Of a stretch of DNA of 64,000 bases, positions 1-64,000 are shown in pieces (the first letter of the stretch is position 1; every line of letters begins with the position of its first letter). Below the pieces are notes generated by a model. The model made no database searches. It had not been told where the DNA came from and was given only the letters and a program-made list of their open reading frames with translations. Source of the DNA: Mya arenaria (lineage: Eukaryota; Mollusca; Bivalvia; Myida; Myidae); the NCBI RefSeq assembly GCF_026914265.1, contig NC_069132.1, forward strand, positions 34,652,932 to 34,716,931. Reading direction: 5' to 3'. The translations under genes were made by a program, and so were the position numbers.

Positions 1-482
1 CTTATGTCAAAATGTGAAATTGGTAACGCGACCAACAGAACAAGCCATGGATATGATTACAAACACGTGACTCTCCTGAAGCTTATGTCAAAATGTGAAA
101 TTGGTAACGCGACCAACAGAACAAGCCATGGATATGATTACAAACACGTGACTCTCCTGAAGCTTATGTCAAAATGTGAAATTGGTAACGCGACCAACAT
201 AACAAGCCATGGATATGATTACAAACACGTGACTCTCCTGAAGCTTATGTCAAAATGTGAAATTGGTAAAGCGAGCAACAGAACAATCTATGAATATGAT
301 TACAAACACGTGACTCTCCTGAAGCTTATGTCAAAATGTGAAATTGGTAGCGCGACCAACAGAACAAGCCATGGATATGATTACAAACACGTGACTCTCC
401 TGAAGCTTATGTCAAAATGTGAAATTGGTTACGTGACCAACAGAACAAGCCATGGATATGATTACAAACACGTGAACCTCGG
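1..482. repeat. 81-bp minisatellite, about six copies, running off the left edge
   Basis: A unit beginning cttatgtcaaaatgtgaaat repeats about six times with a few substitutions. Because 81 is a multiple of three and the unit lacks a stop in one plus-strand frame, the array reads as a 27-residue repeat (key residues MSKCEIG and YDYKHVTLL). The open frame follows from the period and closes soon after the array. I see no start context, splice site or known domain, so I call it a repeat. It may continue beyond the window. Confidence 0.93.
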
Positions 483-519
483 ATGCTTGGTGACCCCTTA
501 TTATTTTGGATTCATTTGA

Positions 520-1869
520 AAGGGTTGTGTGTTCAATAATTGAAAATAAGATGTAAAACAACATCCCGAACATATTAAAGCAAACACATTTTTTGGCCTT
601 AAAATAGTCCAAGATAGATCATTCACATGCGGTTATAGTTCATTGAGAGCAATAATACCGACTAAATTCAACTGATTTTAATACCTTTATGAATGATATA
701 CTTTCGTTTATTTTGTTAACGTATCGATGTTAAGCAAGCAAATTCCTCGCAATTGATACAAAAACTATGTGGGATAACCAGGTTTCACAATGCTTATTTG
801 TGGGTCGGATTTCTAAACAGAAATTCAATAACACCACCAGCAACTGTGAACGTCCCATGCATGAAATTTGATCAATACATACACTGTCAGCTCATGAAAA
901 CGCCGAAAACAACTCTCCATTTCTGATTGCAACAGCAAAAATGTCATCCAGGATTCACGCAGCAATAACTTATTAAATTATTATTCTTGATCACAGTGCG
1001 ACATGATGCAAGACGTTCCCCCTTGTGTGTAATTTTCATTTTTACCACCAACAACAAACAGTGAAATATTATTAATCTTACAGCTGCTGAGCCCACCAAT
1101 CTGACAATGCAGTTTTTTTTAAGTAATGCTCTTTACTTGTAGGTTGATAACACCAAAAGTAATCTAGTATAAACGTTAGTGAAATATTTTAAAATTTGCT
1201 TCATGGTCATGTAAGCTTTATAAATTCATTTTTCTTAGTTTCAATTTCATTTAAGCAAATGTCCGGGTGTTTTTCCACCAATTTGCACTGTTCCACCCCA
1301 CAGTTACACGCTAGCGCACTGTTATCCGCTGGCGCCAAAGTACGATGCGATACAGGGTTTTTCCTCTACCGTTTCGTTTGTATCGTTAGGCGTTTTATAT
1401 ATATTGGTATCAGACGACAATGGTGGGATTCGTAACAATTTCCGAAAGAATGAAATGAAGTAAGTTGTGTTCGTTAGAATAAAATGAAAACCCCACACAC
1501 ACTTAAGGGGAACATTCCAAGTGCAAATGCAAACCCTCGGCAAACACTAATGCCTCGGAAGTGATGCATCCGTTGACAAGATGCATCGTTTACCTCAAGG
1601 GATGCAATACAATGATGTATCCATCATTTATTAATTACTTCAGAAAATCCTTAAAACCAACATGGAATGTTCCAACCGACTCACCAAAATGACCTGACTT
1701 AAGATTACACCTCGTAACTAAGCAACAATGTAGCAGGTTGGGTATTTATTGAAAAACGTCCATTTAGTTAAACAAGTCTGGATCAGGCGACTGAAAATAA
1801 CTAAAGCCTAATTAGTCCATAGTAAGAAGTATTGCATCTCAAATGTTCATTTGTAGCTGTCTTATTAAG
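520..1869. other. Intergenic, nothing recognised
   Basis: AT-rich sequence between the 81-bp array and the C1q remnant. Short open frames are present on both strands but none shows a domain, signal peptide or splice structure. I see no transposon ends or RNA gene here. Confidence 0.5.
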
Positions 1870-2933
1870 TTAACAAGCGTGCATCAGCACTCCTGAAAAG
1901 CTAGAGTGATGTCTGTCGGTACCATATGTGCCGGCAACGTGACCTTCACTGACAACATACAGGGCTTCTAAGTAGAGGAAGGCCGTTTTTCCTGCAATGT
2001 TCCATCCAGAAGTGTGTCCTGCGATAGAATAGTCGATGACTTCAGAATTCTTCTTAAAAAACATTGCTCCCGGTTTTGCAATTGAGTTGCCAATGGCAAA
2101 TTGAAACACGTACGTTCCGTTTAACTGGGACGTGAATACGCAACTATAAGCGTTGTAAGCGTTGCCGACGTTGTCCTGAACGGTATCGAAGACGACAGTT
2201 TGTTGAGTGGTCAAGGGCAGCGATTGTTTACAAAGTTTTGCTCTGAATATGATCTTGTTTGTTGTACGCAAAGGAATGATAAAAATAATGAATCATAAAA
2301 CCGAATTTTCCGTGTCTAAATGTGCCCTAAATAAATTTCAACATGATCAGATGAAAAGCTAAATTAAAAAGATGTGACTTAACTGAATTAATGTTTCGTT
2401 TCTTATTAAATTCGAAGTGAAATGAATGGTAGAATATTGTTTAGGATGAATTATCTTTGCTGACTTGGTCCTCATAATAATAATACACAATATTGCAGAA
2501 TAACTGGAAAGATGTATATCTAAGAATGAAAAGTAAACAAAAACACAAAATACAACTATCACAAAATAGTTTCTGAAAACTTATATCCGTTAAGTATATC
2601 TTTCCGTAAGAGTATCTGCGGCGGCAGCTATTCGTTCGTCGATGTTGGAATTGTCCGCTTTGTGCTTTTATTTCATAAAGCCTTTTTTCAAGGGCAACAA
2701 GACCAATGTTGTTATTCTTTGCAGACGACAGCTGCTTTTTTAAATTCTTCGTTCTCCTTTTGTTGCAATTCGTTCGTTTCAGTGCAATTTGCAGCTTCAC
2801 CGATTTCCCTCAGTTTGCCGTATAGAAAATCAAGGCTAGGGCATTGCGCATCACAAGACGCAGCCAGGATATAAACAGCTTGGGTTACAAATATCACGAA
2901 GATTGCCATGATCATAATGATACTCTTTATCAT
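1870..2933 (-). pseudogene. C1q-domain protein gene, probably decayed
   Basis: The 3' part (1870 to about 2260) encodes an uninterrupted C1q globular domain of about 125 residues. It has the family strings FDTVQDNVGNAYN, GTYVFQF, TSGWNIAGKTAFLYLE and a closing HHSSFSGVLMH. The 5' part (from 2933 downward) starts with a Met and a hydrophobic signal-like segment (IIMIMAIFVIFVTQAVYILA). A Cys-containing coiled-coil stretch follows, as in secreted C1q-domain proteins of bivalves, which act as soluble recognition or adhesion proteins. The coiled coil is spread over three frames: one shift lies in the A-run near 2725 and another near 2650. No convincing donor follows, and the acceptor before the C1q part is weak. 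I infer a pseudogene, but assembly errors in a live gene are possible. Confidence 0.62.
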
Positions 2934-3186
2934 ACCAAGGGAATAAATTTCCGTAGTATCTATTTCATACATCATTTCAAGTACTCCAGATAAATGTGAG
3001 TAATGTGTAATATAAGCTAGAGTAGTCACTAAAGATGACTGTTGTTTTTTTAGAAAAAAACACCTTAAAATATGCAAGTTTGCAATTGTGCCAGCTTGAA
3101 ACATTTTAGGGACAAGAAACCGCTCCAGCATAAATGAAAAGAGAGCGTTTGTTTGTAACAGATAAAAGACTAAACACCGATTATGT

Positions 3187-3260
<74 letters not shown>

Positions 3261-3280
3261 TATTATCATCATCATCATAA
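3187..3280. repeat. (CAT)n microsatellite
   Basis: About 28 CAT/ATC triplets with minor interruption near the right end. On the minus strand it reads as a poly-methionine run. This is an effect of the triplet repeat and not a coding signal. Confidence 0.97.
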
Positions 3281-3347
3281 TGAGTAGCAGCTGCAGCTGC
3301 TGCAGCAGAATCAGCAGAAACAGCTGCCAAACCACTACCGACACCAC

Positions 3348-4349
3348 TTTAACTGTTACAGCCGCATTTTTATCTCAATCTTTTTGAAACTTGGTCAGAG
3401 TTTGCATCTCTATAAAATCTAGGACAACCTCACTATATCTTTTGTTTCTTGATGGTTTTATTTTTGCAAAATTATATATATATACCTTTAATAAAAAATA
3501 TTTGCTATATAATACCTCTTTGTTGGTGCCTTTCACGTTTACACATAATTCTTAACATTAATTATAAACAAAATGATTTTAAAAATCTTAATTGGCTAAA
3601 AACACCTTAATAAATATTTCGAAGTCCGAAATACAATAGTATGCGTTCGTTGACTCTTCCAAAAAAAATCTAGCAATGTCATACTTCTAAATAAATCACT
3701 TCTTTTTAAGAGCATGTAAACATAAAAATAAAACGTTAAAATATACGCGTTCACACAATGTTTACACATATCAATGTACATTATGCAAGAAATATTTTGA
3801 ATTCAGATATTTTTATCTCTCCGAGCAAAATCGAACTTAAAAACATAATAAAAAACTACGTGACAATTGACAAGAGCTTACCCGACTCCCATGGGCCGGG
3901 TCGGTAGGCAGTTGTTTTATTATTTTACTTCCTTTACCGTGAAATCCGTTATGAAAAGGGAAAATAAATAATTATGATTACCAGTGACAGTGGTCAGGTA
4001 TTTGTTAAAGTTAACAACGTTGTTAACGTCATAGTTGTTAACTTTCAAATCGTTTCTGCTTCGGAAAATTAATGGATACACTTGTGATCTGCAGTATTGC
4101 TAGCAAGATTATAGACAACTGTTTCAGCTGTACCTGTTTCATTTCAATACATGATCACATCGTCAAACAGTTCACCTTTAAAGATTAACAAAGATTTTCT
4201 AAAACGTCATCCATCGCATCAAACAAACTTCAAATTAGCTAAATGGCCGATTTGGTAACAACTGGACGATTTAAGGTGAAAGGTAATCTAGAGTCCTGAA
4301 ACAGACTGGCAGTATCAGTCAGAAATGGAATAACATAATTGATATAATT
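3348..4349. other. Intergenic with one dispersed-repeat copy
   Basis: No gene recognised. About 4005-4195 carries a dispersed repeat also seen at 25840-26215. Shared strings include a gttaac-rich start, a 'ctgcagtattgctagcaagat' type centre and a 'tgatcacatcgtcaaac' type end. Confidence 0.5.
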
Positions 4350-4455
4350 ACAGCCGAAGCTCGTTTGCTCGAACTTCCGGGGACCGACGAAAATACCTCG
4401 AGTCTCGGGAAATTCGAGCCAAACGAGTTCGAAGCAACGGGGTTTCGACTGTTTA
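4350..4455. mobile_element. Short MITE with CAG-type inverted ends (pogo/Tigger-like)
   Basis: The left end reads acagccgaagctcgtttgct. The right end, reverse-complemented, reads acagtcgaaaccccgttgct. The terminal CAG and the TCGAA-rich inverted ends resemble pogo/Tigger members of Tc1/mariner. The element lies about 100 bp past the stop codon of the CARD gene. Similar ends occur at 39382-39557 and 43090-43260. The assignment rests on end sequence only, since there is no transposase. Confidence 0.55.
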
Positions 4456-4551
4456 TACTTTTGTTTTTAAAATTATATCAAAATCACTGTCCGACTGATA
4501 CTGCCACCTTCGGATTCGTTAAAATCGTCCCGAGCCTTCGACATTCGTTTA

Positions 4552-7500
4552 TCAGATGAACGGCCAACCAGCCTTGCCCGTAGTTGACGTCTTTTTGGAG
4601 CCATTTCTCTGAGGATCGAACTTGATCTCGGACTGGTACTTGACGTTGGCGTGGTGCGAGCGGTCCATGATACCATTCATCCAGTGACTCCGGGGCGGCG
4701 ACATGACGCGCCTCTGGCGACCCGGACGGCGCGGCGCCTGCTCAAGGTTCATGAGACGCTCTTCCAGCGAGACGAGGCGGCTCTCGCCGGCGCGCTGCAT
4801 TTCCTCAAGAGCGTCTATCTGATCCCGCTGCCGTTCCTTCTCCTCCACGAGGGTGGAGATCTGTTCCTGCTGCAAGTTCCGCTCCATGATCCCTGGAAGG
4901 CAGATACAGAAGTAAACTTAAATCTATGTTCCGAACGTACACACCATTAAGGGGTCCAGTTAATATTGGTAATGGTTTAACAAGTAGTTTCTTGTGTTAA
5001 TGAACTGTTAACGTCATAGAGACATAGATAACAATATAAAGCCCTTAATATTAAGTAACTTGCATACGTTCACCCATACATAGGTACACTCGTCCCACCA
5101 ACGTTTTCCCAACAATCTAAAGTATACCCAACCTATTCGTCTCAATATATAGAACGCCCTCCAATGTGCTATTGTACATAATTATGTACATCAATCTGTC
5201 GCATCTCTCTACATTTTAACCATTTAATAAATTAACATTAAGTTGTCACGACCTCATTATTTTGATTCACCCTGAACATACAATCTAACTACTTCTTTTG
5301 TAATGTAAACAATATTTCAAAAATATTAGATTCACATTCGCTTTTCTGAGTATAAAATATACGCCCAAAGATCCCTCTCCCGAACTAAACCTCCATACCC
5401 AATCATGACCCCCATGACACAGACCTTTACTAGTTCATAGATGCCATTAATAAAAAACGTCATGACTACCAAACCTACTCATCATTCATCCCACCAAAAA
5501 ACAATCCTCTAAATAAAACCCAAATCGTTCCCTACCTTCGTCCTGAAGCTCCTCGAGTTTGTCAATTTTCTCCCGCTGGGCGGCGTTCTCTTCCTCTATC
5601 TCTTCCAACTTTCGAAGCTGTGAGTTCAGCTCCGCCTCCTTCTCCTCCAAGGCGGCGCGGTGCTCCTCCAGCCGCCGCTCCATGGATTTCAGCTCAACCG
5701 CCTTCTGCTGCAGCTCGTCACCGCGCACGCGCCCCGCCTCGCTGTTCTCCTAAAATGGAAGGGAAGTAATTGCGGTTTACGAAATAATGCAACGTAGTAC
5801 TTGTTGAAGACTAAATGGTTAATCGCAATACAGGCATTTTGACAGTCACGTGATACCTTTGGATCATCAGATTGTGTTATTTATGTGTGTACACTCATTT
5901 CAGTTTTGTGGGATAATAAAGAACAAACTTTGAGGTGTTCTTCGAGATATTGAAACGAAAATCAAGATAGAAATTTGGTCCATACCTTCAGGCGTTTGTT
6001 ATCAAGTTGCAGCTGTATGATCTTTTGCTGAAAAGCGTTCAGTTTCTCGATTAGGGATTTGTTTGTCTTTCGGAGTCGCTCGTTCTCCTCTTTCACTTTC
6101 TGCAATTCCTCGTCGCTCGTCGGAAGCCCGCCGGTCGTCTGCTGATGTATCTTCTTAAATAAGTCTCTAATGGTCGGAGCTATGCGTACCAGTTCCTGCT
6201 CAAGAACTTTCATGTCCATCGGCGTGTCCGATCCCTTGGTTTCACTGGTTCCGCTTCCGGTGTTGTTTGGTGTCACAGCCGCCTCGCGCTCCCCGCATAC
6301 AGACGCTTGTTGTGGGGTATTCGCGGCGGACCCGAACTCTTCAGTGGACTCCGAATTAAAGGACGAAAGCGATATCGTGCTCTGGCTTGCTCGACCTGAC
6401 GATGCCTCACTTCCGGCGGCCATGCGGCTCTCAATGAACAGGGCCTGTGGAGTGCTGCTGGCTGATTCCGCTCCCATGCTGCTTTGTTGTGACGTCACTA
6501 CAGGTGGCGCCGACGCATTGGACACAGGGACATGCACGGCCGGCTGGGGCGCGACCGTAGCGACAGGGGCCTGACCCATGACGTTGTGGGGGCTGTCGTC
6601 AGAGCGGAAAGTCTGCAGGTGCCGTCTGTGTTTTTCTCCAGTCTCGCTGTTGATAGTGCCACTGCTCTATAACATGTGAGGCAAGTTGTTAGAATAACAC
6701 GACGTTGACCAGAAAAAGGTATGATTGCATAGAGGGCATTCAAAAACTATTTGTATTTGAAACTTATTGAGGATAAAATACATTCAAAATCCATTTTGTT
6801 TAGGTCTTTCTACGTTTTACATTTGTTGCTTAAATCAGCTTTAATATTGAAAAACAGCAACATGAGAACAATATATATATTAAAAAAAGGTATTCTACTT
6901 ACGGTCGCAGTTGACGGTCTTGAGTCTGCGGCTGAAATGAAAAAGGAAAAGCAGCTGGTGTTAAACCCAAAACTGAAGATAAAATCTTTATAACTTCAGC
7001 ACACCTTGTACTGGAACAACCGTTATCGTAAATTTCATCAAAATGAATAAACTATTAATAGTCATTTCAAAATAAATAAATAAAAACGTCTTACGGTGCT
7101 GTGCATTATTTCCAGTGACTGGGCGTCCTGTTGGGGCGTTGTTACCGTGATTACCCGCTATACCAAGCGCCTCGGTGACCCGGGCGAATCGATTGTCTGT
7201 TTGCTCGGTGAGAAAGCGACAAAGCGCCTGGTAACCCGGACTTCCGGATTGTATCACAGCGTTCAAGAACTTCTCGGCTGAATTAAGAAAGTTTAAACTT
7301 TGAATTGTGTTATCCTCCGTTTTGGTCAATCGATAGGCATTAGTCAGTTTGGCGTACTTTTCTGTCATTTTATATACTTTTAGTCATTAAATATATTACT
7401 GTTTTACACTAAAACAGACAAGTATTTTTTAATATTTCATATATCAACATATTTTATCACAAGCAAGTTCGATCATAGGAAAGTGCACTTGACTATACGC

Positions 7501-9101
7501 CGTTTTGTCTAAGACATGAATACAATAATGATGTAGTATATGCCTGTCAAAAGCAAAAAAAAAGAGTAAAATTAACAAGTAATCAACAAACGCCGCAATG
7601 CGATGACTGGTTTCCAATGATTGACAAGAGAACTTCAACCTGCGTTGTGAGATTTATTTTCAACTGGGGGGGGGGGGGGGGGGTATCGTTAGTAACAGTG
7701 ACCTTGACTTTACCCTTTTGGTATCTAACGCAAAATCATTTAAGTCCTGAATAACACTTCCTGCATACCAAGTTTGACAATAATATTGTAATTGTAAATA
7801 GAAAAGTTGTGAATACGATTTTATATATCTATACATGTTGTTTTTTTAATTCTGGTTCATGCTTTAAGCTTCAACAGCATCAAGAAAAACACAGCCTCAA
7901 TCATATTTACCTCGCGCATGCGCAGAGGACAGAGTTATCTATGAAAGTCAAACGACTGTACCAAGTTTCATGTCGTCTGACAAGATATGCTCTACTGAAA
8001 TATATATGTTTGTTTTTACCGTCAAATCTGCTCTACATGATATAGAGCTACAGTAAATGGGTTAGATCCTCCATTGTCATTGGCCCACAAGTTTGAGCGA
8101 ACACCAATGAATTGCATTGCAGCTTTTGTTCGGGGAAAAAATCCACGCGTGTTGAATACAACCTCCCGGATAATAAAATCAGTACTAATTACCCTGTGGT
8201 ATTAAAAGGCAACTCATTAAGATCCAATATTAAGACTTTTTTTTCAAATTACCAAATTGCAAATTGTTTTTATCATTCAATACCATCCATTCTGAAATTA
8301 ACCGAAATGATTTTAGAAGCTTAATTCAAAAGCTGCCCTCTTTAATTGAATTATTAGGAAGGAGTTGACACATTGTAATTACTTTCGTCTAATTCTTTGT
8401 GTTCCAATTTCTATTTCGATCTAGTTATTTGAAAGGCGTTTCTACAAATTGGTTCTAAGTACTTCAGAAATAAAATATTACAACTTGACAGTAAACCCAA
8501 GAAGAGGACTTTCTGTGTGTGTGTTTTCGAAAGTGTTGAGGTTTACTCCGAAATAAAAATTTGAATCAATTGACAAGCTGTGAAACAAAACAAAAACACA
8601 TTGTTGTTGTTGTTGTGTTTTTTTACTTTCGCTTCACTGTCTGCGGTCTAAGCACAAATGCTTAGTATATTTTCTGCTCGATCGGCAAACATCTGCCTAT
8701 ATCTATTGCCGATCCGGAAACATTTGTCAATATTAATTGCCTGATCGGGAATTCGTTGTCTATTTATTGACAGATCGGGGAAATTATATAAATATTGACT
8801 GCCTTGATGTTAACAGTGCATATTGTCAACCTGAGGTAAATACTGTCGACTTAGCGAATTTTCAATTAGGCTTGACTTCACATATTTTAAAAAGGGAATG
8901 CGTTATTTAAGATGTTTTTTTTTTAAATGAACCTCTCATGCTTGGTGTATTTGGCAGCACGTTGGTGATCTCGGACCGCTGTGTAGGCCCCAGGACACCC
9001 TCGTCCACGAGGCGATGCACGAGCGCCTCTACCGGAAGTTCCGTCTTCAGAAGCGTCCAGTTTCGTCGCAGCCTCCTCTCATCGTCACCCGAGATTGCCA
9101 T
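4552..9101 (-). CDS. CARD plus coiled-coil protein, 6 exons, 538 aa
   Basis: Exons: 9101-8933, 7277-7095, 6931-6903 (29 nt), 6666-5986, 5749-5536 and 4892-4552. All introns are GT-AG, phases agree throughout, and the total is 1617 nt with the stop. The start has a good context (acaATGG). Residues 1-98 form a CARD: helix 1 RRLRRNWTLLKTEL, helix 2 EALVHRLVDEGV, helix 3 QRSEITNV, helix 4 AEKFLNAVIQSG, helix 5 YQALCRFL, helix 6 ARVTEALG. Residues about 100-300 are Ser/Thr/Pro/Gln-rich and look disordered. Residues about 315-485 are heptad-rich coiled coil, followed by a basic tail of about 55 residues. CARDs bind other CARDs, and coiled coils oligomerise, so a scaffold or adaptor role in innate immune or cell-death signalling is likely by inference. 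CARD9/11 share CARD plus coiled coil but lack this long linker. The specific family is not recognised. The gene starts 890 bp downstream of the ZP gene's stop on the same strand. Confidence 0.88.
7664..7683. repeat. Poly-G tract
   Basis: About 19 consecutive G within intron 1 of the CARD gene. It is a simple repeat and a likely polymerase-slippage site, so its length may be inaccurate. Confidence 0.9.
8675..8815. repeat. Imperfect 37-40 bp tandem repeat
   Basis: Three to four degenerate units contain 'gatcggcaaacat', 'gatccggaaacat', 'gatcgggaattcg' and 'gatcggggaaat', each followed by a 'tat..att..c' stretch. The array lies in intron 1 of the CARD gene. No function is evident. Confidence 0.6.
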
Positions 9102-9992
9102 TGTTTATGAACGTTTCCGTGACAAGTTTATGTACCACTAACGATCCCAGCGTTTTTAGCACCGAGCGTTCTTTCGTTTATTTCAGGCGTTTTAAAGTAC
9201 AGCGCTGAACATACGTAACCTTACTATTACGTCAAAGTTAAAGCGTGTGTATTATTAAATCAATATTTTTAGTTGATTTACAAAATAATAAAACACAACA
9301 AACTTTCTGCTTAAAACAGCCTTAAACTATTGTAAAGATGAAATGGTTAAATTGTTATTCTATGTTTTTCCGTTCACAACCTTCAAAAAGAAGTGTTCAT
9401 ATTTTACAGTTTTCGTTTTATATTCCATCTTATTAATTTTCCTCATTGAACATTTAACTTTACATGAAGAGGTGAATACATCTATGTTTAAGATAATGCA
9501 GACTGTTTATTAACAAAAATTCATCAAATTTCCGTTTTCTGCCTACACTTCCTAAATAATAGATCGAACTGAGTAATCAATATAATTAATTGGATAAAAC
9601 ATCTGTAATGTATGTCATTGGAACCGCAGTATACGACACGGCCTTTGTTTTAATGCCGTTTTGTCTTAAAGCCAAGATTGAGATTATAATCAGCTCTTTG
9701 ACGGAGGGGATTGATTAAAATATCATTGAATATGATACACGAGTCTTGCAAATTGTTTACAATGAACAAAATTGGTATTGTTCATTGTTTGTAAATATCA
9801 AATCGCAAAGTAATACTTGAAAGGTGATATTTTATAAATTTCGTTGCATGAACATAAATTAAAAGGGCGCACGTATTGAATATTAGTTGAAATCAACTCT
9901 CAATACGTCTATAGGAAAGACAATGTGATAAAGATGAACAAATTGGTGCAGTTTGGGCAATTTATTCCTTTTATTCAATACAAGTAATTCGA
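9102..9992. promoter_or_regulatory. Spacer between ZP gene stop and CARD gene start
   Basis: An 891-bp AT-rich interval on the shared minus strand. It must hold the CARD gene's 5' UTR and probably its core promoter, but no clear TATA box or initiator could be fixed. At its far end, two AATAAA motifs on the minus strand (9961-9966 and 9970-9975) lie 18-32 nt past the ZP stop codon and are good polyadenylation-signal candidates. Confidence 0.45.
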
Positions 9993-12900
9993 CTACACAA
10001 ATGCGTGTCTCGACAGAAGGCAGGCTAAGGTCACCAACGCGGGAGAAAAGCCTGGAACAAAAATTAAAGTCTTAAAGAAGAGTTACACAACGTTAATTTA
10101 ATACCTTACACGCATACTAACAATTTTGCAATTTTAAATGATGAAACAGGAGTGAAACATGCATATGTTTGCTTAGAATATACAGAAATCTGGGACAAAA
10201 TAGGTTGATGTTAACTACATGTATCTTGATGCTCTAGGGTTTAAGACATCTGATGTTCATTAATATAAATTTATGACGACTGATTATCCTTTATTATATT
10301 GGTATCGTTTGAAAGGGTTTAATTAGTTAAAAAATGAATAAATTCATATATAAAATATACCGTAAATAATTTATTGGAAACAGGCTTGTTTGGACTCATT
10401 AAATGGACACTTTTCAAAATTCCATCGGATTTCAAATGAAATATAAAAAAAAACAATATTCGAACTGCAAAAGTAAAATCAACAATGTGTTTTTGTTCCA
10501 GCATTTATTTTATATTTACTTCATCAGTAAGTTTTACTTCTTTGAAATATACCAATATGATATGGGGTCACCAGAAAGCACATTTTAACATTATCAAGAA
10601 TTCCTCAATAAAATGATAATTATAGAATCGCCTTTATTGAATTGGCAAATAGAATGAATATCAGAGGTCAACTACAGTTTGGCAATGACTTGAGACGTCC
10701 CCCTTACAAGTATAACAGCATCGCAACCGGTTGGCAACGCTTGACCTATTTTGTTTCAATCATTGGTTACAGGACTTTCTATACATGTTTGTTTTGTCAA
10801 AGTGAACATGCATTTAAAATTCAATGTTGACGTGTTCAATAATTATCCGATGAGTTTAACCAGTCAGTATTGGAACAGGGTGTTACATTAAACAAGATCA
10901 TTAAGTTTGGAGAATAACGAAAACGTATAATGAATTTAGAACGGAGTGGTTTAATCTCTCGCTTCTCACCTAGGCGACCCGGGTTCGATTCCCGGCCTAG
11001 GCGCACACCAGATTGGTTGATGTACACAAAGCCAGACATGTCGGTTTACCCACAAAATAAGACTTCACCCTCAACATCGTGCCAAAACAGTGAATAAGCT
11101 TAAGTTAATATAGCATTCTTTATAACCGTTGTTAAATGTATAAGGTTTAAACTAATTTAAAACGTATAAAATACAACAATTAACAATTAAATAAACTACA
11201 CAAATTGAGAAATAACAAGTATTACGCCTATGGCCTGCGATTATAAGAAATTGCAAGGAGGCAACGACGATGACGAGGACAATACCGACGACGAAAACAA
11301 TGCCGACGACGAAGAAAGTGTCGACACTAAAAACAATGCCGACGATAAAGACAATGCGACGATGAAAACAATGCCGACGACGAAGACAATGTCGGCGACA
11401 AAGACAATGCCGACGACCAATCAAATGCCGACGACGAAGACAATGCCGACGACAAATAAATTGCCGACGACGAAGACGATGACGAAGGCAAAAACAAAGC
11501 CGACGACAAGGACAATGTCGGCAACAAATAAAATGCCGACGACGAAGACAATGCCGACGGCAAATAAAATGCCGACGACGATGATAAATCCGACGACGAT
11601 GGTAATGCCGACGACGAAGTCATAACAATAACTCGACTTCTTTCCACGAGAAGTAGATGAACTTACAACAACTTACCAAAGCGCATGGCGGATGACGGCA
11701 CGATCCTGAGATGGGATACTACACTGGCTCTCCTAAGCGGCTGCAGCGATCGTCGTCGGGAGTGACGACGGCGACGGCGACGGCGACGACTGTCACAGTT
11801 CTGGGCAATAAAACGCATATTCTTCTTTATTAAATGTTTCCTCACCGATAGTTTGGTTAAAGGGAAGCTACGATTCCTTGGTGAGACATGTTTACAAGGA
11901 GAATTATTCCCCTTTCAAGATGAGTGTTATCTTCTTGTCTTTTGTTGTTGTTGTTTTTTACATTTTTAAAGGGACTCACTCACGTACCTTATTATTCCAA
12001 TGTTTTTTTTTAACTTTGTTAAAATGTATTTTTAGGTAACATTTATTAACAAACACCCAAAAATAAAAAACAAACACCCAAAAATAAAAAAGCAGATACT
12101 TAGAGCAGCCTAAAATATTCGATGTTCAATAGCGTCAGTCAGCTTGACTGGGTTATTTTCAGGCAAATCTTTGTGATGTTTTATTATTGGTACAAGCATT
12201 TTATTCGCATTTCACTCAATATGATTTTCTTCCATATAAGACCATATAAAACATGATTGAGTTCCTTTAAAAATAATTAAAGTGGTAAACATGTTTATAT
12301 CATAGTCATCGTCGTTTAAAACTTAAAATCCAGAAAAAATAACACTTATGTCACAACTCATGACAAAGACTTATTGGTATATTACATATTTCTCAATAAT
12401 GAGAACTAATCTGAGACAATAGCCATTTAAGTCAGAATAGGATTATACATCAATACTTTACATGTTCACATCAATCGATAAATTGGTTAATCAATTAAAA
12501 TTAACATTAATTTAATTTGTGAAATAAAGTAATTAAGGATGCTTTTGAATAACTATTGCACATGTTCATCAACGGAATTAAAGCATTATTTTTAATCAAT
12601 TTAATTTTCATACTGTAGAATATATATATATATATGTATAGTATTACCTGAATTTAGTTTCTGCATAACTTGGTTTGATTTAAAGCTGCACTCTCACAAT
12701 TGAAACGTTTTGACAACTTTTTTATTTTTTGTCATGGAACGAGCAATTTTTAGCGAAAATCCATGGAACCCAGTTATATAAGATTTCTGACAAAAATAGA
12801 TCGCAGATTTTTATATTTATATTTAAAACTTGATGTTTTATGCATTTTTCCTAAACCGTTAGTAACATAAGCCATAAAACATTAATTTTCGAACGGAAAT

Positions 12901-15900
12901 ATGAAAATTTGCGATCTTTTGTCAGCGGTATTTTATTATTGGTATTCAGATATTTACGGAAAAATTTGCTCTTTCCAAGACAAAAAAATAAAAAAGTTGT
13001 AAACTTGGTAAATCTGTGAGAGTGCAGCTTTAAGGATTACGGACCCTAATGGGCACTATTAACAATTTAATGGAAACTTATCTTATTCAAATATATATTA
13101 TTAAAGCAACTTATTTCCAGATTTAAAACACTTTTTGCCATGTTTAACTTGAGATATTCATATTTGAATATGGTACCGCCCACCCCCAACCCCAACCTCC
13201 CAACCTCGGAAAATGCAGAAAATAAAGGATTCCTATGTTACAAAACCATGTCTATATTTTATAATTATTACTGAAGAATATCCAAATATATGTTTAATAG
13301 TGAGCTTTCATCACTTTAATGAAAATGAAATTCTAAAAGCTAAATTATTTTCATCTTTTACTCTTTATTATCATAAGTGCTTCAAAAAGATCTCCGACAA
13401 TGCCTATTTTTTCCGAAAACTAAAATCATGTGCTACTATTTTCTACTTTTTAAAAGAAATCAGTTTCAGTACAATGAAAATAAAATTGATATTAATTATC
13501 TACAACAATAAAGAAAACTAATGACCAAACAATGTTCGGGTACGGTAGGCATTGGAAATGACGTCCGTGTACTACAGACCGACTTTTATTGACCTTTAGT
13601 GGGTAAGATTTTGAATCCTTTAAGTCCATGAAGTTATTTTATAGAATTGTCAATAAGTTAAAGACTCTACAAACGGGTGATCAAAAAATTAAAGTGTTAG
13701 AAACGACGTCGTCGAAACCGGACAACGTAACCAACGTGTCAGAGGTGATTCGCAGACGACACGCACAATTTCCGAAAGATTTCCAATGATCATGCGGCTC
13801 ATTATGATACAATTATCGTAAAAGGCTATAACACCGTACCAAAGCGCACGTGGCAGACCCTGCTTTACAAATGCGAACGCTGCATACAAGTGTGACGTCA
13901 TCATGGGCGATGAACTTGAACACCAGTAAGGTCGTCTTGACGGTCGACCGGCTGCCTCCGACGGCGGAAAACGTCTGGATAAACTTAGTTGACCTTGTGC
14001 ATCTAAGGAAATAAGAGAATGACATTTTGAAAACAACAAAAAAATGATATAAACAAAAAAACTAAAAGTGACTGTCACATGTGGAAACATGTGAAAGACT
14101 ATCCAATGAAGGTGTTTTAAGAACAAAATTGCGTTCATAATTGACCTTTGACCTAGTAACCTCCAAAAGGGTGTCATCGCTGGCCATTTAATTTAATAAT
14201 ATTTTATTGCATAGTTATAAACATTATTACAATTGTCAAAATATTTACATACATGTTTATAGAAAAGTTTGAAATAAATGTTATCAAAGTTGTATGCAAA
14301 AGGGTCGGGCCACAAGTTATCAACAACATTAGTTACGGCCCTCCCCTTATAGTTTCGTTAGAGTTAACAAGATGATTGGTATGTAAAGTAGTATATGCTA
14401 AAAAGAGCATAATGCATAATATGCTAAAAGTATATAATGTATTTAATTTGTGAATTTGCGTGTATAAGTAATATTCGTTATATTATTAGAAAAAAGAGAA
14501 GAAACACAACATTGTATCAAACAAGAAAATGAAGAATTGATATTAGAAGAAGAAAAAGAAACTGACGAGAGAAAAAAAAAGGACAGAGAAAAAACATATA
14601 AAGGAGACAAAAGCACACACCCCAACCACAACCCTCACATAGCGTTACATCAAATGTTACAGCGCTTATGCTTCCACATGGCTATTTACTATTTCGTATA
14701 CTCGCTTAGGTAGTTTGCTGGTGAAATCTTCCGGTATGTTTAATATAGGCTTGGACTTGTTGAAAGAGTTTACTATTATCGTCATCAGTTAAACTGTCTA
14801 TACCATTCAGGAGTTTATCAGGACTTAAAGGGTGATAGGGTCTAGTTTTTGTAAATAAAGTTAATCTCGCATTTTCATATAAAGGACATCTGAAGAAATA
14901 ATGTTCAGCATCTTCATAACTATTGCCACATTCGCAAAATGGATCGTCACGTAGAAAGTTGTTAAAAAGATCTGCATGAAGATTGCTACATTTGTTTCTT
15001 ATTCGAGTGTGTTGAATTTGCATTAATCTCTCACCATGATAGTAGTAGTTTGGGACTGTTGGGGGTTTGTACATCTTTTTAAGCTGATATTTAAAAGCTG
15101 CTAGTGTGTCAGACATTTTTATTTCTGGGTTAAGATCATTCCATAATTTCGCTGAGGATGGTATCGTGGAATTAGAATACATTTCAGTTCTTCTTGCCAG
15201 TGTTTCAAGGTTATCATTATTTCTAAGATTATATGGGGTATTATTTCTAACAAGTTGAGGCATATCGTCAATTAAATAATGTGGCAAGTAACCTCCCTTA
15301 TATTTATACATCAATATTAGTTTTTGCATTTTTCTTCGATCAGCTAAAGATACCCAACCTATTTCATTTAATAAATTGTTAATAGAGACGGAACGGGTAA
15401 GTCCAGTGACTAGTCTTGCCGCCTCATACTGAATTCTTTCTAACATGTCTTTCTCATATTTAGTGCAATTGTCCCAGACTATTGACCCATATTCTAGAAT
15501 TGGACGAAGGTATGAAATATATATTTGGTTAATAGTGTTCCGCTTCAGTTTATATTTAAGTAGTCTCATAGAGCCCAATACTTTGCCTGCAGAATTAATT
15601 ATAGAGTTAATATGTTCATGCCATTTTCCATTCTCACTAAGTGTTACTCCGAGATGTTTATGGTGTTCAACATAGTTGAGTTGGCTGTTATTGAAAATAA
15701 GAGTTGGACGGTTATCATTGGTTCTTGAGAAGAACATAACTTGCGTTTTAGCAGAGTTAAAAGTTATGAGCCATTGCTCTGCCCAACGATGTATTTTATC
15801 AAGATCATGATTCAATGTACGTTCAATGTAATTAACATCAGTTGAAGTAACAGCTAGCGAGCTATCATCAGCGAAGAGGCGTGTTATACTTAATAACGGA

Positions 15901-18900
15901 TCAGCTATATCGTTAATATATATAAGGAACAATAAAGGGCCTAACACGGACCCTTGAGGGACTCCAGCATTTATTGACATTTTTTGAGAGAATGATGATT
16001 TTACAAAAACCCTTTGAGATCTACCTTGAAGGTAACTTGAAAGCCAATTTAAAACATCACCATTGATACCGTATTTTCTTAATTTAAATAATAAACCTTT
16101 ATGCCATACTCTATCAAATGCTTTACTAATATCACAGAATACAATACATCGCTGGCCATTAACAACCTTCCATTGAAGGTACAACCATTCCATACGTTGT
16201 CCGCAGCCTAGTGACTCCCAACACAATAGTGGTCATCTACTGGTCTAGGGCATCTATCACTGAAGTTTGACATTCCTACGGAGAAAGTTGTGTGACGGAC
16301 GGACATACGTTTGCACGCACGGACAGTGCAAATACTATATGCAACCGCTCAGGGGGCAGACAACACTCCAAATCAATACAGATTATTGAATCTAAATTGC
16401 ATTTTTCTGCTCTGAATATCGAAATGAATTGTTTCTTACCCTGATTCGTCTGTGAGTTGGATAAAGTTGGCCCCACCCACTTCTTTGCCCCCGTAGCCTA
16501 TACAATTGTAAGGCAACAGGTCGTACTGGCCTGAAAAATTGATCAATATAAAATAAAATCCTAAGTACGAAGTTAAAGGAAAACTATTTTTTATTAAAAG
16601 ATTACTTCTCTCAATACATGTAGTTGTGAAAAGCTGGCACCAAGAACCGAATTTCTCAAAAAAATCTTAAGCGTCCCAGATTTTAATATCTTATTTCAAA
16701 AGCAAAAATAATTACTTGAGCTTGGATTTAAAATTTACAAAACGAAAAATACGTTAACCTGATATAACTTTTCAGAACGCCTGATAAGGCCTTAAATTGT
16801 TTGAAAATTTAGGGGACCAACATGTAGCCACCTCCATGAATGGCGACAAGGACGACAGTAGCCAAACAAACTACGGCAGGATCGAGGCGCAAATTGGTAT
16901 CCTTGACCTTTTAAGAATTATAATAATATACGTCATCATCGGAAGCGACATTCGGAACACCTCGGCCATTTACCATTTAAAATAACTTTGGATGTATGCC
17001 GATACATTGGTAGTAGTTCGTTATATTTTTAACAAAATGGTATTTAAAAAAGTGTAGTGCTTTAAATGTATTTGTATTACTAGATTTAAATTGATTGCCA
17101 ATAAAGTGTTTTATTGCGTAAATGATTAAGATTCCCAAGAGTAATGTCATTAAGTTAAACAGCTAGATTGAAATTACTACGCGATCTATTTAAAGCGTAG
17201 TTATAATAAAGATTTCTGACATTGTAAACCGTCCATATACATCCGAGGTTGTTTTTTATGGAAAATGGCCGAGGTGTTTCGAATGCGGAGTCGAACGGCG
17301 ACAACGACGAATAAGTTAAAATACGAAATAAAGATGATGATTTTGAATGTGTATATGTATTATCAAAGGGTGAGAGAACTATATATACTTCACAACGAAG
17401 CTATCAGTTGTTTCGGCATGTTTCGATATCCATTAGATGGATCATGAGAAACGTCAAAGAAACCTAATGCAACATGTGATTTATTTCTTAGGCTGAAATA
17501 TCGACAAAATTTATAAAATTGCCAAAGCCGAAAACATCCATGAAAAATAGTGTTTACTTGCCAGCAGGGCAATTTTTTTTCTTCCCATTTTGGGAAAAAG
17601 ACACTAAACATTTTGGGAAAATTTGCGTTGCGAAATATGCCGAAATTGGGAAATTTTACAGTTAAAAAAACAAGCTTTTCAGTCTCCTGCAAATGATAAA
17701 ATTATTGAATATTAGTTTTTTCCCTTTCAAAAGACCTGAATCTGCTGAAAAAATTAATCCTTGGGGTGTAAATTTCTATTTTAAAAAATCAGGACAGATA
17801 AGAGTTCATGCTGATCTCTGAATGTGATGAAAATCAACGATTTCTAAATTCAGTTATCCCCAAAACTTTACAGCACATAGTTTATTAGGATGTTGAATGA
17901 ACCATAACAGGTTTAAAGTCTTTCATGAAAAAACTTTTAATTGGGAATTTTTTCTGATGAATGGGAAAAATATTTTTTATTTTGCTTTGGGAATGGGTTC
18001 GATAGTCGGACCCATGGGTACTATTGAAGAAGGCCTGGGGCCGTATTCAATAATGAAGAAGGCCTGGGGCCGTATTCAATAAGCAATTTAGTAAATATTT
18101 TCAACAAAGTGAGAATTTCGTAATTTTTGACAACGATTATTTTAAATAGCTGCTACTTTTCATCCGATTTATTCATATACATATACTGTTTAGATCATTT
18201 TCTTGCTTATTTTCATGGTGTACAAATGAGAAAAAAAGGCAATTTTTCACTTAATTGAAAATTGTTACGAAGATGCTTACTGAAAACGGCCCCTGGTCAT
18301 TAATAAACACTTACTTGGTCCAAGTATTTTCCATACTAGCGCTTCCCCGAGAGTGGCAACGGAGACTTCCTGTACCATGTCGGAGTCCCAAAGAGAGGAT
18401 GTGAGGGTAAAGGTCGGAGTGACGGGGGGATTGGGCGTCACAGTGGTCGTCGGCCCGGTTTGCGGCGCCTTGGTCGTGGAGGCGACAATGCTGAAATGTA
18501 CGTACACGATTGCCTTACGCGGCTCGAGATTTAAAATATATATAATTATATTCAAACATGTTAAAGTGACACTCTTATTCAAAATCAATTCATACACATG
18601 TATAACAAACATCAATTTTGATTGATAAACCTTTATCTACTTACTAAATAATGCCTTAATGGAAAATATGTGTTACTGATAACAAGATTATAACCGTGTA
18701 CTTGATTGCACAAAGCGCAAAAATATTAAATGATTGGTGAATGCTTAAATATTTAATGTGATCTATTATAATCTAATAAGGTAGAATTTTATGAGCATTT
18801 ATTTCAAATTTAACTCGGTTTCCTTCACAAAAACCATTGTTTTAGACATTTATTCATTCTTTTTGGAATATTAAAACAATATCATTAATTGTGGTAAATC

Positions 18901-21765
18901 TGATTTGGGAGTGAGAGTGAATCTTTAAGTGTTCAAATGTCCACGTATTTAAAGGAATGCATGTCAGTCCCTGACAGATACAGCCACCTATGGTTTAAGT
19001 GTTCAAATGTCCATGTATTTAAAGGAATGCATGTCAGTCCCTGACAGATACAGCCACCTATGGTTTAAGCGGATAAAACAAAAATAGTAATAAAAATGAG
19101 ACTTCAATTTTATAGATTCTTATAAACTCAAGTCCAACAGCACGTGATCTGTTTCAAATCAACATGAGAGTACACTGTTTCATTTCCGAACGTCAAGCGT
19201 TAACTGCTACGGACCAGACCATTTTGCTCATCCATTAAAGCTGCATTATCACAGATTGAACGTTTTGACAACTTTTTTATTTTTTGTCTTGAAACGAGCC
19301 ATTTTTTGCGAAAATCCATGGAAAAGGCTGCTTACAAGAAAAAGGATAGAGATTTTCATATTTCCTCTCCAAAATTGATTTGCTAATTCCAAGACAAAAA
19401 ATAAAAGAGTTGGAAAACAACGGTAAATCTCTGAGAGTGCAGCTTTAAACCGTTAGTAGCGGTTTAAGCCATAACACATTATTTTTTAACAGAAATATGA
19501 AAATCTGCGATCGAATTTTTTGTTAGCAATCTTTTATCATTGGTTTGCAGATATTCACGCAAAATATTTCTCTTTTCTATACAAAAATTTAAAAAAAAAG
19601 TGGTAAAAATGGTATATCTGTGAGAGTGCAGCTTTAAGGAAACAAGGGTGGTAGATTTTCTTACTTTGGCACTGCCAGTTCTAGCCCTGTCCCGAAGATA
19701 ATACCCTCGTCGCTAATCTCCTCACACATGATGGTGGTGTACTCTGACACACCTCCTCCACCCACCACCCCACCCCCAGTGGACTTCCGGTTACTCAGGG
19801 TCAGAAGAATCTCTGCATCCTGAGGGAAAAGATGTGGAGGTTATGCATAATATCAACATGGTGAATTACTTATCGGAACGCCAGGGGCGGTATTCATAAT
19901 TTATCGTAAGTAATTTCTTAACTTAAGTCAATTTTCTAAAATGATCATATTGATCAAAAAACATCATTGTTGGTTTTTTACATTAGTGAATGTACTTTGA
20001 ATGCAAATAAAATATTAAAGATATTCTTAAGTTATTATATGAAATATTAAATAGGATACTTCACTGAAGAAAATGAGGTATAAAGTTAGGTTATGACTTA
20101 ATGTTTTATGAATACTTCTCCAGAAAAAAACGGGCCTTCTTTGGTGGTGCTTAAACCAACCACCGTTCTGTGCAAACCTTGTGGCCAGAATGTGTGTTAA
20201 TATGTAAGTATACAGTTTAACTATTAGCTAAAATGTGTGAATCATCTATAATTATGCAATGCATTACAAAACAGAACATGAATCAATATACAATATGATA
20301 ATTAAACGGTCTCAAACATCAGGCCCCATTTTCTCGAAACTTCTTAAGCTTTATAGGCTTAAGTAGCTTATTTCAATTAGACAAAACACACTTAAATGTG
20401 ATTTCGGTAAATAAAATATGTTTTATTGTGATAACCATAACAGTAATTCCCTTTTTGAAGTCTTATAACTCTTATTGAAGTTGATATAACGCGAAGTAAA
20501 TGCAAAGAAAAATAGTGAGATTAGCTTAATCCTGTTATAAAGAACTTCAGAAGTTTCGAGAAACTCGGGCCTGATGTTAGTAATCATATGTGCAAAGAAG
20601 GATACCTTCGGACAGCCTGCGATGTATATTTCAGTCTTGTCATCCGACAGTGTGACGTCACAGACGGTCTGACCTGAGCCAGCGGTAGCGGAAGAGTAAA
20701 CATCCGTATCGGGGTTCTCCACCGTCACTCTGCCGTCAGAAGCACAATCTGTCGAGAAAAGACCATTGCTTCAATCTATTTCATACTAGCTCATTCTCAG
20801 GTCGTCAACGACCCTTTCAAGTTCCTAGTCAACTGAGTACACTATTTAGATAGTGTGTGTATTGTAAATAGAAAGGATGTTCTCTCTTCTTTCCCATTTT
20901 TGGGTGCGTGCGTGCGTGCGTGCGTGCGTGTGTGTTTTAATTAGTTGTGTGTACTTTCTTTTATAATCATTAAATATGCAAAATAGTTGAGTGCACTTCT
21001 TGTTTTCATTAATTACTGAAGTAAATTCTTGCTTTTAAATAAACTTAATATATATATACATACATATATATTATATACCACTCTTATCAATGAGAGGACA
21101 TACTGACATTTAAAACTGGTTATACCGGTATTTTTTCTGAAAAGGATACATAGATAATAATCATCGACATTGATTTATAATAAAGAAATAAATAATAGGT
21201 ACAATTGCATAATGTTATATTATTATATACATTATTTAACATTTTGAACCATGCTAGAATGAAAGGTTGTAACATCGTTTCATTAAGTAATTGAATAATA
21301 GCTTTTCGATGAATTGCGACCAAGTACTAGACTATAGTAAAGTGTCAATTTTGAGAGGGCAAGTCACGATCGCATTAGTGACAGGCCGACTCCTATACCA
21401 CCAATCGTAACAACTCGGTAATCTCCGGCAAACTTCGGGTTGGATAATGGCCGAGGTGTTCCGATTGGTATACCGCTAAACTATATCGCTTTAAGGGAGC
21501 ATTGCGGGTGAACCATTTTAAGTGTATACGTATCTAGCAAAAGTTATCGTTTATAAATGAAGTTTGTCCTTAAAAGGGCAAATGGGTGAAGTGTATATAT
21601 ACGACGTGGCAGGTTCAGATTCGCGTTAAATCTGGGTGTACGATTATTGGTCCTAGGTTGAATGAAGCGTAGCTTGATTCCTGCTTATACATGTATATGC
21701 TTACCATATGTGAGGGCGAGTTCTGCTTGGAAAGTCACCAACACATTCCTTAACAGCAGGAACAT
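9993..21765 (-). CDS. Zona pellucida (ZP) domain protein, 8 exons, 323 aa
   Basis: Exons: 21765-21705, 20748-20606, 19819-19665, 18490-18315, 16530-16440, 14002-13840, 11800-11677 and 10051-9993. All are GT-AG with matching phases, and the total is 972 nt. A signal peptide (MFLLLRNVLVTFQAELALTY) precedes a ZP-N half with Cys 22, 50, 66 and 100. A Thr/Pro linker (about 122-148) follows. The ZP-C half has Cys 188, 210, 249, 254, 261 and 265; YNCIGYGG, LLVFKFI and VTLVCSVRIC are typical. Residues 268-280 are almost all Arg, forming a furin-type cleavage site. A propeptide and a short hydrophobic C-terminus (PALVTLACLL) end the protein. ZP proteins are secreted or membrane-tethered and polymerise into extracellular filaments after cleavage. 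Which coat this one builds (egg, gut, shell or other) cannot be told. An upstream non-coding exon is possible. Confidence 0.88.
10938..11145 (+). mobile_element. tRNA-derived SINE, diverged copy
   Basis: A tRNA-like head with a strong B box (gggttcgattcccggcctag) at 10980-10999 precedes a body ending 'cgttgttaaatgtataagg'. It matches the copy at 40165-40400 through the head, middle (cacaaaataagacttcaccc) and tail, with a deletion in the centre. It lies in intron 7 of the ZP gene. It is not a functional tRNA gene, as the A-box half and acceptor pairing are not intact. Confidence 0.8.
11262..11625. repeat. Degenerate 15-18 bp GACGACGAAGACAATGCC repeat
   Basis: About 20 imperfect units are rich in gacgacgaagacaatgcc, in ZP intron 7, ending about 50 bp from exon 7. 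Long open frames occur on both strands because of the triplet structure (Thr/Met on plus, Ser/Leu/Ala on minus). They show no coding features. Confidence 0.85.
11760..11792 (-). repeat. (GTCGCC)n run encoding the poly-Arg cleavage site of the ZP protein
   Basis: Within exon 7 the minus strand reads CGT CGC repeated, giving Arg268-Arg275. A second basic run (RRR, 278-280) follows. The codon uniformity suggests microsatellite expansion inside the coding sequence. Confidence 0.8.
12680..13033. mobile_element. MITE family A, copy 1 (354 bp)
   Basis: It starts ttaaagctgcactctcacaa and ends ctgtgagagtgcagctttaa, giving inverted ends of about 20 bp bounded by TTAA. The interior is itself near-palindromic, with 'aacttttttattttttgtc' near the left and its complement near the right. 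TTAA may be a piggyBac-type target duplication or part of the ends. It lies in ZP intron 6. Other copies are at 19235, 37610, 45594, 59638 and 62073. Confidence 0.9.
14186..16165 (-). mobile_element. 5'-truncated LINE, jockey/CR1-type reverse transcriptase
   Basis: An uninterrupted frame (14706 to about 16165) encodes the RT palm and C-terminal region: FCDISKAFDRVWHKGLL, GVPQGSVLGPLLFLIYIND, catalytic FADD, then a Cys/His knuckle near the end (CECGNSYEDAEHYFFRC). ORF1, the endonuclease and the RT fingers are missing, so the copy is 5'-truncated, as is usual for target-primed insertion. About 500 bp of AT-rich 3' sequence follows. It sits in ZP intron 5 in the gene's orientation. The open frame suggests a fairly recent insertion. 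The family differs from the LINEs at 51-57 kb. Both outer limits are approximate. Confidence 0.85.
16949..17286. mobile_element. MITE family C, copy 1
   Basis: The left end reads cattcggaacacctcggcca. The right end, reverse-complemented, reads cattcgaaacacctcggcca. Subterminal parts include 'ccgaggttgttttttatgg' and 'atacatccgagg'. The interior (attgccaataaagtgtttta) matches the copy at 58692-59031 in the opposite orientation. It lies in ZP intron 4. Confidence 0.85.
18019..18078. repeat. 29-bp tandem duplication
   Basis: 'gaagaaggcctggggccgta' plus 'ttcaataat' occurs twice in a row. The second copy overlaps the left end of the next MITE. Confidence 0.85.
18062..18296. mobile_element. MITE with GGGGCCGTATTC-type inverted ends
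   Basis: The left end is cctggggccgtattcaataa. The right end, reverse-complemented, is ccaggggccgttttcagtaa. It lies in ZP intron 4 and stops about 20 bp short of exon 4. A related end (ccaggggcggtattcataat) occurs at 19881. Confidence 0.7.
18561..18928. mobile_element. MITE family B, copy 1 (368 bp)
   Basis: It starts ttaaagtgacactcttattc and ends gagtgagagtgaatctttaa. It matches 38219-38585 along its length (for example acttactaaataatgc and aaatattaaatga). TTAA bounds both ends, as in family A. It lies in ZP intron 3. Confidence 0.9.
18924..19069. repeat. 70-bp tandem duplication
   Basis: Two copies of a 70-bp unit starting gtgttcaaatgtcca and ending ccacctatggtttaa differ at one base (ccacg/ccatg). 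They lie immediately next to MITE family B copy 1. The near-identity indicates a recent duplication. Confidence 0.95.
19235..19637. mobile_element. MITE family A, copy 2: a short copy joined to the right half of another
   Basis: 19235-19448 has both family ends (ttaaagctgcattatcacag ... gagagtgcagctttaa) and is an internally shortened element. 19448-19637 continues with the central and right part of a second copy, ending again in gagagtgcagctttaa. The pair ends 28 bp from ZP exon 3. Confidence 0.85.
19881..20121. mobile_element. MITE-like element with GGCGGTATTCATAA ends
   Basis: The left part is ccaggggcggtattcataat. The right part 'gttttatgaatacttctcc' is its imperfect inverse. The interior is AT-rich without coding. 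It lies in ZP intron 2, starting 61 bp upstream of exon 3. The limits are approximate. Confidence 0.55.
20316..20577. mobile_element. MITE with ACATCAGGCCC inverted ends (262 bp)
   Basis: The left end is acatcaggccccattttctc. The right end, reverse-complemented, is acatcaggcccgagtttctc; the match continues through gaaacttct. It lies in ZP intron 2, with its right end 28 bp from exon 2. Confidence 0.8.
20905..20932. repeat. (GTGC)n microsatellite
   Basis: About six gtgc/gcgt tetramers followed by gtgtgtg, in ZP intron 1. Confidence 0.9.
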
Positions 21766-21935
21766 AATGCATGTACACCTGAAATAGAAAATAGAATCGA
21801 TTAGGACTTCATTATATGCAATTCAAATATATCAGATTTTCTGGGCTACCATTAATGTTAACCTTGACACAGATAAAATGGCGAAGGCAATCGGATCTCC
21901 TCGGCCATTTTTAATCGAAATCAACCGCGGATTCA
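21400..21935. mobile_element. Diverged element with family C-like ends
   Basis: 'aatggccgaggtgttccgat' near 21447 and 'cggatctcctcggccatttt' near 21892 are inverted relative to each other and match the family C termini. ZP exon 1 (21705-21765) lies between them, so these may be two partial elements rather than one that contains the exon. Confidence 0.4.
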
Positions 21936-22813
21936 AATGGACGGTTAACAATGTCATAATTATTTAAATTTAACTTCTATGAACAGAAAAATATCAAATT
22001 CATACAAAGGAACGTATACGAAAGATGTATCATACGTATAAAATATATTTCAAGTAGTATAGAAAATACGTGATTATGTAGGCAACAGTACCACTAGCGG
22101 ATCCAAGGGTGGCAGACCCATTACTGGTTCTCATACTGTCCAAGTGACATGTTTTATTAACAATATGGTAGAACAAGTATGCATAAATTACACTTTAATT
22201 GTTTTATACAAATAGCAAAATGTTCCTGTAGGAGGACCCCACCTCCACCCCATCTCCCTTACCACGTTTAGAGCATGTTCTTTCCGGTTTCTGAGGGAGA
22301 GCACGCCATAACGTAAAACTGTTAAACCTAGACTCGCCCTTTAGCACAACCGTACAAATGAACAAAGTCAGTCATATTGCATATTCCATCACTGTGCTAT
22401 TTAACATTTAATAAACAAATAAAAGCAAAACTTACCATTTGTGCCACATTTTCACAAAATATGTTTTCGTACTTCCCGTGTTTTGACTGATTGAATATGT
22501 ATAACTCTGTTATTAGCTCCGCATTATCCCTTAGTTTTGCCACACATGCTATCCGCTGTCCCACATATAAGCTCGGCACGAAAATCTCGTGTTAGTAAAA
22601 GAACTCATGCGAGAAAAACGTGGTCAATAAAGTTAAAAGGCAAAGGCAAATATTGTACGTTTCTCAGACACCTATTTTAGAAAAAAGGCCAGGTCCACCA
22701 GTTTGTGTCATTGGGCAAACCAACTCTCTTGCGGTTTCAAATAGAGTTGTACTGCATCAGCGCAAAGATGTTCTTGTTGTTTTTAGTTTTGTTGTTTTTA
22801 GTTTTGATGTTTT

Positions 22814-22933
22814 TGTTGTTGTTTGTTTGTTTGTTTGTTTGTTTGTTTGTTTGTTTGTTTGTTTGTTTGTTTGTTTGTTTGTTTGTTTGTTTGTTTGTTT
22901 GTTTGTTTGTTTGTTTGTTTGTTTGTTTGTTTT
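22814..22933. repeat. (GTTT)n microsatellite
   Basis: About 29 uninterrupted gttt units upstream of the ZP gene. The (Cys-Leu-Phe-Val)n reading frames are by-products. Confidence 0.98.
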
Positions 22934-23588
22934 TCAACTTAAAGAAATATTATCAACGACACCCTGACAGATCAACCGTACTGAATCATGTAGAACAATT
23001 TTCAACATCGGTTGGTACGAGTTTTAACTAGCCAAATGACGTTCAAGAGTTGAATTCTAAACTAGTCACACAATACGAAAGTTTGAAACTACCAAACAAG
23101 GGTATCACAAGCGGATTACAACGTTCTTTTGTTAATGTTTGTCGAAAGGGGGCAGAACTTCTCAACATTTTAAGGTCAGAGTTATCGGCCTTGTGCGTAT
23201 GAACCATTCCATTTTCAGACATTTAATAACAGGAACTCGTTCACTGATTAATTGTGGTATATATTAATTGGTTCATACCGAATATTTTTAGTTGCTTTTA
23301 TGACAAACAACAAACAACATACTATTAAACGCATAAAGTCTTTTGAACAGAATTCTAAATTCATTCAATTTTCAATAGCGTTATTAGCCTTTCTCGGCAA
23401 AATGAAGCATTTCTGTCAATTTTTAGATATGTGTTAACAAAATAGCTTATTTCATTTTTGATGATGTTTTATACGTGTTTTTGTTTACATTTTACTTGAA
23501 ATGATTATATTTTATAGCTGACACTATAAATCATGAACAAGTCTCTTTAAGTAACACCTATGCAAGGATTATAATAGTTTCTTTCCAG

Positions 23589-24655
23589 GAGGTCAGCACT
23601 TAGTAACTTGAGGCCACCACTTAGTAACTTGTGGCCACCACTTAGTAACTTGAGGCCACAACTTAGTAACTTGAGGCCACCACTTAGTAACTTGTGGCCA
23701 CCACTTAGTAACTTGAGGCCACCACTTAGTAACTTGAGGCCACCACTAAGTAACTTGTGGCCACCACTTAGTAACTTGAGGCCACCACTTAGTAACTTGA
23801 GGCCACCATTTAGTAACTTGTGGCCACCACTTAGTAACTTGAGGCCACCACTTAGTAACTTGAGACCACCACTTAGTAACTTGAGGCCACCACTTAGTAA
23901 CTTGAGGCCTCCACTTAGTAACTTGTGGCCACCACTTAGTGACTTGAGGCCACCACTTAGTAACTTGAGAACACCACTAAGTAACTTGTGGCCACCACTT
24001 AGTAACTTGTGGCCACCACTTAATAACTTGAGGCCACCACATAGTAACTTGTAACCATCACTTAGTGACTTGAGGCCACAACTTAGTAACTTGTGGCCAC
24101 CACTTAGGACACAACTAAGTAACTTGTGGCCACCACTTAGTAACTTGAGGCCACCACTTAGTAACTTGAGGCCACCACTTAGTAACTTATTAACTTGAGG
24201 TCACCACTTAGTAACTTGTGGCCACAACTTAGTAACTTGTGGCCACCACTTAGTAACTTGAGGTCACCACTTAGTGACTTGAGGCCACCACTTAGTAACT
24301 TGTGGCCACAACTTAGTAACTGTGGCCACAACTTAGTAACTTGAGGTCACCACTTAGTGACTTGAGGCCACCACTCTTAGTAACTTATTAACTTGAGGTC
24401 ACCACTTAGTAACTTGTGGCCACCACTTAGTAACTTGAGGTCACCACTTAGTGACTTGAGGCCACCACTTAGTAACTTGTGGCCACAACTTAGTAACTGT
24501 GGCCACAACTTAGTAACTTGAGGTCACCACTTAGTGACTTGAGGCCACCACTCTTAGTAACTTATTAACTTGAGGTTACCACTTAGTAACTTGTGGCCAC
24601 AACTTAGTAACTGTGGCCACAACTTAGTTACTTGTGGCCACAACGTAGTTTAGCC
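23589..24655. repeat. 21-bp satellite array, about 50 copies
   Basis: The unit is ccacttagtaacttg(a/t)gg, total 21 bp. It is regular at 23589-24050, then broken by short indels and duplicated blocks to 24655. The regular part stays open in one plus frame as a repeated PPLSNL(R/W) heptapeptide. This reflects the period, not a gene. It lies in the intergenic space between the ZP gene start and the PGGHG gene stop. Confidence 0.97.
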
Positions 24656-25221
24656 AATCAAAACAGCTGATTCATCTTTGAGTCTTTATGGCTTTTACTG
24701 TTGATAGTATGGTACTATGGATACCCCGGATATTTCCTGTACATACCGGCTTTATTTTGTCCTGATGGAAGTAACAGGGAAAAGAAAGAGGATGGAATGC
24801 TGTCATGGTGGCGAGTCATGGTTATGGACATGGATGATAAACTCAAATCTAACGATCAATCCATTCCCCAAGCATCGTTGTCGCATAACTCTGTAACCAT
24901 GAGTACGTCTAGAATGTTCGCTCGTGTTGACAACGAAGTCACAAACAGAACGAGCGTCACTGTATTAACGTCAACGATCTAAGTGCTCTGTGCAAATGAC
25001 GTAAACTAATTTGAATTATATGACTTTTTCTCAAAACGGTTAAAATATTAGCATAAGAAATGCCTTCCTGAAAGTAATCTGATATAAGGCTTTCCCTGTC
25101 TACGCCCTTTTTATTCACTTTTGCTAGGTACGAATGGCGTTTTAGTACCAGGGTTGCTAACTGTATAATTACAATAAAACGGCAAAGGTGAAACGATGAT
25201 GTTTTGATTGAATAAACGAAG
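24656..25221. other. Spacer between the two satellite arrays
   Basis: 566 bp without a recognised gene. A 93-codon plus-strand frame (24701-24982) starting MIVWYYGYPG shows no known domain, signal or splice context, and I treat it as chance. Confidence 0.45.
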
Positions 25222-25506
25222 TCGTGGCCACACGTTTCTAAGTTGTGACCACGATTTAATAAGTTGTGGACATAAGTTACTCAGTTGTGGCCACAAGTTA
25301 CTCAGTTGTGGCCACACGTTTCTAAGTTGTGGCGACGATTTAATAAGTTGTGGCCACAAGTTACTCAGTTGTGGCCACACGTTTCTAAGTTGTGGCGACG
25401 ATTTAATAAGTTGTGGCCACAAGTTACTCAGTTGTGGCCACACGTTTCTAAGTTGTGGCGACGATTTAATAAGTTTTGGCCTCAAGTTACTAAGTTGTGG
25501 CCATAA
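25222..25506. repeat. 21-bp-type satellite in opposite orientation, 63-bp higher-order period
   Basis: The unit gttgtggccacaagttactc plus variants is the reverse complement of the array at 23589-24655. Three variants (ttactcag, tttctaag, tttaataag) alternate in order, giving a higher-order repeat of about 62-63 bp in three to four copies. Confidence 0.93.
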
Positions 25507-25839
25507 TATAAACAAAGTGTTGCGAATGTCACCTCCGTGCCACTGTTTTTTGAGTACACCAGAGCCCGTTTCAATCTTAATTCAATAAACTTCATGAATG
25601 TCATATTCTTTAGTTTCTTAAATTTGTTTTTTATTTTAGATACTAGTACTTGCTTATCCTCAATCCACTAAAATATTTTTTTTATGTAGGAAAATAAGTA
25701 ACTTTGACACTTAAATAATTATAATTTACGAACAAAATCGATAGATCGTGGTAGTTAATAAGTAATGGCTTATTTAATTGTCATATGGATGTACAACACG
25801 TTTCAAGTTTCAAGTGAAAAACTTACATCAAAGACACCC

Positions 25840-26215
25840 TTGTTGACTTTCGAATCTGTTCTGCTCGGGAAGTTAAATAGAACACTTGTGCTCTGCAGTA
25901 TTTCTAACAAGATTTGAGGCAACTGGTTTAGCTGTTACGTACTTGGTTGTATCTTAGATATATGAGCATACCAACTATTTCAGGTTTAAAAATTAACAAC
26001 GATGCCGTTAACCCCGTTATTAACGTCATCATTGTTTACTTTCATATCTGTTCTGCTCAGGAAGTTTAATAGAAACAGGAGTTTTTCTACGAAGATCTGT
26101 TGCAACTGTTTCATGTGAACTGATAGCATTTAAATATATGATCATATCATCAACTATTTCACGTTAAATATAAACAACTTAACTTTGTCGCTAATCACGT
26201 CGTTAACTTTAACAA
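25840..26215. repeat. Two tandem copies of a dispersed repeat of about 185 bp
   Basis: Copies at about 25840-26010 and 26018-26215 share 'gaatctgttctgctcgggaa', 'gcaactg', 'tatgagcatacca/tatgatcatatcatcaactatttcac' and terminal 'cgttaac' strings. A third copy lies at about 4005-4195. They lack obvious coding capacity or clean inverted ends. Confidence 0.65.
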
Positions 26216-26359
26216 AGTTCTGAACGAGCGGCCAATTGTGGTATACACCCATGACACTGCATGTGATTCTTTTGCGATACATTTCGATTCGAATCATATT
26301 AACTACCAAATCTCAAATTCAAGTTTGAAGTTTTTATTATATGGCAAAAAGTACATGTT

Positions 26360-29300
26360 TTATCCAACTATTTCCACCGGTACATTCACCCCGAACTGTC
26401 CAATGGGTAATTTTAAGGTCTGGTAACTGCTAATAGCCAGCGGCTGGCTAGGCATGTCCACAGGAACGCCAGGTCTCAAAGGAATTATCTCCCTTGTTAG
26501 CGATGTGTGGAGATAGAGTTGTCGCCCATGAGATGTTCGGACAACCTTGGTGATTCTGTCATCACAGGAAATGTCCAAACTGTTTCCAAGGTAATCGAGT
26601 CCCACGATGCTGAGAAAGATAAGAAATTTAGTAGTTATAGACGGCAAACAACTACTAAATTTAGGCTTTCTCAACGGCCTATCAAGTGTAGTTCAGTCTC
26701 ATTTGTAGAGGTATAAGGTATTAACAAAATCGCAAACAATATCATTTAACCAAATAATAAAAAAGAAGTAACGATTGAGCTTTTAAGATAAAAGGCTCAA
26801 ATTTTCAAGTTGTTCTCGACTACCATGTTATATTATAAGAGCAAAGAGACTATAACTTTACTAACAGACGAGCTTTTATGGAATAGTGTTACCTTGGAAA
26901 TAGTCTGTGTTTGTCAGCACAACATTCGATCTTGAATGTCCAATGTCCAATGTCGTATGTTTAGCTAACTTCACACAGATAATCTATTTGACATTGGACA
27001 TTGGTATTTCAAAAATGAATGTCGTGCTAGCACGACATTGGACATTGGACATTCGAAATCGAATGTTGTGCTGGCACGGCATTGGACATTGGACATTCAA
27101 AAATGAATGTCGTGCTGGCACGACATTGGACATTGGGATTTCAAAAATGAATGTCGTGCTGGCACGACATTGGACATTGGACATTCAAAAATGAATGTCG
27201 TGCTGGCACGACATTGGACATTGGGATTTCAAAAATGAATGTCGTGCTGGCACGACATTGGACATTGGACTTTCAAAATCGAATGTTGTGCTGGCACGAC
27301 ATTGGACATTGGACATTCAAAATCGTGCTGGCACGACATTCGTTTTTAAATGTCCAATGTCCAATGTCGTGCCAGCACAACATTCGATTTTGAATGTCCA
27401 ATGTCCAATGTCGTGCTAGCACGACATTCATTTTTGAAATCCCAATGTCCAATGTCGTGCCAGCACAACATTCGATCTTGAATGTCCAATGTCCAATGTC
27501 GTATGTTTAGCTAACTTCACACAGCTAAATATAACAGTTCTTCCGTCGTCATTCCCCCATTGACTATGACATTTTATTTTTACAAATAAGGCTCGATGTT
27601 TCTAGGGGCATCCCGCAGCATGCTCCCCAAGATTTGTTTTATTTCAAGAAACCGAGTTTTCAAATATATTTCACAATGGAAAGTCCATTACTTTATAAAA
27701 GTATTTGCAGGCCTAAACTAGTGGTATTTTTATATAAAAGTGAATAGTGAATTACATTTAAACACTGTAAGTCCGACAAAGTCGGGACCCAGATAAACAC
27801 TTGGGAAAACGATATTTCGGATTAACAATTATTAATTTTATTAGAAAATGACGGCGTACGTAAATTATTAGTGACGTGAAATATTTAGAAATAAAATCTA
27901 GACTGAAAATATTTTTTTGATAGGGATACTTTCGGATAAACGGTGTTTAAATGCAGTTTAAAGTTTTAACTAATGAACTTTGAATTCTTTGAACTACGGC
28001 ATGTATAAATAGCTGATATATTAAGGCTGGTTAAGGAGATTCCTTGACATTGGCTAGTATGTATGTGTTAACCATTTAAATAAGAAATCTGAGGGTACAT
28101 TCTTCACATATAAATATGATGCTGCTTTTATGTGAACAATAACAACACAAGACCAACCTTTTAACCGCGTTAATTAATTAACGGGACCTTTAATATTCTC
28201 CCAGGTTTATTCTACCTGATGCCTGTTGAGCCAGGAACAGGGCGGCAGTGTAGGGCGAGGCGGTCGGCGTATGGACGGACGCCCCCGTATCCGTGGATGA
28301 TGGACTGCAGGTAGCCGCCCTGGCCCGTGATAAAGTTGGTTACACCACCGCCGTCCGCATCCTCAGTCCAGATCTTAGTAAAATAAATGTATTTTTTGTT
28401 TTTGTAGTTGTTATGGTGCTATTTTTTTTTATTTTCAAAAAAACTCTGTAGATATGCTATCGATCTACGCTAGATGATAAACATATTTGGTAAAAACATA
28501 TAGGCTATCGATCGACGCTAGATAATATAACATATTGATCGAAGCTAGTTAAATAGGCTATCAATCGACGCTAGATAATATAACCTATTGATCGACGCTA
28601 GATTATATAACCTATCGATCGAAGCTAGATAAAATAGGCTATCGATCGACGCTAGATAATATAACCTATCGATCAACGCTAGATAATTTATGTCATCGAT
28701 CTAAGTTAGATGATATAATATATCGATCGACTCTAGATAATATGGTCTATCGATCTAAGCTAGATAAAATAGGCTATCGATCGACGCTAGATAATATAAC
28801 CTATCGATCAACGCTAGATAATTTATGTCATCGATCTAAGCTAGATGATATAATATATCGATCGACTCTAGATAATATGGTATATCGATCTAAGCTAGAT
28901 AATATAGGCTATCGATCGACGCTAGATAATATAACCTATCGATCAACGCTAGATAATATATGCCATCGATCTAAGCTAGATGATATAATCTATCGATCGA
29001 CGCTAGATAATATGGTCTATCGATCTAAGCTAGATTATAAGTATCTTCCATGGCCGAGAGTGTAAGATAGGTCCATTCCGACCCGAGCATAGGGTGTTTT
29101 GTGGAAACGAGGTTTACACGAGCGGCTATGGTAGATGCTTTTTCTCCCACCTCAGTTAAACAAAATTAAGTAAAAATGTATTTTTTTTGCTGGAACTCTT
29201 TTGTGCTTAGTGAAACTAATTGCGTATGGATATGCGATAATTCGTGGTTGTCATGGATATGAGCGCAGTGATTCAGAGTATGTAAATTGTCTGATCGGTC

Positions 29301-31219
29301 TTAAAATAGTTCTAAGAAGAGTGAAGCATTATTTCTTGAAAGGTGCGTGAAACTGTTTTCTGGTGACATTTGAAGCGTGAAATAATTAACTAGCGTTCTA
29401 AATATTGCCACAAGACAAGGTTTCCATGATGCGCTTCAAACAGACGCTACAGACGACAGTCTTCAACAAGGGAGGTAATAACAATGTGGTGACCATTAAA
29501 AGAAGTTCCATACGGGCATTTTATCTTCGCCCGTGGGCAAAATAAGAATTACTAGCATGGTTAAATTAATGGATATATTTATCTGAGGTGGGAGAAAATT
29601 TACGTCATCAATCTACACTTGATTATAAACATATTTAATTAAAATATAGGCTAGTGATCTACACTTGATTATAAACATATTTTGTTAAAATATAGGCTAG
29701 TGATCTACACTTGATTATAAACATATTTTGTTAAAATATAGGCTAGTGATCTACGCTAAATCATATTTCGTCAAAATGTAGAAAGGTTACCGATCTATGT
29801 TAGATGATAAGCATATTTTGTTAACATGCAGACATGCCAGCGATAAACGCTAGATGTTGAACATGTTAAAATGTCAGCATCCGAAAAAACCTGATACACT
29901 ACTGCGTTATGATTCGATGTGTACCTCGGGCGATTTGGCTACGAAAATCTTGTAGTCATAAATAAATGAGGCAGTTTCATTGGTTCCGCAAGGAAATCTC
30001 CCCCGGAAAACTAGCCAATGACTCTCACATATGCACAGACACTCATACTAATGTTTGTCCGAAAAAAAAATGCTCAAATTGAACTCGATCCGCCTAATGG
30101 CGTGAGACCACAGTTATTTTTACTATATGTTTCATATAGACAATAACCTGGCTTTTCACTTTTAAACAGTTCCAATTGAAAAACAAGTAACTAGCTGCTG
30201 TAGAACAATCCAAGACACAAAATTTAATCACAAGAAAACATAGGGTTGACCAATGCGTTGTCTCACAAAATTAGTAGTAATACATGACCCTGAGGTCAAT
30301 ACGGAATAAGGCTACACACAACCAATTTACATAGTTCCACAGGCAATGATTTTTCCAATTTTTACTCTGAAAACTATCAGTTTTTGCAATACAGTGTCAA
30401 ATTATGTTAAACTATATGTAAAAAGGCCACCAGTTTCTTGCCTTTCATTCAACTTTAATAAAATATTGATACTTGAACACACGCACTCTTTTTTCTGTAT
30501 TAACATCCGGGTCAACTGGGGGGGGGGGCAGATAAATGTTGTGGTCTTGAGCCTAATCACTAAACATTTTAAACTAGTCAATTCAATTAGACGAATCGTC
30601 TGCGGAGACAACTGACAGTAGAGGGTCTAATATTGAAGAATATCTTATTGTAACATGCGATTTTATTGAAAGAAGAGTAGTCACCCCTGCCTTATACATC
30701 TATATGTATATCAACAAGATGATGTCAAATTTCCAACGGTATGGATAAAGTTTACCAGAAATAAGTACCATGATTGCCGACAATGTTTTTTAAATAAAGT
30801 GTTAATATGCCATCGATTTACACGAGATGTTCCACACGTTTTGTTAAAATGTAGATAGGATGGCGATGCACGTTAGATTTTTAACACATTTTTACAATAT
30901 GATACAGCGTTATCATCTAGGCGATATGCGTTACTTGTATTACAAAAGATTGTCACTGCTTATTGAAATCGTATAATAATTTTCATTAACATACTAATCA
31001 TACATTGAAAGCTCCATATTTGTTCAGCAGCTGCCGGAAGAAGAGTCCCTCCGCTCTGTCAGTCTGATTTAGCTCAAGCCAACCAATGGCGAACATACCC
31101 CACGTCATGGCAGGCCCCGCCCCTGTCGTCTGTAAGGTCAAAAAATAAACTATTAATTAGGTTACAAAAAGAGATATGATATGGTAGTCACAACTAAAAT
31201 GCCCGCCAAAGGCAAACAA

Positions 31220-31250
<31 letters not shown>

Positions 31251-34200
31251 ACTTCATGACAGGCCCTACCGTTTTGCCTGTGTGGGTTAACATGTAAGAT
31301 TTTATGAGGTGGTTACAACAATAGATATGTCACAAGGTACATGGACATACACATTTGGCTGACTTGCCCGTGTTACATGGACATACACATTTGGCTGACT
31401 TGCCCGTGTTACATGGACATACACCTTTGGCTGACTTGCCCGTGTTACATGGACATACACCTTTGGCTGACTTGCCCAAGTTTCATGGACCTTTGTTACG
31501 AGGACATACACCTTTGGCTGACTTGTCCGTGTTACAAGAAGATACCTTTGGCTTTTGATTTGTATGTCCATTCTACAAGGACATTCACCATTTGCTACCT
31601 ACACCGTTGACGTACTTGCCGATGCTTCTTTGACATACAGCTTTGACTTACTTGCCCATGCTTCTAAGACATACAGCTTTGGTTTACTTCACTGTCGACT
31701 TACTTGTCAATGCTTCTAGGAAATACAGCTTTGGCTAACTTGCCCATGCTTCTAAGACATACATCTTTGGTTTACTTCACCGTTGACTTACTTGTCCATG
31801 CTTCTAGGACATACAGCTTTGGCTTACTACACCGTTGACGTACTTGTTGATGCTTCTAGGACACACAGCTTTGGCCTACTACACCGTTGACTTACTTTCC
31901 CATTCTTCTAGGACATACAGCTGTGGCTTACTTCACCGTTGACTTACTTTCCTATGCTTCTAGGACATACAGCTGTGACTTACCTCACCGTTGACTTACA
32001 TTCCCATTCTTCTAGGACATAGAGCTTTGGTTTACTTCACCGTTGACTTACATTCCCATGCTTCTAGGACATACAGCTTTGGTTTACTTCACCGTTGACT
32101 TACTTTCCCATGCTTCTAGGACATACAGCTGTGGCTTACTTCACCGTTGACTTACTTTCCCATGCTTCTAGGACATACAGCTGTGGCTTACTTCACCGTT
32201 GACTTACTTTCCCATGCTTCTAGGACATACAGCTGTGGCTTACTACACCGTTGACTTACTTTCCCATTCTTCTAGGACATACAGCTGTGGCTTACTACAC
32301 CGTTGACATACTTTCCCATTCTTCTAGGACATACAGCTGTGGCTTACTTCACCGTTGACTTACTTTCCCATGCTTCTAGGACATACAGCTGTGGCTTACT
32401 ACACCGTTGACTTACTTTCCCATTCTTCTAGGACATACAGCTGTGGCTTACTTCACCGTTGACTTACTTTCCTATGCTTCTAGGACATACAGCTGTGGCT
32501 TACTACACCGTTGACTTACTTTCCCATTCTTCTATGACATACAGCTGTGGCTTACTACACCGTTGACTTACTTTCCCATTCTTCTAGGACATACAGCTGT
32601 GGCTTACTTCACCGTTGACTTACTTTCCCATGCTTCTAGGACATACATATGTGGCTTACTACACCGTTGACTTACTTTCCCATTCTTCTAGGACATACAG
32701 CTGTGGCTTACTTCACCGTTGACTTACTTTCCCATTCTTCTAGGACATACAGCTTTTGTTTACTTCACCGTTGACTTACTTTCCCATGCTTCTAGGACAT
32801 ACAGCTGTGGCTTACTTCACCGTTGACTTACTTTCCCATGCTTCTAGGACATACAGCTGTGGCTTACTACACCGTTGACTTACTTTCCCATGCTTCTAGG
32901 ACATACAGCTGTGGCTTACTACACCGTTGACTTACTTTCCCATTCTTCTAGGACATACAGCTGTGGCTTACTACACCGTTGACTTACTTTCCCATTCTTC
33001 TAGGACATACAGCTTTGGTGTACTTCACCGTTGACTTACTTTCCCATGCTTCTAGGACATACAGCTGTGGCTTACTTCACCGTTGACTTACTTTCCCATG
33101 CTTCTAGGACATACAGCTGTGGCTTACTTCACCGTTGACTTAATTTCCCATGCTTCTAGGACATACAGCTGTGGCTTACTTCACCGTTGACTTACTTTCC
33201 CATGCTTCTAGGACATACAGCTGTGGCTTACTACACCGTTGACTTACTTTCCCATTCTTCTAGGACATACAGCTTTGGTGTACTTCACCGTTGACTTACT
33301 TTCCCATGCTTCTAGGACATACAGCTGTGGCTTACTTCACCGTTGACTTACTTTCCCATTCTTCTAGGACATACAGCTTTGGTTTACTTCACCATTGACT
33401 TAATTTCCCATGCTTCTAGGACATACAGCTGTGGCTTACTTCACCGTTGACTTACTTTCCCATGCTTCTAGGACATACAGCTGTGGCTTACTTCACCGTT
33501 GACTTACTTTCCCATGCTTCTAGGACATACAGCTGTGGCTTACTTCACCGTTGACTTACTTTCCCATGCTTCTAGGACATACAGCTGTGGCTTACTACAC
33601 CGTTGACTTACAAGGGTATACAGCTTTGGCTTACGTGTCGATGCTACAAGGACATACAACTTTGGATTACATGATTATGGATTTATTAACTGAAGGAGGC
33701 GAACAATCTTTTATGGTGAATATACACAATTTCACCCTCGAAATTACATATGGATAAATAATTCCCCGTGTTCATTTTGCAACACAATCACGAGTCTTTT
33801 ACACATTAGTATGATTAATATTGCTGGCTATTAAACAAAAAAGCGTTTAAGTGTCAAATATATATACGCATGTTTGTAGTCAAAACAAAATTACACAGTA
33901 AAACTGCGATCGCTCGAGGTCGCCGGGGACCGAGCCTAAACCTCGAGGGAACCGATGTTTCGAACGATCCGATTTTCAATTCTCCAATCTGTTATGAAAA
34001 ATATTTCAGTGTATTTTAAGTATGAAGTAGTCTGTTTACTTAGACACAGAATATGTGTTGCGTTGTGAAAATCGCTCATATGTTCAAAGGCTGTCGTTTA
34101 CTATATGTTTACTAAATATAAAATGTAAAAGAAATATCAATAAATCAATAAATAGATATTTTTTACAAAATGGCCATATTGCAAAGCAAAGTGACAAAAA

Positions 34201-37200
34201 GGAATTCTTTTCAGAGATTCCTATGTTGGATTGATTTGGTAGTGTTTATTCATATTTTTATTACTCATGTACATTTATCACAACTAACTTCTAATAGTAT
34301 CTTCTAAAATGCCCATATCAACTTATATCGATCATGCGTTAACAGTGTAAAACGGGTTTTCATACCTTATCAATTGCCTTTCAACTGCCATTGCACTTCT
34401 TGCAACTTGCGAAAATTTAAATACCTAGCAATAGTTTGGTTTTTTTGGAACACGCGTTCGGGAAAAAGTGTGAAATTATGACCTCGAGAGAGCCATAAGG
34501 TTTTTTGCATAATTTGTGTACTTGGGACCGAGAATATTGCTCGACTCCTCGACATAATTAGGTTTCGATGCAGTGTAGGTATATCTTATATGAAAATAGA
34601 AGGAAAAAAGTTTGGGACCAAGCTCCGATCTCGAGGGAACGCCGGTTCTCGAACGACCGCTTGTTCGAACGAACGCAACTTTACTGTATACCGGCAATTC
34701 GAATACGAGTAACACTGCGTCAAGCAGCGTCGCAAAAAAACAAGCAAAGATGTGATTTTATCAAATAACAGTGTAAAGGTTAAATGATATGTAAATGATC
34801 TTATTACGTATAAAGATAGTTATGTAGGATATCGTTATCTTTGAAAATAATACTTCACATATGAATGCTACCCCGTTCACAAGTTCTCACATTTTCGTAT
34901 ATTTCCAGATCGTTTCGTCTGACGTCAGACGTCATGGCTAGCTGCAGTGGAAACCCGAGGAGGATGCCGTCACCTTGCTTAACCGACACATCTGTAGGTA
35001 CAAGGTAGCAGTAATGTTAGACGAACTTAAATACAAGTCACAGACTTCCATGATGAGTGATGACACGTGTGTTAGAAAAACACCTAGGTATGTTGCTGTG
35101 TTAGAACTTGTGTCTCCTTCATTTTTTTTTACTTTTTGATATATATGCGTTATATAAAGAAATATGATTTATTGAAACAAAAATATGTTCAAATAACTAA
35201 TGCAACATAATTTAAGAAAAATATAATATCAATTAATACACATTTCCACATTTTTAATATAAACTGATTTTTATTTACAAGAAGATTAATAAACATTTCT
35301 TTTCTCAATCTTATCGTCGATATTTGCTAAAATACGAAAACTTGTCGCCGGACTATCTCACATCAAAATGAACATTCCGTTCATTTTGATGTGATAGTCC
35401 GGCGACAAGTTTTCGTGAATAAAGAAAAACTGCGATCGTTCGAGGCCCATCTATTTCCATATAAAACATACTAACGATGGATCGAAACCTATTAAGTCGA
35501 GGACTCGTTACCAATAGCAAGGTCTCTAAAGATTGCGTGCTAGAACGATCGTAATTTTACTGTTATATACGTTATTTTACATTTGATGTGTTATATTAAT
35601 CAAAATGGAATTGATTCTATTTAATTGAATTGAATTGCGAAACGTGGCAAGCAACTCACTGACTTATAGTCAAACGCACAATAAACTCTGATATCAAGTC
35701 CTACTTTTATAAGTTATTAAAGTATACATATATACTAAAATTAAACAATACAAACATAAAAGAACAAAAAAAATACTTTTAGTGTAACCGTCATATTCCG
35801 GATGGTAGTTTTTGTCAGCGTCAAAAGGAATGTACATTTTTCCCGCCACTTGTTCAAATTCAGGTGGAGCGAGACAGTGGATGACGTCACACAGGAAGTG
35901 AGGTAAAAGAAGCGCCATCTTGGCCACGTAGTTTGTGTACACAGAGTTGTTCACTGGGTAGTGCCACTCGTCTGGTGGCATCACGTCTGGGGAATAAAAA
36001 CTACATGTATATAAATAGTTAAGTACGTAAAACATCGCAAGACATTTGAAATTTGATTTGAGTTCACATACTTTTAAAAGTTGTAACCATTTGGTTTGGT
36101 CTTTAGTTTAGAAACATAGGGGAATCTTAAATGGTTTAAAAAGTGTTCCAAAGCATTTTTTCAGTAGTGCTTGAATCCTCAATTTTATTCATAATTTAAA
36201 AGATATTGACCATTGACTGCAAAGGTTTGCATGTTTTCAAATTTTCTGAAATAGGCTGACTTATGTTGTTTTTCTCATTGTTTATATGTACTACACGTGT
36301 GTAAAAACAATAACAATTCGAAAAATACACAGACCACTTCACCGTGCGCATTTGTGAAATATAAATCAGATCTCACTATGTATCTCGTACATTCCTGCAG
36401 ATCTATTCAGTACTGATCTAGACTTCCAGAACTCTGCAATGGCGAATACAGTTTCGCGGAAGTGCACATCGTGAAGGAGCGGTGAATCTCCCGCCATCAT
36501 GACATACTGCCGTAACGCCAACGCCACGTCACCAGTCACGTGATGCTCGTAGTCCTGTGCAGGCGGCCACGGTGTCACGTCAAGTCCTGACAAATAGTAT
36601 AAATAAACATGTATTTGTTTTAATGTAGTATGTGTAAATTAAACAGGTTAGAATGTTCACCAAGCTTACGTATCATATTTTATTTAATTATTAATGCATT
36701 ATTAAAATTATAGTCATACGTATCGCAAAAAAGCACTTGTCCGTTATCCACTTTTGTTATACGGCTGCATTCCATGCCGTAGACGTCACGTCATAACAAG
36801 TGTCATTGCACGGGGTAAAAATGATAATATAAGACAAGGTAGCGCATCATTTAAGGGGTATTTATTCTTAAATCATGTCCACTTAAGTTAGTTACCCTTG
36901 TAACGAATTTTATAAAAGGATAATTACAACTGCCTTTTGATTCGGTGGGTCGTATTTGACTCGTACGTGGAGTATTTGCGGAAATTTACTCCATTCGAAT
37001 TCAACGCGCTGTATCGAAACGAGGTACTTATGACCATACTTTATATTACAAGTCGCTTCTTTGGATAAATTCGTTTTTAATACATTTTTAACAATTTGTT
37101 GTTGTTTTTTGTTTGTACGGGCATTTCAAAAAATATATTAAGGAGTTCAGTTCATGTTTGCAAATGTTCTGACTTTGTATGAAGGAAGAACATGGGGTGT

Positions 37201-40200
37201 ACCAGTAAACGCGCTCTCCCATGCGTACTGAGCGCCAGAATGTCCGGTCCGGCGCGCGAACTCGCGCGAGGCGTTAAGAGTCCGGAAGCGCGTGTTTAAA
37301 AGGACAGGCGCTAGGTCCCCGTGCAGCACGAGCACAGGCGGGTACATCCACGTGTCCTGGTCCCAAAACACATGACCATTGTAACCCTGGAATTTAAGGT
37401 TTTGATGTTTTATCTAAATCATTTAAATGCTTATGTAAAGCCTAAAATAAAAACAACAGAACATGTTTTATTTGCGCAGTTCTTTGTTTTATTTTACACA
37501 AAACAAGAATCAAGTCTTCTGACAGAAATACCGTTTCTTATGTTGTTATTAAGTTATGAACCCACCAATAAATGAAACAAATTTCTTAAACATATAATTA
37601 ATTATGACCTTAAAGCTGCACTCTCGCAGATTGACATTTTTTTACATTTAGTTAGTTTCTGTCTCAGAATCAGCTGATTTCGGTATCCATGCCTCCAACT
37701 CGGTCATGAAAGATAACTCACAATAGAACAAATCTCAGAAAAAAACTGCCTACAAACTTATTTTTCTTAAAGCGGTACTAACGCTTTTAGCCATAAAATA
37801 GCAATTTTCGAGCGTAAATATGAATAAATGTGATCTGTTCTTTTGTCAACAGTCTTGTATCGCTGGTTTCCAGACGTAAAATTTGGCTCATTCCAAGACA
37901 AACAATAAAGTTATCAAAACGGTCAATCTTTAAGAGTGCAGCTTTAAAAAGACCATATCAGTATACATATACCGCATATCTCATACATTATGCGCGAGGT
38001 CAGCGGGCGACAGTCCCACGAAAGGCCAGACAGTATCTTCCTCGAGCGGCATAGCGGAAGTGATGTAATACAGAGCGCTGTAGACGGAAGACGCCAATGT
38101 GACGTTACCGATGACGTCAATGCGACCGGTGTCCCACACCTCGTGCCATTTGGTCACGTGGGATGAGCGGAGTGTGCCTTCTAGGTAGAGTGACCTCCCT
38201 GGAAAAGATTTACAAACGTTAAAGTGACACTCGTACTTAAAATCAATACAGAATACAAACATAAATTATGAGTGATAAACGTCTTACTAAATAATGCATT
38301 GATGGAAAGTATTAATTACTGATATCAAGATTGAAACCGTGTATTTCAAAGCTGAAAACGCATAAATATTAAATGACTGGTGAGTCCTAAAACATTCACA
38401 GTGATCAAATATCGTCTCATATTTAAGGTTAGAAAAGTCGTGTTTTCTGCGCTTTTTTTCAAATTAAACACAGGTTCCTTCATAAGAACCATTCTTTTTT
38501 ATATTTGTTCATCCCTTTTGGTAATTTAAAAACTAAAGCAATTGTATAAATTGTGGTATATTTGGGAGTAAGGGTGCACCTTTAAGAATACCGATAATGG
38601 CTGCTGTGTTACTCTACCCTTGAACGTGCCTCAAAACTTGAGTGGGCACCGAATTAACAGTGAGCACCTGTTGATTAAGATTCAATTCACATACCCGACA
38701 AAACAAGTTGAAATGTAAACGGTTTAAGCAGTGTGAATGGGATACAATGTTTTTCAAGATCAAGACATTTTAGCAAGACAAGTTGTTGTTTATATACTAT
38801 GACAAATTAACTTGCTTAATCACAGAACAATTGATTTCAGTGGTAGCAATGTATATAGGCCTTATCATATATGTGCGAGTCGTTTCGTGTACTAAGTTTC
38901 ATGTGAATAAAATTCTCACACCACACGGTCTTTAGTTTAGGCCAGGATCACAGTTCCTTGGTATTTGGACAGCATTTTTGGCCAGTCAAGCTACCTGATT
39001 CGAGCGATTTGGTCCCTAGGGTGATATCTTGGACTGAGAATCATAAAAAATGTGTATTAGTACTCTATGATACACATAATAAACAAATAATCCACTTATG
39101 GCCGTTTATTTTTACATATTAAATATTTTAAAAGTTTATTTTTTAAAATATTTATTATGAAATTTTAAAATATTTAATAAATAAAAATAAACGACCAAAA
39201 TATTTTAAAAGTTCATACAATCTTTAAAGATTGTATGAAATTTTAAAATATTTAATATATAAAAATAAACGACCAAAAGTGGATTATTTGTTTATTATGT
39301 GTACGTGTATTTTCATTGAAAAACATATGAGCTAATAACTGCTACTTACAAACGCTTTTGGCCGTGGTTCTTCGTGACCAACAGTCAAAACTCGCTATGT
39401 CGAAGGCGTTGGGACCTCGGTGAAGACTTCGAGATAACGAACATTCGATATAACCGACATACCACGCACGTCTTTCTAAACCCCAAATATTGGGAAGAAA
39501 CGTTCGACATAACCGGAATATCGAGATAACAGAGTTTGACATACCAAATTTCGACTGTATAATATAGCTTACCTTTTGTGAAGGCGAACGCGGCGTCTGC
39601 TTGGTTCGGACTGACAGACATCAGGAACACAAGCGTCTCCGTGCCCGAGTGACCACTTTCGACGGTGACGTCAAGGGGAACGGTTTTGTAGTACACGTGC
39701 ACTGGGGTAAGCCCAGATTCGGGAGTCTCTGCCTCGAGTATGGTTCCGTACTTGTAGCTGAATGGAAGACATAATTGGGTACGGAAATTAAACGTACGCG
39801 TGTAAACTATATCGCTGTGTATTGTAAAATCAGTGATGTCGAGGAACGAGTGAATTCATTATCAGAATCTAATAATAAAAGTAATAGTAAGATGACATGA
39901 AGTAAATTCTTAATGATTAAGAAGGGGCGGAGTGAGCTTAGAATTCAACCATATTGGTTGGCATATTGCCAACGACGCAGGAACGTGTATTGAATGAGTG
40001 GCATTTGGCGGACTTTTAAACACGTCCATAAGTTGATATTCTTAATGATTAAGCCTAGCACTAAATGATTGCTTATCTGCAATATCATTGGCTGAAAATA
40101 ACGTTTGTATTCTAAGTATATTGAATCGGGTATCATTTTAATTAATTACCTCACAATACAAAATATCATGGTTGTCCGGTTAGCGCACTCGCTTCTCACC

Positions 40201-42387
40201 AAGGCGACCCGGGTTCGATTCCCGGCCTGGGCGCATGTGAGTTTGGTTAGTGGTCACCAAGCCGGTCAAGTGGGTTTTCTCCGGGTACTTCGGTTTCCCC
40301 CACAACACAAGATCACACTCTCGCGCGATAGTGCCAACGAGAGTGACTTAGTATAAGCTATCATACATTCCTTCACAATCGTTGTAAAATGTGTTATGGT
40401 TAAAGTAAATATCAAGGCAAAATCATACTTTGCTGATGCTACGTCGCTGGTAGCATCTTGGAGCGTCACAGAAGTGCTTTGGTTCCCATGATTGACCTTA
40501 AGAGGAATGGTCAGCTTTCTCTGCTGGCCGTCTGTTGCTACGGTGAGCTCCGTTACTAGGAGACGGTTGAACACGCGATGGGCGTACATGGTAACCGTGA
40601 CCCGCCAGTGATCACCTCGGTATATTTCTTTATAGATTCCTGGAACATAAATCGACTTCTGACTCTAATGAATAAAATTGATCCGCAGCCTTTAGGTTTG
40701 GATCATAGTAGGATATTTGACGCTCAACCGAATTAAACGGCGCAGTTTCAATTCCACGCCCAATCATTTAAATGCATTGTAAACCGCCCATATACATCCG
40801 AGGTTGTTTTCGATGGGAAAAAATGACCAAGGTGGTCCGAACGAATACCTTTTGGAGGGATGTTAAGACGGGGTCCCGTGTTGTAGTGCTGAACGCTTGG
40901 GCACATTATAGGATAGCTCTACATCCTGTCTGTTCTTTATATACCACGTGCATTATATACAACAACATAACAAGGTAGAAATTGCCAATGGGGCCGGCGC
41001 CAATGGGTAGTCGGGCGGCGTCGTAAAATAAACTTTCTCACACAAATATTAGAATGAATGCAGAATAAAATGTAATGCGAGTGTAAACATGGGATTTATC
41101 AAATCGATCATACAAAAGATGGTGCCGTCGTTGTAAGAGCGTTGGACATACCCATGAAAAGAGACATTGAAACAAACAGGATATCATAATCAGTTTACAC
41201 ATACGTTGATGTTGTTTCCATATAGTAAGCAAAATGCGCAGACGTTAGAACCACTTGTCTTCCATCTCAGATAAGTAGATCCAATAATTTAACCATGCTA
41301 GAAATTCTTATCTTGCCCACGGGCGAAGATAAAATGCCCGTATGGAACTCCTTTTTTAATGGTCATCATATTGAAGCTACCTCTCTTGTTGAAGACAGTC
41401 GTCTGTAGCATTATAGAAACCTTGTCTTGTGGCAATATTTAGGGTGCTAATTAACTATTTCTCGCTTCATATGTCACAATAAAAAAGTTTTCACGCACCT
41501 TTCATGAAATAATGTCCCACTTTCATCAGTACTGTACTATTTAAAGACAGCTTTGACTATTAACATTATCTGAATCAATGCGCGCATATCCATGACAACC
41601 ACGAGTTATCAAAAATCCATACGCATTATTTTCACTACGCACAAAAGAGTTCCAGTAAAAAATACATTTTTACTTAGTTTTGTTTAACTGAGGTGGGAGA
41701 AAAAGCATCTACCATAGCCGCTCGTGTAAGATAGGTTCATCCCGACCCTCGCGCAGTGTGTTTTGCGGAAACTCGGTAAACCTCGTTTCCGCAAAACACC
41801 CTGCACTCGGGTCGGAATGATTCTATCTTACACTCTCGGCCATGGAAGATACTTATAGTCTTCCATTAGACGGGTTGTCATTCTGGTTGTTCTAAACAAA
41901 AGTTTCAGCGAAATAATTTAAAACGATTTGTAGACTGTCGTCTGAATAACGTCTTACCCGAATTCATATGTAAACAGTATGTCGTGGATACGTTCTCATC
42001 TGGTGCAAAGTTGATAACGTCGAGTGCGGTGAAGGCTGGTATGCGCGCGCGTGTGGAAGTTGTGCCATTTCCGTTGTAAAGTCCGTTCATGTACACACTG
42101 TCGCTATGGACAACTGTACCCACATGACCGTTACTGATTGAGGGCCACAGTTTGGCGTCGGCTGGGGGACTGTGGTAAGAAAGATAAGATTTTGGTAAGT
42201 ATATATATTGAGGGCATAGCGGAAGTGATGTAATACAGAGCGCTGTAGACAGAAGACGCCAATGTGACGTTACCGATGACGTCAATGCTTCAGCACAAGA
42301 GAGACGGAAATCCAAATGAAAATAGTAGGAGCTACGTTCTTCTTTCGCTGAGCTATCGATATGTCTTCCATTATTTCATATTTATAG

Positions 42388-42458
<71 letters not shown>

Positions 42459-43450
42459 CCACCACCACCACCACCACCACCACCACCACAACCACCACTA
42501 ACAACACCACCACCACCATCAACACCACCAAACAGCAACACACAGCAGCAGCAGCGTCGTCGTCATCGTCGTCGTCTTGGTCGTCGTCGTCGCCGCCTCC
42601 GCCGCTGCCAACAACGACACCAACAACACTGTCACCATCATCATAATCGCCGCTTAATACTTACGTGTCTGTACAAAGATCCCAACCATCTTTATCCGCA
42701 GCAATGTTTTTCTGCAAAGTACAACCATGGTTGACAAAATATTGAGTGGCGTAATTCGTTGTTCCTAGCCATTTTAAAAGAGTTACACTGATTATATAAC
42801 AAAAGTACATAAATGCTTCTCCCAAATACATGCTTTATTTGGTATGTTTTGCCTTATAGATATACGTAAGCCAAATCACTCGAAGTTTGGTCATATTAAT
42901 GAGCGGAAGTTGGTCATAGAAAATAGCGGTTGTTCAAATCAGTACGATAGCAAGTTAGCAACGTGTATGAAGGTGCAGTATATCGTGAGTGTACAAAGAG
43001 CATATTTATTGGCATGAGTTTCCCTATTTAAAAGTGTTTTCCTCTCTCATTGCATCGTTCTATATAGCTCGTGTAGTTGTATTTGTATACAGTCGAAACT
43101 CGATGTGCCGAACTCTGTTATCTCGAATATCTGCTTACCTCGAACTGTTTTCGGATGTGTTGTATTTAATAAGCCATGTTTTGTGTTTTGGTTATATCGA
43201 ATATCCTTTTTCTCGAAGTATTGCCGAAATCCCAACGACTTCGACAAAGCGAGTTTTGGCTATATATATATATATGTAGTTTATAGGGGGATCACTGATT
43301 ATTATTAGATTTTAATAGTTTTCGTGATAATCTAAGTAATATTGATTTAGATAACTGTATATACATGTATCTATTACTATGAATAGTCTGTGTACTCACT
43401 CCAAAAACAAAAACAAGGAAGAGAAATCCTCCTACTCCACAGAATCCCAT
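26360..43450 (-). CDS. PGGHG: Protein-glucosylgalactosylhydroxylysine glucosidase (GH65), 13 exons, 718 aa
   Basis: Exons: 43450-43400, 42711-42665, 42169-41958, 40639-40429, 39757-39573, 38198-37987, 37386-37203, 36586-36377, 35986-35777, 34991-34891, 31129-31004, 28373-28216 and 26609-26360. All are GT-AG with consistent phases, 2157 nt in total. The family enzyme removes glucose from glucosyl-galactosyl-hydroxylysine of collagen. Collinear matches to vertebrate PGGHG include SISNGHVGT, GLYNGNG, HVFWDQDTWMYP (residues 311-322), AWESAFTG, PPDEWHYPVNNSVYTN, LLGFPLQL and IWTEDADG. The three carboxylates reported as essential in the human enzyme have counterparts: Asp315 or Asp317, Glu444 and Glu587. 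The length is close to the human protein (737). Exon 1 adds a signal-like MGFCGVGGFLFLVFVFG, suggesting a secretory or lysosomal product. A minus-strand AATAAA at 26333-26338 lies 22 nt past the stop. Introns carry arrays of several kilobases. Confidence 0.93.
26915..27524. repeat. Palindrome-rich array bracketed by identical 64-bp direct repeats
   Basis: 26915-26978 and 27461-27524 are identical over 64 bp (cagcacaacattcgatcttg ... taacttcacacag). Between them, about ten units of 40-47 bp contain 'gtcgtgctggcacgac' flanked by 'ccaatg/cattgg' and 'aaaaatgaatgtc'. Orientation flips near 27330, so the right part is the reverse complement of the left. The array lies in PGGHG intron 12. No coding is implied by the open frames. 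Confidence 0.9.
28446..29036. repeat. 27-bp satellite with 135-bp higher-order unit
   Basis: The unit is 'ctatcgatcgacgctagataatataa'-like, 27 bp, about 22 copies. Five variants recur in fixed order from about 28640 on, giving a 135-bp higher-order period. One plus frame stays open as YRSTLDN(I) nonapeptides. It lies in PGGHG intron 11. Related units resume at 29605 after an inserted element. Confidence 0.92.
29037..29598. mobile_element. Composite non-coding element D, copy 1
   Basis: It begins 'gtatcttccatggccgagag' and ends 'ctgaggtgggagaaaa'. It matches 41255-41872 in reverse orientation over nearly its full length (for example 'cttcgcccgtgggcaa', 'cacaagacaaggttt'). An inner pair 'ttctcccacctcagtt' (29143) and 'ctgaggtgggagaa' (29583) forms inverted ends of about 455 bp, suggesting one MITE beside or inside another. 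It splits the 27-bp array family in PGGHG intron 11. Confidence 0.8.
29605..29880. repeat. About 50-bp tandem repeat, four to five copies
   Basis: Units of 'gatctacacttgattataaa' + 'catattttgttaaaatataggctagt'. They contain the same gatctac..agat core as the 27-bp array and the unit at 28446-28500. I read them as the continuation of that array beyond the inserted element. A single diverged unit occurs near 30810-30860. Confidence 0.85.
31219..31253. repeat. Poly-C followed by (CA)n
   Basis: About 18 C then about 8 CA units, in PGGHG intron 10, roughly 90 bp upstream of exon 11. Confidence 0.9.
31338..31570. repeat. 36-bp tandem repeat, about six copies
   Basis: The unit is 'catggacatacac(a/c)tttggc' + 'tgacttgcccgtgtta'. 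It is the left part of a larger array zone. The words 'ggacataca' and 'tttggct' are shared with the adjoining 52-bp units. Confidence 0.92.
31600..33650. repeat. 52-bp satellite array, about 39 copies (2 kb)
   Basis: The unit is 'ctaggacatacagctgtggc' + 'ttacttcaccgttgac' + 'ttactttcccatgctt', 52 bp. It is divergent at the left edge (31600-31950) and very homogeneous afterwards. Variants ttcacc/tacacc and atgctt/attctt are interspersed in runs, suggesting block-wise homogenisation. It lies in PGGHG intron 10 and with the 36-bp zone occupies most of it. Confidence 0.97.
33896..34686. mobile_element. DNA-transposon derivative with CAGTAAA ends, non-coding (791 bp)
   Basis: The left end is cagtaaaactgcgatcgctc. 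The right end, reverse-complemented, is cagtaaagttgcgttcgttc. Subterminal 'cgaggtcgccggggaccgag' on the left mirrors 'ggaccaagctccgatctcga' on the right. CAG termini and TCGA-rich ends again suggest a pogo/Tigger-like relic. No transposase is readable. It lies in PGGHG intron 10. Confidence 0.72.
35335..35415. repeat. 81-bp hairpin, near-perfect palindrome
   Basis: Arms of 36-38 bp (cgaaaacttgtcgccggact ... caaaatgaa) with a 7-nt centre (cattccg). The only difference is two extra bases in the left arm. It lies in PGGHG intron 9, abutting the small MITE at 35424. Confidence 0.95.
35424..35572. mobile_element. Short MITE with CAGTAAA-type ends
   Basis: Left: gaaaaactgcgatcgttcga. Right, reverse-complemented: cagtaaaattacgatcgttc. 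Same end type as 33896-34686, about 150 bp, non-coding. Confidence 0.68.
37610..37947. mobile_element. MITE family A, copy 3
   Basis: It runs from ttaaagctgcactctcgcag to taagagtgcagctttaa. It sits in PGGHG intron 6, ending 40 bp from exon 6. Confidence 0.9.
38219..38585. mobile_element. MITE family B, copy 2 (367 bp)
   Basis: It starts ttaaagtgacactcgtactt and ends gagtaagggtgcacctttaa. It is collinear with 18561-18928. It lies in PGGHG intron 5, beginning 21 bp from exon 6, so exon 6 has family A on one side and family B on the other. Confidence 0.9.
39071..39302. mobile_element. Foldback element of about 230 bp
   Basis: The left arm 'tacacataataaacaaataa' + 'tccacttatggccgttta' has its inverse at 39255-39302 (cgaccaaaagtggattattt). 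The arms are about 60 bp. The interior is AT-rich, with inner inverted pieces such as aatctttaaagatt. It lies in PGGHG intron 5. Confidence 0.85.
39382..39557. mobile_element. MITE with CAGTCGAAA ends (pogo/Tigger-like), copy 1
   Basis: Left end cagtcaaaactcgctatgtc. Right end, reverse-complemented, cagtcgaaatttggtatgtc. The interior repeats 'cgagataac' and 'cgacataac' motifs. It resembles 43090-43260. Its right end is 15 bp from PGGHG exon 5. Confidence 0.75.
40165..40400 (+). mobile_element. tRNA-derived SINE, well-preserved copy
   Basis: The head has an A-box-like 'gttagcgcactcgct' and a B box gggttcgattcccggcctgg. The body contains 'gggttttctccgggtacttc' + 'ggtttcccccacaacac', a central segment seen in many invertebrate tRNA-SINEs. 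The tail is 'cacaatcgttgtaaaatgtg'. It lies in PGGHG intron 4, 29 bp from exon 4. A second copy is at 10938-11145. Confidence 0.85.
40776..40845. mobile_element. MITE family C, end fragment
   Basis: 'gtaaaccgcccatatacatc' + 'cgaggttgttttcgatggg' with 'aaggtggtccgaacga' matches one end of family C (compare 17224-17286). The rest of the element is absent. Confidence 0.7.
41255..41872. mobile_element. Composite non-coding element D, copy 2 (inverted relative to 29037)
   Basis: Reverse-complement match to 29037-29598. This copy also keeps a 165-bp palindromic part (41707-41872). There, gcatctaccatagccgctcg...gtaagatagg faces ...tcttacactctcggccatgg, with inner arms around 'gttttgcggaaac'. It lies in PGGHG intron 3. 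Confidence 0.82.
42213..42288 (-). pseudogene. 76-bp duplicate of part of PGGHG exon 6 in intron 2
   Basis: Identical to 38048-38123 except for one base (tagacagaag here, tagacggaag in exon 6). The duplicated part encodes residues in the stretch IDVIGNVTLASSVYSALYYI. It lies in the same orientation in intron 2, 44 bp upstream of exon 3, without flanking intron sequence from the source and without splice sites. Confidence 0.93.
42388..42495. repeat. (TCA)n then (CAC)n microsatellite
   Basis: About 23 tca units followed by about 10 cac units, then cac/aac-rich and gtcgtc-rich tracts to about 42625. It lies in PGGHG intron 2. The Ser/Pro/His frames are triplet by-products. Confidence 0.95.
43090..43260. 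mobile_element. MITE with CAGTCGAAA ends (pogo/Tigger-like), copy 2
   Basis: It starts cagtcgaaactcgatgtgcc. The right end, reverse-complemented, is gccaaaactcgctttgtcga. The interior resembles 39382-39557 ('tgttatctcgaatat', 'ggttatatcgaatat'). It lies in PGGHG intron 1. Confidence 0.75.
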
Positions 43451-43778
43451 TGTTCTTTTAATTCACATACGTCCTCTCTCATAAATACAAATACATCCGC
43501 TTAAAAATCCTTGAAGTGTTTTTGCCACATTTGATAACATTCTTTGCATTGATAAGACACCGGCAAACTGTAGCATTCATTGCACCTTTAAGGTCATGTT
43601 AAGTTATCTGTGGCATAAAGGCCAGGCAAATGCCATTTTAATTGTTTTTCTATTATACTTGTTATGTTATGGAGGAATACATATAAAGATAAGAACGACA
43701 CTAAATGTGCTCTAACTATTAATTGTGGCATGTATTGTATGATATCTAAACTAGAGCTACTACGAATTTCCTTTGATC
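43451..43778. promoter_or_regulatory. Upstream flank of the PGGHG gene
   Basis: Sequence 5' of the PGGHG start codon. It must hold the 5' UTR and probably the promoter. I could not identify a TATA box or transcription start with confidence. A fossil retroelement fragment begins beyond it. Confidence 0.35.
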
Positions 43779-44100
43779 TCATTCAATCTCTCTTATTCTT
43801 GCGGTAAATTTGACCGTTATCAGTTTCGGCCACATATGATCTTTTAAATGTTGATCAATCACAGTATTAAGACGCTGAATCCTAGCTGTGTCAACTACTT
43901 TTAAAGGTTGTTCCAAACAAATTTCATACTGACTAACCAATTCTTTGATGTCAGTAGAAATAACCGGCCAAAACATAACTGACCTTGCTCTTGATAAGCA
44001 GTTTTCAATTCCCAGGTGACTTTGATGGAGTTTCTCTAATATCTGTGACCTAAGAACCCTAGGAATAACTAGTGTTTCATGACCAATCCATTTGTTACGG
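43779..44100 (-). mobile_element. Fossil fragment of a Ty3/Gypsy-type LTR retrotransposon (integrase region)
   Basis: The minus-strand reading shows an integrase zinc-binding-like region typical of Ty3/Gypsy pol. Only this small part is present, with no LTRs, gag, protease or reverse transcriptase nearby. The copy is broken and appears old. Confidence 0.7.
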
Positions 44101-44289
44101 ATAATTCATCTCTATAGGCTCAAATGCATAAATGCCGAAATGACAGTCTTTCTTATGCAATGGCCAACCTATGTTTATGGTTTCCCTTAATTTGCACAGC
44201 TGTTGTGACAGTATTAAAACGCAGCGATGTTAACGACCATAGAATGGCAAGACAGCTTATGTCCGAAATCTCTTATCAGTAGTGTGGTG

Positions 44290-44470
44290 CGCAGGAGCGT
44301 AGCTGCCTATACACGAGTATGTGGCTGAATCCACATGCTTTTGACAAAAGAATAAAAAATCAGCCAAAGTTGCAGTATGCGTACTTCACTACATGATCCT
44401 AAAACTCTCCATTTTCCAGTACTAAATAAAGCACCTCAAAACGCCGAGAAAGCACCATGTTATAATTAAG
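44290..44470. repeat. Dispersed repeat shared with 61126-61380
   Basis: It shares 'gtagctgcctataca', 'tgcgtactt.actacatga', 'tccattt.ccagtactaaat' and 'aaagcac' with the right-hand copy. It is non-coding, with unresolved ends. Confidence 0.65.
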
Positions 44471-44879
44471 GTGTAATCAGTTCATTTTAACTTTAATTAC
44501 ATTATAGACGCCATCAGAATGAGTTTTATCACCACAATTATTCCCTCACCAACCGATGTCACTTTCACTATTTCACTTCGTAGCAATTGGACACAGTGAT
44601 TAGATCTCTGACGTCGATTATTTCTTGGAATTGCCGCTAGATAATTTATTTTGTGACGTCACGTATTTTGCTGTCAACAACGTAATCCGCTCGGTCTAAC
44701 TTTAAAGGTTTCCAGAAGAACGCGTCGCATTCGAAAACAGGTGTCTTGAACCACTACGAGTTTTGTTAGTTGTTGTTAAAGTCGTCATTGTTACCATCAT
44801 CACCGAAATGATCATCATCGTCTACGTTGTTGTCGTCGTATCTAACGACATCACATGTTAAAACAGCACTTTATAAGAA

Positions 44880-45250
44880 TCGATGTGTTTTTGAGGTTAA
44901 ACTTTGAATTTTTTATGTAACCAATGTAACCGGTTGTAACCCGATATTTGACATAGAAAAAACACTTTTTCAAACTTTTAAAAACCTTTGCTGTAACTCA
45001 TTGTGACTATTGTAACCATATAATTAAGATCAGATGTCGACCTGAAAACTCGATTTTTGAGGTTGAACTTGGAAAATTTTCGATGTAACCGATGTTACCA
45101 ATGTAACCGCGTAACCCGATATTTGAAATAGGACCAAGCGTTTTTTCAAACTTCATGAAAACTTTGCTGTAACTCGCATAACTCTGATCAGATGTCGACC
45201 TGAAAACTCGATTTTTGATGCTGAACTTTGACTTTTTTTCAATGTATTCA
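44880..45250. repeat. 160-bp tandem repeat, two and a half copies
   Basis: Units start near 44890, 45058 and 45215 with 'tttttgaggttgaact'-type text. They share 'gtaacccgatatttga', 'tttgctgtaactc' and 'gatcagatgtcgacctgaaa'. 'tgtaacc' recurs within units. Confidence 0.85.
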
Positions 45251-45593
45251 ATATGCTAGGAATATTTGCCTGTAAGGCTGTAACCCATGTAACAATAATG
45301 TGAGAAGGGTTACAAAATTCGAAGGTCTTATTTTATGGGCGTATTCCTTGTCCTAATTGATGACATCACGTGATAATGTTAATCAACCAATCACGCAACA
45401 ATAAAGCGGTAATTAAGTGCTTTATTAACGCTAATGAAAATAGTGGTCTTCAAAGACGATATTTGAGCAAATATCAAAATTTGCTGAAAGGTTGCAGCTT
45501 CTGGTATCTTAGTTTTAACACTCCTAATGATTTGCAACACTTTATTATGTCATACTTAAAAAGTGCATTTTACAAAAACATGAGTGAGTACCT

Positions 45594-45954
45594 TTAAAGC
45601 TGCACTCTCCCAGATATACTATTTTTACAACTTTTTTAGTTTTTGTCTTGGAATGAGCCAATTTTTTGCGTAAATATCTGCAAACCAATGATAAAAGACT
45701 GCTGACAAAAGATCAGATCGCAGAATTTCATATTTCCGTTCGAAAAGTAATGTTTTATGGCGTTACTAACGGTTTAAGAAAACTGCATAAAACATCAAGT
45801 TTTGAACTTAAATATAAAAACCTGCGAACTATTTTTTGTCAGCAGTCTTATATAACTGGTTTCCATGTATTTTTGCAAAAATTGGCTTGTTCCAAGACAA
45901 AAAAATAAAAAAAAAGTTGTCAAAACGTTCAATCTGTGAAAGTGCAACTTTTAA
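45594..45954. mobile_element. MITE family A, copy 4
   Basis: Both family ends are present (ttaaagctgcactctcccag ... gtgaaagtgcaacttttaa). The interior is complete, and the copy is intergenic. Confidence 0.9.
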
Positions 45955-46169
45955 CCTTTCGATATTTATTAAAACGGCTCACTGCTTATCTGGCGTTACA
46001 CATGATTACCAATTTTGAATTAATATTATCTTCTGGGTACAACAGCTTCATCATGATGAAAGCGAATGAGTACATGTTGGGTTAAAAAAGTTTAATATAT
46101 TATCGATACACAGACAATGATATTTTCTTGATGAAGTTTAGTTATTGTTTTAAACGAATGTAGAACAGA

Positions 46170-46690
46170 ACCTCCCATGGACAATACATCCCCAAATCAT
46201 TTTGACATGGTAGACAAAACACCCAAAATCTTTTTGACATGGTGGACAATACATCCCCAAATCATTTTGACATGGTGGACAAAACATCCCAAATCATTTT
46301 GACATGTTGGACAATACATCCCATATCATTTTGACATGGTGGACAAAACATCCCAAATCATTTTGACATGTTGGACAAAACATCCCATATCATTTTGACA
46401 TGGTGGACAAAACATCCCAAATCATTTTGACATGGTAGACAAAACATCCCAAAATATTTTGACATGGTGGACAAAACATCCCATGTCATTTTGATATGGT
46501 GGACAAAACATTCCATGTCATGTTGACATGGTGGACAAAACATCCATATCATGTTGACATGGTGGACAAAAAATCCCGTATCATTTTGACATGGTGGACA
46601 AAACATCCCATGTCATGTTGACATGTTGGACAAAATATCCCACATCATTTTGCATTGTAGTAAAAAAACATTCCCATATCATTTTTACAG
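46170..46690. repeat. 32-bp satellite array, about 16 copies
   Basis: Unit 'atcattttgacatggtggac' + 'aaaacatcccaa'. Three units (96 bp) make a multiple of three, so minus-strand frames stay open as Cys/His-rich text (MFCPPCQND). These are repeat by-products. Confidence 0.95.
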
Positions 46691-48130
46691 TCGGAAGACC
46701 AAGTCTGGTATCAGACTCAAAAAAGGACTTTTATGAAATTACAAAGAAACACCATTTCATTTTACAAGAAAAAATGTAAATAATTGCACTATTTTTAATA
46801 GCAATTTAGCAATTTTCTATATCAAAAAGATTTGCTATTTTACCACTGGAATCTGAAATCATACATAATAGTGTTGATAATATTGTCCCCTGGTTAAATG
46901 AAATTTAAAAATTCAAAACTTAACAGAGATGCTGAAAATTATCGTATAAACTACCATTCCCAAGTTTAACTTAAAAGTTTTAAAAGTATGTAATATATAT
47001 GTAATATATAAGTGAAGAAATTGAGGTATACGATTTAAATGTCTGAGCTAAAATTCTTTGTGGATATTACCATAGCCCAGAAGGAAATGAGTTACGCGCA
47101 TGCGCAATTTAATCGTTAAATCGGTAAAATATACAGCTGTTTTGATACAACATCAATTTACTAGTAAAATCATGGCCAGATCCAGACAAGTCCGTGTTGG
47201 GAGGGCTGACAATGGGTGGGCTCTAGGTGGGTCACCCCTCCCGTTTGAAGAATTTTTTGTCTTTTTTGGATGAAATGGTGCATTTTCCAGTACTTCTTGA
47301 CTACTAGATAGCACATTATTATGATTATTAAAATGGACGAATTTTCCAGCAAATAGTCATTACAGTACACTTTTTGGACTCATAGTTGCGCGATTTCCTA
47401 CTTCTTTACATATCAGTATACATGACTCCTTGGGACACAGCAAAGAACAAGGTCATACTCATAAACATACCATCTTTAATACAGATATATAAGATATACG
47501 ATATATGAACATTTAACATAAAAAAAATTGCAATGGTAAGAAGTTCAAAGTTCTGACTGATAAGGATTACATGGAAAGAACTGAACAAAGTTTACTAACA
47601 GATCATATTAAAACTAGGTGCAATTATATTATTTAGACAAACAATAGAACATTGTCATGACGCAACATTCTGCAAAACTGGCAGCTAATAAAACTTTGCA
47701 AAGTCTGAATAAATGGGCTGATGGCCCTGCGCTTTTTTGCATGTTTTGGTTTAAACACTGTCCAATAGAACACTTGGTAGCGCCATTCTCCTTGGGAACG
47801 ACTTTGCTAACATTTTAATGTTATGTAATTTGTGTTTAATGATTTGTTCAAAATGCCTAGCAGATATTCATGAATAAAGATGATTTAACAAAATAAAAAG
47901 TTCAAACAATTAAAACGATACTATTGTTCAGAAATGAACCTCTATTTTAGCTATATGAATACATTTTTTTTTAAATCAACTAAATCATAGTCGAGGCAAT
48001 GTTTGGCCTCAAAATACTCTAAGCGAATTCATCAAAGACATCAAAGCAATTCTGGCGGTTGTTTTACGAATACCATACACGAACATGTATGATTAGTATT
48101 AAAACAAGCAAACAAAAACAAGTCAACTTC
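46691..48130. other. Intergenic, no gene recognised
   Basis: AT-rich. It contains 'cgcgcatgcgca' near 47095, which fits the NRF-1 type palindrome but has no gene start beside it. A block at 47160-47370 ('ggtgggtcacccctcccg', 'gcattttccagtacttcttg') resembles part of the dispersed repeat at 44290 and 61126. Confidence 0.4.
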
Positions 48131-48138
48131 CGCAGCCT

Positions 48139-48909
48139 CTCAGATACCCTTAGTCTGGTTCCCTGCTTACTGATATTCCATACAGTGTAAGGGGAAGGTT
48201 CTCCAGGCTCAGATACCCTTAGTCTGGTTCCCTGCTTACTGATATTCCATACCGTGTAAGGGGAAGGTTCTCCAGACTCAGATACCCTTAGTCTGGTTCC
48301 CTGCTTACTGATATTCCATACAGTGTAAGGGGAAGGTTCTCCAGACTCAGATACCCTTAGTCTGGTTCCCTGCTTACTGATATTCCATACAGTGTAAGGG
48401 GAAGGTTCTCCAGACTCAGATACCCTTAGTCTGGTTCCCTGCTTACTGATATTCCATACAGTGTAAGGGGAAGGTTCTCCAGACTCAGATACCCTTAGTC
48501 TGGTTCCCTGCTTACTGATATTCCATACCGTGTAAGGGGAAGGTTCTCCAGACTCAGATACCCTTAGTCTGGTTCCCTGCTTACTGATATTCCATACAAT
48601 GTAAGGGGAAGGTTCTCCAGACTCAGATACCCTTAGTCTGGTTCCCTGCTTACTGATATTCCATACCGTGTAAGGGGAAGGTTCTCCAGACTCAGATACC
48701 CTTAGTCTGGTTCCCTGCTTACTGATATTCCATACAATGTAAGGGGAAGGTTCTCCAGACTCAGATACCCTTAGTCTGGTTCCCTGCTTACTGATATTCC
48801 ATACAGTGTAAGGGGAAGGTTCTCCAGACTCAGATACCCTTAGTCTGGTTCCCTGCTTACTGATATTCCATACAGTGTAAGGGGAAGGTTCTCCAGACTC
48901 AGATACCCT
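48139..48909. repeat. 69-bp minisatellite, about 11 highly similar copies
   Basis: Unit 'agtctggttccctgcttact' + 'gatattccatacagtgtaag' + 'gggaaggttctccagactcagataccctt'. Copies differ at only one or two positions (acagtg, accgtg, acaatg). The minus strand stays open for 290 codons as a 23-residue repeat containing SESGEPSPY and VWNISKQGT. Each unit holds a 7-bp inverted repeat, ccagact / agtctgg, around an 11-nt loop. The array starts exactly where the kinase reading frame stops. Confidence 0.96.
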
Positions 48910-49946
48910 ACGCATAGTCCTTGTAAATGCTGTCAATTCTTTTCCATATTTGACACATGTAGGTAATGTCTGGTCTATCTGCCGGATTGAGGCTTAGAGC
49001 CCTTTTCTGCGTAACACTGACGGTATGGTCAATATGGACACCAGAGGTAACCTTGGGTGTGACGCCCTTGGTCCCAACTTCTTGAAGCAAGGTTGTGTAC
49101 GACATGTCGAAGTATGGCTCCTCGTCAAATAACACCTCATGGAGTAGAAGCGCGAGCGACCAGATATCCGCTTTCATCATATCCGGTATCTTCAGGACTT
49201 CCCGAGACAGGACTTCCGGTGCGGAGTATCTCGGAATCGCAGACTTGTGAGTTATTTTGGCGTCAGCTACTGATGACGTTGCATCAACGTTAATTTTAAC
49301 TTGGCGGAGTCCGAAGCCGGACAGTTTTGCCACGCATTATTTGCCTTTCTTGTAATTCAGTAGCACGTTCTTAGGTTTTAGGTCTGCATGGGGCATATTT
49401 TGTGAATGCAGCTATTTCAAACCTTCACACATCTGGCGAATTATTTGCAAGCGTTCGTTTTCGTTGGTCAATATCGTATCTCAGATGTAAAGGGTCATTC
49501 AACGCCATCGACATATACTCCATGAATATGCAAATGTTCGGACTCTCTTCACAGAACGCCATGTACCGGACAATATTTGGGTGTGATATACCACAAATGA
49601 GATCCATTTCTTTACTGAAGTCTCTAAGTCTTTTGTTTGCCATTTTCTCACGAAGTTTTTTTATTGCCAGTACATTGCCCATTCATACTCCAAAGAAAAC
49701 ATCGCCAAAGTTGCCATCACCGATTTGACTTCGCAATTCAAGTTCCGTATATGGGAGGGTCCCCTTAATGCAGGACATTCCTGTAAGGTTCTGCTTTTCG
49801 AATGATTTCTTGCTTTTTAGCCAATCAAGCTCCTCCTTTTGCCGGTAAATTCTGTACAGAGCCTGTTCAAATGCGACCTTGTATGTATCCTCAGAGATGC
49901 CCGGAAGATCCACACGGATATCTCGGTTGCTGCTGAATGATTTCAT
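48908..49946 (-). pseudogene. Protein kinase domain exon, degraded pseudokinase
   Basis: The exon opens after an acceptor (cgtcttccag) at 49946. Readable kinase parts in order: IGDGNFGDVFFG (Gly loop), LAIKKLRE (beta-3 Lys), HPNIVRYMAFCEESPNICIFMEYM, HADLKPKNVLLN (catalytic loop, HRD to HAD), AKLSGFGLRQ (DFG to SGFG), RYSAPEVLS, ADIWSLALLLHEVLFDEEPY, then a C-lobe ending DSIYKDYA. Three in-frame stops (at the Trp position after FFGV; before LHSQN; before CVAKL) and one frameshift near 49480 interrupt it. Even intact it would lack the usual catalytic Asp of DFG. It looks like a tyrosine-kinase-like (TKL) serine/threonine kinase relative. It is probably the second part of the pseudogene begun at 60839. 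Confidence 0.82.
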
Positions 49947-51515
49947 CTGGAAGACGAAACAATAGAGAAATAAAAATCGTGAAATTATTAAAGAAATAAT
50001 TTTAATACATGTATTTGGCTGGACATGCAGTCAGTACTTGATAGTTTCAGTAGACATTTTCCCGCTCATACGTTTAAAACGTTTAATCATAGATCCTCAT
50101 CATAGTTAAATATACCATCACTGAATGAATGCAGACGGTCGTCTGTTGAGGGGCATTACTCTGCCATTACTATGCCAGAGTTATGGGTCTTGCTTTACAT
50201 GATCGTTGAGACTCTGTCATCACGTGCTGCATGTATTTGTTAAGACCTTGCGGTCAAGGATAAGCCGTGAAAAGTGCAAGCACTTATTTCCAACGCGTTC
50301 CTTTGTTTTTGCAGAAGGGGGAGCACGCGGAAGAGACAGTGGTGGGATACAAGGGAGTGCGGGTGCGAAACCCTAGCTCTTTTTTGAAGAGACTCCTTCT
50401 TCCTTTTACGTGCTCGGTTTAAAGCACCGATACACGGGGTACAACTTTTCTGGGTTAAACCAGATCTGAGTACATCACTTTTCCAAACACTACCCTTTAA
50501 ATGCCGAGCGCCAGGCAAAGGAGCTACTTGTACCAACTTTTAACGTCTTTCGGTATGATCGGTGATGGAAAATGGAAACGACCCTGCTTGATATAAGGAC
50601 GCTGCCGTAAAACGGCCAATATCGGGTTTCATTCAATTAACTTTACTTAAGGAATGAATTGCGGGGTTGATGTCATTATCGGGGTATGAACGCAATTTGG
50701 TTGGTCAATGTGTGTGGAGTCCGAAGGACTCCACGCGTACTTTGACCAACCCAATTGCGTTCATATCCCCGATAATGACATCAACCCCGCAATTCATTTC
50801 TTATATTTACACTAATAGTTCATTATTTCATTCAAGAATTGTTAAAAAAATTCTTCATTACATTTAAGAAAACCTTTAAGTTATCCGTTCTTATCCATTC
50901 TATTTAATAGAACGACCCGACTATAACCGGAAACATTTTTTTCAAATGACGTCACAATAACGCGGGAAAAGATCAGCCACTTGAACTCACTTTAAAACGT
51001 AAAATTGAAACACTTCTGGTACCATTATATTTAAAATATAATAAACTAACACTTTTAAAAATGTTGGTCTATAGTTTACGGGACCTGCAGACACAATACA
51101 ACCAATAACAAGATCAATAGCTTTCATTTATATTGTTATGCAATGAATTACGATCCGAACATATCCGAATATGTTGCGTTCATCGATTGATGAACGCAAT
51201 TGCCGAAAGGCAGTTCATTTGAGGAATGGAAGTTGAGGTGTAAATATACTCGCGTGAAAGAAATGTTCCTATGTCATAGTACACAAAGGTGTATCACTTA
51301 CTGATGTGAAACTAGCTATTTGTATTCAAATTGCATCAATTTACATAACCTATTCTTGACAGACATTTATCGGTTACAATTTAGGGGCCGCACTCAAAAT
51401 ATTTGTCGGATTTCATTTTTTATTGCCTGAAAATCGTTAAATTCAAATTTGTCGCACCTACAGGCTTTAAACGCTTTCAGCGCTTCGTTTTCATTTGAGT
51501 TAGGGTCAAGGTTAA
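49947..51515. other. Intronic or intergenic sequence with a foldback element
   Basis: Between the kinase exon and the first LINE. It contains the palindrome at 50650-50801 and a second small foldback near 51168-51210 (gttgcgttcatcgattgatgaacgcaat). A 98-codon minus frame (50240-50536) has no recognisable domain and is treated as chance. Confidence 0.45.
50650..50801. repeat. 152-bp palindrome with about 72-bp arms
   Basis: The left arm 'gaatgaattgcggggttgat' + 'gtcattatcgggg' is mirrored by 'ccccgataatgacatcaacc' + 'ccgcaattcatttc'. The centre is ggagtccgaaggactcc. The arms differ at a handful of positions. It may be the end of a MITE, since similar words (cgttcatc...gatgaacg) recur at 51175. 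Confidence 0.93.
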
Positions 51516-51516
51516 G

Positions 51517-54075
51517 GAACAGAACAGAACAGAACAGACAGTTTATTCGACTTATACATGATTGTGTACATCGTCGTAATACATATAGTTATGCATATAA
51601 ACATGTCACGTATCTAAACTTACAAACATAATATAATAAAATAAAATATAAGCAAAAATATTATGAAAATTGAATAACAAATAATTATTATGTTAACTTT
51701 GGCAGTGAGGGAATGTTTCATAACTACTATATCAAGTTAAATTATTTATAAGTGAGTTGCGTATAACAAATGATTCTTTAATATATTTACAAACATTCAT
51801 AACTTCCTTTTTATCACATGATACCAATAATTGATGGAATTTGAATACAGATGGATTAACATAATAGCATCGTTTTATATAAGTTACGCGTAACTGACGA
51901 TAGCATGGACAAATACATATGAGGTGATATTCATCCTCTATGTCCCTACTATTACAACATAAACAATATCTCTCGTTACGAGGTATATTATTACGTGCAT
52001 AACGTCCTGTTTGTATTCTTAAAGGGTGTGCAGAAACTCTCAATCTAACAAAGTATAAACGTAAATTCTTTGGAACTAAATCTAAATATGTTTCACAATC
52101 AAAGGAAGTTTTGAAAATTCTATGCATATCCAAAACAGAACTGTTACTAATATTACCATACCATTCTTGTTTAAATGTATCTATAATTCTACATTTAAAT
52201 TCGTTTATAAGTACATTAACATGCACAATATTTGGGTTATCAAATACGTATGCAAAACCATAATCATTTAACAGTTTTTTTTTACCTTAGAAACCCAGTT
52301 TATATAACCCTTATTACAGTCATCAATGGCCTGTTTATACACGGACTTTATTTTAATGTTATTACTGTTGCAAATCTTAAACCAGTATCTCATAATTCTT
52401 ACATATCGATTAATGAATAAAGGGTATCTACCTAGTTCTCCATACACTGTAGCATTACATGTGTTTATTTTAACGTGTAACAGTTGCTTACAAAATTTTA
52501 AATGTATACATTCTATTTCTTTTGACTTACTAAAACCCCATATTTCACAGGCATAATTCAATATTGAGCCAACAAAAGAATCAAATAGTTGACAAAATAT
52601 TTTAGGTTTAAGGTCGTATTCTTTGCATTTATATAATAAAGTATTCATGGCTATAAGAGCTTTTCCAACTAAATGTTCTTGATTCAATGTAAAACTTCCA
52701 GTGTAATTTATCACAGCACCTAAATAATTAAAGTTATCAACAACATCGATAGCTTGGCCATTATATGTCCAATGCTCGTTAAGACGTATTCCACCCCGTT
52801 TACGGAAAACCATTATTTTTGTCTTTGATGTATTTACATTTAATCCCCATGCTTTGCAATACGAGGAAAGAGTGTTTAAATGGTTTTGGACTTCCTCTGG
52901 CGATTTCCCTAAAATGGCCATATCGTCAGCAAATAGCAACATAATTAATACAATGTCATCAATACTTAAACCGGAAGTTATGCTATCTTGCATGTATAGT
53001 TCTAAGTCCTCTACACACAGGGAAAAAAGAATCGGGGACATAACCTCCCCCTGGCACAGGCCAACGGCATAACTAAAGTATTCAGAGTAAGATGAACATG
53101 ATTTCACACAAGATTTAACATTTTCATACATATATTTCACTATTCTAAGTAATTTACACAACTTAAGCCACAGAGCATTGCGATAAATACTATCAAAACA
53201 CTTCAACATGTCGACATAATTAACATATAATCTTTTATTATTATTGATATATATTTTTGCATAATAGACATAAAAAATATAAATTGCGTCAACTGTTGAG
53301 CAACCTTTTCGAAATCCGAATTGTGCATCCGAAATAGTGGCATTAGCTTCAAAAAATGACTCAATGCGCTTATATAAAATTGTTGTAAATACTTTTGAAA
53401 AACAACTAACAAGTGTAATTCCTCTATAATTATTGACATCATTAACAGAACCTTTTTTATGGAGAGGAATGATGACACCTTCTGTCCACTTTTCTGGAAA
53501 AAACCAGACGCTAAAATGCTATTAAATACATCACATAAGTGGCTTGTTAATATGTCAGCGCATTCAATAAAGTACTCATTTAATATACAGTCGCTACCAG
53601 CCGATTGATTTCGTTTTAAATGCTTTATTGCGTTACTTACTTCAATAATAGAAATGGGTTGGTCTAACTCTGGAAATGTAGAGTTATCTTCATCAAAATC
53701 ATTACTTGAACAAAACTGTTCAGCCTCGTCGTTTTTGCAATCAAACGTATTGTTGCTAAGATTTTTAAAAAATGTTTTAAAATCTTCCAAAGGGATATTA
53801 CAATTGTTAACTTTATTTTTTATTTTTTTTTTTTTTTAAATTTCCAAAATTCTCTAGGTTTATTTTACCTTAAATTCTCAATATCCTTCATTTTTTGACG
53901 ATAAGCAAAGTTTTTCTGTTTACGAAGTAAATCTTTATAAGACTTCTTTTGTGCACACAGACTAGCTCTATTGATATCGGTTTTATTCGAATTAAAAATA
54001 TGTAAGGCTTCTTGGTATAATCGCCGTGCATTAACACATTCATTATCAAACCAATCCGCTTTTTCGTACAACTAT
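51517..54075 (-). mobile_element. LINE, 5'-truncated, with pentamer 3' tail
   Basis: The 3' end carries a minus-strand (TTCTG)n tail at about 51517-51541. From it upward: C-terminal region with a CLCCNSRDIEDEYHLICICPC knuckle-like motif (51732-52226), RT palm and thumb (52268-53209; QGEVMSPILFSLCVEDLE, catalytic FADDM, NYACEIWGF), and RT start region (53203-53790; SAGSDCILNEYF). A piece upstream of RT (53865-54071) follows. At least three frameshifts or stops separate the pieces, and ORF1 and endonuclease are missing. It is a sister family to the next LINE, sharing DIEDEYH and LNY(A/G)(C/S)E(I/V)WGF. The clade within CR1/jockey-like LINEs is not settled. Confidence 0.85.
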
Positions 54076-54164
54076 CAATATCAAACAATGGTGAAAAAAA
54101 CAACAACAAAAACAACAACAACAGCTTGCATCGCGCCTATGTGAGAGTGTTCACTCTCTACTCT

Positions 54165-57100
54165 CCATAGAGGAACGTTTAGGCAAATGTTAGGCAAAGG
54201 TACTTTAAAAGAATACAGTGGTTTGATCACGGTGCTAAATAGTTATAAGTGCAAAGATAACAGTACAGATACAACTAATCTTTAGACATATACAAAACAC
54301 ATGGAATAACATCCAGTACAAGGATATAAATATTTCTATAAAAAACATATATGTATTCAAACATAATCATTTCTTTCTTTGAAAGCTTTTAAAAAAATAC
54401 ATAGCTAGTTTGACCAGAAGAGATGTATCATCTGTTTGCAGTAGAGTAATACATTTTTCCATACTAGGATGTCTTGAATAGTAATTTGGCAAATACCTTT
54501 TACGAATATCAGCATATAGTGGACATCTTAAAACGAAATGGTACTCGTCTTCTATATCGTTAAGGTTGCAATAGGTACATTTTCTATCATGACTTGCAAT
54601 ACCATTATGTCGGCCAACTTCAATATTTAACCTATGGGAAGATAGCCATAATTGTGCAAGCACTTGTCTGTATTTGATATTGTCTAATAAAGAAATATAA
54701 TTAGAAACTTGGTAATTACATTTAATGAACTACAGCTATCCATACCCACTCTCCATTCTGAAATATAAATATCTCGTAATCTATTTCTAAGCAGAGGTAC
54801 AAATGCAGACATATTCACTGATTCGGGGAATAACCAGATATCATTAAAACCTGAGCTTTGTAATACATCTCGAACATTCGAGGCCCAATTTATGACAATA
54901 GGATTTAGTTCTACTTCACTCACTTCCTTTAAAATGATAGTTCTTAAAATACAATTCTTAGATTTGCATGTAAACAATTTAACAAAGTATTTAATGCATC
55001 GCATGTATCTTTCAATATACAATGGGAACCGGCCCAGCTCGCTATATAGCGAAAGAGTATTTGTCGACCATTTCACTTTGAGGATCCATTTACAAAACCT
55101 TTTTTGCACTCTTTCCAAACATTCATACTTACAAAATCCCCATACCTCAGATCCATAATTAAGTATAGACATAACATATGCATCAAACAGATTAAAAAGA
55201 ATATGGACAGTTTATATTATCAACAATATCATCGAATACAGGTAATTTTGTAATAATCCCAGTGCGAAATTGTTCACGTAGAGTAGTATCCCATTTAAAT
55301 TGAACATCAGTGTATGTATCGTAACTATTCGAAAAATTATTACAACATAATGAAAACTGTATTGGAGCTTGATCGCTCCATTCATAGAAATCGCCAATAG
55401 TAAAGTTGGATATCAATGAAAAGTTACATGCATGGGTCAATAAGTAATCAATTACGGAAGATCCGTTATGAGAATAAAAAGTATGTTTACAACTGTCAAC
55501 AATTCTACCATTTAAAATGCGAATACAAGTTGATTTACAAAGATCTAGCAATTTAATCCCATGACTATTATGTACATTTTCAACAGAGGCATAATCAGGT
55601 ACATAGTCTAGGTCGTCAAAAACAGTATTAACATTATCATGTGTAATAAAATCGCATTGTTTGCCTACACGGCTATTAAAATCACCAGATAAAAATATTT
55701 TACCAAATTCAGAAAAATATGTGATATCATTTTCTAGAATTTCAAAAAGATCTACGTTAAATGTATTTTAAACTGGCGAACCTTCGCCCCATATATAAGA
55801 TGCACAAATATATACATCCTCCTCAGTATTAAAGAAATTACGATCTAATTTTAGCCAGATAATGCTATCATAATGTTTTTTTTACAATTTGAATGCCGTT
55901 TGCTAGATGGTCTTTAAAGTAAATAGCAATACCACCGCTATTTCTACGTGCGTTTATGTGTTGAAATTTTCTGTAGAAATTAAACGAACTATAACCGCTT
56001 AAATTAACGTTACTAGATGAATTTGTCCAAGTTTCATATAAAAAACAAATATCAAATGAACTTATCAAATCAGTAAAATCAGTATTGCTTTTTTTTACAG
56101 TCAGCTAAACCATTGATGTTCCACGACAGGAAGGACACCTCACCGCCGTCGTGTTCCTATGCCCTCACAGCGGTTCCGTCCCTCTTACCAAACCGCCTCG
56201 CCTCTTTCATCTGGGGAACCAGCTTCCTTCTCTTCTGAATGACATCCGGGGGGAATTGTTCAAAAACTCGAAACTGGGTCCCATCAAGCTGTTTCCATGA
56301 TTTACGAACCATTTCCCGGTCTTTGAAAAAGGAAAACTTTGCAATAATATTCCTGGTCTTGCCCGCAACTGGGAAACCTGGTGACCGGTGAACACTCTCA
56401 AACGAATACTGTCCGCTACCTCACGGGCGATCTTGAAGGCGTCCTGGAGATGGCGACGCAGCTTCCGCTCTGTCACTTCCGCTTGCTCGTTCCCGTCGGT
56501 GTTATCCTCGGGCACCCCGGTGAAAACCAAGTTGTTTCTTATGTATTGAGACTGCAGATATGAAACGTCGTCACGCAGAGTATCTCTCTCCTTTTCCAGA
56601 TTCTGCATCCGCTCTGTCAGGACAGCCGCGTGCATATCGACCCCCTCCACCTTGTCTACGAGACGTATTACTCTCGCGTCAACTTTCTTCACTCGGTCAT
56701 CCAGCGCTACCCACAACTTTTTTATGTTGACCTCAAAAGATGCCATTCTTTTTTCTAAGGATTCAATGGCCCCTAACTTTTTTTCTACGGTTTCAAGTCT
56801 ACCATTCACGGCATTCAACACATTCAACAAGTCCCGGTTTGTAGGTTCACTGCTGCTTTCTGCCATGGCTGTACTGACCTTTGTAACTCCACTAACTGTG
56901 CTTAAAAATACACTACCGTCTAAATTCTCATCACCGTAAAGCACAGAATTAGTCCTGTTTAGAATGTCGCTTACAGATGTAATTCCAGTGTCCGAATCTC
57001 CGGACGGGCCTCTTTGTTTACATATTTTCCGGATATTGGTTTCATTGTCACTACTTTTTCTATCTTTTCTCTTTTTATTGTTAGATTTAGTCATTATATT

Positions 57101-57235
57101 TCATTTTGAATGTGTTCCAAGCACTAAAATACATTAAATCCACCATTAAACAAATTTTATAAAGCTTTTATTCTTAATTAATTCCAAAATTATTCCACAT
57201 TCAAAATTCGAGTGTTCGCGCCTAGATCACGTGAC
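54165..57235 (-). mobile_element. LINE with ORF1 and endonuclease but most of the RT deleted
   Basis: ORF1 (57094-56207, 295 codons): basic start, coiled coil at about residues 75-175, then an RRM-like start NNLVFTGVPED. The frame shifts near residue 225. ORF2 begins near 56140 with an endonuclease (SWNINGL, FLYETWT, GGIAIYFK, SVIDYLL). The catalytic SDH is SDQ, and several stops are present. At 55192 to 55172 the reading jumps from just past the endonuclease to SILNYGSEVWGF in the RT thumb region, so over 1 kb of RT core is missing. The C-terminal CTYCNLNDIEDEYHFVLRCPLY follows at 54367-54663. The element lies in the long intron of the kinase pseudogene, directly upstream of the sister LINE. 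The 3' limit is approximate. Confidence 0.85.
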
Positions 57236-57309
57236 AAGGCTAGTTAAGGCTTCTAAACGACTCCGACGGCAATGACAACGACAACGACAATACCTTTTGA
57301 AAATCAGAC

Positions 57310-58110
57310 GAGATGTAAAGCACCAGCATTGGCAGTCAGCAGCAGAAGAAACAAATATCAACAACAACATAACAACATAAACAATTACAGAAGCAGCATT
57401 GGCAGTCAGCAGCCGAAGAAGCAAATATCAACAACAACATAACAACATAAACAATTACAGAAGCAGCATTGGCAGTCAGCAGCAGAAGAAGCAAATATCA
57501 ACAACAACATAACAACATAAACAATTACAGAAGCAACAGTGGCAAAGTCAGCAGCAGAAGAAGCAAATAACAACAACAACAACAACAACAACAGCAACAG
57601 CAATGGAAGCAACAGTGGAAAAGTCAGCAGGAGAAGAAGCAAACAACAACAACAACATCATCATCATCTTCATCATCAACAAGAGCAACAAGAACAGCAA
57701 CAGCAACGGAAGCAGCAGTGGCTAAGTCAACAGCAGGAGAAGCAAATAGCAACAACATCAACAACAGCAACGGAAGCAGCAGAAGTAGCAAATAGCAACA
57801 CCAACAACGACAACAACAACAACAATAACAGCAACGGAAGCAGCAGAAGTAGCAAATAGCAACACCAACAACGACAACAACGACAACAACAACAGTAACG
57901 GAAGCAGCAATGGCAGAGTCAGCAGCAGAAGTAGCAAATAGCAACAACAACAACAACAACAACAACAAAAGAAGCAGCAGGAAAAGCAAATAGCAAAACC
58001 AACAACGGGCAACAACAACAACAACAACAGCAATGGAAGCAACAATGGCAAAGTCAGCAGCAGAAGAAGCAAACAGCAACAATAACAACAACAGCAAAGG
58101 AAGCAGCAGC
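57310..58110. repeat. CAACAA/GCAGAAG-rich minisatellite
   Basis: 57310-57540 has a clear 70-bp period (tatcaacaacaacataacaa ... attggcagtcagcagc). Beyond it, irregular units mix (aac)n with 'ggaagcagcagaagtagcaa'. Gln/Asn-rich plus-strand and Leu-rich minus-strand frames result from the composition. It lies in the inferred kinase intron. Confidence 0.9.
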
Positions 58111-58691
58111 ATCGTCGGAACTTCCTATTACTAGCCTTCGTGGAGAGGACGTAGAACTAGAATTAGTTTTGGTATATTTACAATGTGTTGTTATTTATCG
58201 TGATCAGCGTATATTTCGTATTAACTTTTAAAAAAAAACACACACAATATTTTGCGATTTATGTTGACGAGGAAACGAAATTAGTCAGGTCATTTTTTGA
58301 AAATATACATTAGTTACATCCGTCAAGTGATCATTAAGAAGTTTTAAGTGGATAGAAAGTGAAGTATTACGAAACGTACACGAATAATTGATAAAAACAC
58401 TACAAAGAAAGAGATTGTGTTCTTGCTTATATTAAGTGCACTTATATTTGTTTGTTTATGTAGGTCAACCCGAAGTGTCCACATAAGTGTTATCATTGCT
58501 TAAAATAGATTTCATTAACAAACACACTTGACCTTAAGACGCAAGATGGTTCATTTAAAAAGGTGAATAAATAGGAAAGTTATATTTTTTGTTTAAAGTC
58601 TTCATTCGAAGCAAAATATTGCCTTCTGATGTAGCATTTATGACGCAAATTATCACGTGGTATACACACAATGTTACTGTAGATACTATTT

Positions 58692-59031
58692 GGCATTCGG
58701 GGCTCCTCGGCAGTTTTTTTCGAAAACAACCTCGGATGTATTTGGACGGTTTACATACTCAAAAAGTGGTACGTTTAAGTCCGCTGCAAATAGATCGCGT
58801 AGTAATCTTATTTAGCAGTTAAACTTTATGACTTAACTCTTGGGAATCTTAATTATGTTTGCAATAAAACACTCCACTGGCAATCAATTTAAACTGAGAT
58901 CAATAAATACAACTCTTAAACACTATATTTAATTAATGATATTATTCAAAAATTTGCGAACTTCTTCAACTGATGTACCGGCATACATCCGAGTTTGTTT
59001 TCGATAAAATGGCCGAGGTGTTCCGAATGAC
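58692..59031. mobile_element. MITE family C, copy 2 (inverted relative to 16949)
   Basis: Left cattcggggctcctcggcag. Right end, reverse-complemented, cattcggaacacctcggcca. 'aaaacaacctcggatgtatt' and 'acatccgagtttgttttcga' form extended inverted ends of about 45 bp. Confidence 0.88.
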
Positions 59032-59637
59032 TATTTGGTAGTCAGTGCAGGAAGTCAAACTGATCGGTTGCTCGTGTGTTAAGGCCCATCCCTATAGCTG
59101 AAATTAGAAGGATTTTGTTCAGCATCAATTCTTAAATCAGTATTTAGACCTTTTATTTACATATTACACTTGTCAAGTTTTTAATGCACCCGATGGTGAA
59201 GAACATACATGTAATTTACAGATTTTGACCGTCTATGCATCTGTATGCCCTGGCTAACCTTTGAAGTGAGGCGGTATGTCCATCAGGGCTAGGACCTTTT
59301 AGTTTTATATATGAAATCCTCATTAAATGGTAAAGTCGCTATATGTTAAAGACGGAAAAAAAACAATTAACATTCTTCCTTTCCGTGTCTGAGACTTTGT
59401 TGGATTACTTCACGTCTGCCAATAGGAGATGCTTATATTGTGGGCAACAAGTCTGTTATAGCCATATCAACTTCTTTATAACACTGATATGTTTCATAAA
59501 ATCTATGGGTTGTTCATATATGTGCATCACATATGCATAAATACATAGATGCATTTGAACAAGTATATTCTTAACAATTAATTTCAATAAGCAGTTGAAC
59601 TGTGTTAAGGTCAATAATTTCAGTCTTTAAAAGGATC

Positions 59638-59999
59638 TTAAAGCTGCACTCTCAAAGATTGAACGTTTTGACAACTTTTTTTTCGTGGAACGAGCCAACT
59701 TATGCGAACATGCATGGACACCAGTCATATAAGACTGCTGACAAAAAACAGATCGCAGAGTTTTATATTTAATTTAAAAAAAGATATTTTATGCATTTTT
59801 CTTAAACCGTTTGTAACGCTTTTAGCCATAAAACATTAATTTTCGGACGGAAATATGAAAATCTGCGATCTGATCTTTTGCCAGCAGTCTTTTGACACTG
59901 GTTTGCAGATATTTACGCAAAAAAATGGCTCATTCCAAGACAATTTGTTTTGTTTTTAAAAGTTGTCATAACGGTGAATCTGTGAGAGTGCAGCTTTAA
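59638..59999. mobile_element. MITE family A, copy 5
   Basis: ttaaagctgcactctcaaag to tgtgagagtgcagctttaa. Near full length. It lies in the inferred kinase intron. Confidence 0.9.
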
Positions 60000-60213
60000 G
60001 TTATGCTTTTGGAACTTTTGGATCTATCACCCTATGTACAGCCTATGAACTGACTGACACTGACTGACTGTCAGGCGTGTGTTGTCTTCATGATTTAAGA
60101 AGATTTAAAAAAAAAAAAAAAACTAGAAAAAAATGGAAGAAAATTCCGTTTTATTTACTAGTGAACAGATGCAAAACGTATACATATCTTTCCAAATTAC
60201 AAAGAATACTTAC

Positions 60214-60839
60214 CTCATCACCATTTAATAACTTATCCGTCATTATAGGTATGGTCACAGTCACACGGCTTTTGTTGGTATCCGGCACCTTTCCCTTCGG
60301 TAGCCCCACGCGATTAAGCCTCCGGTTGATGGGGCTGTCCACATACATTACGGCGGGTATCCTTCCGGTCTCGGCATTGTACTGAGTTGATCCCAACGGA
60401 CGTCCCACTCTGTTGAGCTTTCGGTTTTGCGGAGTGTCTTTGTATACAAAAGGTTTCGTTGGCGGCACGTGGTCATTTCGTCCCTTGTCTTTATCTCGCG
60501 CGATAGTCCGGCCCACAACATGCGCATCCGGTTCTCTTTTGCTCCGCGCCCCCTGCTCGAAATTCAAGTTTAAATCGCTGCTTGTTTCTGCGGGTGCACT
60601 TCGCTGCCCTGTCACCTGTGCGGGGCTCTCCCCATGACCGGCGGACGCGGTGCCGATGTTCTGCTTGCATCGAGTGACACCGTCATGCTGGTAAGGTTTT
60701 CAGGAGTCCGGTCATCTTCTCGGCCGTCCGTGTGCCCGTTTGAATATTTGCCCATGTTAACATCTAGATCACTACGTGACTACTGGTCCACATGTTCAAT
60801 AACAGGTTTCTTTGGCGTATTTTTTTCTTTATCAGACAT
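60214..60839 (-). pseudogene. 5' exon of the kinase pseudogene, with NR(K/R)LNRVG repeats
   Basis: It begins MSDKEKNTPKKPVIEHVDQ and meets a TAG after residue 19. The reading then shifts frame near 60640 and continues to a strong donor (GATGAG|GTAAGT) at 60214. The C-terminal half has two similar motifs, KDTPQNRKLNRVGRPLGS and VDSPINRRLNRVGLPKGK. I do not recognise them as a named domain. The donor is phase 0 and the kinase exon at 49946 opens phase 0, so the two probably belong together (GDE joined to MKSFSS) across a 10.3-kb intron. The join is inferred; the exon could belong elsewhere. Confidence 0.6.
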
Positions 60840-61125
60840 TTTCGTAAGAATAATAAAAAGTATATACCATATCTCTTTATTTACTCCGCGTGTATCAAAA
60901 CCCAATGAATACAATTCTCCGTACTTTTGATTTCAGAAAAAGAGTGAGTCATTTTTGGAGTCGATATTTTCATTTTTCGGAGTAACAGCCAGATAATAAC
61001 ATAGAAACCAAAAGTAGAATTTTATGAAAGGGATAAACATAGCATTTTCAAAAAATATTTTGTGGTTGTATCTGAACTAAATTAGCAAAAAATTCATCGC
61101 AAGCTGGGATGGTCAAATAACTTAT
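60840..61125. other. Upstream flank of the 60.8-kb exon
   Basis: AT-rich. No promoter motif could be identified with confidence and no other gene is visible. Confidence 0.35.
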
Positions 61126-61380
61126 TTTGGGTGCGTAGCTGCCTATACAATTGATCCAATTGATTCCGACCAAAAAAAATTAATCGGCCTATGCGTACTT
61201 GACTACATGAGCATAAAACTGTCCATTTACCAGTACTAAATAAAGCACATCAGAACGCCCAGAATGCACCAGACTGTACCATGGTTTTCAACATTTTCTG
61301 AGGGGGCATGCCCCCGAAACCCGTAGCACAATTATGAATTCACATGAATAGAAAGCTAGCTACGCCCCTGTTTAATATAA
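61126..61380. repeat. Dispersed repeat, second copy
   Basis: It shares its left half with 44290-44470 and ends 'gggggcatgcccccgaaacc ... gctagctacgcccctg'. It begins with the related 'gcgtagctgcctatac', so it has short inverted termini (gtagctgc / gctagctac). Probably a non-autonomous transposon. Confidence 0.6.
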
Positions 61381-61697
61381 AGATATCGAGTGACTACGGT
61401 TTTGTGTTGACGACAATTCTTTTTATATATTTACATATTTTCAAATTGAGTTCTATTACTTTTATGATCAAAGACCAAAACGCAAATTGCAATAATCGAG
61501 GGGTGAATGCGGAAAGGTTTTAAGTGACATTAAATAAAGAAGAAGATAGAACCGTTTCGCTTTCACCCCACGCATTACTCATTTGAACAAAATGTTTTCC
61601 ATGTGACTAGTCATTCATCTTTCAAAGCGTTACTTAGGCTTTTTCGTTTTTTGAAAATGTTAATCACATTTTGATGCTGCTATTTTCGGGGGTCGAG

Positions 61698-61720
61698 GGG
61701 GGGGGGGGGGGGGGGGGGTC
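61698..61720. repeat. Poly-G tract
   Basis: About 21 consecutive G. It creates a poly-Gly frame without coding support. Confidence 0.9.
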
Positions 61721-62072
61721 GGATGAGTCTTTTATAGTTTTTTATGGCGCTGGCGTCCATACAAGAGATTTACAAATACCTCAACTCCTTTCTTTCAAAA
61801 GATCACACGAGATAATGAAAGAATCGGAGCCGCCCAGTTTCTCGAAATTTCTCTACTTCTTAATCGAGTACACTATTCAAAACCTTAATATAATGTAAAT
61901 AGAAAAAAAAAATATACATTGCTTTCCTAATTTTACAAAATATTGTGTATTGACTTTCTTTATACCACCATTAATGAGCCTCGTTCACGTGTAATAGGCA
62001 GGGGCAGGTCTAGACGCTCGAGGGTGCGTATTCTTTTGACTTGCGCCCCTCCCTCAGATTTTTTTATTTGAT

Positions 62073-62290
62073 TTAAAGCTACAGTACACTCTTATAGATT
62101 TACCGTTTTGACTTCTTTATTTTTTGTCTTAGAATAAGCCAATTTTGCTTAAATATCTGAAAAACAGTTATATAAGACTGCTGACAAAAGTTCAGATCGC
62201 AAGTTGTCATATTTACGTTCGAAAATTTATGATTTATGGCTTAAAGCGTCACTTACGCTTCAAGAAAAATGCATAAAACAACATCCTTTT
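62073..62290. mobile_element. MITE family A, copy 6, right part missing
   Basis: It starts ttaaagctacagtacactct and proceeds through 'aagactgctgacaaaa' and 'aagaaaaatgcataaaac', then stops at the element's middle. The right terminus is absent. Confidence 0.8.
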
Positions 62291-62439
62291 TTTATCATAA
62301 ATATGATAACTAAATGCTTGTAACAATGATAAAACATCATTAACAGTTTTAATCAGAACTTTATTGTTAACAAGTATTTGAATCTAAAACAAAACTTGCT
62401 TGATTTTGCGGAAAGGCGTTAAGAACGCTATGATAAATT

Positions 62440-62507
62440 AAAAAAATGCTTAGATTCATAAAAAAAATGCTTAGATTCATAAAAAATGCTTAGATTCATA
62501 AAAACAG
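62440..62507. repeat. 20-21 bp tandem triplication
   Basis: Three copies of 'aaaaatgcttagattcata' with variable A-run length. Confidence 0.9.
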
Positions 62508-64000
62508 TTTAAATGAGGTTTAGTGTAAAAATTGCCGTTTGATATTTTTTTCATAAAAGTGAGTTCGGCCTAAAAATGTGTTAATCCTGCCTAATAAAAG
62601 CCGCCGACCCTCGTTTTTTAAAATTATCCTGTCACTTGCATACAAGTCGGTCCAATAGCAAGGTGCCGTGTAAACTTTAGTTTATTAGGATAGTAGACCC
62701 TGTGATGTTTATCTATAGTCAGGTGGTCATGTGACCGCGAAAACGAACTTCTTTTCTATTCTGCAATGTCAGAGAAAAAGCACAAATAATGTTTCAGTAT
62801 CTTATCAATAGACCGCCACCAACCGAACTCAACAATCACTCGCCCATAAACTCCAATCAATCTGCATAATAATCACACTGGCAAACAATTGACCTGAAAA
62901 TCGACATGTGATGTGAAGTCTTACCCCACCCGCAAATGCTTGAAACTGTGAGACAGCATTCAATGATACTCGTCGATAGTTTATTCCATTTCTGTGGTGA
63001 ATGACAAAATCTCACTTACAACAGAAATGAATGATCTCTTTGCCGGTGCAGTTCTGAGCATCCAAAACTATCAAAATGTATTAAATCCATTTGGAGTTGT
63101 TTGTGAACACTCGTGATCTTGAATCATGACCTGTGTACTGTGCTCTGACTTGCGGAATAATTGTTACATCATCAGATAATGTTTGGAGACTGATCCATGT
63201 TTATGCACTATTAAAATCTCTTTTTTTATGTTTTGAATTGATATTGACGTATTAAAATGCACTGACTTTGAATATTAACGTATTGAAAAAAGTTGAATAG
63301 TTTTGAGAACTATTTTGCAGGCGATTTAAACATGGATACCGAGTGTGATGACGTCAACAGGGAAAAACAGTTGCTCCCCTTACTTGTAAAGATATTTATG
63401 ATAATAAGGTTATTTATAGTGTTTAATTAAACAAAGTAACAGGACAAGTACAAAAGTTGCTGCAAGATGCAGCAATTGGATGTTAGCGCGGGCCAACTAT
63501 TGGTTATGCAAGTCTATATGTAGGGTCAGAACGAAGTAAATGAGGTAAGGACTAACATTGATTGTAGATGTCAGTGAAATGAAGTTACTTAAAAGATGAC
63601 AGAATTGGGCTGTTGTTTTGAAATGAAAATGAAACTTAACACAATAACAATTGTACAACTGATGGTATATCTATGACAGAAACCATAATTGTATCAAATA
63701 ACTTTATTCATGAACTGTATCAATATACACACATTTATAAAAGACAACATGGCCACAGTGGTGGTTTTCTTTTGGAGTGGCTGATATGATAGCTGAAATG
63801 TTAAATATGCCAACATGATTTGGTAAATTCTGGGCAAAGTTCGAAACGTTGAGAATTTGAAGTACTTTGGTGAAATGTTGACTTTAAACAGGAGTAGCAC
63901 CAAAGGTTTATTCAAAAAACTAATTAAGGACATCTGCTTAAAACAATGTTTACTTTTTGCTAATAATTCGCCAAACAAGTTGACCGTTATAATTTAGTGT
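62508..64000. other. Intergenic, nothing recognised
   Basis: AT-rich sequence to the right edge. A 94-codon minus-strand frame (63694-63978) shows no domain, signal or splice context. I cannot support a feature here. Confidence 0.45.

Follow-up and report, generated by a model that had tools for sequence, protein, structure and literature searches.

The minus-strand gene at 4552..9101 of the window (the whole stretch of Mya arenaria DNA analysed, 64,000 nucleotides) places a divergent CARD and a coiled coil on one protein. This raises the question of whether the protein belongs with CARD9 and CARD11 or constitutes a different type of CARD protein, and which partners it might gather. Its parts are familiar, and their arrangement appears to lie outside the known CARD9/CARD11 family.

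A six-exon gene on the minus strand

The gene model is confirmed, with six exons that encode 538 residues on the minus strand. The in-frame joining of six exons had been proposed from the letters of the DNA, and it holds in its coordinates, its splice sites and its product: exons of 169, 183, 29, 681, 214 and 341 nt splice in frame to give 538 amino acids and a stop, with GT-AG borders at all introns. The features are as follows.

exon 1, 8933..9101, minus strand: start codon and residues 1-56, the first CARD half, with three predicted helices
intron 1, 7278..8932, minus strand: 1655 nt, within the CARD; G+C 0.34; the CARD match crosses the junction
exon 2, 7095..7277, minus strand: residues 57-117, the second CARD half to about residue 98, then linker; G+C 0.55
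exon 3, 6903..6931, minus strand: 29-nt micro-exon, linker; donor GTAAGT
exon 4, 5986..6666, minus strand: residues 128-354, comprising the remaining linker (to 276), an amphipathic stretch (279-303) and the first coil (309-354)
exon 5, 5536..5749, minus strand: residues 355-425, second coil segment
exon 6, 4552..4892, minus strand: residues 426-538, comprising the last coil segment (to about 476), a basic tail and the stop
first AATAAA 3' of the stop codon, 3916..3921, minus strand: consensus match only

Base composition follows the exon borders, with a G+C content of 0.55-0.62 in all six exons as against 0.29-0.35 in all five introns. The start codon stands in the context AACAATGG, a stop in the same frame is present at 9107, and exon 1 (G+C 0.59) ends in phase 1 at the donor AG/GTTCAT. 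Exon 4 holds 227 open codons, for which the chance is 8.8e-7 per start at the stop frequency of the window, and none of 5000 shuffles of this exon stayed open. Downstream of the coding region, AATAAA/ATTAAA matches number three in 4551-3300.

The consequences of altered splicing were derived for each intron and for the inner exons. Retention of any single one of the five introns brings in a stop codon within that same intron. The frame is kept if exon 2 or exon 4 is skipped (products of 477 and 311 residues, respectively) and lost if exon 3 or exon 5 is skipped (139 and 379 residues); the predicted 139-residue product of exon 3 skipping would retain the CARD and lose the coils.

A divergent CARD and its nearest relatives

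Residues 1-99 match the Pfam CARD family PF00619 at E 7.4e-5 with 23.1 bits, just below the gathering score of 23.9, in an alignment of residues 9-86 with model positions 2-77 (76 of the 85 positions covered). Three known CARDs reached 60.8, 76.2 and 79.6 bits against Pfam. Since the score lies under the Pfam cut-off and far below those of known CARDs, the domain is a divergent CARD, and the term "canonical" that the sequence-only reading had applied to it has to be given up. The match depends on the splice: no Pfam family at E <=1 was obtained with either exon by itself or with the halves interchanged, and shuffled versions of the CARD gave none at E <=10 in four of four shuffles. The match thus appears only when the halves are joined in order, which supports the 8933/7277 junction and the domain at once. 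With 276 residues as the Pfam query the CARD was recovered at E 7.6e-4, and with all 538 residues it was absent from the matches at E <=10. Beyond the CARD, Pfam returned coil-type or chance matches only, all below the cut-off, the best being CASP_C at E 0.0027.

A second profile was built from 18 CARDs and run against 1749 sequences, including 200 shuffles and the open reading frames of the window. Its E values were 1.4e-5 for the spliced domain and 7.6e-4 for the full protein; the next rows were the open reading frame of exon 2 (E 0.13) and an unrelated one (E 1.7).

Structure prediction was applied to the two CARD halves apart, each as contiguous window DNA and as a single sequence. The exon 1 half was predicted with helices at residues 5-17, 24-33 and 39-48 (mean pLDDT 77.8, pTM 0.48), and the exon 2 part with helices at 58-67 and 70-98 (mean pLDDT 76.6, pTM 0.41). 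The separately folded halves would have five helices between them, where the sequence-only reading had six; the last of the five is long and lies at the place of CARD helices H5 and H6. A Foldseek search with the exon 1 half gave 90 matches at E <=10, none of them significant, and the best 50 of these 90 include one CARD chain, 6j52, at rank 43 with E 5.7. The predicted fold of the separate halves agrees with a CARD and is compatible with it, short of proof.

The kind of CARD was assessed against a panel of 18 known CARDs, 12 of whose 18 sequences are unverified. The best pairwise Z scores were those of caspase-2 (6.3), CED-3 (5.8), caspase-9 (4.4), RIPK2 (4.4), APAF1 (4.3) and RAIDD (3.9), so that RIPK2, which stands outside the initiator group, ranks among the best matches. 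They were followed by CARD11 (2.4), NOD1 (2.2), caspase-1 (1.9), BIRC2 and NOL3 (1.7 each), CARD9 (1.0) and BCL10 (0.8), with the others lower. Among four group models, that of the initiator group (caspase-2, CED-3, caspase-9, APAF1 and RAIDD) scored best, by about 20 bits, with 25.9 bits; the CARD9/CARD11/BCL10 model gave 5.9 bits (E 1.3), the NOD1/RIPK2/BIRC2/NOL3 model 4.5 bits (E 3.3, the noise level) and the CASP1/ASC/NLRP1/NLRC4 model 2.3 bits. Ten initiator models of three members each gave this CARD 13.6-22.8 bits.

The initiator model is unselective, and seven of the 13 other panel CARDs exceed 25.9 bits with it: BIRC2 (42.7), NOD1 (36.4), BCL10 (33.4), MDA5 (32.0), CARD9 (29.3), NOL3 (28.8) and CASP1 (27.8). 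When each classed CARD was left out in turn, four of the 16 (BCL10, BIRC2, CASP1 and NLRC4) landed in the wrong group. The lean of this CARD to the caspase-2/CED-3/caspase-9/APAF1/RAIDD group is therefore a weak one, to be taken as a lead, since more than half of the other CARDs match the model better and a quarter of the classed ones are misplaced. Within these leave-one-out limits the domain would be nearer to the initiator caspases and their adaptors than to CARD9 or BCL10.

The lack of likeness to CARD9 and CARD11 is firmer than the lean to the initiator group. Against CARD9/CARD11/BCL10 models built without each of them, CARD9 and CARD11 scored 83.4 and 80.8 bits, unlike the present CARD, which is at noise. 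With CARD9 as query, CARD11 is found at E 6e-27; in a phmmer search of the PDB with the present CARD, the best 60 of 66 matches at E <=10 hold no CARD, and no CARD9 or CARD11 chain. These 60 matches include lysozymes and two rows of retinol dehydratase, and the best E of 0.087 is at the level of chance.

Linker, coiled coil and known CARD architectures

The order of CARD, disordered-type linker and coiled coil that had been read from the sequence was recovered by composition and by heptad scores. The linker (residues 99-276) is 178 residues long, 69% of them S, T, P, Q, G, A or N, and it is rich in Ser, Ala, Thr and Pro, a composition of the disordered type. Coil calls were made with a simple heptad score set against shuffles, which differs from a trained coiled-coil predictor. 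The linker is without a heptad pattern by this score, which was equalled in 2995 of 3000 shuffles. The scores of the segments beyond it were reached in 11 of 3000 shuffles for residues 279-303, in none of 3000 for 309-354 and in four of 3000 for 355-425 (exon 5). The segment at 426-476 (exon 6) is weak when taken alone (330 of 3000 shuffles) and favours the same register as exon 5. Net charge is +10 in the tail, residues 477-538. Over the 538 residues no membrane segment was suggested, the largest 19-residue hydropathy mean being 0.67, and a short-motif scan of the protein gave no match of the TRAF6, P.Q.T or pLxIS type. The same scan gave five TRAF2-type motifs as against 2.5 expected in shuffles, from which no inference is drawn.

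Other CARD proteins also carry a long stretch after the CARD. In MAVS the CARD is followed by a long low-complexity stretch, as here, and a MAVS-like protein was rejected since a C-terminal transmembrane segment is lacking (no 19-residue hydropathy mean above the value given). In BCL10 a Ser/Thr-rich stretch follows the CARD, again as here, and a BCL10-like protein was rejected on the pairwise Z and the group-model score given above.

The CARD-CC family (CARD9, CARD10, CARD11, CARD14 and their invertebrate homologs) shares with this protein an N-terminal CARD and a C-terminal coiled coil. In the account of CARD9 given in PMC6624267, the linker comprises residues 98-111 with the coil directly after it, and an interface between CARD and coil holds the protein off. 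This bears out the contrast that the sequence-only reading had drawn with CARD9 and CARD11, in which the coil comes right after the CARD. The CARD9 linker is structured and 14 residues long, as opposed to 178 residues of disordered type in the present protein, where the first coil-like stretch begins at 279; a stretch of this kind between CARD and coil would make a latch of the CARD9 type unlikely. With neither the CARD type nor the short linker of CARD9, CARD10, CARD11 and CARD14, membership in the CARD-CC family was rejected.

The prodomains of caspase-2, caspase-9 and CED-3, together with RAIDD and APAF1, offer the nearest CARDs by Z (alongside RIPK2) and the best group model. In this group the CARD is accompanied by a protease, a death domain or an NB-ARC domain, where the present protein has coils instead; none of these three had a Pfam match in the 538 residues at E <=10. 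A CARD encoded by two exons is common to this gene, to oyster caspases and to vertebrate caspase-2 and -9, a likeness in the number of exons. The oyster caspase CARDs are described as spread over two exons each, as in vertebrate caspase-2 and -9, and CARDs are reported for nine out of 46 bivalve caspases that have both subunits, all nine nearest to caspase-2 (PMC7836458).

The published record on platforms for such caspases in molluscs is mixed. An oyster APAF-1 homolog is reported to be without a CARD, and, by the same report, no CARD-bearing one was known from Mollusca up to then (PMC5550854); Apaf-1 is also named among those not found in a survey of oyster genomes (PMC8917759). A squid study includes Apaf1 in its list (PMC9389742). 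PIDD homologs are reported from two clams and a RAIDD homolog from a mussel (PMC7836458), which raises the possibility that caspase-2 already has a platform. Titles and the beginnings of abstracts in the open-licence literature revealed no protein with a CARD, a long linker and a coiled coil outside the CARD-CC family, a weak negative, and the available text of PMC8195603, PMC3634015 and PMC11747288 describes no CARD-linker-coil protein of such kind.

A possible scaffold for CARD partners

A protein that joins a CARD to a coil through a flexible linker probably gathers CARD partners. The best reading of this one, to which we assign a probability of about one half, is a CARD scaffold clustered by its coiled coil, possibly for initiator caspases, its working parts being deduced from the architecture. 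The coil segments (279-303, 309-354 and about 364-476) would self-associate into an oligomer and keep several CARDs close to one another on flexible tethers of 178 residues, and CARD-CARD contact might allow this cluster to nucleate or recruit a CARD partner. Judged by CARD resemblance only, the likeliest class of partner would be an initiator caspase of the caspase-2/9 type or an adaptor, and a partner caspase would be switched on by proximity. A caspase is our first guess for the partner, in view of the CARD resemblance and of the two-exon split of the CARD, and BCL10 is the main alternative. Skipping of the 29-nt exon 3 could in addition leave the 139-residue CARD without coils as a built-in inhibitor. 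The architecture is what was observed, and any role in cell death or immunity is putative; the lean of the CARD would point no less to the control of caspases than to NF-kB immunity.

The same features may be read in other ways. The gene might encode a plain structural protein with a coiled coil, its N-terminal helical domain being a degenerate or repurposed CARD with no CARD partner, a view with which the weak CARD score and the coil-type or chance nature of the other matches are in keeping. It is nevertheless doubtful, as the CARD match spans nearly the whole model and both CARD exons are open and G+C-rich. A caspase-restraining regulator is unlikely. Its CARD would occupy the CARD of a partner, its coil would serve location or self-association, and the 139-residue form would be the inhibitor; regulators that consist of a CARD alone are known as a class (PMC7555848), and the predicted product of exon 3 skipping has the CARD and lacks the coils. 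Yet any frame-shifting micro-exon would yield a similar product, skipping of exon 3 is hypothetical, and the score with the NOD1/RIPK2/BIRC2/NOL3 model is no better than noise.

Descent from the CARD-CC family is a further reading, in which an invertebrate CARD9-like protein with a diverged CARD and a lengthened linker would recruit BCL10 and a paracaspase; CARD and coiled coil come in the identical order in that family. Molluscs are reported to have Bcl10 and a paracaspase of the Bcl10 type, and invertebrates with Bcl10 to have CARD-CC homologs, in a study whose available text describes no mollusc CARD-CC protein (PMC5978004). The score against the CARD9/CARD11/BCL10 model beside those of the left-out CARD9 and CARD11, the absence of either chain from the best 60 of 66 phmmer matches where CARD9 finds CARD11 readily, and the length of the linker compared with that of CARD9 make such an origin quite unlikely. 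The false joining of two adjacent genes, one for a small CARD protein on exons 1-3 and the other for a coiled-coil protein on exons 4-6, is highly improbable. The CARD and the coils do lie on separate exons, the gene model derives from sequence alone, and an internal in-frame Met in exon 4 could start a shorter product. Against this, exons 2 and 3 end in consensus-like donors (GTAAGA and GTAAGT), AG acceptors precede exons 3 and 4, the phases are compatible throughout, and read-through from exon 2 or 3 stops in the intron.

A coil-clustered CARD scaffold for initiator caspases would bear on the lack of a CARD-bearing APAF-1 reported for oysters (PMC5550854), and if the source animal also lacks one, the gene would be a concrete, cloneable candidate for gathering CARD caspases. 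This gap could be smaller than it seems, given the squid Apaf1 (PMC9389742) and the bivalve PIDD and RAIDD homologs (PMC7836458). In its most extended form, the proposal would be that, where an animal has no APAF-1 with a CARD, the coil-CARD protein itself serves as the platform on which CARD initiator caspases cluster, by long flexible tether and coil with no ATPase wheel, and that exon 3 is a 29-nt switch between an activator and a CARD-only inhibitor; we hold this very improbable. Should the protein be unrelated to caspases, it would still present a CARD-coil architecture that departs from the CARD-CC family in both CARD type and linker length.

The gene appears once in the 64-kb window: tblastn recovered no second copy, and gave its own exons and three matches at E 1.7-6.5, one of which is exon 3. 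Among the open reading frames of the window outside exons 1-2, nothing fell below E 1 with either of the two CARD models that recover the domain. In viral contigs five stretches fitted a pattern and none was a relative. A C1q domain lies nearby.

Sequence downstream of the CARD gene

The stop codon of the CARD gene, a six-exon minus-strand gene predicted to encode a CARD, a linker and a coiled coil, is closely followed by an inverted-repeat stretch, and a C1q domain ORF is found approximately 2.3 kb downstream of the same codon.

4307-4506: 200 bp stretch with terminal 17-nt inverted repeats (94% complementary)
1870-2292, minus strand: C1q domain ORF (Pfam E 1.5e-10)

The 200 bp stretch resembles a small inverted-repeat transposon; a second copy of the 14-nt core was not found in the window, with up to one mismatch allowed.

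Reverse transcriptase and glycosyl hydrolase ORFs

14706-16232, minus strand: reverse transcriptase ORF (Pfam RVT_1, E 2.3e-23)
52268-53518, minus strand: reverse transcriptase ORF (Pfam RVT_1, E 3e-32)
35694-36107, minus strand: ORF with a glycosyl hydrolase family 65 match that falls slightly short of the cut-off (E 6.2e-6)

Both RVT_1 ORFs probably belong to LINE-type retroelements, and the glycosyl hydrolase ORF resembles PGGHG/ATHL1.

Tandem repeats

48139-48909: tandem repeat, 69-bp unit, 11.2 copies, 98% matches
48908-49336, minus strand: ORF matching protein kinase family PK_Tyr_Ser-Thr (Pfam E 5.7e-7)
23589-24649: long minisatellite array, 21-bp unit family
28498-29039: long minisatellite array, 27/135-bp
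31731-33611: long minisatellite array, 52-bp unit, 36 copies

The 69-bp array, which is contained in an open frame of 309 aa, borders the kinase-type ORF.
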